Source: Bdellovibrionia bacterium
GTDB taxonomy: Bacteria > Bdellovibrionota > Bdellovibrionia > Bdellovibrionales > UBA1609
Length of the DNA stretch: 43,627 bases
NCBI GenBank assembly: GCA_030432925.1
Contig: JAUILT010000014.1
Location: 1-43,627 of the forward strand
Reading direction: 5' to 3'
Positions 1 through 43,627 of this stretch are shown piece by piece. Made by a program: the position numbers and the translations under genes. Within the stretch, counting starts at the first letter, position 1, and each line of letters opens with the position of its first letter. Below the pieces are notes generated by a model. The model was not told the DNA's origin and did not search any database. It saw only the letters and a program-made list of their open reading frames with translations.

Positions 1-713
1 GGAGTGGCAGGCTTGTCGAGCACACGAATCACACCCTCGACAATGTCATCTATATAGGTAAAGTCTCTCTTATGATGTCCATTATTGAACACATTGATAG
101 GCTTTCCCTCTAAAATGGAACGGGTGAATGCAATGGTTGCCATGTCAGGACGTCCCCAAGGGCCATAAACAGTAAAAAAACGAAGTCCTGTCATGGGAAT
201 ATTAAAGAGATGAGAATAGGAATGTCCCATCACTTCATTGGACTTTTTAGTAGCTGCATATAAGGACACGGGATGCTCTGTAGAATCGTGTTCTGAAAAA
301 GGCATTTTGGAGTTAGCTCCATAAATACTGCTTGAAGAAGCGTATACAAAGTGTTCGGTTCCCTGGTTTCTACAAACCTCAAGGAGGTTAAGAAACCCTG
401 CAAGATTGGAGTTTAAGTAGGCCTTGGGGTTTTCTAAAGAGTATCTGACACCGGCCTGGGCAGCCATGGAGACAATGCGTTGAGGTTGAAAGTTTTCATA
501 GGACTTTATAAGAGTTGGCTCATCGCTCAGGTCTATGTGTTCAAACTGAAAATCTGTGAATTCAGAGAGTCGTTTTAAGCGGTCTTTTTTTAGCTGAACA
601 TCATAGTAATTATTCATGTTATCAATTCCTAGAACTTTGTCTCCGCGTTCTAGAAGTTGTAGGGCGACTTGGTTTCCGATAAATCCTGCAGCACCTGTGA
701 CAAGCACTTTCAA
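1..713 (-). CDS. UDP-glucuronate 4-epimerase-like NAD-dependent epimerase, C-terminus cut by window edge
   Basis: Extended short-chain dehydrogenase that would invert C4 of a UDP-hexuronate (UDP-GlcA to UDP-GalA) for surface polysaccharide. Read on the minus strand it begins TTG at 713, with GGAG eight bases upstream, and gives 237 residues before the window ends. Visible: the NAD-binding GAAGFIG near residues 7-13, NNYYD and KKDR, the [10 protein letters not shown] stretch typical of UDP-glucuronate 4-epimerases, YASSSSIYG, and the catalytic YAATKKS (Tyr-x3-Lys). RDFTYIDD near the end is the usual nucleotide-sugar segment. Family members run about 330-350 residues, so roughly 100 are missing. 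It is divergent from the secreted protein gene at 851. Family is sure; exact substrate is likely but not proven. Confidence 0.85.
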
Positions 714-742
714 GGCAAAAACTCCCGTTATTTGAAGGGTCG

Positions 743-771
743 CCTTGCAGCGTAACATAAGAGATGCAAGG
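743..771. promoter_or_regulatory. Seven-base inverted repeat between divergent genes, possible operator
   Basis: CCTTGCA at 743-749 pairs with TGCAAGG at 765-771 across a 15-base spacer. It lies upstream of the minus-strand epimerase (start 713) and the plus-strand gene at 851. It could be a regulator site or a small hairpin. No known consensus was recognised. Confidence 0.25.
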
Positions 772-786
772 GGCCAAGCATGAATG

Positions 787-815
787 TCGCAATGCTCTTA
801 ACTTCAACTTACAAT
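787..815 (+). promoter_or_regulatory. Weak sigma70-like promoter candidate for the secreted protein gene
   Basis: TACAAT at 810-815 matches the -10 consensus at five of six bases. The hexamer 17 bases upstream, TCGCAA, matches the -35 poorly. A run of nine T (815-823) follows, between the candidate -10 and the strong AAGGAGGAG ribosome site of the gene at 851. Confidence 0.25.
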
Positions 816-850
816 TTTTTTTTGCTAGGACTACCGGCTAAGGAGGAGCT

Positions 851-1285
851 ATGAAAGACTTTTTGATATTTATTTTACTTTTGGCTGGACCCTGGGCCAT
901 GGCATGCCCTGAAATAACTGGAGAGTATGATTGCAAAACCCGCAGTGGTGATAACACTAAGATCTCTACATCCATCGAAAACGGCGTTTATACCTATACA
1001 GTGGATGATTATAAATTTATTGCTGATGGCGAAGAGTACTCTGATTCCTACGGTTGGACGGATTGGACGACCAAGGCTATGTGTCATGGCTCTGTTTTTG
1101 AGTGGAATGTGGAAACACACTATCGGCGGTATGGTAGTGGCCCTTATAGAATCGATAATGTTAAGTACATTTTTGAAAAGGTAGAGCAAAAGTTAGTTTT
1201 TCAAAAATCTTGGCATGTTATTGATTATGATAAAGGGGAGGAGTTCGAAGGTGAGGTGACCGTTGACTGCCCATTAATACAGTAA
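851..1285 (+). CDS. Small secreted protein of unknown function
   Basis: 144 residues with a typical Sec signal peptide: Lys2, a hydrophobic core at residues 4-15, and a probable cut after the Ala-Met-Ala near residues 16-18, followed by CPEITGEYDC. The mature part has four cysteines (two in CPEITGEYDC, one near the middle, one close to the end), so disulfides in the periplasm are plausible. It is rich in Tyr, Asp and Glu and looks like a small beta-rich fold. I do not recognise a named family. The start is well supported by AAGGAGGAG just upstream. Its last 12 bases overlap the end of the convergent glycosyltransferase gene. Confidence 0.8.
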   Translation: MKDFLIFILLLAGPWAMACPEITGEYDCKTRSGDNTKISTSIENGVYTYTVDDYKFIADGEEYSDSYGWTDWTTKAMCHGSVFEWNVETHYRRYGSGPYRIDNVKYIFEKVEQKLVFQKSWHVIDYDKGEEFEGEVTVDCPLIQ

Positions 1286-2392
1286 TTCTTTGACCTGTTG
1301 AAATACGGTCTCCAAGTGAAACTTTTCTACGGCTGAGGATCTGGCATTGTGGCTTATCATTTCTCGGAGCTTATGATCCTTCAGCAAGCGCAACACTCCT
1401 TCAGCCAAGGCTGGGCCAGATTTGGGGGCGACTAAAATACCGGTGCGTCCCTCATCAACCATTTCTGGAGTGCCTCCAGAGTGGGTTCCCACGCTGGCTG
1501 TTCCTGATGCTAAAGCCTCTAGCATAACATTGCCAAAATTTTCTTCATAGGATGGCATGCAGAAGATGTCTAATGCATTCATAATATCAGGAATGTCTTC
1601 TCTGTGGTCGGTACGAGTGATTTTTTTTTGGAGGCCAAGGCTTTTGATTCGAGTGTCCACTTTTTTGGCAAATTCGTTGCCTTCAAAAGCTGTATTGGCA
1701 CCGACCATAACAAAGTGTGTATGAGGACATTTTTGCGTAATTAAACGAACCGCTTCTACAAATTCCATATGGCCTTTAAGTTCATCAATTCGGCCAATGA
1801 GACCAACGAGTAAGTCTGTATCCTCTTTGATTCCCAGCTGTCTGCGAATTTCAGCTTTGGGAGGTCTCGGCCGAAATCTCTCGGTATCTACTGCATTGGG
1901 AACCACCACGTATTTTTCGCTGGGAATGGGGAGTGCTTTTAAGAGCAGGCTTTTTTGGATATGACTGAGAGCAATCATACGGTCTAGGCGAGAGTAAATA
2001 TATTTATGTAAAAAATCATTTTTATTCACACCCCGAATAAACATGCGGGCAAAATTAAACAGGCCAATGTCAGGAAATTTTTTTAGGACAGGGCTCAAGT
2101 GCCAGAGGTCTCGGGTCAGGTGGTTGAAGAAGGCCGATGGGCTTTTATCACGGATAATCTTTCGAAGATCTTTTCGCGTGCCAAAATCCAGATAGTTTTT
2201 GGGCTCTTTAATTTCGATGACATTCAGTCCCCATTCTCGGCACTGACCAGCCGCAGGGGCTCCCTCAGAGGTGAGAAGCCAAGAGTCATAACCATGATTA
2301 TGAAACTGTTGAGTCCATTTGGCAGAAGACATCTCGAGTCCACCCCATGCTGTGGAAAAGCAAACCTGAATGATGGTGGAGTTTGTTGCCAT
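1274..2392 (-). CDS. Family 4 glycosyltransferase (GT-B fold)
   Basis: 372-residue retaining glycosyltransferase, predicted to move a sugar from a nucleotide donor to a surface glycan in the cytoplasm. The N-terminal domain opens with FSTAWGGLEMSS, the glycine-rich acceptor-side loop. The C-terminal domain has LIGRIDELKGH, the EENFGNVMLEAL stretch carrying the family 4 E-x7-E motif, and GTHSGGTPEMV, the sugar-binding loop. Length is usual for the family. It starts six bases after the methyltransferase stop, so the two are probably co-transcribed. A run of nine A in the coding strand (T9 at 1621-1629) encodes Gln-Lys-Lys-Ile and is a possible slippage site. Donor and acceptor cannot be told from sequence. 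Confidence 0.9.
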   Translation of the reverse strand: MATNSTIIQVCFSTAWGGLEMSSAKWTQQFHNHGYDSWLLTSEGAPAAGQCREWGLNVIEIKEPKNYLDFGTRKDLRKIIRDKSPSAFFNHLTRDLWHLSPVLKKFPDIGLFNFARMFIRGVNKNDFLHKYIYSRLDRMIALSHIQKSLLLKALPIPSEKYVVVPNAVDTERFRPRPPKAEIRRQLGIKEDTDLLVGLIGRIDELKGHMEFVEAVRLITQKCPHTHFVMVGANTAFEGNEFAKKVDTRIKSLGLQKKITRTDHREDIPDIMNALDIFCMPSYEENFGNVMLEALASGTASVGTHSGGTPEMVDEGRTGILVAPKSGPALAEGVLRLLKDHKLREMISHNARSSAVEKFHLETVFQQVKELLY

Positions 2393-2398
2393 GATTTT

Positions 2399-2917
2399 TT
2401 ACTTCACCACAGTCAGTGTGGTTTGAATATCCATGCCAGGAAAGGAGAAGGCAGAATATTTTTCCCATTTCTCAGTGCCACGAAGCCAACTTAAAAAACT
2501 TCCTATACGGGCTCTTGGGGATTTGCCAAATGTCACATGACTCTTTTTTATTTGAAACTCTCCAGATTGGGCTGACAGGTATCCTGATTTCAAAAATAGC
2601 TTGTACCATTGAGAAGAAAAGTGAGCCTTGTGTGTGGGGTCACTCCAGGAATTGAGTGAAGAAAAATGAGGAGTTTCAAAGTATAGCTCAGCACTGGGTT
2701 TGCAAATGCGGTGAAGCTCTCGCATAAACTCTGCCACATTGTCGATGTGTTCAATAACGTGTAGGCAACGGACCTTTTCAAATTGGTTATCGGGTAAGTC
2801 CCAAGGAGCTTCATTGACGTTCAAAACCTTATCCACTCCCTCGTAGGGGTAAATATCTACGCCGAAAGCACCTTTTGCTTTATTGCTTCCACAACCCAAA
2901 TCTAAAAATGTCTGCAT
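2399..2917 (-). CDS. Class I SAM-dependent methyltransferase
   Basis: 172-residue Rossmann-fold methyltransferase. It starts almost at motif I: FLDLGCGSNKAKGAFGVDIY (residues 4-23) with the acidic residue after beta 2, then HVIEHI, the motif found in Methyltransf_11-type enzymes, and the segment near the IDNV. It probably methylates a glycan or small molecule made by neighbouring enzymes, but the substrate is unknown. It is short for the family, with little N-terminal extension. The start at 2917 has GGAA about 11 bases upstream. It is first in a two-gene unit with the family 4 glycosyltransferase. The palindromic element at 2951-3111 sits 33 bases upstream of its start codon. Confidence 0.85.
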   Translation of the reverse strand: MQTFLDLGCGSNKAKGAFGVDIYPYEGVDKVLNVNEAPWDLPDNQFEKVRCLHVIEHIDNVAEFMRELHRICKPSAELYFETPHFSSLNSWSDPTHKAHFSSQWYKLFLKSGYLSAQSGEFQIKKSHVTFGKSPRARIGSFLSWLRGTEKWEKYSAFSFPGMDIQTTLTVVK

Positions 2918-2950
2918 ACTTTTGGTTCCATTGAGGTTTGATTCAAACCA

Positions 2951-3111
2951 GTGTCGTAACCAATAAAATTTTTCACCCCCAGCTGGTTATTTTTAAGCAA
3001 CTCCAATTTGCTCCTCCTCGAATTGGCTTCTGGCCAGTCCTTCGTCGTCTCGCATTGAATTTGCTCAAAAATTCCTGCGCTGCCGGTGAAAAATTTTATT
3101 GGTTACGACAC
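2951..3111. repeat. 161-base near-palindromic element with perfect 27-base terminal inverted repeats
   Basis: Bases 2951-2977 are the exact reverse complement of 3085-3111. The symmetry continues inward with mismatches: 2989-3007 and the complement of about 3054-3072 agree at most of 19 positions. A smaller internal dyad, CCAATT/AATTGG, lies near 3002-3025. The whole can fold into one long hairpin. It contains no credible gene and lies between the divergent methyltransferase and TlpA-like genes. It looks like a MITE or a dispersed palindromic repeat. No target-site duplication and no second copy were found in the window. Confidence 0.8.
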
Positions 3112-3202
3112 TAGGTCGGTATAACAAATTCAGAAGGAAAAGTCTCGCTCTGAAAACAAATTTAAGATAGGCTCCGAGGTATTCAATCAGCGGGGTTCAT
3201 TT

Positions 3203-3766
3203 ATGAAGCATGCCATCAAAGGTTTTATTGTCGTGCTCCTTTTGGGGGGAGCTTTTTATCTTGGCTGGGCTCAGTATAGAGGTTTTCTCACCCGTGGGCA
3301 AAGGCCCCCAGAGGGGACTTTAAGGCTCAATGAGATGGAAAAAAGTGGAGTTCCAGATTTTACCTTGAAAAACCTAGGTGGAGAAGACATCACCTTATCT
3401 GCCTATAAAGGTAAAGTGGTTATTGTTAACTTTTGGGCCTCTTGGTGTGAGCCTTGTGTGAAGGAGTTTCCCTCACTGATTCGGCTTTTAAACCAGTACC
3501 CTAAAGAAGTGGTATTACTAGCGGTTTCTGCAGATTACACTTTGGAAGACCTTGTTGGCTTTACGAAAGCGTTTAAGGTTTCTGACGTTTCTAATTTTAT
3601 TGTGATGTGGGATAGCAAAAAGAAGGTGGCTGAACTGTTTGGAACTGAGGTTTTGCCAGAGAGCTATATTATTGACAAAGACGGGCAACTGGTTCGAAAG
3701 GTTGCTGGCGTAGAGGAGTGGGACTCTCCTATGGCGTTACAGTTTTTCAGGCAACTCATAAAGTAG
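3203..3766 (+). CDS. TlpA/ResA-like membrane-anchored thioredoxin-fold protein
   Basis: 187-residue thiol-disulfide oxidoreductase that acts in the periplasm. Residues 8-23 form an uncleaved signal or membrane anchor. A thioredoxin fold of the AhpC-TSA/Redoxin type follows, with PDFTLKNLGGEDITL, then NFWASWCEPC holding the active-site CxxC (Cys82, Cys85), and the cis-proline in VLPESY near residue 153. Likely jobs are keeping cytochrome c apocysteines or other exported proteins reduced; the true partner is unknown. No cytochrome biogenesis genes are nearby. The start has GGGG eight bases upstream. Its stop lies two bases from the stop of the convergent TIGR03545 gene. Confidence 0.88.
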   Translation: MKHAIKGFIVVLLLGGAFYLGWAQYRGFLTRGQRPPEGTLRLNEMEKSGVPDFTLKNLGGEDITLSAYKGKVVIVNFWASWCEPCVKEFPSLIRLLNQYPKEVVLLAVSADYTLEDLVGFTKAFKVSDVSNFIVMWDSKKKVAELFGTEVLPESYIIDKDGQLVRKVAGVEEWDSPMALQFFRQLIK

Positions 3767-3768
3767 TT

Positions 3769-5685
3769 CTAAAATCCAAGGCCTTTAAGGAGTTTCTTGC
3801 CTTCTTTTTTTAGGTCTTTGACAGGAGCCGCACTTTCTTTTTTCTTTTTATCGAGTTCATTTTTTACTTGAGCTTTGGCTTTATCAACTTCAGCCTTCTT
3901 GCTCTTGACTTCGTTATTCACCTGACCTTTGATTTTATCCAGCTCGGCCTGTAGTTTTTTCTTTTCACCAGCAATTCTTTGGTTCACCATATTATGGATT
4001 TTTGCTTTGGCCTCTTGAATCTTTTTGTCCACCTGCTTTTTAAAGGCTTGAGTGATAGCGTCTCCGAGGTTGCTTTTGATATGCCAACTCAACCTAGACC
4101 AAGTTCCTGTAGCATCTGCTTGGACTGAAATGCGGTGGACATCTTTGGCCACTCCTTGGAGGATCTCTTTCACTAGAGAAGACTGGGCATCTACTTCATA
4201 CTCTACAGAGTTGAAGTAGTTTTTAATCTTCATGTTCACCCCAGACTTAGTTTGGATAGCACTCATGGCCAGCTGGCCTTTGGAGTCGGTGATATTGAAG
4301 GTCACATCTTTTGAATTAGAGAGTTTTTGAGAGCCAACAGGGTAACTGGCAACTCTTAAGTCCACAGTTTCTTTTGGATCAGTTGTTCTGTGATCAATTA
4401 CAGCATTCAATATAAAACCCTGAATGTTTTGTTTAGGAAAATTCCCACTCACTTTAATATGAGCGGGATTCTTAATTGCAGAGGGAGCTGTGGAGATATG
4501 AGTGATCTCGCCAGTGATATTACCACTGTATTCATTGTTTTCACTGACTTCAGAAGAGATCTTGGCCTTTTGCAGCCAAAATAGAGGGTAACCCTTGGTA
4601 ATAGGAAAGTGAATATTGCGGCCTTCTCCTCTTTTTTGGGGAAGAAAATCCCCACGTGCTTCTTGTTTTTCTTCTTTTGTTTTTTTGGGAGGCATGTACT
4701 CGCGACTCATTTCAATATACTTGGCATAGCTCCCTAATTTTTCAGCAATTATTTTTCCGAATAGTTTTTTAGAAAATTCTGAACTGTTAATTTCAGGGAT
4801 CTTCAGTCGAGTCTGAATATCCTTGATATCTTGTTGAACCATTTTTTCAATCTCTTTGAAGCTTTGGTCTGTGGTTTTTAGATCTTTATCTAAGTCTTTT
4901 CCTGTTTGTGAGATGGTTTTAACTTTTTTGTCGGCTTCTTTTAGAATTTTATTAGCCTCATCGAGGTCTTTGGCAAATTGAATGGGGTTTTTGCTATTAA
5001 ACTTAAGCTTTCTGAAACGAGCTTCAAGCTTTTTAAAATCGCTACCACTAGGTAAGGTGTCGAGACGCTTTTTCCATTCGATCTCTTTTTCTTTAAGAAC
5101 CTTTTCAAGCTCTTTAATTTTACCAGAGGCCTTGAGTTCAGATTCAATTTTTTTTAGTTGATCTGAAGGGTTTGCTCCATCTACGAGGTTAGCAATATCT
5201 CCTAAAACATTGCCTTCATAGTCTTCCTTGGTTTGGTTAACAACAGCATCTTCTACCTGGGCTAACTTTGTACCTTGAACCTCTTCTTTGGGGAGCACTC
5301 GACCTGGGGATTTTCTAGGGGCTAGCGCTTGAATATTTTCAATACTGGCTTCAGGTACCACGACCTTCATTCTTAAGAGAGCATCCCATAAGAGGGCTAA
5401 CCTCACTTGACCCACTTGAAAAATATTGCGGGTGGGCTTATTTTTGTCCGTAATCTGAATGTTATGAATTTCAATGGAGGGTTCAGTGAAGCTGGTTTTT
5501 ACGGAAGCAATATTTATTTCAGCTCCATGGGTGTAAGTTCCTGCCAGCTCCAGCCCTAACCGAAGGTTAGAGTCAAATAGAAATGTGAAATAGGCTATAA
5601 GTAGACCAATAATAACGGCAACCGGGATAATAGCTTCAAAGCGAATGGGGCCTTTGGTTTTTTTTGTCTTTTTACCTTCGCTCAT
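3769..5685 (-). CDS. TIGR03545 family envelope protein with AsmA-like start and long coiled coils
   Basis: 638 residues of unknown biochemical function. A basic tail (residues 1-15) leads into one membrane helix (about 17-38). Next comes an AsmA-like stretch with HGAEINIASVKTSF and SIEIHNIQITD, then a Lys/Glu-rich coiled coil (about 180-300), a beta-rich region (about 350-540), and a second very basic coiled coil at the C-terminus. This order fits TIGR03545, a sparse family known only from bacteria with outer membranes and usually paired with TIGR03546. The partner lies just upstream, 61 bases away. The start is strong (AGGAGG seven bases upstream). An envelope-spanning or lipid-related role is a guess. 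Confidence 0.75.
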   Translation of the reverse strand: MSEGKKTKKTKGPIRFEAIIPVAVIIGLLIAYFTFLFDSNLRLGLELAGTYTHGAEINIASVKTSFTEPSIEIHNIQITDKNKPTRNIFQVGQVRLALLWDALLRMKVVVPEASIENIQALAPRKSPGRVLPKEEVQGTKLAQVEDAVVNQTKEDYEGNVLGDIANLVDGANPSDQLKKIESELKASGKIKELEKVLKEKEIEWKKRLDTLPSGSDFKKLEARFRKLKFNSKNPIQFAKDLDEANKILKEADKKVKTISQTGKDLDKDLKTTDQSFKEIEKMVQQDIKDIQTRLKIPEINSSEFSKKLFGKIIAEKLGSYAKYIEMSREYMPPKKTKEEKQEARGDFLPQKRGEGRNIHFPITKGYPLFWLQKAKISSEVSENNEYSGNITGEITHISTAPSAIKNPAHIKVSGNFPKQNIQGFILNAVIDHRTTDPKETVDLRVASYPVGSQKLSNSKDVTFNITDSKGQLAMSAIQTKSGVNMKIKNYFNSVEYEVDAQSSLVKEILQGVAKDVHRISVQADATGTWSRLSWHIKSNLGDAITQAFKKQVDKKIQEAKAKIHNMVNQRIAGEKKKLQAELDKIKGQVNNEVKSKKAEVDKAKAQVKNELDKKKKESAAPVKDLKKEGKKLLKGLGF

Positions 5686-5746
5686 GATGTTTTCCTCCTA
5701 ATACTTCATTCAGAAATTTTTACAGCCTTGTTTCGTCAATGAGGCA

Positions 5747-6271
5747 CTAACCGTAAAGCTCATCATATTTGAAGTACCATTTATATAAAGATGTGGCTTT
5801 GATAGCTTTCCAAAACTTGGTTTCTTTGAATTTTTCAACAACAGTTTTTCTATATTTTTGCACAAGAATTCGTCCTAATAGAAATATCACAGGGAATAGA
5901 GCTAGGCTGATCACTCCAGAGCCCATCACCACTGTATTGTTAAAGCGAGTCATGGGTACAATGGGCATATTATAAAGAGTGGTGAAGAGACCTTGCAGTT
6001 CATCTATAGCTAAAATAGCCTCTCCGGCACTGTGGAATACAGGGTCCAAGATAAAAGCAATAAATTTAAAAAAGAATGCTGTGACAAAAGCTGCTCCTGG
6101 TTGAATCCGAAAAAGAAAGATAGCGACAAAAATCACTAGACTTTGTAATGACAGGGCTGGGGTCATCCCTAGAACAAATCCTGCGGCAATCCCTGCGGCA
6201 ATCTGATTGGTGCCAGTATCAGAATTAAGAATTTTCAAAAACTGAAAGATTTGCTTTAATATAAGTCCCAT
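5747..6271 (-). CDS. TIGR03546 family small membrane protein
   Basis: 174 residues with several hydrophobic helices (about 20-40, 43-65, 68-85, 110-135). GIAAGFVLGMTPALSLQSL is a characteristic conserved stretch. It belongs to TIGR03546, the usual partner of TIGR03545, and precedes that gene in one probable operon. The reading frame stays open to 6433, but I chose ATG at 6271: homology-like sequence begins there with MGLILKQIFQFL, and the longer start would run into the divergent lhgO gene. The upstream ribosome site is weak. Function is unknown; the fold recalls DUF2062-type membrane proteins. Confidence 0.72.
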   Translation of the reverse strand: MGLILKQIFQFLKILNSDTGTNQIAAGIAAGFVLGMTPALSLQSLVIFVAIFLFRIQPGAAFVTAFFFKFIAFILDPVFHSAGEAILAIDELQGLFTTLYNMPIVPMTRFNNTVVMGSGVISLALFPVIFLLGRILVQKYRKTVVEKFKETKFWKAIKATSLYKWYFKYDELYG

Positions 6272-6373
6272 GGTGGCTTTTTGATCCTTGATTGAGTGTT
6301 TCTTTAAAATCAATATTGTAAAAGCCCTATGGTCCCTGAAGAATGAATATAGAGTCAAGGGAGAGCTGAGGAT

Positions 6374-7576
6374 TTGAACAGATACGATGTTGTTATTATA
6401 GGCGCTGGAATTGTGGGCTTGGCTGCAGCGCATAAGCTTCGAGAGAGTCAGTCACAACTGAGAGTCGCTGTCGTGGAAAAAGAGCCAGAAGTGGCTTGCC
6501 ACCAAACGGGGCATAATAGTGGTGTTATTCACTCGGGTATTTATTATAAGCCGGGGAGCTTAAAGGCTCTTAACTGTTTAAGAGGTTATCAACAGCTGCT
6601 CGACTACCTGAAAATCAATAATATCAAGCATGAGATTTGTGGAAAGCTCATTGTTGCGACTCAGCGAGAGTCAGTGGCTCGTTTGCAACTTTTAAAGGAT
6701 CAAGGAGAGGCCAATCAATTGATGGGTCTAAAGATGCTGTCTGCTAAAGAGAGCCAAGAGTTGGAGCCACACATACAGTGCCATCAGTCTCTTTGGATCC
6801 CTCAGGCTGGGATTGTGGACTACAAGGCTGTTGCTCGGCACCTTTACCAGTCCTTAAAAAATCAAGGTGTGGACTTTTTCTTTAACCATCCAGTCACCGA
6901 TTTAAAAGAGTCTAAGAGTCGTTGCTCTATTATTACTCCAGGAAACAGTTTTGAATGTGATCATATCATCAATTGTGCAGGGCTTTACTCGGACCAGGTT
7001 GCAGAAAAGGTCAACACCTTTTTGGATGTGAGAATTTTACCTTTTCGAGGAGAGTATTATGAGTTGCACCCCCGAGCTCGACATCTTGTGAAAAACCTGA
7101 TCTATCCAGTCCCGGACTCAAGATTTCCTTTTCTTGGTGTGCACCTAACAAGAACAATGAACGGAGGTGTGGAGTGTGGGCCTAATGCAGTACTGGCTTT
7201 GGCCAAAGAGGGCTATAGTTGGGAGCATATTCATTTGGGAGAGCTGTTGTCCACTCTTGGGTGGCCGGGCTTTTATAAAATGGCTATTCGCTATTGGGAT
7301 GTGGGTGTTATGGAGGTGGCAAGGTCTCTTTTTAAATCTAAGTTTACAAAATCTTTACAAGAACTGATTCCAGAAGTGAGTGAGGAAGATCTTATCCCGG
7401 GAGGTTCTGGAGTTCGGGCTCAGGCCTGCCGACGGGATGGACAGCTGTTGGATGATTTTTATATTATCCAGGGGATGAATTCTATTCACGTGCTCAATGC
7501 CCCATCTCCAGCAGCCACAAGCTGTTTTGCCATTGGCGAAGCTCTCAGAGATTTATATTTTAACAAAGTGAATTGA
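6374..7576 (+). CDS. lhgO: L-2-hydroxyglutarate oxidase/dehydrogenase
   Basis: 400-residue FAD enzyme of the DAO family that oxidises L-2-hydroxyglutarate to 2-oxoglutarate and passes electrons to the membrane quinone pool or to oxygen. The Rossmann motif VVIIGAGIVGLAAAHKL is at residues 6-22. HQTGHNSGVIHSGIYYKPGS near residue 50 is the signature stretch of LhgO/YgaF proteins. The C-terminal FAD contact PGGSGVRAQ and the HVLNAPSPAATSCFAIGE segment are present. Length matches the family. It begins with TTG at 6374, with GAGGA four to eight bases before. It is divergent from TIGR03546 and followed by the response regulator on the same strand, 62 bases on. Confidence 0.9.
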   Translation: MNRYDVVIIGAGIVGLAAAHKLRESQSQLRVAVVEKEPEVACHQTGHNSGVIHSGIYYKPGSLKALNCLRGYQQLLDYLKINNIKHEICGKLIVATQRESVARLQLLKDQGEANQLMGLKMLSAKESQELEPHIQCHQSLWIPQAGIVDYKAVARHLYQSLKNQGVDFFFNHPVTDLKESKSRCSIITPGNSFECDHIINCAGLYSDQVAEKVNTFLDVRILPFRGEYYELHPRARHLVKNLIYPVPDSRFPFLGVHLTRTMNGGVECGPNAVLALAKEGYSWEHIHLGELLSTLGWPGFYKMAIRYWDVGVMEVARSLFKSKFTKSLQELIPEVSEEDLIPGGSGVRAQACRRDGQLLDDFYIIQGMNSIHVLNAPSPAATSCFAIGEALRDLYFNKVN

Positions 7577-7638
7577 TCCGTGTCTCAAAGGTAGACAAGG
7601 TTGTTTAAGAAGCTATTTGAAATTTCCGAAAAGTCCTT

Positions 7639-8343
7639 ATGAGCAAGAAAGCCCTTATTGTGGAAGATGATCCTCAGTATCAAATGCTGATCCAAAAGTC
7701 ATTGGAGCATGATTTTGAATTGACGATTGTATCAGATGGAAAAGGGGCCTTTGAACAACTCGCCGTGAAGTGTTTTGATCTGGTTGTATTAGACTGGGTA
7801 TTAGGGGATATTGAAGGGGTTCAGATCTGCTCTTATGTTAAAAGCCAAGAAAGATTAAAGGGTATTCCGGTCATTCTCCTTACAGGGAAGGACGGAATTG
7901 ATAATCTTATTTTGGGATTTGATGCCGGAGCTGACGATTATATGACAAAACCATTTCATTTGAAAGAACTCCTCTTGCGGGCAAAGGCTCGAGTTCGGTA
8001 TCGAGAAAGGGTGAGTTCAGGAGCTATTTTTTTGCAAGGCCTCACCATAGATACCGAAGCTCATAAAGTGACCATTGAGGGAGACTCTTCGATGGCTCTA
8101 AATCTAACGCCCATTGAGTATCGGTTATTAACTTATTTCTCAACAAATTTGGACCTCGTGTTGTCTCGAGGGCAAATTTTAGATCGTGTGTGGCCAGACA
8201 ACCTTAATATTACTGAAAGAACTGTTGACTCTCATATTAGCAACCTCAGAAAAAAACTATCAAGCTCTGAGTATACGTTAGAGGCCGTGGCTGGAGCTGG
8301 TTATAGATTTCGGCGTAAAGAGAATTTACTTAGGGCTGCGTAG
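7639..8343 (+). CDS. OmpR/PhoB-type response regulator
   Basis: 234-residue DNA-binding response regulator. The receiver domain (residues 1-120) has the acidic pair Glu9-Asp10-Asp11, phosphoacceptor Asp52 in VVLDWVLGD and the MTKPF lysine. The winged-helix effector (about 130-228) shows LTPIEYRLLTYF, the TERTVDSHISNLRKKL recognition region and GAGYRF at the end. It probably receives phosphate from the neighbouring phosphorelay, either from the hybrid kinase or through the HPt protein, and gives that system a transcriptional output. Its 3' end overlaps the convergent kinase gene by 18 bases, so it is transcribed apart from the six-gene block. Confidence 0.92.
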   Translation: MSKKALIVEDDPQYQMLIQKSLEHDFELTIVSDGKGAFEQLAVKCFDLVVLDWVLGDIEGVQICSYVKSQERLKGIPVILLTGKDGIDNLILGFDAGADDYMTKPFHLKELLLRAKARVRYRERVSSGAIFLQGLTIDTEAHKVTIEGDSSMALNLTPIEYRLLTYFSTNLDLVLSRGQILDRVWPDNLNITERTVDSHISNLRKKLSSSEYTLEAVAGAGYRFRRKENLLRAA

Positions 8344-10077
8344 TTCCTCGCTTTGTATGGAGTCATTGCAATCACCCAATTGTTTTTTTAAAGACTTTGA
8401 CAGGTCTTCAATTTTCAATGGTTTTGTGATGTAGTCGTTCATCCCAATGGCCATACATTTATCTCGGACATCAGAGAAGGCATTGGCTGTCATAGCAATT
8501 ATAGGAATCTCATTATCGAATTGACGGATCTTTTTTGTGGCAGAGAGGCCATCCATTTTGGGCATTTGAAAATCCATTAATATTGCGCTGTATTTTTTTT
8601 GTCGAGCCATTTCTACGGCCTCAGCCCCGTTGTGAGCCAACTCAAATTGGAATCCTAAGTGAGTCAGCATGGCGATTCCCAGCTTTTGATTGATGGGGTG
8701 GTCTTCAGCAAGAAGAATACAAAAATCATTGCAAGAGGGCTGGTGAGAGGAGGGGGGAGGAGGTTGCACCTGAGAAGCTTTTTTAGTTGTTGAGTCTAGG
8801 CAGAGTTGGCTGAGTGTCTCAAAGAGAATATTACTTCGTACAGGTTTAAAGATGATTTTTACAGAAGAATTTTGATTATTAAAACTCATCGCATCTTGAA
8901 AAGATGGAGGGCAAAGCAGAACAGTTTTTTTTGAGGAGTTTTGAGAAAGTTGATATATTTTTTTGATTTCTTCGTCATCAATGGTTCTGCTATCGATAAG
9001 AAAGACCTCTTTGTTTTTACTAGAGTAGAGCTGGTCGAGATTTATATCTGTAAACTCTCTTTTTTGGACGTTGACGCCCCAAGATTGCAAACGATGATCA
9101 AGGTTGTCAAAAAAAGTTCCTGCAATCCCTATAATCGTAGTTTCTGGTAGGTGGAGAGACTTGGGTGGGATTCGTTGAGTCTTCGTGCTAGGGTTATTTA
9201 ATACTAATGAAAATGTAAATTTGGACCCTAAACCCAGTTGGCTTTGGGTGCTCATTCGACCTCCCATTTTTTCTACCAGCCCTTTTGAAATGGAGAGTCC
9301 TAATCCGGTACCTCCAAATTTTCTAGTATCCGTAAGGTCTGATTGTACGAAAGGGTGAAATATTTTTTTTAGACTTTTTGGATCAATGCCAATACCAGTG
9401 TCGTTAATGCTGATGACCACTTTGAATTGGCTATTGTTATTGATCCAGCAGCCTGAGGCGTTGATGGAAACCTCTCCGGCATCCGTAAACTTTATAGCGT
9501 TGCCAATGAGGTTGATTAAGATCTGACGTAGTTTTCCCTCGTCACCTAAAAGCTCATTAGGAATTGTTTCGCTAATAAAAACAGGAAGTTCCAGATTTTT
9601 TTGGTAGGCCAAATAAGCCATACTCTCAACAGTATCTTCAATACATTGTCTGAGACAAAAAGGTTGATTTTCTAGGGTCACTTCTCCGGCTTCAACCTTT
9701 GAAAACTCAAGAATGTCATTAATTAATTCCAAAAGCAGATCGCTGGACTTTTGAGTGACATCAACTTGGCGTTTTTGAGACTCTGTTAGATTTGATAGTG
9801 ATAGTAGGTCTAAATATCCAATGATACCATTGAGGGGTGTTCTAATTTCATGGCTCATATTGGCAAGAAATTGATCTTTAGCTTTACTGGCAGCGATGGC
9901 CTTATCTCTTTCTATAGCAAGCTGCTTTGTCCTTTCTTCAACAAGTTGCTCTAAGTCTTGATTGAGTTTAAAGAGCTGTTCACTTTTTTCTTCGAGAAGA
10001 TGCTCAGCTTCGATTCGAGATTTCTCCAGGCGAGAGAGTTTTTTTCGTAGAGCAGCAACAATTTCAGAGTCATTCAT
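8326..10077 (-). CDS. Soluble hybrid histidine kinase, probable partner of H-NOX
   Basis: 583 residues, no membrane helices. Order: coiled coil (1-60); HisKA dimerisation domain with MSHEIRTPLNGIIGY, phosphorylated His76; ATPase domain with the N box NLIGNAIKFT, the G1 box NDTGIGID and G2 box GGTGLGLSI; a degenerate receiver-like domain (about 312-425) that keeps FLIDSR and a KP pair; and a complete receiver (about 450-565) with Asp502 in ILMDFQMPKMDG. It overlaps the H-NOX gene by eight bases. The lack of its own sensor domain and this linkage match known H-NOX-controlled kinases, in which NO-bound H-NOX changes kinase activity. Phosphate probably flows to the HPt and receivers of the same operon. 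Confidence 0.92.
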   Translation of the reverse strand: MNDSEIVAALRKKLSRLEKSRIEAEHLLEEKSEQLFKLNQDLEQLVEERTKQLAIERDKAIAASKAKDQFLANMSHEIRTPLNGIIGYLDLLSLSNLTESQKRQVDVTQKSSDLLLELINDILEFSKVEAGEVTLENQPFCLRQCIEDTVESMAYLAYQKNLELPVFISETIPNELLGDEGKLRQILINLIGNAIKFTDAGEVSINASGCWINNNSQFKVVISINDTGIGIDPKSLKKIFHPFVQSDLTDTRKFGGTGLGLSISKGLVEKMGGRMSTQSQLGLGSKFTFSLVLNNPSTKTQRIPPKSLHLPETTIIGIAGTFFDNLDHRLQSWGVNVQKREFTDINLDQLYSSKNKEVFLIDSRTIDDEEIKKIYQLSQNSSKKTVLLCPPSFQDAMSFNNQNSSVKIIFKPVRSNILFETLSQLCLDSTTKKASQVQPPPPSSHQPSCNDFCILLAEDHPINQKLGIAMLTHLGFQFELAHNGAEAVEMARQKKYSAILMDFQMPKMDGLSATKKIRQFDNEIPIIAMTANAFSDVRDKCMAIGMNDYITKPLKIEDLSKSLKKQLGDCNDSIQSEELRSPK

Positions 10078-10630
10078 CTTGCACCTCGCAGCCTTGTGTT
10101 ATTTTAAAGAGGGCAAAGTGACCATTTTCATTTTTTCCACTGTTGAGTATTGTAAGGGATTCTTTTTGCCCAAAGTATGAAATTGTTTCGAGAATGAGTC
10201 CTTGCGCAAGGGGAGCAAAAGGACGTACAGATTGATAGGTAAGAAGCATCTCTTTGTCATTGATCATCTCAAAGTTAAAACTTGGAAGTTCAGCGTCTGG
10301 GTAGAGTTTTTTAACACTGACATGAATATAAGAATCCAAAGACTGTAAAAAGAAAAAAACATTTTTATGTTTATAAAAATCTGGATATTTGACAACAAAC
10401 ACTTTTCCTAGGTGACGCCCAAAAGATATTAACAATTGGTCAGTGTTTGACTGAGTGAGTTTGCTAAACTTTTGGACAATGGAGAGGGCCTCTTTATGGT
10501 CGTAGGTGCCTACGGATGTATAGGAACCTCCAGAGTTGAGGTCAGCATCTTCGAGCAGGTGTTCTGTTTGGACCTCACCTATAATAGACTCTATTAATTG
10601 AATCAGTTCATTGAATACAATGCCTTTCAT
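10070..10630 (-). CDS. H-NOX haem nitric-oxide sensor
   Basis: 186-residue stand-alone H-NOX (HNOB) domain that binds haem and senses NO in the cytoplasm. The start MKGIVFNELIQLIE is typical. The proximal haem ligand is His103 in LDSYIHVSVKKLYP, followed by the family PSF at about 116-118. The propionate-clamping Y-x-S-x-R motif is Tyr132, Ser134, Arg136 in YQSVRPFAP. These positions agree with those of characterised H-NOX proteins. A distal-pocket tyrosine for oxygen binding cannot be judged without a model; bacterial kinase-linked members normally exclude oxygen. It overlaps the upstream receiver gene by four bases and the kinase gene by eight, so one transcript and translational coupling are likely. 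Confidence 0.92.
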   Translation of the reverse strand: MKGIVFNELIQLIESIIGEVQTEHLLEDADLNSGGSYTSVGTYDHKEALSIVQKFSKLTQSNTDQLLISFGRHLGKVFVVKYPDFYKHKNVFFFLQSLDSYIHVSVKKLYPDAELPSFNFEMINDKEMLLTYQSVRPFAPLAQGLILETISYFGQKESLTILNSGKNENGHFALFKITQGCEVQDE

Positions 10631-11367
10631 GGGGAGCCCTCTTTGTTCTCTGCGGAGAGAGGGGTTTCTTCTGGCTGTGCCTTAAATTGCTCATTCCAGA
10701 GTTCTCTGCACATGAGCCTTAGTTTTTTTTGAATGGGTAAGGTTGTTCCAATAAACGTGAGTTTCACCAGAAAGTGCCCCTCTTTGGGAGTTACTTTTCC
10801 GATTTGTGCTTTTATAGGGGGGCACTCGTATTTTTGAAACAAATTATTGGTAACCTCTACAATTTGCCCTGCTTCAGGGCGATAGCTAAATAAAAGTGTG
10901 ATTCCAACTTCGGAGAGACCGATCATTTGATAGGGAAGACTACAATGGGCTATTTTGTATTCAGAATTTTTAACAGGTCGGTATTCTTGCCAGGAAATAT
11001 CACTTCCGAGAAGTCTTTTAAACTTTTCAGAAAATAGCACAGGATCTACCGGCTTCACCATATAGTCATTGGCTCCTAATTTTATGGCTTGGCTGATATT
11101 GGCCGAGTCAGATCGGCCGCTTGATACAAGAACAGGCAGGTGAGGGCCAGATTCAGAGCGGCGAATTCTTTTTATGAGTTCAAATCCTCCCATAAAAGGC
11201 ATTTGTAGATCTACGATAATTGCAGTGAACTGTTCTTCATGGAGAAGGTCCAGGGCATCATGGCCATTGGCTGCTGTGACAGCAAGAGCTCCTTCTTGAG
11301 TGACCAGTGAAGAGATGATTAGAGCATCTGCAGGGTTGTCATCGACTATGAGTATTTTAGCGCTCAT
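10627..11367 (-). CDS. Response regulator with receiver and PilZ-like C-terminal domain
   Basis: 246 residues. The receiver (1-120) has Asp9, Asp10, phosphoacceptor Asp53 in IIVDLQMPFMGG and the MVKPVD lysine. The C-terminal part (about 135-230) has the pattern of a PilZ-type beta barrel: IGLSEVGITLLFSYRPEAGQ followed by a beta hairpin and KLTFIGTTLPIQKKLR. The usual PilZ c-di-GMP residues (RxxxR, D/NxSxxG) are not clearly kept; SEVG may be a remnant. It may be an output arm that links NO sensing to motility or surface state. It overlaps its neighbours by four bases on both sides. The receiver call is firm; the PilZ likeness is tentative. Confidence 0.8.
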   Translation of the reverse strand: MSAKILIVDDNPADALIISSLVTQEGALAVTAANGHDALDLLHEEQFTAIIVDLQMPFMGGFELIKRIRRSESGPHLPVLVSSGRSDSANISQAIKLGANDYMVKPVDPVLFSEKFKRLLGSDISWQEYRPVKNSEYKIAHCSLPYQMIGLSEVGITLLFSYRPEAGQIVEVTNNLFQKYECPPIKAQIGKVTPKEGHFLVKLTFIGTTLPIQKKLRLMCRELWNEQFKAQPEETPLSAENKEGSP

Positions 11368-11756
11368 GCTGACACCTCTTTGTTGGTATCAGGGTTTAAT
11401 AATTCTTCTACGGCATTTAAGAATTTTTTATTTCCAATGATAGGCTTTTTAAAAGTAAATGAGGCTCCTAAGGACTTACAGGTGTATTTGAGGTCATTGT
11501 CTTGTCGAGAAGAGAGAACAATGACAGGTATATCCTTCATACAGTAACTTCCACGAAATCCCAATAGGAACTGAATCCCCGTTACGTAAGGCATTTTGAT
11601 GTCCAAAAGTAAGAGGTCGTACCTTTCACGAATGAGTTTTTCTGAAGCATCCAGGCCGTTGAGAGCAAAGGTTACGCTATACCCTTTAACGGTCAAAAGA
11701 GACTCAAGGATTTTTCTGTCGGCAGGATTGTCTTCTGCAATTAGGATTTTTTTCAT
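11364..11756 (-). CDS. Single-domain CheY-like response regulator
   Basis: 130-residue stand-alone receiver. Acidic Glu8-Asp9, phosphoacceptor Asp52 in LLLLDIKMPYVTG, the switch Ser in VIVLSSRQ and Lys in FTFKKPI are all present. With no output domain, it may act as a phosphate sink or shuttle, or bind a partner protein directly. It lies between the HPt gene (one-base gap) and the receiver-PilZ-like gene (four-base overlap) in the six-gene operon. Confidence 0.9.
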   Translation of the reverse strand: MKKILIAEDNPADRKILESLLTVKGYSVTFALNGLDASEKLIRERYDLLLLDIKMPYVTGIQFLLGFRGSYCMKDIPVIVLSSRQDNDLKYTCKSLGASFTFKKPIIGNKKFLNAVEELLNPDTNKEVSA

Positions 11757-11757
11757 C

Positions 11758-12120
11758 TTAAACTCCCATTTCTTCTTCCAGTTGAGAGAGGGCTTGAAGT
11801 GTTTGTTCTAGAAGAGGCCTTAATTGGTCCATAGAAGATACAAGTTCTTGAGGAGGTTTTTTTTCATGACAGAGGGATTCAATGTGATCGCAGAGTTGAC
11901 CAAGGTCTCTTGCACCAACACTTTGACTTGTAGACTTGAGAGTGTGGGCAAGGTGTTCAAGCTGTTCAAAATCTTTGGATTCCAAACTTTGAAACATACC
12001 TTGTACAAACTGATGGGCATCTTGTTTAAAGATATTTTTGATTTCGAGGTATAATATCTGTCCATCAGGTGTTTTGATGCCAAACATATAATTAATCACT
12101 TCAGAATCCAGCTTGATCAT
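11758..12120 (-). CDS. Histidine phosphotransfer (HPt) protein
   Basis: 120-residue all-helical HPt protein. The phosphohistidine is His59 in HLAHTLKSTSQSVGA, with the conserved Lys62 and Gly-Ala that shape the exposed His. The second helix of the bundle, LGQLCDHIESLC, follows. It would carry phosphate from the kinase receiver (Asp502) to the stand-alone receivers or to the OmpR-type regulator. It overlaps the upstream receiver gene by four bases. Its presence completes a His-Asp-His-Asp relay within one operon. Confidence 0.9.
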   Translation of the reverse strand: MIKLDSEVINYMFGIKTPDGQILYLEIKNIFKQDAHQFVQGMFQSLESKDFEQLEHLAHTLKSTSQSVGARDLGQLCDHIESLCHEKKPPQELVSSMDQLRPLLEQTLQALSQLEEEMGV

Positions 12121-12563
12121 AAAACCCCCTTCTGAAATTGTTGAATTGTGATTTTTGCCTGGAACTCAATATTTTTCCAGCCACAGGACTTCTCCCAGAA
12201 ATCCAACATTTTCAGGTGCTTGACTGGAGGGGGGACAATAGTTCTATGATCGAGTCCGGAGCATAAGATGAACCCCAAGTTGTTGTCGTCCATGGGCCGT
12301 TGGGAGGCATAGGTATCAAAAAGTTTTAGGGTTTCTTGTCCTCCGTAGTGGGGCATATTCCAATCCAGGGTCATTAGGTCAAAATGGTATTTTTTATATT
12401 TTTCTAGAGCGGAAAGACCGCAGTCTGCGGTTTCAACCTCACATCCTAAGCTGGAGAGAATTCTTGTGAGGATGAGGCTTGTTCCTGGGTGATCATCAAC
12501 CACCAGAACTTTAAGATCAGGGGGTTGATGGCCTGTTATAAATTGAAACGTATCCTTGATCAT
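12117..12563 (-). CDS. Receiver-domain response regulator, first gene of the NO phosphorelay operon
   Basis: 148 residues from ATG at 12563, chosen because AAAGGAG lies five bases upstream; the frame stays open further (to 12710) but that extension has no such site. A short lead (1-16) precedes a receiver with Asp23-Asp24 and phosphoacceptor Asp67 in MTLDWNMPHYGG. The C-terminal half diverges from standard receivers: the region after ILCSGL, ending in FWEKSCGWKN, is longer and the usual KP pair is absent. It may be a modified receiver with altered dephosphorylation. It follows gmd on the same strand after 109 bases and overlaps the HPt gene by four. Confidence 0.82.
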   Translation of the reverse strand: MIKDTFQFITGHQPPDLKVLVVDDHPGTSLILTRILSSLGCEVETADCGLSALEKYKKYHFDLMTLDWNMPHYGGQETLKLFDTYASQRPMDDNNLGFILCSGLDHRTIVPPPVKHLKMLDFWEKSCGWKNIEFQAKITIQQFQKGVL

Positions 12564-12672
12564 GGTTTCTCCTTTACTGAGAACAGTTTGGGAGAAGATC
12601 ATTGAGGGCGTATCCAAGGAGTGTGGAGATTTCTGGATCAGTAGACTCTTAGAGACGCATTTTATCAGACAA

Positions 12673-13677
12673 CTAGTTTTTGAATTGGTTTCCCACGCCA
12701 TGGGAGTCAAGGTCTGCTTTTACCATGATCTTAACCAGGTCTTCAAAAGAGGTTTTAGGTGTCCAGCCTAACTTTTGCTTAGCTTTTGAAGCGTCACCAA
12801 TCAACAGCTCCACTTCTGTGGGGCGGAAATAGCGTTCATCGATTTCTACGAAATCATTATAGTCACGGCCAACACAGCCAAAGGCAATTTCCAGAAATTG
12901 GCGCACACTCCAGGTTTCACCGGTGGCAATAACATAATCATCTGGTTCTTCTTGTTGGAGCATGAGCCACATAGCTTCCACGTAGTCTTTGGCATAGCCC
13001 CAGTCTCTTTTGGCATCAAGGTTTCCGAGGTAAAGTTTTTTATCTTGGCCGGACAGAATACGTGCAAGACCTCGGGTGATTTTTCTAGTGACAAAAGTCT
13101 CACCTCTTCGAGGGCTTTCATGATTGAATAAAATCCCATTAGAAGCGTGCATACCATAACCTTCGCGGTAGTTTCTCGTCTGATGAAAGGCGAATACTTT
13201 GGCGCAAGCGTAGGGTGAGCGCGGATAAAAGGGGGTGGTTTCACTTTGGGGTACGGCTTGAACCAATCCGTACATTTCGGAGCTGGAGGCTTGATAAACG
13301 CGTGTGGATTTGGCCGCGCCCGTATTTTTTACAGCTTCAAGAATTCTCAGTGAGCCATTGGCCACAATGTCTACTGTATAGAGAGGCTCGTCGAAACTCA
13401 CCCTCACATGGCTTTGAGCTCCAAGGTTGTAAATTTCATCGGGTTCAATTTTATCAATCAGTTTTTCAAGACAGCTGGCATCAGCAAGGTCGCCATAGTG
13501 CAGGTGAAAGCGCTGGTTTTCCACATGGGGATCTTGAAAGATATGCATGATTCGACCGGTATTGAATGAGGAGGACCGGCGGATGATGCCGTGAACTTCA
13601 TAGCCTTTTTCTAAAAGCAGTTCTGCTAAATAAGACCCGTCTTGTCCGGTGACACCGGTGATCAATGCTTTTTTCAT
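12673..13677 (-). CDS. gmd: GDP-mannose 4,6-dehydratase
   Basis: 334-residue enzyme turning GDP-D-mannose into GDP-4-keto-6-deoxymannose with bound NADP, the entry step to fucose, colitose, rhamnose and perosamine. Seen: [20 protein letters not shown] (NADP loop), RRSSSFNT, the catalytic SSSEMYG and YACAK (Tyr-x3-Lys), [16 protein letters not shown], and [17 protein letters not shown] near the end. Length is slightly short of the usual 340-370. AGGG eight bases upstream supports the start. It is divergent from a paralogue at 13789, with shared promoter DNA. It lies upstream of the signalling operon on the same strand. Confidence 0.93.
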
Positions 13678-13711
13678 AACGCACCCTTGCTAAGAGGTTG
13701 GAAATCCTCAG

Positions 13712-13740
13712 AGTATTAGATGATTCTCAAAGTGAGTCAA
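13712..13740 (-). promoter_or_regulatory. gmd: Sigma70-like promoter candidate for gmd
   Basis: On the minus strand TTGACT (13740-13735) matches the -35 consensus at five of six bases. AATACT (13717-13712) matches the -10 at four of six, with the ideal 17-base spacer. The predicted start would lie near 13705, about 28 bases before the gmd ATG. Confidence 0.45.
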
Positions 13741-13758
13741 GAGTCTGCAAGTGACTCT
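13740..13758. promoter_or_regulatory. Dyad AGAGTC-N7-GACTCT beside the gmd promoter
   Basis: AGAGTC at 13740-13745 is inversely repeated as GACTCT at 13753-13758. It abuts the candidate -35 box of gmd and lies upstream of the divergent paralogue, so a regulator bound here could act on both. A further direct copy of GAGTC occurs at 13734-13738. No family of regulator is recognised. Confidence 0.3.
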
Positions 13759-13788
13759 ATGGGCCGAGATAGGGTAGGGTCTTTGCCT

Positions 13789-14805
13789 ATGAAGAAAACA
13801 GCTTTGATTACAGGAATTGCCGGGCAGGACGGTTGCTATCTTTCTAAGCTTCTTTTGCAAAGTGGCTATCAGGTTTACGGAACAACCCACTCGACGGACC
13901 GCTCGCGTTTGTGGCGATTGGAAGAAGAAGGTCACCTGAACGATATAGACATTTTGCATTTGGACTTGAGAGATCGGGACAAGATCGCTGATAGCATTAA
14001 GGAGCTGTGCCCCACGGAGCTTTACAATTTGGGGGCACAGTCCCTAGTGGGTAAATCATCGACTCATCCGTTTTATACCTCTGAGGTGAATGCCATGGGG
14101 GCGCTGGCACTTTTGGAGGCAGTGAGAAAATACTCTCCTGAGACTCGGTACTATCAGGCCTCCAGTTCTGAGATTTATGGCAATACTCAAGAGAGCCCTC
14201 AATCAGAAAAAACCTGCTTTCAGCCAAGAAACCCTTATGGGGTGTCTAAACAGTATGCCCATTGGATGACTAAAACATACCGAACTCACTTTGGCCTGCA
14301 TACCTCCTGTGGAATACTTTTTAATCATGAATCTCCCTACCGGGGGGAGGATTTTGTCACAGGCAAAATCACTCAAGGCTTGGCACGGGTGAGTCTGGGG
14401 ATGCTGGAGAAAATTGAAGTGGGCAATGTTCAGGCGCGGAGGGACTGGGGCTTTTCGGGGGACTACGTGCGGGCTATGCACATGATGCTTCAACAGCCTC
14501 AAGGAGATGAGTATGTGGTCAGTACTGGCAGGCTACACACGGTTCAGGACCTGATCAATGCAGCAGCCCAGGCTTTAGAAATGTCTCTTGAGTGGCAGGG
14601 TGAGGAGCTAGAGACCGTGGCTCTTTATAAGGGCCGCGAGGTGGTGAGTGTGAACTCTCAATTCTTCAGAAAAAATGAAACGAGTCAGCTCGTGGGAGAC
14701 TCTTCAAAGGCAAGAGAAGTATTGGGGTGGGAGCCTCAGGTGAGTTTTGAACAGTTGATAACCATGATGGTCCAAGCAGATTTACGGCGGCTTCAGTCTG
14801 CTTAA
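13789..14805 (+). CDS. Second GDP-mannose 4,6-dehydratase-like enzyme
   Basis: 338 residues from ATG 13789; the open frame reaches 13720 but the family start MKKTALITGIAGQDGCYL begins here, with AGGG about ten bases upstream. It has GIAGQDG, SSSEIYGNTQ, the Tyr-x3-Lys in YGVSKQYAHW, NHESPYRGEDFVTGKI and RRDWGFSGDYV, all shared with gmd. The RRSSSF stretch of true Gmd is replaced here by THSTDRSRLW, and the DSSKAREVLGW end is kept. It may be a second Gmd or act on a related GDP-sugar. The two copies are clearly different in sequence, so this is not a recent duplication. Confidence 0.82.
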   Translation: MKKTALITGIAGQDGCYLSKLLLQSGYQVYGTTHSTDRSRLWRLEEEGHLNDIDILHLDLRDRDKIADSIKELCPTELYNLGAQSLVGKSSTHPFYTSEVNAMGALALLEAVRKYSPETRYYQASSSEIYGNTQESPQSEKTCFQPRNPYGVSKQYAHWMTKTYRTHFGLHTSCGILFNHESPYRGEDFVTGKITQGLARVSLGMLEKIEVGNVQARRDWGFSGDYVRAMHMMLQQPQGDEYVVSTGRLHTVQDLINAAAQALEMSLEWQGEELETVALYKGREVVSVNSQFFRKNETSQLVGDSSKAREVLGWEPQVSFEQLITMMVQADLRRLQSA

Positions 14806-14887
14806 AAATACTCTCTGATCTGTCTCCAGCTCAATCCCAAAAATTCAAACCGGATCGGTAGAAACTGATTGTATAAAAAGAAAATTT

Positions 14888-15913
14888 TTAGAGGGCGTTG
14901 GCATACCACTCGATAGTATTTTTTAATCCCTGCTCAAAAGGCATCTGGGCTTTGTAGCCAATGATTTTTTCTGCCTTGGAGGTGTCGCACATACGGCGAG
15001 GCTGTCCGGTGATACCTTGGGGGTTGAACTGAGGCTCTAGTTTTTTCCTCTTTATTTCTCCCACAAAGCGAGCAATTATTTGGGCGACTTCTTTGATGGT
15101 GATCTCCTCAAAAGCGCCAATATTCACTGGGTCGGCCTCAGCGTGGCGGGCAGCGACCTCTAAACAGCCTCGGGCAAAGTCATCCACATAGAGAAAGGAG
15201 CGAGAGTGGGAGCCGTCACCCCATACGTCAAAAGTATCCCCCTCGGCATCAAAAGCTTTTTTGATGAGAGCCGGGACCACGTGGGAGAACTTCGGGTCAA
15301 AATTATCTCTGGGGCCGTAGCTGTTGTAGGGCCGAGCAATGGCGACACTGAGTCCATACTCTTCAGCGTATTTTTGGCCTAGGAATTCTTCCATACGCTT
15401 GGCCCAGCCATAGCCAGAGTTGGTGGGTTCGGGCTCGTCTTTCATGCCTTCCGTCTCAGGGGTGGGCAGTGAGCAGTGGCGTGGGTATACGCAAGCCGAA
15501 CTGCATACTAAAAAGCGTTTGGCCTCTTGTTCGTTGGCGGCTTTGATCACATTAAAAAATACTGTCAGGTTGCTTTGAAAAATACTCGCTGGGTGCCGTT
15601 TGTTATATTCAATACCAGCTACATCGGCAGCCATATTGATAACCACATCACAGTCCCTAGTGGCTCTTAGAGCGATAGCATAATCAGAAAGATCACCCGT
15701 GCGCACCTCTACGTTGGAAAGAACATTTTTTAAAAATAGAGGCTCTTTCTGGCGGCTGGGGACGACCACTTTGGCACCCAAAGTGACGAGTTGTTCCACG
15801 GCATGGCTGCCAATAAAACCAGAGCCTCCAGTAACACAGACAGTTTTGCCATTAAAAAACTGTTGGGTGTCCGGGTGAAAATCTTCTTTGGTGGTCAGGC
15901 TTTTGTAGGCCAT
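14888..15913 (-). CDS. GDP-L-fucose/GDP-L-colitose synthase-like epimerase-reductase
   Basis: 341 residues from ATG 15913 (AAAAAGG seven to eleven bases upstream; the frame remains open to 15970). NADP motif TGGSGFIGSH, SSACVYP, SGYGWAK (Tyr-x3-Lys), YGPRDNFDPKFSHVVPAL and FLYVDD. The Cys of SSACVYP and the His of SHVVPAL match the acid-base pair that inverts C3/C5 in GDP-fucose synthase (Fcl), so epimerisation plus C4 reduction is likely. With gmd and a ColD-like dehydratase close by, ColC (GDP-colitose synthase) is a good candidate; Fcl or a GDP-mannose epimerase remain possible. An N-terminal extension of about 25 residues precedes the Rossmann fold. It is divergent from the lipoprotein gene at 16152. 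Confidence 0.78.
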   Translation of the reverse strand: MAYKSLTTKEDFHPDTQQFFNGKTVCVTGGSGFIGSHAVEQLVTLGAKVVVPSRQKEPLFLKNVLSNVEVRTGDLSDYAIALRATRDCDVVINMAADVAGIEYNKRHPASIFQSNLTVFFNVIKAANEQEAKRFLVCSSACVYPRHCSLPTPETEGMKDEPEPTNSGYGWAKRMEEFLGQKYAEEYGLSVAIARPYNSYGPRDNFDPKFSHVVPALIKKAFDAEGDTFDVWGDGSHSRSFLYVDDFARGCLEVAARHAEADPVNIGAFEEITIKEVAQIIARFVGEIKRKKLEPQFNPQGITGQPRRMCDTSKAEKIIGYKAQMPFEQGLKNTIEWYANAL

Positions 15914-16046
15914 AGTTAACGAACCTTTTTTGAGAAATGTCGTATTTATTTGAGAGCCCAACTGTATCACCCAGGAATTTATATGGGTAGATCAAAGCGG
16001 GATGGGTGAGCGCCTCAGATCGATCCATAAATGCAAATTATGACTC

Positions 16047-16076
16047 AGTGTACCACATACTGTTGGCTTTTTTCAA
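16047..16076 (-). promoter_or_regulatory. Sigma70-like promoter candidate for the fucose/colitose synthase-like gene
   Basis: On the minus strand TTGAAA (16076-16071) matches the -35 at five of six bases and TACACT (16052-16047) the -10 at four of six, spaced by 18 bases. The leader to the ATG at 15913 would be about 125 bases. The rest of the 15914-16151 gap shows nothing else clear. Confidence 0.3.
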
Positions 16077-16151
16077 AGACTGAGCCCTCCTCTGAACCAC
16101 GACTTTAGCCGATAAGGATAACAGAATCATTGAAACAAAAACGAGGGACGT

Positions 16152-19100
16152 ATGGGGATCAGTGACTGGGTTTGTAAAATTGCAGTTGTTATTTTGGCAG
16201 TGACTTTGTCGGCCTGTAGCCGAGATATGGATAATAAGAAGACAACCCTTTCTTTTCAGCTGCCGAATTCGGGAAAAGCCATAGACTTTGATTCTCAAAA
16301 GTCCTCCTCTTCTCTTAGTGCCACTGATTGGGCTCAATCAGATCCAACAGCTTATGATGAAATCAATTGCTATGCTGTGTTTGTCTCTGGTCCTGGTCTT
16401 GATAAGGGACAGTGTGTGCGCTCTGACAAGTCCGTCGCTTTTTCTGTGGGGTTTTTGGCAGGGTTGTTTCCTGCTGGTTCTCAGGTGGAGCTGGATGTTC
16501 CTTCGGGACCAAACAGAACGGTAAGGCTCATAGGGTTGACATCATTTGGGGAAAAGGAATGCGTTTACTCCGCAAAGGAGGCATTGCCTTTGGCAGATAT
16601 GTCGGCCCCCTTTGAAATGGGCAAAGTCACAACGGATCTTATTCCAGATGTTGTCAACAAAGTGGCGATTCAAGCCTCGCTCAGTGCTTCAGGAAAGTTT
16701 CACTCTTGTCAAGGAGAGGGGGTTGGATTTGGTCCCCTTCCAGTAGATGTGGTGACAGGGCCCACTGTGATTTTGGGAGGGCTGCCGGGGGCCCAATCCA
16801 ATGCGATGGCTTTAAATGTGTCCATTAGTGGAGACGTGAACTTGGTCAGTTATCAGTATAAATTGGGGCTGGGAAGTCTGGATTGCTCTTCGTCTTCAGG
16901 CTATGGGGCGTGGTTGGAGGTTTCTTCTAATATCACAGACAGTCTTGCAGGTTTTGCAGATGGACCCTTAAAGTTGTGTGCTCTTGGTGGGGATAGCCAG
17001 GGTCTCCATCAGGATTTGATGTCTGCAACATCTTATAGTTGGGTTAAGGACACGGCCATTCCCAGCGTGGGGTTTGCGTCACCGGCTTATGGGTCCTTTG
17101 TCCATTCGGGAAATGTGAGCACCTTCTCTGTGACAGGAAGCTGCAGTGAAAATGGTCAAAGTGTGAACCTCTCAGGAACGTCCTCTACGACGGTGACATG
17201 TCATTCCGGGAGCTGGTCGGCCAGTCTTGACTACTCTGGGGCTGCAGATGGCTCGGTGACATTGACAGCATCCCACTCAGACCTTGCAGGAAATACTGGT
17301 TCTGTTTCAACGGGTTTTGTCAAAGATACTTCCGGACCAACAGCGGCGTCTGTGAGCATTAGCGGAGGCGCTGGTACCACCACGGAGACTTCGGTCACTG
17401 TGAACCTGGCAGCTACAGATGCGGCATTTATGTATATAACCAACACGGCTGGTTGTGCGACTGGGGGCACTTGGGAGTCTTATGCCGCAACAAAATCTTG
17501 GACTCTTTTAGGGGGAGTCGGTGGGTCTACTCAAACAGTTTATGTGCAATTTAAAGATACCAGTGGGAACCACAGTGTCTGTTTGAGTGACACGATCACC
17601 TATACACCACCGGCTTTGTTAATGATCAACGATGCTGTGACAAAACACTTTGGTAATGTGGCTGTGGGGGGATCTTCTGTAGCGACTCTGACGATTTCCA
17701 ATACTGGATATATGGGTGCAACTAGCATGTCGGACCCTTCGAGTTTGGCGTCTCCGTACCAGTTTTTGGGGGGCAGTTATCCGGGAACAGGAGGGAGTTG
17801 TGGGGCTACTTTGGCCGGGGGGTCTAATTGTACACTTGTCATTGAGTATTCTCCGGTGGGAGTGGGTGTGACATCTGATGGAGTGCAAATTGATTACAAT
17901 GACGGTGCTGCAGCCAATTCCGTAAGTTTGGCTGTTCAGGGAAATGGGTCTAGCCCGGCTATTCTCGCCGTGTCCGGGGGAGCTCCTCCCTATGACTTTG
18001 GAACCCACGCTGTGGGAAGCTCCGTGATACAGGTTTTCACCGTTAATAATACAGGAGCTGTGAGTGCGACAGGTATGAGCGGAAGCGGGTTGAGTGGAAG
18101 TTTTCAGTTTACAGGTGGAGCTTATCCTGGGGGCACTGGGACCTGTGGAGGGTCATTGGCTGCTGGTGCCAATTGCACCATTGAGGTCACCTACTCTCCA
18201 GCTTCGACGGGAGCCCACGCCGCAACTATGAGTTTGCCCTATAATGATGGTGCCGGAGCCCAATTCTTGAGCCATGATGTTGTTGGAACGGGGGCGACTC
18301 CAGCGAGCTTAGTGATCACAGAAGCAGACCCTTATGACTATGGAGTTCGGGGGGTGGGGTTTCCTTTATCACATATTTTCACTCTGACTAATGTGGGAGG
18401 CTTTCAGGCCTCCAGTTTGAATGATACGACCTTAGCAGCTCCTTTCGAGTACACTGGAGGCACCTACCCTGGAACGGCTGGTACCTGTGGACCCACTCTC
18501 AATGCCGGAGCTAATTGTGATATTGAGGTTCGTTTTGACCCGGCCGCTGCAGGGTTAGCCACTTCGACAATTCAGATAGACTACGACAACGGTGCGGGGG
18601 CTGTGAATGCAACTCGGGATGTGCAGGGCACAGGGTTTCAACCTTACAATATGATGGCTCTTGGTCACCAACACACCTGTGGGCGTCACCCTGGAGGAAC
18701 GGGTTATTGCTGGGGACTGAACTCCAGTGGGCAACTGGGGGATAATACCACTACGAGTGCCACCTCTCCCGTACAGCTGAATGGCCCAACCAACTGGGTG
18801 AATTTGAGTGCCTATGGAAATCACATGTGTGCCGTGGCTTCAGGAGGCAATGGTTACTGTTGGGGGTCTAACGGTAATGGTCAAGTGGGTGACAATACAA
18901 CAACCGATCGGAGCGTGCCCACGTCACTTCCCGGAGGAGCTGTATGGCAGAAGGTTGCCACGGGTTCAGCTCACTCTTGTGGTTTGAAAACCAATGGCAA
19001 CATAGAGTGTTGGGGGAACAACCTTTATGGAAAAGTGGGTGATGGCACCACCACTCACCGGATGATTCCGACGGCGATCAGTTCTGGAAGTAGCTTTATT

Positions 19101-19688
19101 GATGTGGCTTTGGGGGATAATACTTCTTGTGCCGTAGATAGCACCAATGCTGTTCAGTGTTGGGGGCGTGGGGACTCTGGGCAATTGGGTAATGACAGTA
19201 CAACTGACAGTTCTACTCCTGTGGGGGCATCTATTTTGGCAAACAGTTACAGTCGGGTCGTTGTAGGAATGAACTTTGCCTGCGCCCTTCGTACAACAGG
19301 GGGTTTTGTTGAGTGTTGGGGCGGAGGAACCGCGGGTCAGCTGGGAGATGGAAACTCCACTGATGCTATCTCTGCAGCTGTCACAGTGACAGTTTCTGGG
19401 TTCACAAAAATTGTGGCCGGTGACTTAAGTGTGTGTGGATTTAAATCCTCCACCAATGAGATTTACTGTTGGGGGCAAAATACTTATGGGCAGATAGGGA
19501 ATGGCACGACCACAGCGCAAGGGACTCCAGTGATGGTTGGTAATGATTATATGGATGTCTGGTCGGGAAAGTATCATGTGTGTGGCATGACTATAAATGG
19601 TCAGACACGCTGTTGGGGGAGCAATGCTCAGGGGCAGCTCGGAGACGGTACGACAGTCGATAAGTTGTCTCCAGTGACAATCAATTAA
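16152..19688 (+). CDS. Large surface lipoprotein with Ig-like, choice-of-anchor and RCC1 repeats
   Basis: 1178 residues. The lipoprotein signal ends in LSAC, with lipidated Cys22 followed by Ser, so outer-membrane placement is expected. Then: a Cys-poor N-terminal region (to about 200), Ig-like modules (about 200-480), three choice-of-anchor (Hydin-like) repeats of about 110 residues (roughly 489-600, 603-713, 717-827), each with a GGxYPGTxGxC and ANC motif, and seven RCC1-type blades (about 840-1178), each with a CWG...GQLGD core. Such blades make a beta-propeller, likely exposed for binding. The start has GAGGGA just upstream. The final eight bases overlap the convergent colD-like gene. The binding partner is unknown. 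Confidence 0.85.
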   Translation: MGISDWVCKIAVVILAVTLSACSRDMDNKKTTLSFQLPNSGKAIDFDSQKSSSSLSATDWAQSDPTAYDEINCYAVFVSGPGLDKGQCVRSDKSVAFSVGFLAGLFPAGSQVELDVPSGPNRTVRLIGLTSFGEKECVYSAKEALPLADMSAPFEMGKVTTDLIPDVVNKVAIQASLSASGKFHSCQGEGVGFGPLPVDVVTGPTVILGGLPGAQSNAMALNVSISGDVNLVSYQYKLGLGSLDCSSSSGYGAWLEVSSNITDSLAGFADGPLKLCALGGDSQGLHQDLMSATSYSWVKDTAIPSVGFASPAYGSFVHSGNVSTFSVTGSCSENGQSVNLSGTSSTTVTCHSGSWSASLDYSGAADGSVTLTASHSDLAGNTGSVSTGFVKDTSGPTAASVSISGGAGTTTETSVTVNLAATDAAFMYITNTAGCATGGTWESYAATKSWTLLGGVGGSTQTVYVQFKDTSGNHSVCLSDTITYTPPALLMINDAVTKHFGNVAVGGSSVATLTISNTGYMGATSMSDPSSLASPYQFLGGSYPGTGGSCGATLAGGSNCTLVIEYSPVGVGVTSDGVQIDYNDGAAANSVSLAVQGNGSSPAILAVSGGAPPYDFGTHAVGSSVIQVFTVNNTGAVSATGMSGSGLSGSFQFTGGAYPGGTGTCGGSLAAGANCTIEVTYSPASTGAHAATMSLPYNDGAGAQFLSHDVVGTGATPASLVITEADPYDYGVRGVGFPLSHIFTLTNVGGFQASSLNDTTLAAPFEYTGGTYPGTAGTCGPTLNAGANCDIEVRFDPAAAGLATSTIQIDYDNGAGAVNATRDVQGTGFQPYNMMALGHQHTCGRHPGGTGYCWGLNSSGQLGDNTTTSATSPVQLNGPTNWVNLSAYGNHMCAVASGGNGYCWGSNGNGQVGDNTTTDRSVPTSLPGGAVWQKVATGSAHSCGLKTNGNIECWGNNLYGKVGDGTTTHRMIPTAISSGSSFIDVALGDNTSCAVDSTNAVQCWGRGDSGQLGNDSTTDSSTPVGASILANSYSRVVVGMNFACALRTTGGFVECWGGGTAGQLGDGNSTDAISAAVTVTVSGFTKIVAGDLSVCGFKSSTNEIYCWGQNTYGQIGNGTTTAQGTPVMVGNDYMDVWSGKYHVCGMTINGQTRCWGSNAQGQLGDGTTVDKLSPVTIN
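18645..19685 (+). repeat. Seven RCC1-type repeats inside the lipoprotein gene
   Basis: Each unit is about 48-52 codons with a hydrophobic strand, a Cys, then CWGxNxxGQLGDxTTxxxxxP. Seven CWG cores are visible, at roughly 18709, 18859, 19009, 19159, 19315, 19468 and 19612. This is the number needed to close a seven-bladed propeller. Confidence 0.85.
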
Positions 19689-20874
19689 AAAAATCTTTTA
19701 CGGTTTTTGTGACATAGTTGACTTGCTCATCCGATAGGCCGGGGTTGGCCCCCCAATAAATACCTCGGTCCATAATGGTGTCAGCGCCGTCGAGATCTCC
19801 GGCCACCCTGTGTTCAAAGTGTTTAAACGCCGGTTGGCGGGCCATGTTGCCGCAGATAATGTGTCGGGTTTCAATGCCAGCCTTGTCGAGAGTGTCTTTA
19901 AACTTGTTGCGCGTTTCTGTATTTTTACAAATGGCCGAGTAGCCAAAAAACACCGGACTGGCCTTGGTGGTGGGCGTATTTGGAATGATCTCTCCGGCTT
20001 CGATGAGTTCAGAGAATTCGTTGTTCCAGGTGTTGGCAATTTGCACCCGACGTTCGTTAAAACGACCCAACTTTTCAATTTGAATCAGGCCAATGGCGGC
20101 ATTGATCTCTGTGGGGCGCACGTTGAAGCCGGTGTTGATGAACAAAAAGCGGGGATCGATGTCAGAGTGTTGTTTTTCTACTTTGTCTTTGTTTTTTAGG
20201 TGCCTTGTCCAGCCGTGGGCACGCAGGGTGCGAAGGAGTTCAGCAAATTCATCGTTGTTGGTGGTGATCATGCCTCCTTCAATGGTGGTGATGTGGTGGG
20301 AGAAAAAGAACGAATACGTTCCCGCCACACCAAAGGTGCCAAGGAACTGGCTCTCCCATTTGCCGCCAAGAGACTCGCAGGTGTCCTCCATGAGCCAGAG
20401 ACTGTTTTTGGAAGCAAAGTCTTGAAGAAAATCTAGGTCGCAGGAGTTGCCTAAAACATGTACCGGGCAAATCCCGACGGTTTTGTCAGAGATTGCTGCC
20501 TCTACGGATTCCGACTTCATTTGAAGAGTTCGAGGGTCAGAGTCCACAAGGACTGGAGTGGCTCCGGCTTGAATGATGGGCCAAATAGTTGTGGACCAAG
20601 TGACAGCAGGGACAATCACCTCAGAGCCAGGAGTGATGCGTCGTTGTCCATCTGGAAGCTTTACCAGGGGATTCGCCAATGCAAAGAAAGCGAGTAAGTT
20701 CGCTGAAGAGCCTGAGTTGACGAACACGGCATTTTTGGCACCCAGATGAGTGGCAAACCTATCCTCAAAGGCCAGGCACTTGGAACCAAAACTCATCTGA
20801 CCGGATTCGACCACATCGTAAATAGCCTGTTTTTCTTCAGCAAGAATGGTGTTTTCATAGAGTGGTATTTGCAT
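19681..20874 (-). CDS. colD: ColD-like PLP-dependent GDP-4-keto-6-deoxymannose 3-dehydratase
   Basis: 397-residue DegT/DnrJ/EryC1-fold protein from ATG 20874 (AAGGA nine bases upstream; the frame is open to 20955). In aminotransferases of this fold a Lys forms the PLP aldimine. Here the segment reads SFFFSHHITTIEGG, so His (about residue 193) replaces that Lys. This is the hallmark of ColD and RfbH, which remove the C3 hydroxyl instead of transaminating a sugar. The PLP contact EDTCESLGGKW is kept. With gmd and a fucose-synthase-like gene near, the expected reaction is GDP-4-keto-6-deoxymannose to GDP-4-keto-3,6-dideoxymannose, using glutamate. RfbH of the CDP route is the alternative but lacks its ferredoxin partner here. 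Confidence 0.85.
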   Translation of the reverse strand: MQIPLYENTILAEEKQAIYDVVESGQMSFGSKCLAFEDRFATHLGAKNAVFVNSGSSANLLAFFALANPLVKLPDGQRRITPGSEVIVPAVTWSTTIWPIIQAGATPVLVDSDPRTLQMKSESVEAAISDKTVGICPVHVLGNSCDLDFLQDFASKNSLWLMEDTCESLGGKWESQFLGTFGVAGTYSFFFSHHITTIEGGMITTNNDEFAELLRTLRAHGWTRHLKNKDKVEKQHSDIDPRFLFINTGFNVRPTEINAAIGLIQIEKLGRFNERRVQIANTWNNEFSELIEAGEIIPNTPTTKASPVFFGYSAICKNTETRNKFKDTLDKAGIETRHIICGNMARQPAFKHFEHRVAGDLDGADTIMDRGIYWGANPGLSDEQVNYVTKTVKDFFN

Positions 20875-21018
20875 AGGGAAATATCCTTGAATAAAAGGCC
20901 AATATAGGTGAGTCTTGGGTACAAAGGCAACGAGAGCGGAAGTCATTTGACGCAACGGGGCTTTTGGTCGAGGGGGCAGAAAGTTCAGCCAGTAAGCGTG
21001 TTGGTTTTTTAGGGATAT

Positions 21019-22476
21019 TTGGGTTTGAAGAGCTTTTCATTTCTCACCGTCATTTTATTTTTTGAGCATTTTGCTTTGGGATGTTTGCTCAGCCTGGATG
21101 GGCACATTTTACATCAGGTGATTGCGGGTCTTCACTCGGTATTTGTGGCGGGAATTTTTTATTATGTCTACTGTCATCAGGATCTCATTTTCAAAAATGT
21201 ATCGGGTGTCCGGCCTGTCATTTACATGACTTTGGCGGTTCACCTGGGGATCTTGCTGGGCGTGGCTTTACTGGATTCCACAGGTGCCATGTTATGGGTG
21301 GTGGACAGCAAGTCCACCCATGTGCCTATGGCTGAAAATGTGGTCGGCTTTCTTGTGGGCAACGGCTTTGGAAGTGTTCCCAGCGGCAACAGTCAGCTTT
21401 ATCTGGCTCATGTCCTTTCCGGTGTATTTTTTCTGGTTTTTGGAGTGAACCAATTGGCTAGTGGGTTAGCCTTGATGCTGGGGAAATTGGGAGCCGTGTT
21501 TTACCTGTTTCAGTTCTCCAGAGAGTTGGTGGATGACAGAGCCGCAAGACTGGCCACCCTCATCTATATTCTGCTGCCCACGGCATTATTTTACACGGTC
21601 ACTTTTTACAAGGAGGCCACGGTTCAGTTTCTTGTGGCCATGGCTTGTTATTATATGTTCAGAATTCACAGGCACGGGCGGTGGCAGGAGTTTTTGTTGC
21701 TGTGTCTGGCGCTGCTGTTGCTGGGGAATGAGAGGCATTATCTGGCTCCCTGTTTTGGGGTGGCTATGGGTCTGTTAATTATCTTCAGCCGACGAATTCC
21801 TGTATGGTTGAAGGCGGGAATGCTGATCAGTGGGGCTGTGGGCTATGATTTGTTCTGTCGATTTTACTGGGCTTTCAGTGTCGATAATGTTTTGGCCACC
21901 ATTCAAAACTACAGAACACAATATTTGAGCTTTCCGGATGTGAGTGAGATCAATAAAACACTTCCGTATCCGATTGCCGTCGTGAAACTCTATCTTTCTC
22001 CATATTTTACCATGGTGAAAATCAGCTCCTATTTTGGACCGGCCAGCCTGATAGCCTGGGGTAGTTTTTTGTATCAGATCACTGCTGTGTTGGCTCCCTT
22101 TGGGTTTTTGAAGTTGGTCAAAGAGGAAACCTCTGATGCACGAATTGTCACAATTGTCACAATTCCATTTTTTATTCTGGTGGCTGTGTTTGGCTATGTG
22201 GCTCCCTACAACGGTCGTTTGAGAGACAGTTTTCTGCCATTACTTTGCCTATTTGCAGTTGTGGGTGCCAGGTTCCTTAAAGCAGGATTCACTTTCCAAG
22301 CTGGGACAACCATTCGAAAAATAGCTGGAGTTGCTATTTCAGCCGCTGGAATGTGGAGCCGTAGCCGGAGACAGGCGGGGCGGACACAAGTTTACGCATT
22401 GCAAAATCCGGTTGCTAATTGCAACCTCCGGGTCCTCTGGATATATTGCCTGTTCTACATTCGGAGAACTCTATGA
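21019..22476 (+). CDS. Polytopic membrane protein, possible GT-C-type glycosyltransferase or polymerase
   Basis: 485 residues with about ten membrane helices. [17 protein letters not shown] and [12 protein letters not shown] are conserved-looking motifs at loop-helix junctions, seen in RgtA-like or polymerase-like proteins of glycan loci, but I cannot assign a family firmly. Start is TTG at 21019 with AGGG four bases before; TTG 21025 gives better spacing and is equally possible. The last 40 residues are polar and odd for this fold. Its stop overlaps the wbpA start by four bases (ATGA), which supports a single operon with wbpA, wbpB and wbpD. Confidence 0.7.
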
Positions 22477-23783
22477 TGGAAAATTTGATCGGAAGCCTAA
22501 ACGGCAAGACAGCGACTATCGGAATTGTGGGTCTGGGCTACGTGGGATTGCCCTTGGCTATTCGCTATGCAGAAGAAAATTTCAAAGTGGTTGGATTTGA
22601 TATCGACCAATCGAAAATTGACAAGCTGGAAGCCAAAAAAAGTTATATCGAGCATATTCCATCTGACGCCATTGAGGAGCTGGTAGATAAAGGCTTCAGT
22701 GCTACAACGGATTTTACAAGAATTACTGATGTTGATGCCATCATTTTGTGTGTACCTACACCATTGAACAAATACAGAGAGCCTGATCTGGGATATGTCC
22801 TGACCACTGTGGAGACCATCACGCCTTATCTTAAAAAAGGCCATGTGGTTTCACTGGAAAGCACCACCTATCCGGGCACCACTGAAGAAGAGTTGATGCC
22901 ACGTCTTGAAAAATCCGGTTTGACAGTGGGAGAGGATATCTCACTGGTGTTTTCCCCTGAACGGGAAGATCCAGGCCGAAAGAGTCACTCCACGCGGACC
23001 ATCCCCAAGGTGGTGGGAGGCCAGACTCCCAAGTGTCTGGAAGTGGGCATGGCCCTTTATAAGGGTGTGATTGACGAGGTGGTTCCTGTTTCCAGTACCA
23101 AGGCTGCCGAGATGACCAAGCTTCTGGAAAACATTCACCGGGCGGTAAATATTGGCCTTGTGAATGAAATCAAAATTGTCTGTGACAAAATGGGCATTGA
23201 TGTCTTTGAAGTGATTGATGCCGCCGCCACCAAGCCATTTGGTTTTGTGCCCTACTATCCGGGGCCCGGAATTGGCGGTCACTGTATTCCCATTGATCCA
23301 TTCTACCTGACATGGAAAGCCCGGGAGTACGGCGTACACACCCGCTTTATTGAACTGGCTGGTGAGATCAACGGCAATATGCCTGCCTATGTGGTGAAGA
23401 AAATCGCCAAGGCCCTGAACCAGGATCAAAAATCCATCAACGGTTCAAAGATTCTGGTTCTTGGGATCTCTTATAAGAAAAATATCGATGATATGAGAGA
23501 GTCTCCATCTGTATTTTTGATGGAGCGTTTGAGAGACGAAGGGGCTGAGGTCAGTTATTCAGACCCTCATGTTCCTGTTTTTCCAAAAATGAGAGAGCAC
23601 AGTTTTGAGTTGTCCAGTGTTGAGCTAACTCCGGACAAATTAAATTCTTTTGATTGTATTGTTCTCGCAACAGATCACGAGAAATTTGATTACGATCTGA
23701 TTCAAAAAAATGCCAAGCGACTTGTGGATACTCGTGGGAAATATCGAAACCATAAAGACGCTCCCAACCTTTCAAGGGCTTAA
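22473..23783 (+). CDS. wbpA: UDP-N-acetyl-D-glucosamine 6-dehydrogenase
   Basis: 436 residues from ATG 22473 with GGAG seven bases upstream, the same length as Pseudomonas WbpA. It oxidises UDP-GlcNAc to UDP-GlcNAcA with two NAD. Seen: the Rossmann motif [19 protein letters not shown], the [17 protein letters not shown] loop, [25 protein letters not shown], the catalytic Cys271 in [16 protein letters not shown], and [16 protein letters not shown] in the C-terminal domain. The SPEREDPG and NIDD features favour the WbpA group over UDP-glucose dehydrogenases. It is followed after three bases by wbpB, which uses its product. Confidence 0.93.
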
Positions 23784-23786
23784 ATC

Positions 23787-24686
23787 ATGGCAAATTTCGC
23801 AATAATTGGAGTGGGGGGATACATTGCCCCCAGACATCTTGAAGCTATCCAGGAAGGTGGCCATAATCTGGTTTTGGCTTATGATAAAAATGACTCTGTG
23901 GGGATCATGGATCGTTTTTTTCCTGACTGCCTGTTTAAAACTGAGTTTGAAGTGTTTCAAAGTGAGGTGGATAAAAGAAGGGGAACTCCTGAGGAGATCG
24001 AATGGGTATCCATTTGTTCTCCCAACTACCTTCATGCCCACCATGCACGATTCACACTGAGAAACGGTATGAATGTGATCTGTGAAAAGCCACTGGTCCT
24101 GACAAGCGCCGAAGCTGAAGAGCTGATGCAGATCGAAAAAGAAACGGGCAAAAATGTTTACACAGTTCTGCAGTTGAGAGTGCATGAATCCATTCTGGCA
24201 TTGAGGCAGAAAGTGGCTGAGGCCAACAGAAATGATCATCAGGTCAGCCTGACCTATATGACGAGCCGGGGTAATTGGTATTTGGAGTCCTGGAAGGGTG
24301 ATGAAAGAAAGTCCGGCGGACTTTCAACAAATATTGGAATTCACTTTTTTGATATGCTGACCTGGATTTTTGGTTCTGCAACAGATGTAAAGGTTCAGGA
24401 AAAGTCTGAGCTTTTGGAAAAGGGCACACTTCAGTTGGAAAAAGCCAAAGTGAATTGGCTATTGACCCTGGATCGCTCTCAATTGCCAAAAGAGGCCGTG
24501 GAATCCGGGAAAACGACCTTCCGCTCCATTAACATTGATGGCGAAGAGTTTGAGTTCAGTTCAGGATTTACGGAACTTCATAAAACGGTGTATCAGGATG
24601 TACTATCTGGCAAAGGTTATGAAATTTCCGATGCTCTGCCGGCCATTAAAATCGCTGAACAGATCAGGAAGGTGTCCCTTGGCTGA
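23787..24686 (+). CDS. wbpB: UDP-GlcNAcA 3-dehydrogenase (Gfo/Idh/MocA family)
   Basis: 299-residue NAD enzyme that oxidises C3 of UDP-GlcNAcA; its 3-keto product is normally aminated by WbpE. The Rossmann start is [21 protein letters not shown] lies at residues 100-102, and the WbpB/WlbA signature [20 protein letters not shown] continues into a [15 protein letters not shown] segment. It is slightly shorter than the usual 315. It overlaps the wbpD gene by eight bases. Known relatives recycle NADH by reducing 2-oxoglutarate to 2-hydroxyglutarate; an lhgO gene for that type of product occurs at 6374, although the stereoisomer made in the cycle may differ. Confidence 0.93.
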
Positions 24687-25269
24687 CTTTTTCAAACATG
24701 AAACTGCAATCATTGATGAAGGTGCTGAGATTGGCAATGGCTCCAGGGTGTGGCATTGGGCTCATGTTTGCGGTGGTGCCAAAATTGGCAGTGGTTGTTC
24801 TCTGGGGCAAAATGTTTTTGTCGGTAACAGAGTGACTATTGGTAATAACGTCAAAATTCAAAACAATGTCTCTGTATATGACAACGTCCACTTGGAAGAC
24901 GATGTTTTTTGTGGTCCCAGTATGGTGTTTACCAATGTGATCAATCCGAGGTCTGCGGTGGAGAGAAAAGACGAGTACCTGGACACTGTGGTCAAAAAAG
25001 GCGCTACTATTGGTGCCAATGCCACCATTATTTGTGGAGCCACGCTGGGTGAAAACTGCTTTATCGCAGCTGGCGCTGTAGTCCGTGGAGACGTCAAACC
25101 CTTTGCCCTGATGGCAGGCGTACCGGCCCGACAGATTGGCTGGATGTCTCGTTTTGGAGAACGTATCGACCTGCCTGTTGAGGGTTCGGGAGAGTGGGTG
25201 TGTCCCAATACCAAGGATACTTATGTGCTCAATGGTAATGGTCTTGAAGTCAGGGAGACGATGGTTTAG
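24679..25269 (+). CDS. wbpD: UDP-2-acetamido-3-amino-glucuronate N-acetyltransferase
   Basis: 196-residue left-handed beta-helix acetyltransferase that adds an acetyl group to the 3-amino sugar made by WbpE. Hexapeptide repeats are obvious ([34 protein letters not shown]). [17 protein letters not shown] and the [15 protein letters not shown] end are typical of WbpD/WlbB. I chose TTG at 24679 because [13 protein letters not shown] begins there, with AAGG seven bases upstream; an in-frame ATG at 24535 would lie deep inside wbpB. The stop is followed directly by the GTG of the next membrane gene, sharing one base. Confidence 0.92.
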
Positions 25270-26756
25270 TGGTTCCGAAACTCATACTTGTTCTGACTTT
25301 TATAGTAATCCCAGTTTTAACTTTTTTTTGCGTTCGTAGCTTGAGTACTTCTTTGAGTAAGAAACATTCAGTGTTTCTTTCATTTATATTGGCGGGAATC
25401 TCACCTCTGCTAACTTCCAGACTTTTTACTTTAATGTTATGGTTTTTTCCCGAAAGAGAAAAGATTTCGTATTTCATAGTATTTGTTATTATTCAGCTGG
25501 CTCCAATTGCAGCAACTTTAATCTATAAAGTTTTGATTAGAAATTCATATGATCTTTTAGAAGACATCATTGATTTGAATGCTTTCTTTTCAAATGGATA
25601 CAGAAGTTCAGAAAAATGGTTGGTAAATTTTGCCCTTATCTTTTTAATTGGGATAGTAAGTGTAGGAACCTTTCAGACAATAATGATGCCTCCTACAGGG
25701 AATGACACACTGGAATATCTGCAGTCAGCGAGGTTTTTACTTGAAAAGAGAAATCTCGAATATTACCCAGTGAGGGATGCAGAAGAATCTGGCGGATTTT
25801 ATGGTCCCTGGACTCACCCTCCAGGCTATGTAGGGTTGATTGCATGGACAGGATTTTACACTTCGGGGAAGCTCGATTTCAATGGTTTCAAGCTAGTCAG
25901 TATATTTTTTACCATTAGTCTGCTTCTGGGAGTTGCCCTTTTCAGCATTTGTATGCTTGAACTTAGCCTTTTTCCCTCGATACTAGCCTCTTCTGTTCTG
26001 ATTGCTACACCGGTATTTTATTATCAGTTTGCTATTTCGCACATTGACTCTATCAGAATTTTTGCTGATTTTGCTACGTTATCAGTTGTTTTGTTTTTAA
26101 TTAGAAGTCCTCGACCTATTTTTGCTGTTTTGCTGGGGATTGTCGCAGGAGGCACTCTTTACAGCCATTCTCTGGGGGTGTTGCTGGGAATGCCAATAGC
26201 CCTATCCGTTTTATTTTTGGCGAAATATTCTATAAAAACAAAAGTTAAGCTTTTATTTACAGCAGGGCTGATTAGTCTGCTCTTTGTATCCCTAGACCTT
26301 TATAAGAATATATTGTCTTCGGGCAATATTATCAGTGATCTGAACCAGATCAGTGTGGCAAATATTCCTCATATAAAATTTTTCGAAACCCTCTCAATTG
26401 AGCGGGGATTCTTTACAACAACAGATAGTATTTTCTATGGGGTTTTCAGGGGGTTTTCTGACCGTTTTTCTTTTGGGGCTTCTTACTGGTTCGCTTTACT
26501 TGGGTTTTTGTTTTTTCTGTCGTCCTTTCGCAGAGAGAAGCAAAGACAGAATTTCGTAATTGAGTATTCTGCAATGGGGGTTTTTGTTTTGAGCTTTTAT
26601 CTGTTGGTTATTCTCTCTCTGGCGTTGGGATCCCAAGAGCTGGTGAAAAACCCCAGGTATTTTCTTTCTATTCAGCCTATTATCGCATGTTTTGGAGGAT
26701 ATGGTCTTTCGGTTTTTCTGAATAAGATGTGGGGAGCTTTTTATGCGAAGGCTTAA
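25269..26756 (+). CDS. GT-C-like membrane glycosyltransferase, membrane part of a split protein
   Basis: 495 residues, about twelve membrane helices. The first large periplasmic loop begins PPTGNDTLEYLQSARFLLE, with an acidic Asp where GT-C enzymes (ArnT, PMT, GT39-like) place their catalytic residue, then YPV, GPWTHPPGYVGLI. This matches the QNDALQYATMARIF region of the one-piece protein at 30300-32534. It would use a polyprenyl-phosphate sugar in the periplasm. It starts GTG at 25269, sharing a base with the wbpD stop, and ends one helix early compared with its relative. The missing helix begins the next gene, which overlaps by 14 bases in another frame. Confidence 0.75.
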   Translation: MVPKLILVLTFIVIPVLTFFCVRSLSTSLSKKHSVFLSFILAGISPLLTSRLFTLMLWFFPEREKISYFIVFVIIQLAPIAATLIYKVLIRNSYDLLEDIIDLNAFFSNGYRSSEKWLVNFALIFLIGIVSVGTFQTIMMPPTGNDTLEYLQSARFLLEKRNLEYYPVRDAEESGGFYGPWTHPPGYVGLIAWTGFYTSGKLDFNGFKLVSIFFTISLLLGVALFSICMLELSLFPSILASSVLIATPVFYYQFAISHIDSIRIFADFATLSVVLFLIRSPRPIFAVLLGIVAGGTLYSHSLGVLLGMPIALSVLFLAKYSIKTKVKLLFTAGLISLLFVSLDLYKNILSSGNIISDLNQISVANIPHIKFFETLSIERGFFTTTDSIFYGVFRGFSDRFSFGASYWFALLGFLFFLSSFRREKQRQNFVIEYSAMGVFVLSFYLLVILSLALGSQELVKNPRYFLSIQPIIACFGGYGLSVFLNKMWGAFYAKA

Positions 26757-28323
26757 GGTTTGGGGCTTATTCTTATTGGTTGCGGCAAGTTTCATCTATC
26801 TTTACAAAGATAATATTAGACATTGTTATCGCATATTCCTTCAGTCAGACAGCTCATTTTTTAGCTGGGGCGGAGGAGCCTCAGGCAAGGCGGATTCATT
26901 AAATACTCCATTGTATGATGCAATTAAATATATAGCGAGAAACGTTAGTGAGAGCTCTGTTTTCTATGTGGGGCGACAAGCTGACTTTGGATACTATCTT
27001 AGTAACGATTTCTATTCTTATCTGGACCCGCGACTACTAAAGCTATACGAGGCAACAGATCAGTCTCTAGCGCTTGCAGAACTTAATAGTCTGGGGATTA
27101 CACATTTTTTCATCCCCCCTTACGCGTTACCATTTATTGAAAACACAGAGCTTAGAGCGATTTTAAATGATCCAAAACTCACAGAAATATTATTTGAACA
27201 CGAAAATGTTAAAGTTTTGAAGTTAAGATCTCCAGAGGAAGGGGGCTCTGTAAGTCTGGTAGAATCACGGAGGATATTGGGTGAGTTTTCCCACAAATGG
27301 CGTGTTATATCCGGCCTATTTTTGGATCTCAAGCACTCTGAGGTTGAAGGCCTTGATAGTATTGATATTGATATGTCTTATCGGCCCAGAGGAACATCAT
27401 TAGATATGATTTCTCTATATGAAAACCCGGGCTTGGTGCCGAGTCACGTTGGATACGAAATGAAAGTTGGTCCTGGGAACTACACAATAGACTATAATTC
27501 AAAGGGAAACGGAAAATTCAGGTTGGTTTTGTATGAATATGACAAGAGAAGATTTTTAAGGCGAAGATGGATTCAGGAATCAATTTTAGTAAACGATGAA
27601 CGGCAGCAGGTTGCTCAGTTTAAAATCTCTAAAGGAGTTTCTGAAATTAGGTTAGGCTTTACCTTTATGGACAGATCGGAAGTGTCTATTTCCGATATTA
27701 GGTTAAACAAATATAGTATAGAAGACGAAGTTTTATTGGGAGAGCTGCCGGACGGGTGGAGCCTAAATGGAGAAAACTGGAACGTTAATCCTTACATATT
27801 CGGAACTTTTAGCGAAAAGGGTGATGGAATATTGAGGGCCTATGGAGGCAAAACAAAGCCAGTAAAAATTGCTTCACCATGGTTTGAGGTTGCTGAATTG
27901 ACTCAGGATTTTGAACTCTTATTAGAGGGTTCAGGGCTGGGTTTGATAAATGTTTTTATGGAAAACTCTGAAGGAAACAGGGCCTTGATAACAGGATATG
28001 TCCTTTCTGAGAATGCGAAGAATTATAATGTAACTTACAATTTGAACAAATCTACTCCAATGCGAAGCCCAAAGCTGATCGCTAGAAGCATCATGGGTAA
28101 ATTTTTGGAAAAGGGTGAGCGGATATATGACTGGGCACAGCAACTAGGTAATTTGAAGTTTAAGCCTACGGAATCACATTTTCGTTTGGTCATTGAATTA
28201 TCTAAGAGCAGTCTTGCTCCAGGTAAGTTAAATTTCCAATATCCTAAGCTTTATTTAAGCAACGTTGTGTTAAAATCGCGCGTTTGTGAAGATGAAATTT
28301 GCTTTCGAGAGAGTTTTGAATAA
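26743..28323 (+). CDS. Periplasmic beta-rich partner of the GT-C-like protein
   Basis: 526 residues. One membrane helix (about 5-22) is followed by an alpha/beta segment (about 50-165: LYDAIKYI, DFGYYLSNDFYSYLDPRLL, LGITHFFIPPYALPF) resembling the C-terminal domain of the one-piece protein at 30300-32534 (FPYYSRNLFIRDYDPRLI, IDRLYLPNYAKP). Two or more beta-sandwich-like domains follow (about 190-520), as in carbohydrate-binding modules. ATG 26743 has GGGGAG six bases upstream, a very good ribosome site, so this is probably a true gene and not only a frameshift product. Deleting one base in the overlap would fuse it to the preceding gene into about 1017 residues. Confidence 0.7.
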   Translation: MRRLKVWGLFLLVAASFIYLYKDNIRHCYRIFLQSDSSFFSWGGGASGKADSLNTPLYDAIKYIARNVSESSVFYVGRQADFGYYLSNDFYSYLDPRLLKLYEATDQSLALAELNSLGITHFFIPPYALPFIENTELRAILNDPKLTEILFEHENVKVLKLRSPEEGGSVSLVESRRILGEFSHKWRVISGLFLDLKHSEVEGLDSIDIDMSYRPRGTSLDMISLYENPGLVPSHVGYEMKVGPGNYTIDYNSKGNGKFRLVLYEYDKRRFLRRRWIQESILVNDERQQVAQFKISKGVSEIRLGFTFMDRSEVSISDIRLNKYSIEDEVLLGELPDGWSLNGENWNVNPYIFGTFSEKGDGILRAYGGKTKPVKIASPWFEVAELTQDFELLLEGSGLGLINVFMENSEGNRALITGYVLSENAKNYNVTYNLNKSTPMRSPKLIARSIMGKFLEKGERIYDWAQQLGNLKFKPTESHFRLVIELSKSSLAPGKLNFQYPKLYLSNVVLKSRVCEDEICFRESFE

Positions 28324-28366
28324 CGAAATCAGCTCACCACAATGGAGTCCCACAGTTATAGAAAAG

Positions 28367-30316
28367 TTAATTATTACTTTTGTAAACCGAAAAGTAATAA
28401 TTTGAAAAGACAAGATCCAAAGATTTAATTACTTCAGGTATTCTGGAATTATCGACGATGAAATAATCTATGCCCTCATCTTCCACTAAATGCCATACCT
28501 GTTCTTGTGATAAGTTCAAATATTTATCAGCAAAATCCATTTCAATGATACTCAAGTGACTTTTTTCATACGCAAATTTTGGAGGATAGTCTTTCAGGTC
28601 AAATCCAAAAAGTAATGCCCGCCTGGAGCCTTCGGTGTGTAATTTAGAGGTTGGCAAGTAGCAAAAGGAATCATGAAGCCATCCCCAAAAGTTCCCAAAG
28701 TTTTTTCTCTTAGTTTGGAATCTCCAGGAATAGTTAGCAACGGGATCTATCAAAAACATGGAGTCAGCAGGGGTCTCTTTTTTTGACCAGTTTTGTATGG
28801 AGGCAAAATCCCTCGCCTTTGCAATATGTTCAGAGTTTTTCAGGTAAGGCTGACTGAGTGGATAGGAAAATAAAACCAAGGCCAACAAAGCCATATAAGA
28901 GGCCTTTTTGAGTCGCACCAAATATGAAAAACTAAGAGCAAGTACTATGACCAGCATAAATACCCAAATCCATCTCTGTTCAAATCCAATCGGCTTCCAG
29001 GCTCCCCCCATAATTCCTAGGTTTAGTCGTTCTGTATCAAACTCAGCAAGTGGCTCCCAGATACCGGATAAATGCTTTACAAAAATGATCGAGGCAACTG
29101 AGAGTCCAATGACGATTCCGGAGTAAACTTTTGTGATCCGACTAGACGAGGTAATTAAAACCAGGAGTCCAATTAAGATAAATGGAAAACCAGGCCGTGT
29201 GGTCGTCATCAAAATAAAAGTCGTAAGAGCCAGAGGTGTTGAAAATAATGTGGGAGAGTCGACTTGCTGGGAGATTATTTTTCCGATAAGGATAATAAAA
29301 ACCAAAGAGACAATAGTTTGAGATCTCATGGGTGACAACAGAATTACTGATTTAATTGGAACAATTTCAATAAAAATATATCCGAAAATTGAAATCCCTA
29401 GAACTGTAAAGAGTCCTGATATGAGAAATAACCTTTTCCATCGTTTTGGTGGTTCTGTGTAAACTATTAAAAGTGAAAAAATGAATCCCGCCAATAGAGG
29501 CATAAAAATATCATAGGCTTCTGAGGTAAAGAGGCTCAAAGCCGAAGGAAACCAATGGTAATTTAGAAGCCTTACCTGATTAAGCCAGATTTCATCTGGT
29601 ACCATCTGCACTTGCAGGCCGGCTGGTGAAAGAACAGTTGTGTAAACTATCAATACTGAAAAAAGAAAAAGAAGGAATGAGATGATGTTTGATCTCTGTT
29701 TAACTTCTCCAGAGAAAACAAAAGAGAATGCGCAAAAACAAGAGTAAAAAAATGCAATAGAAGGGTGGCATAAAAAAGAGAGAAAAATTGTCAAAAATGC
29801 CACAGGAAAATTTCTTTGATAGGCATAGGAAAGCCCCAAAATGCCCAAGCCATGTGCCCAGCCGTATGAGTAAGGGCTTATGAACCGGGCATATCCTTCC
29901 AGTCCATGTCCGTATCGTGCAAGATTTAAGTTGGAGACTTTCGAGAGCAAGCCGAGGATTACGCTCGTATAGGCGGCCAGTTCGGATTTTGTAATCAAGA
30001 ATGAAAGGCGATAGATGGAGAAAGCCAAAAGCAATGTTACCAGAAACCCGAAAATATAGTCAGTTTGGATGGGGGTAATTCCAATAGAATCCAATAGTTT
30101 GTAAGACCTCATTGTCAATGAACGATCATATAGAGGGAGGACTTGCATGCCCCAGTCATCCTGATAATGAGAATGGGATTTTGAGGCCTCTACGTAGTTG
30201 GCAGGGTGAAATTTGTCAAACACCCTTTGATTTTCAAAATCAATGGCTTTAAAGGTAAAAAGCGCACAAGAAATCACTGCTAAAATGGATACAATGTTTT
30301 TATTCCATATTTTCAC
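28367..30316 (-). CDS. Polytopic membrane protein, GT-C-like
   Basis: 649 residues: about twelve membrane helices, then a periplasmic C-terminal part (about 520-649). The first external loop contains SHSHYQDDWGMQVLPLYDRS, with an acidic Asp-Asp pair where GT-C enzymes have their catalytic site. Later motifs include LCHPSIAFFYSCF. The C-terminal part has DEGIDYFIVDNSRIPEVI, similar in pattern to the LGITHFFIPPYALPF and LEIDRLYLPNYAKP segments of the two other large proteins here, suggesting a shared periplasmic domain. Its ATG lies inside the end of the upstream gene (17-base overlap). Function as a periplasmic glycosyltransferase is likely but not certain. Confidence 0.68.
   Translation of the reverse strand: MKIWNKNIVSILAVISCALFTFKAIDFENQRVFDKFHPANYVEASKSHSHYQDDWGMQVLPLYDRSLTMRSYKLLDSIGITPIQTDYIFGFLVTLLLAFSIYRLSFLITKSELAAYTSVILGLLSKVSNLNLARYGHGLEGYARFISPYSYGWAHGLGILGLSYAYQRNFPVAFLTIFLSFLCHPSIAFFYSCFCAFSFVFSGEVKQRSNIISFLLFLFSVLIVYTTVLSPAGLQVQMVPDEIWLNQVRLLNYHWFPSALSLFTSEAYDIFMPLLAGFIFSLLIVYTEPPKRWKRLFLISGLFTVLGISIFGYIFIEIVPIKSVILLSPMRSQTIVSLVFIILIGKIISQQVDSPTLFSTPLALTTFILMTTTRPGFPFILIGLLVLITSSSRITKVYSGIVIGLSVASIIFVKHLSGIWEPLAEFDTERLNLGIMGGAWKPIGFEQRWIWVFMLVIVLALSFSYLVRLKKASYMALLALVLFSYPLSQPYLKNSEHIAKARDFASIQNWSKKETPADSMFLIDPVANYSWRFQTKRKNFGNFWGWLHDSFCYLPTSKLHTEGSRRALLFGFDLKDYPPKFAYEKSHLSIIEMDFADKYLNLSQEQVWHLVEDEGIDYFIVDNSRIPEVIKSLDLVFSNYYFSVYKSNN
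28369..28402. terminator. AT-rich 13-bp hairpin between convergent operons, possible bidirectional terminator
   Basis: Bases 28369-28381 pair perfectly with 28390-28402 around an eight-base loop. It lies past the stop of the plus-strand gene (28323) and covers the last codons of the minus-strand gene ending at 28367. The stem is nearly all A and T and the following T tracts are short, so strength is doubtful. Confidence 0.4.
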
Positions 30317-32534
30317 GTATCAACTCATAGAATTCTATGTTGCTTAACTCAAAATAATCGCCGGAAATCAAGCGGGCTCCCGCGCCTATAAAGCAAGATT
30401 TTTCAGGTATTAAAGTTTGGATAAAAATTGCTTTTTTGTCAGCTTGAACCTCCTCGGACCAGACCTTTCTAAATTCATTGCCTCCCTGAGAATTCAGGGG
30501 TCTTGTAATGAGAAATATTTCGTAAAACCCACTTCCTTTGGTGTTCCCGGAAATTATAACCGGATTGTCGCTGGTTGTTATCCGACAAACTACTTCGGAA
30601 GAACAGGTGTCTGAAAAGTCGCAAACAATATTGCCCCTGGATAAAATCGACTGAGAGCGATCCTCTCTTTCAATTCTTTGTGAAGTGAACTCATTGAGCT
30701 CCAGGTCGAATATGGAAAACAGACTGTTTTGAAAAACCAAGTTTGAAAAACGGGGATTGAAGAGCAAGTTTCTGATAGAGGTGTTGTAAATGGTCGGCTT
30801 TGCGTAGTTGGGAAGGTATAATCTGTCAATTTCCAGATCCTTTAAATCATTAAAGGCACTCTCGGGGTCTTTATTTTCGTACGCTGGAATAAGTCTGGGA
30901 TCATAGTCTCTGATAAACAGATTTCTAGAGTAGTAAGGAAATTCCGCCATTCGAAAAATCAGGTAAGTTTGGCTTCCTTTTTTGATAAAATCAAAGTGAT
31001 TAAAATACTCGAGTTTATTGATGGCCCTATACTCATCTCCATGAAAAGCCAAGTCCTCGGAAGTCAATTTTTTGATGGTCAAGTTAATATCATCTCTGAT
31101 GTTGTGTGAAAAAGGTGACAGCCCTGACAGCAGGAAAATTGTGATAACAGTTGCAATCGATCCATTTTTAGTGTTTCCAAATATTTTACTTGCGGTGATT
31201 ACAAGTACTAAGCAGGCAAATGGAGCGATGGTTGAAACGTATCTGATTCCATCAGTTAAATCTGGCATTCCAGTAAAGTTGGAGTAAAAGAGTAGGGCGA
31301 AGAAAAACAAAATGAACAAACAGGGCGTCAGCAGAACCTTCTCACGGTATTTTTTTAATAGAACAACTAAAAGTCCAGAAACAGCAGCGCCTAAGTAAAT
31401 GAATCCAAAGTTATCAAGCTGCGTAAAAATCTTAAGGCTCGAAAGAAGTCTGGAAGTCAAATCAGTTTGTTCGGATGCTCTGAGTACAAAATCTTTCCAT
31501 CCAACAAGTGGGTGAGACCACATCTCCAGATTATCGCTGATGGGTGATCCGAAATGTTGAAAATTGATGATGTAGTGAAATCCCCAAAGTAATAATGGGG
31601 GAAAGAGTGAGAGAAAAGGGAATGCCAGGCTTTTGTTCCCTTTAATCAGCGCCTGTGCCGCGCCGTAAAAGGCATAGAATGGGATTAATATTATTCCCAG
31701 ATTGTGTGAGTAAATGGCTGGAAACAAGCTCCAAAAAATCATCTTGTAAGTTGCATTAACTTTTGAGTATGTGAAATACAGGGAGAATACTGCCGCCATT
31801 ACGCCATAAATCCTCAACGAATCGATCGAAAAGGAGAGTGCCATTTGATAGGTTGCGGGGATAGAGAGCAAGAGAATGCATGTGAGCAGGGCTATTCTCA
31901 AACGTTTGTATCCTAAAAATCCAATTATCGCCAAACACTGAAAAATTAAATAAAGAGGGTGAATAATTCTTCCTGCCCCAAAGGAGTCTGAGTGACCTTG
32001 TATCAAATAAGTGAAAAAAATTAACATGTGGTTCGCAAGAGGGTGACATGTTCCTGCCATGAATCCAGTACTATGAGCTTTAATAAATGGATAGTTTGTC
32101 AGATTCAATTCGCTAAAAAATATTCTTGCCATTGTTGCGTACTGAAGGGCGTCGTTTTGTGTTAGTGGGAGCAAAAGTGACTGCCAGAAATAAAGCAGCA
32201 AAAAGACAAAAAGAAACACAAACAAACCCATGTCCAGGAGGTGAGCCTGATAAGCTCTGTATTTGAATTGGTGAAATAGTTTTTTGATTGGGGATATAGA
32301 AAAGAATGTAGTTAAAATAAGTGCTGCAAAAAGAGACGCCGTATAAAAAATTAGGGGTTGCTCGGGTAATAACCTAAGAAGTACTTCAAGAAAATATGCG
32401 AGAAGAATTGGTCCGCACCCAAGAAAAACAAAAAACAGTTTGAGGCGGAGCTTTTGTGGGAAAGAGGTGGACAGCAATGCTGAGCAGGAGATCGCAGCCC
32501 ATGAGAGGATAAGAAAAGTAACAAAAGGAATCAC
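30300..32534 (-). CDS. GT-C-like membrane glycosyltransferase with periplasmic domain (one-piece version)
   Basis: 744 residues. About twelve helices with the first loop PLTQNDALQYATMARIFFSE (acidic Asp at the expected catalytic place) and GTCHPLANHMLIF. This is followed by a periplasmic alpha/beta domain (about 500-610) and a C-terminal beta domain (about 630-740) that is Cys-containing. Overall it has the same layout as the two overlapping genes at 25269-28323, without their extra beta modules. It is second in a minus-strand operon: the ATP-grasp gene ends nine bases before it and the next GT-C-like gene overlaps it by 17 bases. The sugar transferred is unknown. Confidence 0.72.
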   Translation of the reverse strand: MIPFVTFLILSWAAISCSALLSTSFPQKLRLKLFFVFLGCGPILLAYFLEVLLRLLPEQPLIFYTASLFAALILTTFFSISPIKKLFHQFKYRAYQAHLLDMGLFVFLFVFLLLYFWQSLLLPLTQNDALQYATMARIFFSELNLTNYPFIKAHSTGFMAGTCHPLANHMLIFFTYLIQGHSDSFGAGRIIHPLYLIFQCLAIIGFLGYKRLRIALLTCILLLSIPATYQMALSFSIDSLRIYGVMAAVFSLYFTYSKVNATYKMIFWSLFPAIYSHNLGIILIPFYAFYGAAQALIKGNKSLAFPFLSLFPPLLLWGFHYIINFQHFGSPISDNLEMWSHPLVGWKDFVLRASEQTDLTSRLLSSLKIFTQLDNFGFIYLGAAVSGLLVVLLKKYREKVLLTPCLFILFFFALLFYSNFTGMPDLTDGIRYVSTIAPFACLVLVITASKIFGNTKNGSIATVITIFLLSGLSPFSHNIRDDINLTIKKLTSEDLAFHGDEYRAINKLEYFNHFDFIKKGSQTYLIFRMAEFPYYSRNLFIRDYDPRLIPAYENKDPESAFNDLKDLEIDRLYLPNYAKPTIYNTSIRNLLFNPRFSNLVFQNSLFSIFDLELNEFTSQRIEREDRSQSILSRGNIVCDFSDTCSSEVVCRITTSDNPVIISGNTKGSGFYEIFLITRPLNSQGGNEFRKVWSEEVQADKKAIFIQTLIPEKSCFIGAGARLISGDYFELSNIEFYELIRENME

Positions 32535-32543
32535 ACTTATAGC

Positions 32544-33722
32544 CTACCACTTGGGGCTTTCTCGATCCAAGACAATGCCTATATTATGAAGTAAATCTTT
32601 TATCTTTAGATTGTTCAAGCATTTTTCTGCTCCATTATTACTCAGAACCTTTTTTACCCTTCTCCATAATACGCCGACTGTCCGGGGTTTTTGGATCAGA
32701 TGAAAAATGATTTCAGGGAAATACCACTTGTAGAGAAGATTCTCCCTGTAGTCCAGATATGAGGCTGGTTCTTTCTGGTGATAAAAAATGTCAATGATTT
32801 GTTCAACAATATTTGAGCCGGCAGATATTGTAAGTTGAGTTGTTCCCCATATTTTGGGGTTGATTTCCAAAAGGTACAGTTTGCCCTCTGATGTTTTCAG
32901 AAAGTCGAATAAGCAAGCGCCATTCCAATCTAGTAATTTTAGAATCTTGGAGGCTACCTCCTTCATTTGTTTGTCATCTGTGGTTCTGTTAATAATTCCC
33001 CCGCCACCAAAATCAAATAGCGCAAGATGTCTCTGCTGTGTGAGCAAAGAATAAGGTTTACCCTGGAAGGAGCATGACGTGACATCGTGAAGATCTCCAT
33101 TCACTTTTTCTTGTAGTACATAAGAGCTGAATCTAGAGTTTTGTCGGAAAAACTGATCTTCTAAAAAATCAAGATAATCATCTTTTGTATCAAAAAACAT
33201 GACACCAATGGATGCTGAGGAGTTACAGGGTTTGAGTACTGCCGGGAACGGGACCTGGGTGGCAGCATCTTTGGCGGAGCTATTGTCATGAACATGTGCT
33301 GTTATGGGAAAGGGAACCCCCTTTGATTTGAGCAGGTCATAACTCTTCCATTTATCTGTTAACGGTTCCAGCTTGTCAAAGTTTTCAGCAGCAACTTTGG
33401 CCTTTGAGGCTCTTTCAATCTGTTGTTTGTATTTTGAAGCCAGGTTTGTCAAATCAGTGCCAACAGGAATAATAAGGTCGATGTTGAGATTATTACTTAG
33501 ATTTATAATGGCCTTGCAGCATTCTTTTGGATATTTCGTGGCATTGGGGTACCTGTAAATACTCTCGAGCTTTCTGGATTTGAAAACCTTTTCAGGGTTG
33601 TAGTTAAAGAAAAAGAAGTGGTCGACTTGGGCTGTGGCGCCAAAGACAGTGAAATTACTGCCAAGTGAATTAATTACGGCAAGGGCATTACGACTATAGC
33701 AATTCAATAAGAGGATGTTCAT
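32544..33722 (-). CDS. ATP-grasp family ligase of unknown substrate
   Basis: 392 residues from ATG 33722, where conserved sequence begins (MNILLLNCYSRNALAVI); an upstream extension to 33836 is open but unlike the family. The N-terminal pre-ATP-grasp domain is followed by the ATP-grasp fold: PAVLKPCNSSASIGV with the ATP-binding Lys, YVLQEKVNG, and LLEINPKIWGTTQ holding the Mg-binding Glu-x-Asn. It resembles carbamoyl-phosphate-synthase-like or PylC-like ATP-grasp proteins, which join a carboxylate to an amine through an acyl phosphate. It heads a minus-strand operon with two GT-C-like genes and is divergent from comB. A role in amide-linking a carboxylic acid to an amino sugar fits this context but is inference. 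Confidence 0.8.
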   Translation of the reverse strand: MNILLLNCYSRNALAVINSLGSNFTVFGATAQVDHFFFFNYNPEKVFKSRKLESIYRYPNATKYPKECCKAIINLSNNLNIDLIIPVGTDLTNLASKYKQQIERASKAKVAAENFDKLEPLTDKWKSYDLLKSKGVPFPITAHVHDNSSAKDAATQVPFPAVLKPCNSSASIGVMFFDTKDDYLDFLEDQFFRQNSRFSSYVLQEKVNGDLHDVTSCSFQGKPYSLLTQQRHLALFDFGGGGIINRTTDDKQMKEVASKILKLLDWNGACLFDFLKTSEGKLYLLEINPKIWGTTQLTISAGSNIVEQIIDIFYHQKEPASYLDYRENLLYKWYFPEIIFHLIQKPRTVGVLWRRVKKVLSNNGAEKCLNNLKIKDLLHNIGIVLDRESPKW

Positions 33723-33905
33723 CAGCTCGTTTTTTCCAGACGAAGACCGTTTTTGGACCAACGATTGAAGATCACGGAAATCTCTTTGATTTTCAAGTAA
33801 CTGTTGCCACTTAGCGCTAGGCAACGCTGCGCGCAATATGGGTGGTAAGTTGAGCTGGGAAAGGGCCTTTCTTTACTTATTTCAAGGATTTTTGTAAACA
33901 CAGGA
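33723..33905. other. Intergenic region between the ATP-grasp and comB operons
   Basis: 183 bases that must hold the divergent promoters. GTTGCC at 33803-33808 pairs with GGCAAC at 33820-33825, and the loop itself contains the palindrome TAGCGCTA (33812-33819), so a nested dyad is present. I found no promoter with good -35 and -10 boxes. Confidence 0.35.
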
Positions 33906-34595
33906 ATGGCTTTGAATGTTCGAATTTTTGATGGAAATCATCATGATCCCCCCGGTGATGTCGTCGTAATTATAGACGTACTCAGAGCATTCTCCACCAC
34001 ACATTTCCTGTTCCTAAAGGGATTTGAGTCCATAAGACTGGTTGGAACCGTTGAGGAAGCATTTTTGTTGAAAGAGCAGTTTCCCAAGTCTTATCTTGTG
34101 GGAGAAATAAATGGTTACAAAATAGACGGGTTTGATCTGGGGAATTCTCCTGAGGAAGTTGAAAACAACCATCTTGATCCGTCTTATTTGGTATTCATGA
34201 AAACGACAAATGGGGTCAAGTCGGCACTGACGGCCAAAACATCAGATTATTCACTGGCAACCGGACTATTGGGGGCCAAGGTCACTGTTGAGTATATCAA
34301 AACTTTGCTGCCGGGAAGGGGCGTTGTAAATTTGATAGCGACAAATCCTCAATCTGATGAGGATCGTGCGTGTGCAGAATTTATGAAAGATTCGCTTTTG
34401 GGATTAAGTACCAGTGAGGACTTGACCATCAACAGAGTTAGGGGAAGCTTTGGTGCGAAGAAGTTTTTGGATAACAGTATGCCTGAGTTCAAACAAGTGG
34501 ATCTGGATTTATGTGCTGGATTTGGAGCGCCGGCTTTTGTTATGAAATTGGAAAACAAAGATGAAAAGACTTTTCTGAAAAAGGTAGATACATGA
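33906..34595 (+). CDS. comB: 2-phosphosulfolactate phosphatase
   Basis: 229-residue Mg-dependent acid phosphatase that hydrolyses 2-phosphosulfolactate to 3-sulfolactate. Family marks: VVIIDVLRAFSTTHFL (residues 19-34), VGEINGYKIDGFDLGNSP near 70 (usual GE..G....GFDLGNSP) and MKTTNGVKSA (usual TTNGT). Length is right for ComB. ATG 33906 has AGGA directly before it with no spacing; TTG 33912, which gives MNVRIFDG, has better spacing and may be the real start. It overlaps comA by four bases (ATGA). Placing ComB within a glycan locus is unusual: it normally belongs to coenzyme M synthesis in archaea or to sulfolactate formation in spores and other bacteria. Confidence 0.9.
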   Translation: MALNVRIFDGNHHDPPGDVVVIIDVLRAFSTTHFLFLKGFESIRLVGTVEEAFLLKEQFPKSYLVGEINGYKIDGFDLGNSPEEVENNHLDPSYLVFMKTTNGVKSALTAKTSDYSLATGLLGAKVTVEYIKTLLPGRGVVNLIATNPQSDEDRACAEFMKDSLLGLSTSEDLTINRVRGSFGAKKFLDNSMPEFKQVDLDLCAGFGAPAFVMKLENKDEKTFLKKVDT

Positions 34596-35368
34596 TTGAA
34601 ACAGATTTCATAAAGCTTCCAAATCGGGCGTCAAAACCAAGAACCTTCGGTTTGAACTTTCTTCTCGACAATGGGCTTCCCACTCAAAAATTCATTGATG
34701 TTATTGAGAGCCATAGTGAGCTGATAGACTCCGTTAAGTTTGGTTGGGGAACGGCTCTTGTAACAAAGGACTTAATGACAAAAGTGAGCTGTCTTAGAAA
34801 GAATGGTATAGGTTATCAGTTGGGTGGAACTCTTTTTGAAAAGGCAGTAATACAGGGAAAAGTCGGAGAGTTTGTCAGTTTTTGCAAAAAAATTGAGGTA
34901 CCGTATGTAGAAGTCTCTGATGGGACCATCGAAATGCCAATTCAAGATCGGCGCAATTATATCAAGGAACTTTCAAAAGAATTTAAAGTGCTGACTGAGG
35001 TGGGCTACAAGGATGTTGAACGGTCCAAGCTACTGAGTCCTTCAAGTTGGATTGACCTGATGAAATCAGATTTTGAATCCGGCGCCGTTTATGTGATCAC
35101 GGAGTCGAGGGAGAGTGGAACCAGCGGTATTTGCAGGGAAAATGGAGAGCTTCGCTTTGGGTTGATTGAGGAGATTCGAGCATCAGGTCTGGATTTGAAC
35201 AAGATTGTATTTGAGGCTCCGAACAAGTCATTGCAGACATATTTCATCAAGAAAATGGGAGCTAACGTAAACCTTGGAAACATTTCATTTAACGATGTCG
35301 TCGCGTTGGAAACTCTGCGTTTGGGGTTGAGATCGGATACGCTATATTTTTTTGAGGAGGAGGGGTAA
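34592..35368 (+). CDS. comA: Phosphosulfolactate synthase
   Basis: 258-residue TIM-barrel enzyme that adds sulfite to phosphoenolpyruvate to give 2-phosphosulfolactate. Seen: SVKFGWGTALV near 47-57, YVEVSDGTIEMP near 107, a TEVGYKD strand, ITESRESGTSGIC near 171-183, and the C-terminal block APNKSLQTYFIK, VNLGNI and LETLRLGLRSDT. Hsa32-like heat-tolerance proteins of plants share this fold, but the directly linked comB argues for the synthase. It is translationally coupled to comB, and the next gene starts right after its stop. No comC, comD or comE is present, so the pathway would stop at sulfolactate and not go on to coenzyme M. Confidence 0.92.
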   Translation: MIETDFIKLPNRASKPRTFGLNFLLDNGLPTQKFIDVIESHSELIDSVKFGWGTALVTKDLMTKVSCLRKNGIGYQLGGTLFEKAVIQGKVGEFVSFCKKIEVPYVEVSDGTIEMPIQDRRNYIKELSKEFKVLTEVGYKDVERSKLLSPSSWIDLMKSDFESGAVYVITESRESGTSGICRENGELRFGLIEEIRASGLDLNKIVFEAPNKSLQTYFIKKMGANVNLGNISFNDVVALETLRLGLRSDTLYFFEEEG

Positions 35369-35767
35369 ATGAGAGATCCCAAAAACGTTTTCCATCTTGC
35401 GATACCTTCCCATGACCTAGGGATGGCAAAAGAGTTCTATGAGTTATTGGGGTGCGAAGTTGCAAGAACCTACGAAGACAGAATTACATTGAACTTTTTT
35501 GGAGACCAGGTTGTTTGTCACTTTGATGAGGGATATGAACCTCCAGAGCCTAAAATGTACCCTAGGCATTTCGGAGTCACTTTCGTCGAAGAGGCGGAGT
35601 TTCAGGATGTGTATAAGAGATCCAAAGGTGCTCAGCTCAAGTTCTTCAAAGACGTCTTTTTTCGATTTCAGGGTAAACGTGAAGAACACAAGACATTTTT
35701 TTTAGAAGACCCTTCCGGCAACTTGCTGGAGTTCAAATGGTATAAAGATCCTGAGATGATTTACTAG
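35369..35767 (+). CDS. VOC (glyoxalase/dioxygenase-fold) family protein
   Basis: 132 residues with two beta-alpha-beta-beta-beta units. VFHLAIPSHDLGMAKEFYEL gives the first metal-ligand His (about residue 8), HFGVTFVEE a second (near 67) and FFLEDPSGNLLEFKWY the last Glu. These are the positions used by metal-dependent VOC enzymes such as glyoxalase I and fosfomycin-resistance proteins. The substrate is unknown. Its ATG follows the comA stop with no gap and has GGAGGAGGGG upstream, so it belongs to the comBA operon and may act on sulfolactate or a related intermediate. Confidence 0.85.
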   Translation: MRDPKNVFHLAIPSHDLGMAKEFYELLGCEVARTYEDRITLNFFGDQVVCHFDEGYEPPEPKMYPRHFGVTFVEEAEFQDVYKRSKGAQLKFFKDVFFRFQGKREEHKTFFLEDPSGNLLEFKWYKDPEMIY

Positions 35768-35931
35768 TTTCAAGGCCGGGGCAGGGCAGGATTGCCCCAA
35801 TATATAACGCTACGGGCTATACTCTGGATTTGGCATTCATCCAAATGCATGATTTGGTTTGCGAGGCCGACCATGGTAATAATGAACACTGATTTTTGAT
35901 TTGTCACCTGCCTGAGGGAGAAGTTGATTCC
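35768..35931 (+). promoter_or_regulatory. Intergenic hairpins between the comBA operon and the glycan genes
   Basis: GGGGCA at 35778-35783 pairs with TGCCCC at 35793-35798, eleven bases after the VOC gene stop. No T tract follows, so it is at best a weak terminator. Nearby, ATTTGG and CCAAAT around 35828-35846 make a second small dyad. No clear promoter hexamers were found. Confidence 0.3.
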
Positions 35932-36978
35932 ATGGACCTGTCATTGGTCATTCCTTGTTATAATGAAGGGGATCACCTGGAGGATAGAGCTGAAACTATC
36001 ATTTCCTACATGGCCAGCACCCACCCTCATTTGGTCTATGAGGTTATTTTTGTTAATGATGGCTCTACAGATTCCACTCAAAAAGTTATAGAGAGCCTGC
36101 AGTCAAAATATTCCTTTGTTAGAAATGTATCTTACTTCCCCAATCAGGGGCGGGGATTTGCCCTGTCTTCAGGTTTTAAGGCCACCAGTGGTAAAAAAGT
36201 GATAAGTCTCGATGCGGACCTTTCCTATGATGTCGGCCATATTACAGATGTTTTGAAGGAGTTTGAAGCTGATGAAAAAGTTGAGGTGGTTGTAGTTAGC
36301 GCTTATATGAGAGGTGGATACTCAAAAAATGTCCCATTAAAGAGGTTACTGCTCTCTCGTTTTGCCAATTGGATTCTTTCTGGTTTTTTCTACGGTCGTA
36401 TTTCAACAGTGACATGTATGGTGCGTGGGTACGACGGGGAGTTGGTTCGGCGATTCACTTTTGTTGAAAAGGGTAAGGAAATTCATCTGGAAATCCTTAG
36501 GAAGCTGGCCCTGCTGAATGCAAATATTAAAGAAATTCCAGGTCGGTTGGTTTGGAAAAAGGCTGATAAACCGGTGGCTCGTAGAAAAACCAACCTTATT
36601 TTTTCCAGGGCCATCAAAAATCACCTTTTATATGGTTTGATGATTCGTCCAAATAGATTTCTTAAATGGTCGGCCCTGATAATTTTGGCAATTGGTATTT
36701 GGGAGTCATTTAATGTTTTGGGGTCTATCTTTCGATTTTATCGAGTGACTGATAAAGGTTTTTCAGCAGACATATGGATGGCCTTGAATTCAGCTTTAGA
36801 GTACTCACCACATACATTTATTATTGCCGGAGTATCCACAATTGTTGGGTTTCAGATCTTTTTCTTCGTTGTGATGATACAGGTCAATAAATTGCAGCAG
36901 GAAGAGCTGTTAAAGCATATTTTGGCTTTGCAAAACAGTCTGGATGCGATCCCAAAAATGAAAACAAGCGACAGGTAG
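35932..36978 (+). CDS. Family 2 glycosyltransferase, polyprenyl-phosphate sugar synthase-like
   Basis: 348 residues from ATG 35932 (GGAG eleven bases upstream; TTG 35896 is possible but less likely). GT-A fold with LSLVIPCYNEGDHLE, VNDGSTDST, the nucleotide-binding LDADLSYD and a CMVRGYD acceptor loop. Two C-terminal membrane helices follow (about 250-270, 300-325). This is the layout of GtrB/DPM1-like enzymes that put hexose on undecaprenyl phosphate. It would supply lipid-linked sugar to the GT-C-like proteins encoded nearby, a link inferred from family behaviour. It is first of a run of plus-strand genes with short gaps or overlaps. Confidence 0.87.
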   Translation: MDLSLVIPCYNEGDHLEDRAETIISYMASTHPHLVYEVIFVNDGSTDSTQKVIESLQSKYSFVRNVSYFPNQGRGFALSSGFKATSGKKVISLDADLSYDVGHITDVLKEFEADEKVEVVVVSAYMRGGYSKNVPLKRLLLSRFANWILSGFFYGRISTVTCMVRGYDGELVRRFTFVEKGKEIHLEILRKLALLNANIKEIPGRLVWKKADKPVARRKTNLIFSRAIKNHLLYGLMIRPNRFLKWSALIILAIGIWESFNVLGSIFRFYRVTDKGFSADIWMALNSALEYSPHTFIIAGVSTIVGFQIFFFVVMIQVNKLQQEELLKHILALQNSLDAIPKMKTSDR

Positions 36979-36994
36979 CGGGTGTTTTAATAGC

Positions 36995-38101
36995 ATGAGT
37001 ATTCCTACCATAGCAAAAAAGCAATTTTTGTCAATTTTATCTCTCAGTTATATTGTCTCAGACGAGTTTCTGGATTTTTTAGAGGCCAATGAAGGTGCCC
37101 AGCAGTTTTTAAATAGCTGGTACAAGCTTTTTGAGGCACAGAGGGATTTGGTTTTTGCGGGCTATCCCAAGTGTGAAGTTTATCAGGAGCCGTATCTTGA
37201 AGATCTTTGTATTTCATTTCTGGAAAAATTTTCGGTGCGGCTAGAGAAGGTTCCGCACACAAGGCCAGTGATTTTCTTGTCTCATGACCTAGATTATCTT
37301 TGGCCAACCGTTCAGCTGAGAGCAAAGTCGTTTGTAAGATCAAAGTCCTATAGGGATCTTTTTTACTCTTCGAAGAGTTTTTTGAAAAGTGTTGAGGCTT
37401 TTTTGAGTTTCGACAAGCTTGGAGGGGAAGAGTCAAATTCAACCGTTTTTGTGGCCAATCCATATCCTCAATCAGGTATTGCGAGAATCAAACAGTGGGT
37501 ATTGGACCCATCTTACAATTCAGAACATCCTTTGTTTATTGAATTGAAGGAGCTTCTAAGGGCTTATAAACCCTCCATCGGCATTCACGGTGGGTACTAC
37601 TCGCTTTCGGAGTCAACTTTGGTGAATGAAATAAATGGGCTCGAAAAGTCGCTTGGTGAAACTATTAAGCTTTCCCGGCAGCACTGGTTGAATTTGTCAG
37701 AAAAACAAGGGCACGAGTCTTTATTCAATGCTGGCATTCGGGTTGATTCAAGCTGGGGGTTTAATAATCATTTGGCATTTCGGGGGGGGGTCGGCAGGGC
37801 ATTTCCCCTCTATGTGAACGAAGAGGAGAGCCTGATCGAAATCCCCATGCTGATTATGGATGGAACATTGTTTTATGAAATGAAGCTTACTGAGGATGAA
37901 GCCTATAGGAAATGCTGTCGGGTATTGGACAAAGTTTTTGAGAGAAAGGGACAGGTTGCAATTAATTGGCATGGTCGTGGAGCAGATCCGCATTGGAGTT
38001 GGATTTCACTGTACAAGAAAGTGGTGGAGTACTGCCAGGGTAAGGGTTTTGATTTCAGGAAGATGCCAGAGGCCAGTGAGGTGATGAATGCCCATGTATA
38101 G
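36995..38101 (+). CDS. Polysaccharide deacetylase-like protein with a nine-G coding tract
   Basis: 368 residues of the NodB-like deacetylase superfamily. Signs: VIFLSHDLDYLW (about residues 91-102), matching the SHDVD form of the first metal motif; IGIHGGYYSLSE (about 196-207), where only the first His of the usual H-x3-H pair is clear; GIRVDSSWGF, the catalytic-arm region; and VAINWHGRG near 324-332 with the late His. Similar proteins occur in exopolysaccharide gene clusters and may N-deacetylate the polymer, but the altered second motif leaves activity uncertain. Nine consecutive G (37782-37790) encode Arg-Gly-Gly, so slippage could switch the gene off. There is a 17-base gap after the GT2 gene. 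Confidence 0.78.
   Translation: MSIPTIAKKQFLSILSLSYIVSDEFLDFLEANEGAQQFLNSWYKLFEAQRDLVFAGYPKCEVYQEPYLEDLCISFLEKFSVRLEKVPHTRPVIFLSHDLDYLWPTVQLRAKSFVRSKSYRDLFYSSKSFLKSVEAFLSFDKLGGEESNSTVFVANPYPQSGIARIKQWVLDPSYNSEHPLFIELKELLRAYKPSIGIHGGYYSLSESTLVNEINGLEKSLGETIKLSRQHWLNLSEKQGHESLFNAGIRVDSSWGFNNHLAFRGGVGRAFPLYVNEEESLIEIPMLIMDGTLFYEMKLTEDEAYRKCCRVLDKVFERKGQVAINWHGRGADPHWSWISLYKKVVEYCQGKGFDFRKMPEASEVMNAHV
37782..37790 (+). repeat. Homopolymer of nine G inside the deacetylase-like gene
   Basis: The tract spans codons 263-266 (CGG GGG GGG GTC). It is the longest G run I found in the window. Gain or loss of one base would shift the frame for the last 100 residues, as in phase-variable surface genes. 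Confidence 0.85.
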
Positions 38102-38119
38102 GTTCCTAAGGAATGAAAA

Positions 38120-40024
38120 ATGTGTGGAATAGCCGGTTTTTTTTCTGAAAGTGACTTTGGTAGCGACTTTGTGCGAGTGCTGGAACCAATGCTGACTAGT
38201 ATTGAGCACCGGGGCCCTGATCATCAGGGTGTTTTTCAGCAGGACAATATAGCGATGGGTAACCAGCGCTTGAAGGTCATTGACCTTGAGGGCGGAAACC
38301 AACCCATGCACAGTTACTGTGGAAGGTATGTGTGTGTATATAATGGAGAGATCTATAATTACAGAAAACTAAGAAAGTTATTGATCTCCAGGGGTGCTAC
38401 TTTCAAAACCAAATCTGATACCGAGGTTTTTATTAACGGTTTTTCAGCTTTTGGTCTTGATTTTTTTCCAATGCTCGATGGGATGTTTGCGGCATGTATT
38501 TACGACAAAACCTCCAAAGAGGTATTTTTGGTTCGGGACAGATTGGGGATTAAACCACTCTACTATTCTGAGGTGGAAGATTCGATTGTCTTTGCGAGTG
38601 AAATAAAATCCATATTGAAGTATTCTGATACTTTTGATGATCTTGATTTTAAAGCTCTTTCCATGTACCTGCATCAGGGCTTTATACCACAACCGTGGAC
38701 TGCATTTTCAAAAATAAAAAGACTCCCAGCTGGGCACTATTTGCATTTTGATGGGTCCCTGAATCTCATGGAGTATTTTGAGCTCGATTTCACCAGGAAA
38801 GAGGATATCAGCAAGAATGAAGCCAGTGAGGAGTTGGAAGGCTGTGTCTCTAAAGCTGTAAAATATCAGGTTCACTCAGACGTGCCTGTGGGTGTGTTTC
38901 TGAGTGGAGGTTATGACTCGAGTCTTGTTCTGTCAATGTTGCATAAGAATGGTGTGAGGCCAAAAACATACACCTTGGCTTTCGGCGATCCTGAATATGA
39001 TGAGTCAGGTGTTGCTGAGGGGCTTGCAAATTTTTTGAATTTTTCCAGTGAAGTGGTGAGGATGGACGAGGATCAGCTGATCCGGTGCTTTTCTGAGCGT
39101 TCAGAGCATTATGCCGAGCCATTGTACCCTTGGATTAATAGTGGCAGGTCATTCTTGGCGGAGCATGTGCGAAATGATGGCGTTAACGTAGTACTCAATG
39201 GAGCTGGTGGAGATGAGCTTTTTTGTGGATATCAAACATTAAATGCATTGAAGCTTTCGGGAATGATTCGACCTTTTGTAAAAAAACCTTCGAACTCCAT
39301 TCTCTCAGGGATAGTCAATCGCTTGCCTGCTGGAGAAGGGGTATTGCCTTTCAGCTATAAGGCGAAGGCATTTTTAAATGCCATTGATAGTGACCCACTG
39401 CGAACTTTCTTTAATTTTAAGAATCCACTTGTCGGAGTCGACCTAAAGATGATCTTCTCTGAAGACTTTGTTGCCAAATTAGCCGAGCATGACCCGTTTG
39501 AGATGTTTTCCCAGTATCACGGAAGAATTTCTGATTGGAACATTATTGATCAGGCGCAATATCTTGATATGAAGTGTTTCCTAGAGGGGGCCATTTTGTG
39601 TCTTGGAGATAACGCGACGATGGCAAAATCCGTTGAAGAAAGGGTTCCGCTTTTGGGAAATGAAGTCGTGGATTTTGCTTTGAAGCTGCCATTAAAGACA
39701 AAGTTCGAAATGGGCTCAGTCAAGCCTATCGTGAAAAGTTCGGTACAGAATTATTTGGCCAGAAATGGATCTCACGCCTTGGCGAAGGGTTTTTCCAAAA
39801 GAGGTTTTGACCTTCCCGGTAACAAGTGGATGAAGAGTGGAAGCTGGGGAGAGTACATTGGCGATCACGTGCTGGGAGAAGATCGCCTGATAAATATGGG
39901 AATTTTTAAACCAGCAGGTGTCAGGGACATAGTTTTAAGACACAAAAGAGGGGAAACTAATTTTGAACGAGCTATCCAGGTGATAACAGGTTTTGTGGAG
40001 TTTTTTGATCGTTATGGAAAATAA
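38120..40024 (+). CDS. AsnB-like glutamine-dependent amidotransferase
   Basis: 634 residues. The N-terminal glutaminase uses Cys2 (MCGIAGFFS), with RGPDHQG, NGEIYNYR and SDTEVFINGF, and releases ammonia from glutamine. The C-terminal synthetase part binds ATP through FLSGGYDSSLV (about residue 260), with GAGGDELFCGY downstream. The P-loop normally reads SGGLDSS; Tyr for Leu is unusual. Such proteins are common in surface glycan loci, where they are thought to amidate sugar carboxylates, for example on uronic acids, and not to make free asparagine. Uronate sugars from the WbpA/B/D route would be plausible targets. Its end overlaps the next gene by eleven bases. Confidence 0.9.
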   Translation: MCGIAGFFSESDFGSDFVRVLEPMLTSIEHRGPDHQGVFQQDNIAMGNQRLKVIDLEGGNQPMHSYCGRYVCVYNGEIYNYRKLRKLLISRGATFKTKSDTEVFINGFSAFGLDFFPMLDGMFAACIYDKTSKEVFLVRDRLGIKPLYYSEVEDSIVFASEIKSILKYSDTFDDLDFKALSMYLHQGFIPQPWTAFSKIKRLPAGHYLHFDGSLNLMEYFELDFTRKEDISKNEASEELEGCVSKAVKYQVHSDVPVGVFLSGGYDSSLVLSMLHKNGVRPKTYTLAFGDPEYDESGVAEGLANFLNFSSEVVRMDEDQLIRCFSERSEHYAEPLYPWINSGRSFLAEHVRNDGVNVVLNGAGGDELFCGYQTLNALKLSGMIRPFVKKPSNSILSGIVNRLPAGEGVLPFSYKAKAFLNAIDSDPLRTFFNFKNPLVGVDLKMIFSEDFVAKLAEHDPFEMFSQYHGRISDWNIIDQAQYLDMKCFLEGAILCLGDNATMAKSVEERVPLLGNEVVDFALKLPLKTKFEMGSVKPIVKSSVQNYLARNGSHALAKGFSKRGFDLPGNKWMKSGSWGEYIGDHVLGEDRLINMGIFKPAGVRDIVLRHKRGETNFERAIQVITGFVEFFDRYGK

Positions 40025-40949
40025 GACTTTTACCTTTGCTAATACACTCAAGCTTGGATTGTATCTGGCAGTTCTGGTCGGCCTTGTTTTCTATTTTAGT
40101 AGTCATTGGGGGGAAATCACCAGAGGAAGCTTTAAGATATCCAGTCTGGCTGTGGGAGTACTTTTTGCTGGTTTGGTGATGATGATTCGTGGATTGATTC
40201 TCAAAAATTTCATTTTTATTTTTAATGGTAAAACTTCTACTGGGAAGTGTGTTGAAATCTGTGCCTCTGCGACGATAGTTAATCTGGTTCTCCACTTGGG
40301 CATAGGTTCAGCGATGATGGTTGTTTTTATTAGAAATGCAACGGGGAAAAGGTTTGTGGAAGCAGGGTCTGTTCAGTTAGCATCACTGATATACCATATA
40401 TTTGCAGATGCATTTTTAGGACTACTTGTCCTCATGATTTTCTATCCAGAATACGGACTCCTGAGTTTGTTTTTTTTGTCGATATTGTTGGGAATAATCT
40501 TGTCAGGAATGCTGGTAAGTTTGGCACACAATAGAAATATAAAAGTAGGGTTTGAGTTTTTGGACAATATAGTAGCGACTCTGTCTCAGTGTTACCGAAT
40601 GGAGTTTTTCCGGAGAATTTTACCTTTATGTTTTATTGAAACCCTGTGCCTTGTTGGGTGTGTTTTTTTCGCCTTTCAGGCTATTGGAGTTGATGTTGAA
40701 TCTGTTGCCTCTGCTTTATATGCAAGTATAAGAAACCTCTCTATATTATTGGCTATAACTCCTGGAGCCTTGGGGATTTCTGAAGCGGTCATGGGTCTGT
40801 CGGCACAGTTATTTTCTGTTTCAGAGGTACAGTCGGTGACGACGTCCATGTTTATCAGGGTTTTTATTCTTTTCTCATGCCTGTTCGTTGTTAGCGGCTT
40901 CAAATTTTGCCGCATTATTGGGCAGCGAAATCCTGATGGGGGTGATTGA
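40014..40949 (+). CDS. Flippase-like membrane protein (LPG synthase TM region/UPF0104 type)
   Basis: 311 residues with about eight membrane helices. The C-terminal motif TPGALGISEAVMG is the PGG-x-G-x-x-E signature of the lysylphosphatidylglycerol synthase TM region superfamily, whose members move lipids or lipid-linked sugars. I chose ATG 40014 (GGAG thirteen bases upstream, a long spacing); GTG 39993 is the alternative. It lacks the cytosolic aminoacyl-transferase domain of MprF. In this operon a job in flipping a lipid-linked sugar or precursor is plausible. The stop TGA overlaps the ATG of the next gene. Confidence 0.75.
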   Translation: MENKTFTFANTLKLGLYLAVLVGLVFYFSSHWGEITRGSFKISSLAVGVLFAGLVMMIRGLILKNFIFIFNGKTSTGKCVEICASATIVNLVLHLGIGSAMMVVFIRNATGKRFVEAGSVQLASLIYHIFADAFLGLLVLMIFYPEYGLLSLFFLSILLGIILSGMLVSLAHNRNIKVGFEFLDNIVATLSQCYRMEFFRRILPLCFIETLCLVGCVFFAFQAIGVDVESVASALYASIRNLSILLAITPGALGISEAVMGLSAQLFSVSEVQSVTTSMFIRVFILFSCLFVVSGFKFCRIIGQRNPDGGD

Positions 40950-41884
40950 TGTATACTACCTTCGAGGCTACTTCATTTTTTCGGGAAATCATGGGATCTG
41001 AGTTTTGGGTGAATGAAGAAATATATAGTGATAAACGCCTGGAATTGATTTTTTTCAAACACAAGCTATCTAAAACCCTGGTTTCCACGCCCTATAGAGA
41101 TCGCGCCGCAATCAAGTTTCATGAGAACAATGCTTCAATTGATGATTGCTTCGAAGGCGTCAAAGATTTTTTAAAAGGCAAGTCAGCGATATTCAAGGAT
41201 TTGTCCGTATTTTCCTCTCTTTCAATTGATGTGTCAAAGTATTGTAATGGAAGTTATTCCATGGTGAATTCTGATGTGGCACTAGATTCGAAGTTGGAGT
41301 CACGCCTTCACAAGTCTGCTGTAAAGGCAAACAGAAGGGCAAAAGAGGTTTTTAATCTCAGTTTCAAGGTTGATTCGTGGGATATTGACAGGTTTTATGA
41401 GCTGTATCTGGAATCACGACTTCGACTGGGTGTTTTGCCGTATGCAAAGTCCCTTTTTAGAAAGTTCGCACAGGGAATTGGAAAAAAAACAGTTGTATTC
41501 AGTGCGGAAGATGAGAGTGGACCAATTGGATATCTTATCTGCTATTTGCATGGTGATGAGATGATCTCTGGTCATCTGGCCTACGATTATTCTAAAAGAC
41601 TCAAGCGTGTTACAGATTTTTTGTTTTTACAGGCATTTATTTGGGGCAGAAACAATGGTTTCGTCAATTATCGGTTTGGCTCAGACCATCGAAGCCAAGA
41701 GGGACTAATTACGTTCAAAGAGAGATTGGGTGCCGTTGTCAGGCCCCAATATGATCTTCTATTTGGCGTTGAGGAAACGCACGATGGTGCTCAGAATAAC
41801 AGGTTTGTTACCAGTTTAATAAAACATGTTCCAATGCGGCTTTTCCGGCATTCATTTTTGGGCACTAAAATTTATTTTTCGTAG
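40949..41884 (+). CDS. FemAB/GNAT-fold acyl- or aminoacyltransferase-like protein
   Basis: 311 residues from ATG 40949, which shares a base with the upstream stop; a run of G lies upstream as ribosome site. Two halves of GNAT-like fold are seen. The second has VKANRRAKE and FYELYLESRLRLGVLPYAK, VVFSAEDESGPIGYLICYL, and LFLQAFIWGRNNGFVNYRFG, the pattern of Acetyltransf_6/FemAB-like proteins of exopolysaccharide loci. Known FemAB enzymes add amino acids from tRNA to peptidoglycan precursors; relatives in glycan clusters are of unknown substrate. It might attach an acyl or aminoacyl group to the polymer. Confidence 0.75.
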   Translation: MYTTFEATSFFREIMGSEFWVNEEIYSDKRLELIFFKHKLSKTLVSTPYRDRAAIKFHENNASIDDCFEGVKDFLKGKSAIFKDLSVFSSLSIDVSKYCNGSYSMVNSDVALDSKLESRLHKSAVKANRRAKEVFNLSFKVDSWDIDRFYELYLESRLRLGVLPYAKSLFRKFAQGIGKKTVVFSAEDESGPIGYLICYLHGDEMISGHLAYDYSKRLKRVTDFLFLQAFIWGRNNGFVNYRFGSDHRSQEGLITFKERLGAVVRPQYDLLFGVEETHDGAQNNRFVTSLIKHVPMRLFRHSFLGTKIYFS

Positions 41885-41894
41885 AGAGGTTGGA

Positions 41895-43496
41895 TTGGAA
41901 GCATTCAATAAATCAATTTACCTTCAGAGTGCTAAGGGAAATTATCTGAGGCTCCTTGGATCCCTTAATCTGGATGTTAATACTGAAACGTACGGGTCCT
42001 TTGATAGGATACACTGGGGTTGGAAAAAAAGGGATTTTGAAGATTCAACTCTGTGTTTTGCAATGGTGCCCATGATCAAAGCTTTAGAGTTGGGTGTTTT
42101 TGAAATTCACCGCACAGATCTTCATAAGATTGTTTTGGATCATTTGTTGAAAATCCAAAGGCGCAATGGTTCTTTTGATCAATCCTACCCAAATGAAGGG
42201 CATCCAAAGGTAGGTTTAGATTTATCCCAGCTATACTATTTAATTTTGAAGCGGGACAAATCAGACAGTTCTGTGATGCAGTCTTACTTAAGACTCATGA
42301 AATATTCACTTCATTCTGAAGAAACCTATGGGAAGATCAGCAATCATCTTGCGCATCATTCATATGAATATTTATGTGCATTTGATTTGACGGGAGACAA
42401 AGAGTTTTACAAACATGCCTTAAAAAATATTTATCAAATAAAAGAATGGACCGATACCGAAGGTTGGCACCAGGAGTACAGTGGTGCAGATCCTGGATAT
42501 CAAACCCGTGCTCTCAAGTATCTGGTCAAATGTTTGCCTATTTTGAATGGGAGTGACAGGGAGCTATGTTTTGAGCTTTGTTTGGGTTCAGCGAGGTTTC
42601 TGAAAAAAGCTATTATGCCTGATGGAACAATCTATTCCGGTTTTGGCAGCAGAAACACCAGCATTATTTACCCGAGTGGAATTGAATGGATGGCAAGTAA
42701 GCTGCCAGATGAATTTTCCGAACTTGCTGCAAGGGTTAGAAGTGGGATAGAGAAAACCCTGACGATGCGTCCTGAGCATCTGGAGTTTGATAATTTTATC
42801 AGGTTATTCGATGATTATTTGGAGGCCTATTCCAATGCTCAGGACAACGTTTTGCACGGTGAGTTAGATAAGTCCAGTTGGTCCTTGGATAGCATGGGAC
42901 TTTGCTGTTTTAGTTTCAGGGGTTACAAAATTTACATTCATAAAAACTATGGTGGCTCGACTCTTGTTTACAGGGGAGGCAGGCTTTTATTCAAAGACGG
43001 CGGTGTACTGGTATCTTTTGGTAAAAGCTTCTACGGCTCCAAGAATATAGATTCCCCCAGTTGGGTGGAGGGTAATCCACTGGATGGTGAGCTTTTAGTG
43101 AAGTCTCGGGGGTTTAAGTCCGCTCATCGGGAGGTTTCTCCTGCAAAGCAAATTGTGCTGAGAATACTTAATTATAGTATTTTGAGAGTTTCCCCTCTGA
43201 GTGATTTATTTAGGAAATTTGTAGTTCGAATGCTGATGACAGGAAGGGGAATTCAAAGCCCCGCCTCCTTTACGCGACGCATAAAAATAACTGATAATGA
43301 GCTTGCAATAGAAGATGAGGTTCATTCAAATAGCGTCCCCGACTGTGTCTACAAGGTGACGTGTCAAAATTTAATCCATATGGCATCATCGAGGTATGGA
43401 GGTGCCTCGGATTTACAGTATTCGGGATACATTGTTGAAAAACTGGAATGTGATAACTTGAAAAACAGCTTTTTCACAAGATTTGAACTGGTATAG
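41895..43496 (+). CDS. Heparinase II/III-like alpha/alpha-toroid protein
   Basis: 533 residues. I start it at TTG 41895, since AGAGAGG lies five bases upstream and the previous gene stops at 41884; the longer open frame from 41826 overlaps that gene heavily. The N-terminal two thirds is helical with repeated Tyr/Trp/His-rich turns (HHSYEYLCAFDL, WHQEYSGADPGYQTRALKYL, IYPSGIEWMASKL), as in alpha/alpha-barrel polysaccharide lyases. The C-terminal third is beta-rich (FRGYKIYIHKNYGGST, RRIKITDNELAIED). No signal peptide is apparent, so a cytosolic role or atypical export is possible. Lyase activity cannot be confirmed. Confidence 0.68.
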   Translation: MEAFNKSIYLQSAKGNYLRLLGSLNLDVNTETYGSFDRIHWGWKKRDFEDSTLCFAMVPMIKALELGVFEIHRTDLHKIVLDHLLKIQRRNGSFDQSYPNEGHPKVGLDLSQLYYLILKRDKSDSSVMQSYLRLMKYSLHSEETYGKISNHLAHHSYEYLCAFDLTGDKEFYKHALKNIYQIKEWTDTEGWHQEYSGADPGYQTRALKYLVKCLPILNGSDRELCFELCLGSARFLKKAIMPDGTIYSGFGSRNTSIIYPSGIEWMASKLPDEFSELAARVRSGIEKTLTMRPEHLEFDNFIRLFDDYLEAYSNAQDNVLHGELDKSSWSLDSMGLCCFSFRGYKIYIHKNYGGSTLVYRGGRLLFKDGGVLVSFGKSFYGSKNIDSPSWVEGNPLDGELLVKSRGFKSAHREVSPAKQIVLRILNYSILRVSPLSDLFRKFVVRMLMTGRGIQSPASFTRRIKITDNELAIEDEVHSNSVPDCVYKVTCQNLIHMASSRYGGASDLQYSGYIVEKLECDNLKNSFFTRFELV

Positions 43497-43516
43497 GAAT
43501 CTAAAAGGAAGTCCTG

Positions 43517-43627
43517 ATGATATATGAACTCAAAAAGTCGATAAATGCATTAAGTCACCCAGGTATTGATACGAGCTTACCAAAACTGGTGAAAAATGGT
43601 GCTCAGTATTGGCTCGACCGGGAAATG
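43517..43627 (+). CDS. Start of an unidentified gene, cut by window edge
   Basis: ATG 43517 with AAGGAAG about six bases upstream opens a frame of 37 codons to the window end without a stop. It begins MIYELKKSINALSHPG. It is 20 bases after the heparinase-like gene and probably in the same operon. Too little is present to name a family. Confidence 0.65.
   Translation, partial: MIYELKKSINALSHPGIDTSLPKLVKNGAQYWLDREM

Follow-up and report, generated by a model that had tools for sequence, protein, structure and literature searches.

The best-studied acylations of the bacterial envelope attach acetyl or D-alanyl groups, and the Dlt pathway (DltA-DltC-DltB-DltD) D-alanylates teichoic acid. ComA and ComB, in turn, are the first two enzymes of the archaeal coenzyme M pathway. 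MBOAT plus SGNH and AT3-SGNH form the two major systems of polymer acylation in bacteria (PMC12148441). In B. subtilis, sulfolactate is a major component of spores (~5% of their dry weight), and its synthesis is attributed by inference to yitCD (PMC517825). A ComA/ComB pair without ComC-E is therefore not new; an earlier sequence-only reading of the present DNA was aware of no described system of its kind, but for the enzyme pair yitCD is a precedent (PMC517825). YitC and YitD, like the proteins described here, form a ComB-ComA pair without ComC-E, and the two ComAs fall in the same supported clade. Unlike them, YitC and YitD are encoded by sporulation genes outside any glycan locus, PMC517825 mentions no VOC partner, and B. 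subtilis is further set apart by the yitBA-yisZ operon, which is also assigned to phosphosulfolactate synthesis.

In this study, we analyzed a stretch of 43,627 nucleotides (the window), which is contig C124 (JAUILT010000014.1) of a Bdellovibrionia genome of 3.04 Mb and 96% completeness (GCA_030432925.1, here G000). Positions 33906-35767 of its + strand contain a comB gene (33906-34595; 229 aa, 2-phosphosulfolactate phosphatase family), a comA gene (34592-35368; 258 aa, (R)-phosphosulfolactate synthase of the YitD-type clade), and a VOC gene (35369-35767; 132 aa, FosA/glyoxalase fold, ComA-linked subfamily). The comB and comA genes overlap by ATGA, and the VOC ATG follows directly after the comA TAA with GAGGAGG just upstream, which bears out the translational coupling first read from the open reading frames. 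Promoter and terminator scans gave results near chance level.

The ComA protein, the only one of G000, scores 271 bits against PF02679 (curated cut-off 25.2), and its nearest solved structure is that of B. subtilis YitD (1u83, E=2e-79), followed by M. jannaschii ComA. An alignment of 16 ComA proteins, two of them of solved structure, has 44 invariant positions, and the window ComA keeps all of them. In a tree of 43 rows, a single supported clade (98/99) unites the ComAs of the window and of a second Bdellovibrionota genome (G141) with YitD, with those ComAs of Actinobacteriota that are linked to VOC, and with two paralogues lacking a VOC. Judged by its sequence, ComA is intact, with the sulfolactate-type YitD as its closest relative. 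The archaeal ComAs lie apart from this clade, and the score of 227.5 bits against the archaeal ComA equivalog model TIGR03849 stays below the 280-bit threshold; on both grounds, we rejected an archaeal-type coenzyme M enzyme as the identity of ComA. It is very improbable that the module leads to coenzyme M or a similar thiol cofactor through further genes located in other parts of the genome. Such a role would fit the place of ComA and ComB in archaea, and comA of a Nocardioides plasmid does belong to a gene set that also holds lyase-family and PAPS-reductase genes, but comAB of the window is flanked by glycan genes, and no ComC/ComDE or bacterial coenzyme M genes were recognised beside it within the window.

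ComB belongs to its family by PF04029 (104 bits, cut-off 26.4, E=7e-30) and has 2z0j, 1vr0, and 2yyv as PDB relatives; the family identities first proposed for ComA and ComB thus agree with Pfam. With only 62.7 bits against the ComB equivalog TIGR00298 (threshold 175), it is a divergent member with putative phosphatase activity. D24, R27, S81, N102, G103, and D151 are invariant in a four-sequence alignment, and the motifs common to the solved relatives are present.

The third protein is a VOC superfamily member (PF00903, 38 bits, cut-off 20.6) which matches 3rri at E=3e-43, an Alicyclobacillus VOC of unassigned function whose structure has been public since 2011. Foldseek with a structure model (pLDDT 92, built from eight sequences) returned 3rri at TM 0.94, then VOCs of Salmonella and Vibrio, and FosA, FosX, and FosB at about 0.7. 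Although the fold is common to all of these, the Fos enzymes are 15-28% identical to the window VOC and differ in their conserved residue set and gene partners. H9, H67, and E121 are invariant in eight aligned sequences and are likely metal ligands. FosA enzymes bind a C3 phosphonate, and a C3 sulfonate would therefore be a plausible ligand of this VOC. Our survey of the subfamily covered two phyla, Bdellovibrionota and Actinobacteriota, with Alicyclobacillus represented by 3rri alone.

Genes for ATP-grasp, GT2, VimE-like deacetylase, AsnB-type, LPG_synthase_TM, and FemAB-like proteins flank the module. On the + strand upstream are genes for a WbpA-type UDP-sugar dehydrogenase (22419-23783, with the true start inside the ORF), a WbpB-type Gfo/Idh oxidoreductase (23787-24686), a WbpD-type acetyltransferase (24670-25269, start estimated from alignment), and a large GT-C-like membrane protein (25269-26756). 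A second large membrane protein of this kind (30300-32534) and an ATP-grasp carboxylate ligase (32544-33722, PF02655, 52 bits) are encoded on the - strand; the ligase gene is divergent from comB, its ORF being open to 33836 with a likely start at 33722. A GT2 glycosyltransferase gene (35896-36978, +; PF00535, 80 bits) follows the module. The ATP-grasp, GT2, AsnB-type, and FemAB-like genes of the original description are all present, whereas its GT-C label is tentative. The first membrane protein has a weak PMT_2 match and 28% identity to positions 4535-5581 of the G141 locus treated below (L011; E=1e-27); the second has no Pfam match and is 23% identical over 641 aa (E=2e-25) to an L011 homologue near comAB-VOC. 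Two further observations concern the same contig: the AsnB-type (38120-40024) and FemAB-like (40946-41884) proteins match XrtA/PEP-CTERM exopolysaccharide models below the cut-offs, and positions 16152-19688 encode a predicted lipoprotein-like protein of 1178 aa with RCC1-like repeats, recognised by eye, at its C-terminus.

A 3,566-base low-coverage contig (L002, JAUICD010000087.1) in G220, a metagenome-assembled genome of a different family, is 100% identical to window positions 31647-35212. Since the window is nearer in tetranucleotide make-up to other contigs of G000 than to those of G220, and the G220 copy is such a short, low-coverage piece, we rejected an assembly or binning artefact for the window; the G220 contig is probably a cross-binned stray. 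Apart from this identical copy, the ATP-grasp ligase has no further relative at E<=1e-20 in 369 Bdellovibrionota genomes, for which reason it was rejected as a conserved partner of comAB-VOC; in the PDB it finds weak D-Ala-D-Ala ligase matches only.

ComA scored above cut-off in four of these 369 genomes: G000, G220 (the stray contig), G355, and G141. The ComA of G355 is divergent and has neither ComB nor VOC beside it. G141, a complete genome from another family of the same order, carries a comAB-VOC locus (L011) in which the following genes lie in order on a single strand: WbpA-like, WecB/WbpI-like (assigned by eye), WbpB-like, WbpD-like, AMP-ligase, comB, comA, VOC, ACP, SGNH-like, and MBOAT. 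The ligase, ACP, and MBOAT are Pfam calls, while the SGNH-like protein was assigned from motifs only (Pfam none); catalytic motifs found in the locus are TSGSTGKPKG, DSL, GLWHG (MBOAT), and GASS...DLLH (SGNH-like). The WbpA, WbpB, and WbpD proteins are 73%, 65%, and 71% identical between the two loci, which also have a GT-C-like homologue in common. Linkage to a glycan locus, which the sequence-only reading had named as a point to check in related genomes, therefore recurs in a second family of the phylum, and because it recurs far beyond the window's own genome, it is more than chance.

The L011 block resembles the Dlt pathway in combining an adenylating ligase, a carrier protein, an MBOAT, and an SGNH-like protein. 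The nearest relatives of its ligase are OSB-CoA ligase and 4CL, DltA ranking lower. The block differs from the Dlt pathway in that the acid would come from ComA, ComB, and VOC rather than being D-Ala and in that the setting is a Gram-negative glycan locus, and the window has none of the transfer parts. This arrangement bears on whether ComA and ComB simply make free sulfolactate, a soluble cell component or osmolyte of the kind present in B. subtilis spores, with the position in a glycan locus being incidental. YitD in the same ComA clade, the abundance of sulfolactate in spores with yitCD as its inferred maker (PMC517825), and the absence of MBOAT and AT3 transfer genes from G000 would all suit that explanation, but we consider it unlikely, given that the glycan linkage recurs in G141 with homologous WbpA, WbpB, and WbpD and that the trio is embedded there between acid-activation and transfer genes, as it is in the actinobacterial cassettes.

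Among 396 Actinobacteriota genomes, 38 have ComA, and we inspected the neighbourhoods of 37 ComA places, where a simple rule of codon composition served to call the neighbouring ORFs of high-GC loci. VOC abuts comA at six of them, and an AMP-ligase and an AT3 protein (PF01757, detected by tblastn) are present in all six. These cassettes span 3.4-4.2 kb in three arrangements and have diverged considerably (ligase 38-63%, AT3 28-59% identity). A single VOC profile run over all 396 genomes picked out the same six at 229-236 bits, the next best reaching 86, a gap which is partly by construction as the profile was built from linked members. In one cassette (L003), the nearest relatives of the ligase are oxalate-CoA and malonyl-CoA ligases, whose substrates are small dianionic acids. 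PF01507 proteins (PAPS reductase family) are present in all six genomes. ComB is absent from five of the six and elsewhere in the genome in the other; His_Phos_1 genes adjoin the cassette beside AT3 in L059 and L066 by Pfam, a histidine-phosphatase gene is apparent by eye in L003, and one might guess that such phosphatases stand in for ComB. AT3 (Acyl_transf_3) also characterises envelope O-acyltransferases such as OatA and OafA, but Pfam scans of three cassettes show no fused SGNH domain, and the cassettes, unlike OatA/OafA-type systems, have a dedicated ligase and ComA for acid supply.

Other ComA genes were seen in different company. A second ComA copy in the genome G559 (L080:6073-8388) has no VOC and lies beside an MBL-fold protein which resembles a persulfide dioxygenase by eye and is a possible sulfite source. 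In G448 (L052:7932-9955), a ComA of another clade has as close neighbours a gene which by eye looks like ATP sulfurylase and an FAD-dependent oxidoreductase-like gene, the latter also seen in L047. On a Legionella lytica plasmid (NZ_CP071528.1, L101:5850-9478), ComA follows an AMP-binding domain and ACP within one fusion protein of 970 aa, which also has a DIP2-like AMP domain, with ComB after it and an aminotransferase class I/II gene before it; the pathway may lead to a sulfonated lipid or amino acid.

Taken together, we put at about 0.5 the probability that comB-comA-VOC supplies a small sulfonated hydroxy-acid for attachment to a glycan of the cell envelope. Its relatives speak for this reading, as they pair comA-VOC with genes for acid activation and for membrane acyltransferases, the parts required for an envelope substituent. 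The glycan substituent suggested at the outset is partly supported, gaining from the intact YitD-like ComA, the glycan linkage in G141, and the acyl-transfer company but losing from several absences. G000, searched as a 96% complete genome, has no MBOAT and no AT3 (PF01757), the latter also being absent from G141; its AMP-ligase matches are only 23-30% identical, and there is no convincing short ORF for an ACP in the window. Dlt-like transfer genes elsewhere in G000 were searched for and rejected on these grounds, so that by gene content G000 falls outside both MBOAT-SGNH (Dlt-like) and AT3 acylation. No PAPS reductase scored above cut-off in G000 or G141, ComB is missing from most cassette genomes, and we found no report of sulfolactate on glycans in the open-licence papers searched, where absence is weak evidence.

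Some of these points would suit a different attached acid, in that the VOC may turn (phospho)sulfolactate into some other C3 compound, or ComAs of this clade may use a different nucleophile. In the actinobacterial cassettes, the VOC is always found with comA, its likely metal-ligand residues are conserved, and both the absence of a PAPS reductase above cut-off and the frequent absence of ComB would then be easier to accommodate. Moreover, in the Bdellovibrionota genome G273 (L148:6221-12240), which has no ComA, a VOC gene lies beside AMP-ligase and MBOAT genes, with ACP and SGNH-like genes ~2 kb off, and the VOC therefore may not act on a sulfonate. This VOC is close to the ComA-linked subfamily, and its proper partners may be the acyl-transfer genes and not ComA; more distant relatives are standalone, and we rejected the idea that the VOC is strictly bound to ComA everywhere. 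Nevertheless, ComA keeps every position conserved in sulfite-using enzymes and both loci in Bdellovibrionota retain ComB, and a different acid seems to us a minority prospect.

For the sulfonated substituent, we propose that ComA would condense phosphoenolpyruvate and sulfite to (R)-2-phospho-3-sulfolactate, from which ComB would remove the phosphate, and that the VOC, probably metal-dependent with its FosA-like fold, would tailor the C3 acid, free or activated. In the relatives, an adenylate-forming ligase would activate the acid, which would be carried on ACP or CoA, and a membrane acyltransferase (MBOAT plus SGNH, or AT3) would esterify an outer polymer with it. Since these transfer genes are absent in the window's organism, another enzyme would join the acid there; the divergent ATP-grasp ligase, perhaps linking the acid to an amino sugar as an amide, is our guess. 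The supply step by ComA and ComB is well supported at the sequence level, and the recurrent gene company speaks for delivery to the envelope, whereas we infer the product identity, the VOC chemistry, the acceptor, and the joining enzyme. The occurrence of MBOAT and AT3 types with the module in different phyla argues for one acid supply serving two kinds of transferase. With somewhat less confidence than an even bet, we suggest that a recurrent system in Bdellovibrionota and Actinobacteriota, composed of ComA(-ComB)-VOC, an adenylate-forming ligase, and MBOAT-SGNH or AT3 (with a different ligase in the window), adds sulfolactate, or a derivative of it made by the VOC, to envelope polymers as an acyl group.

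In summary, what is new here is the company of comA-VOC, namely acid-activating ligase and membrane acyltransferase genes in distant relatives, and this gene set makes the idea of a sulfonated acyl group directly testable by mass spectrometry. If true, it would place a permanent sulfonate charge on the cell surface and represent a new way to set surface charge, extend the role of bacterial ComA beyond coenzyme M and spores, and give a function to the orphan VOC subfamily represented by the structure 3rri.
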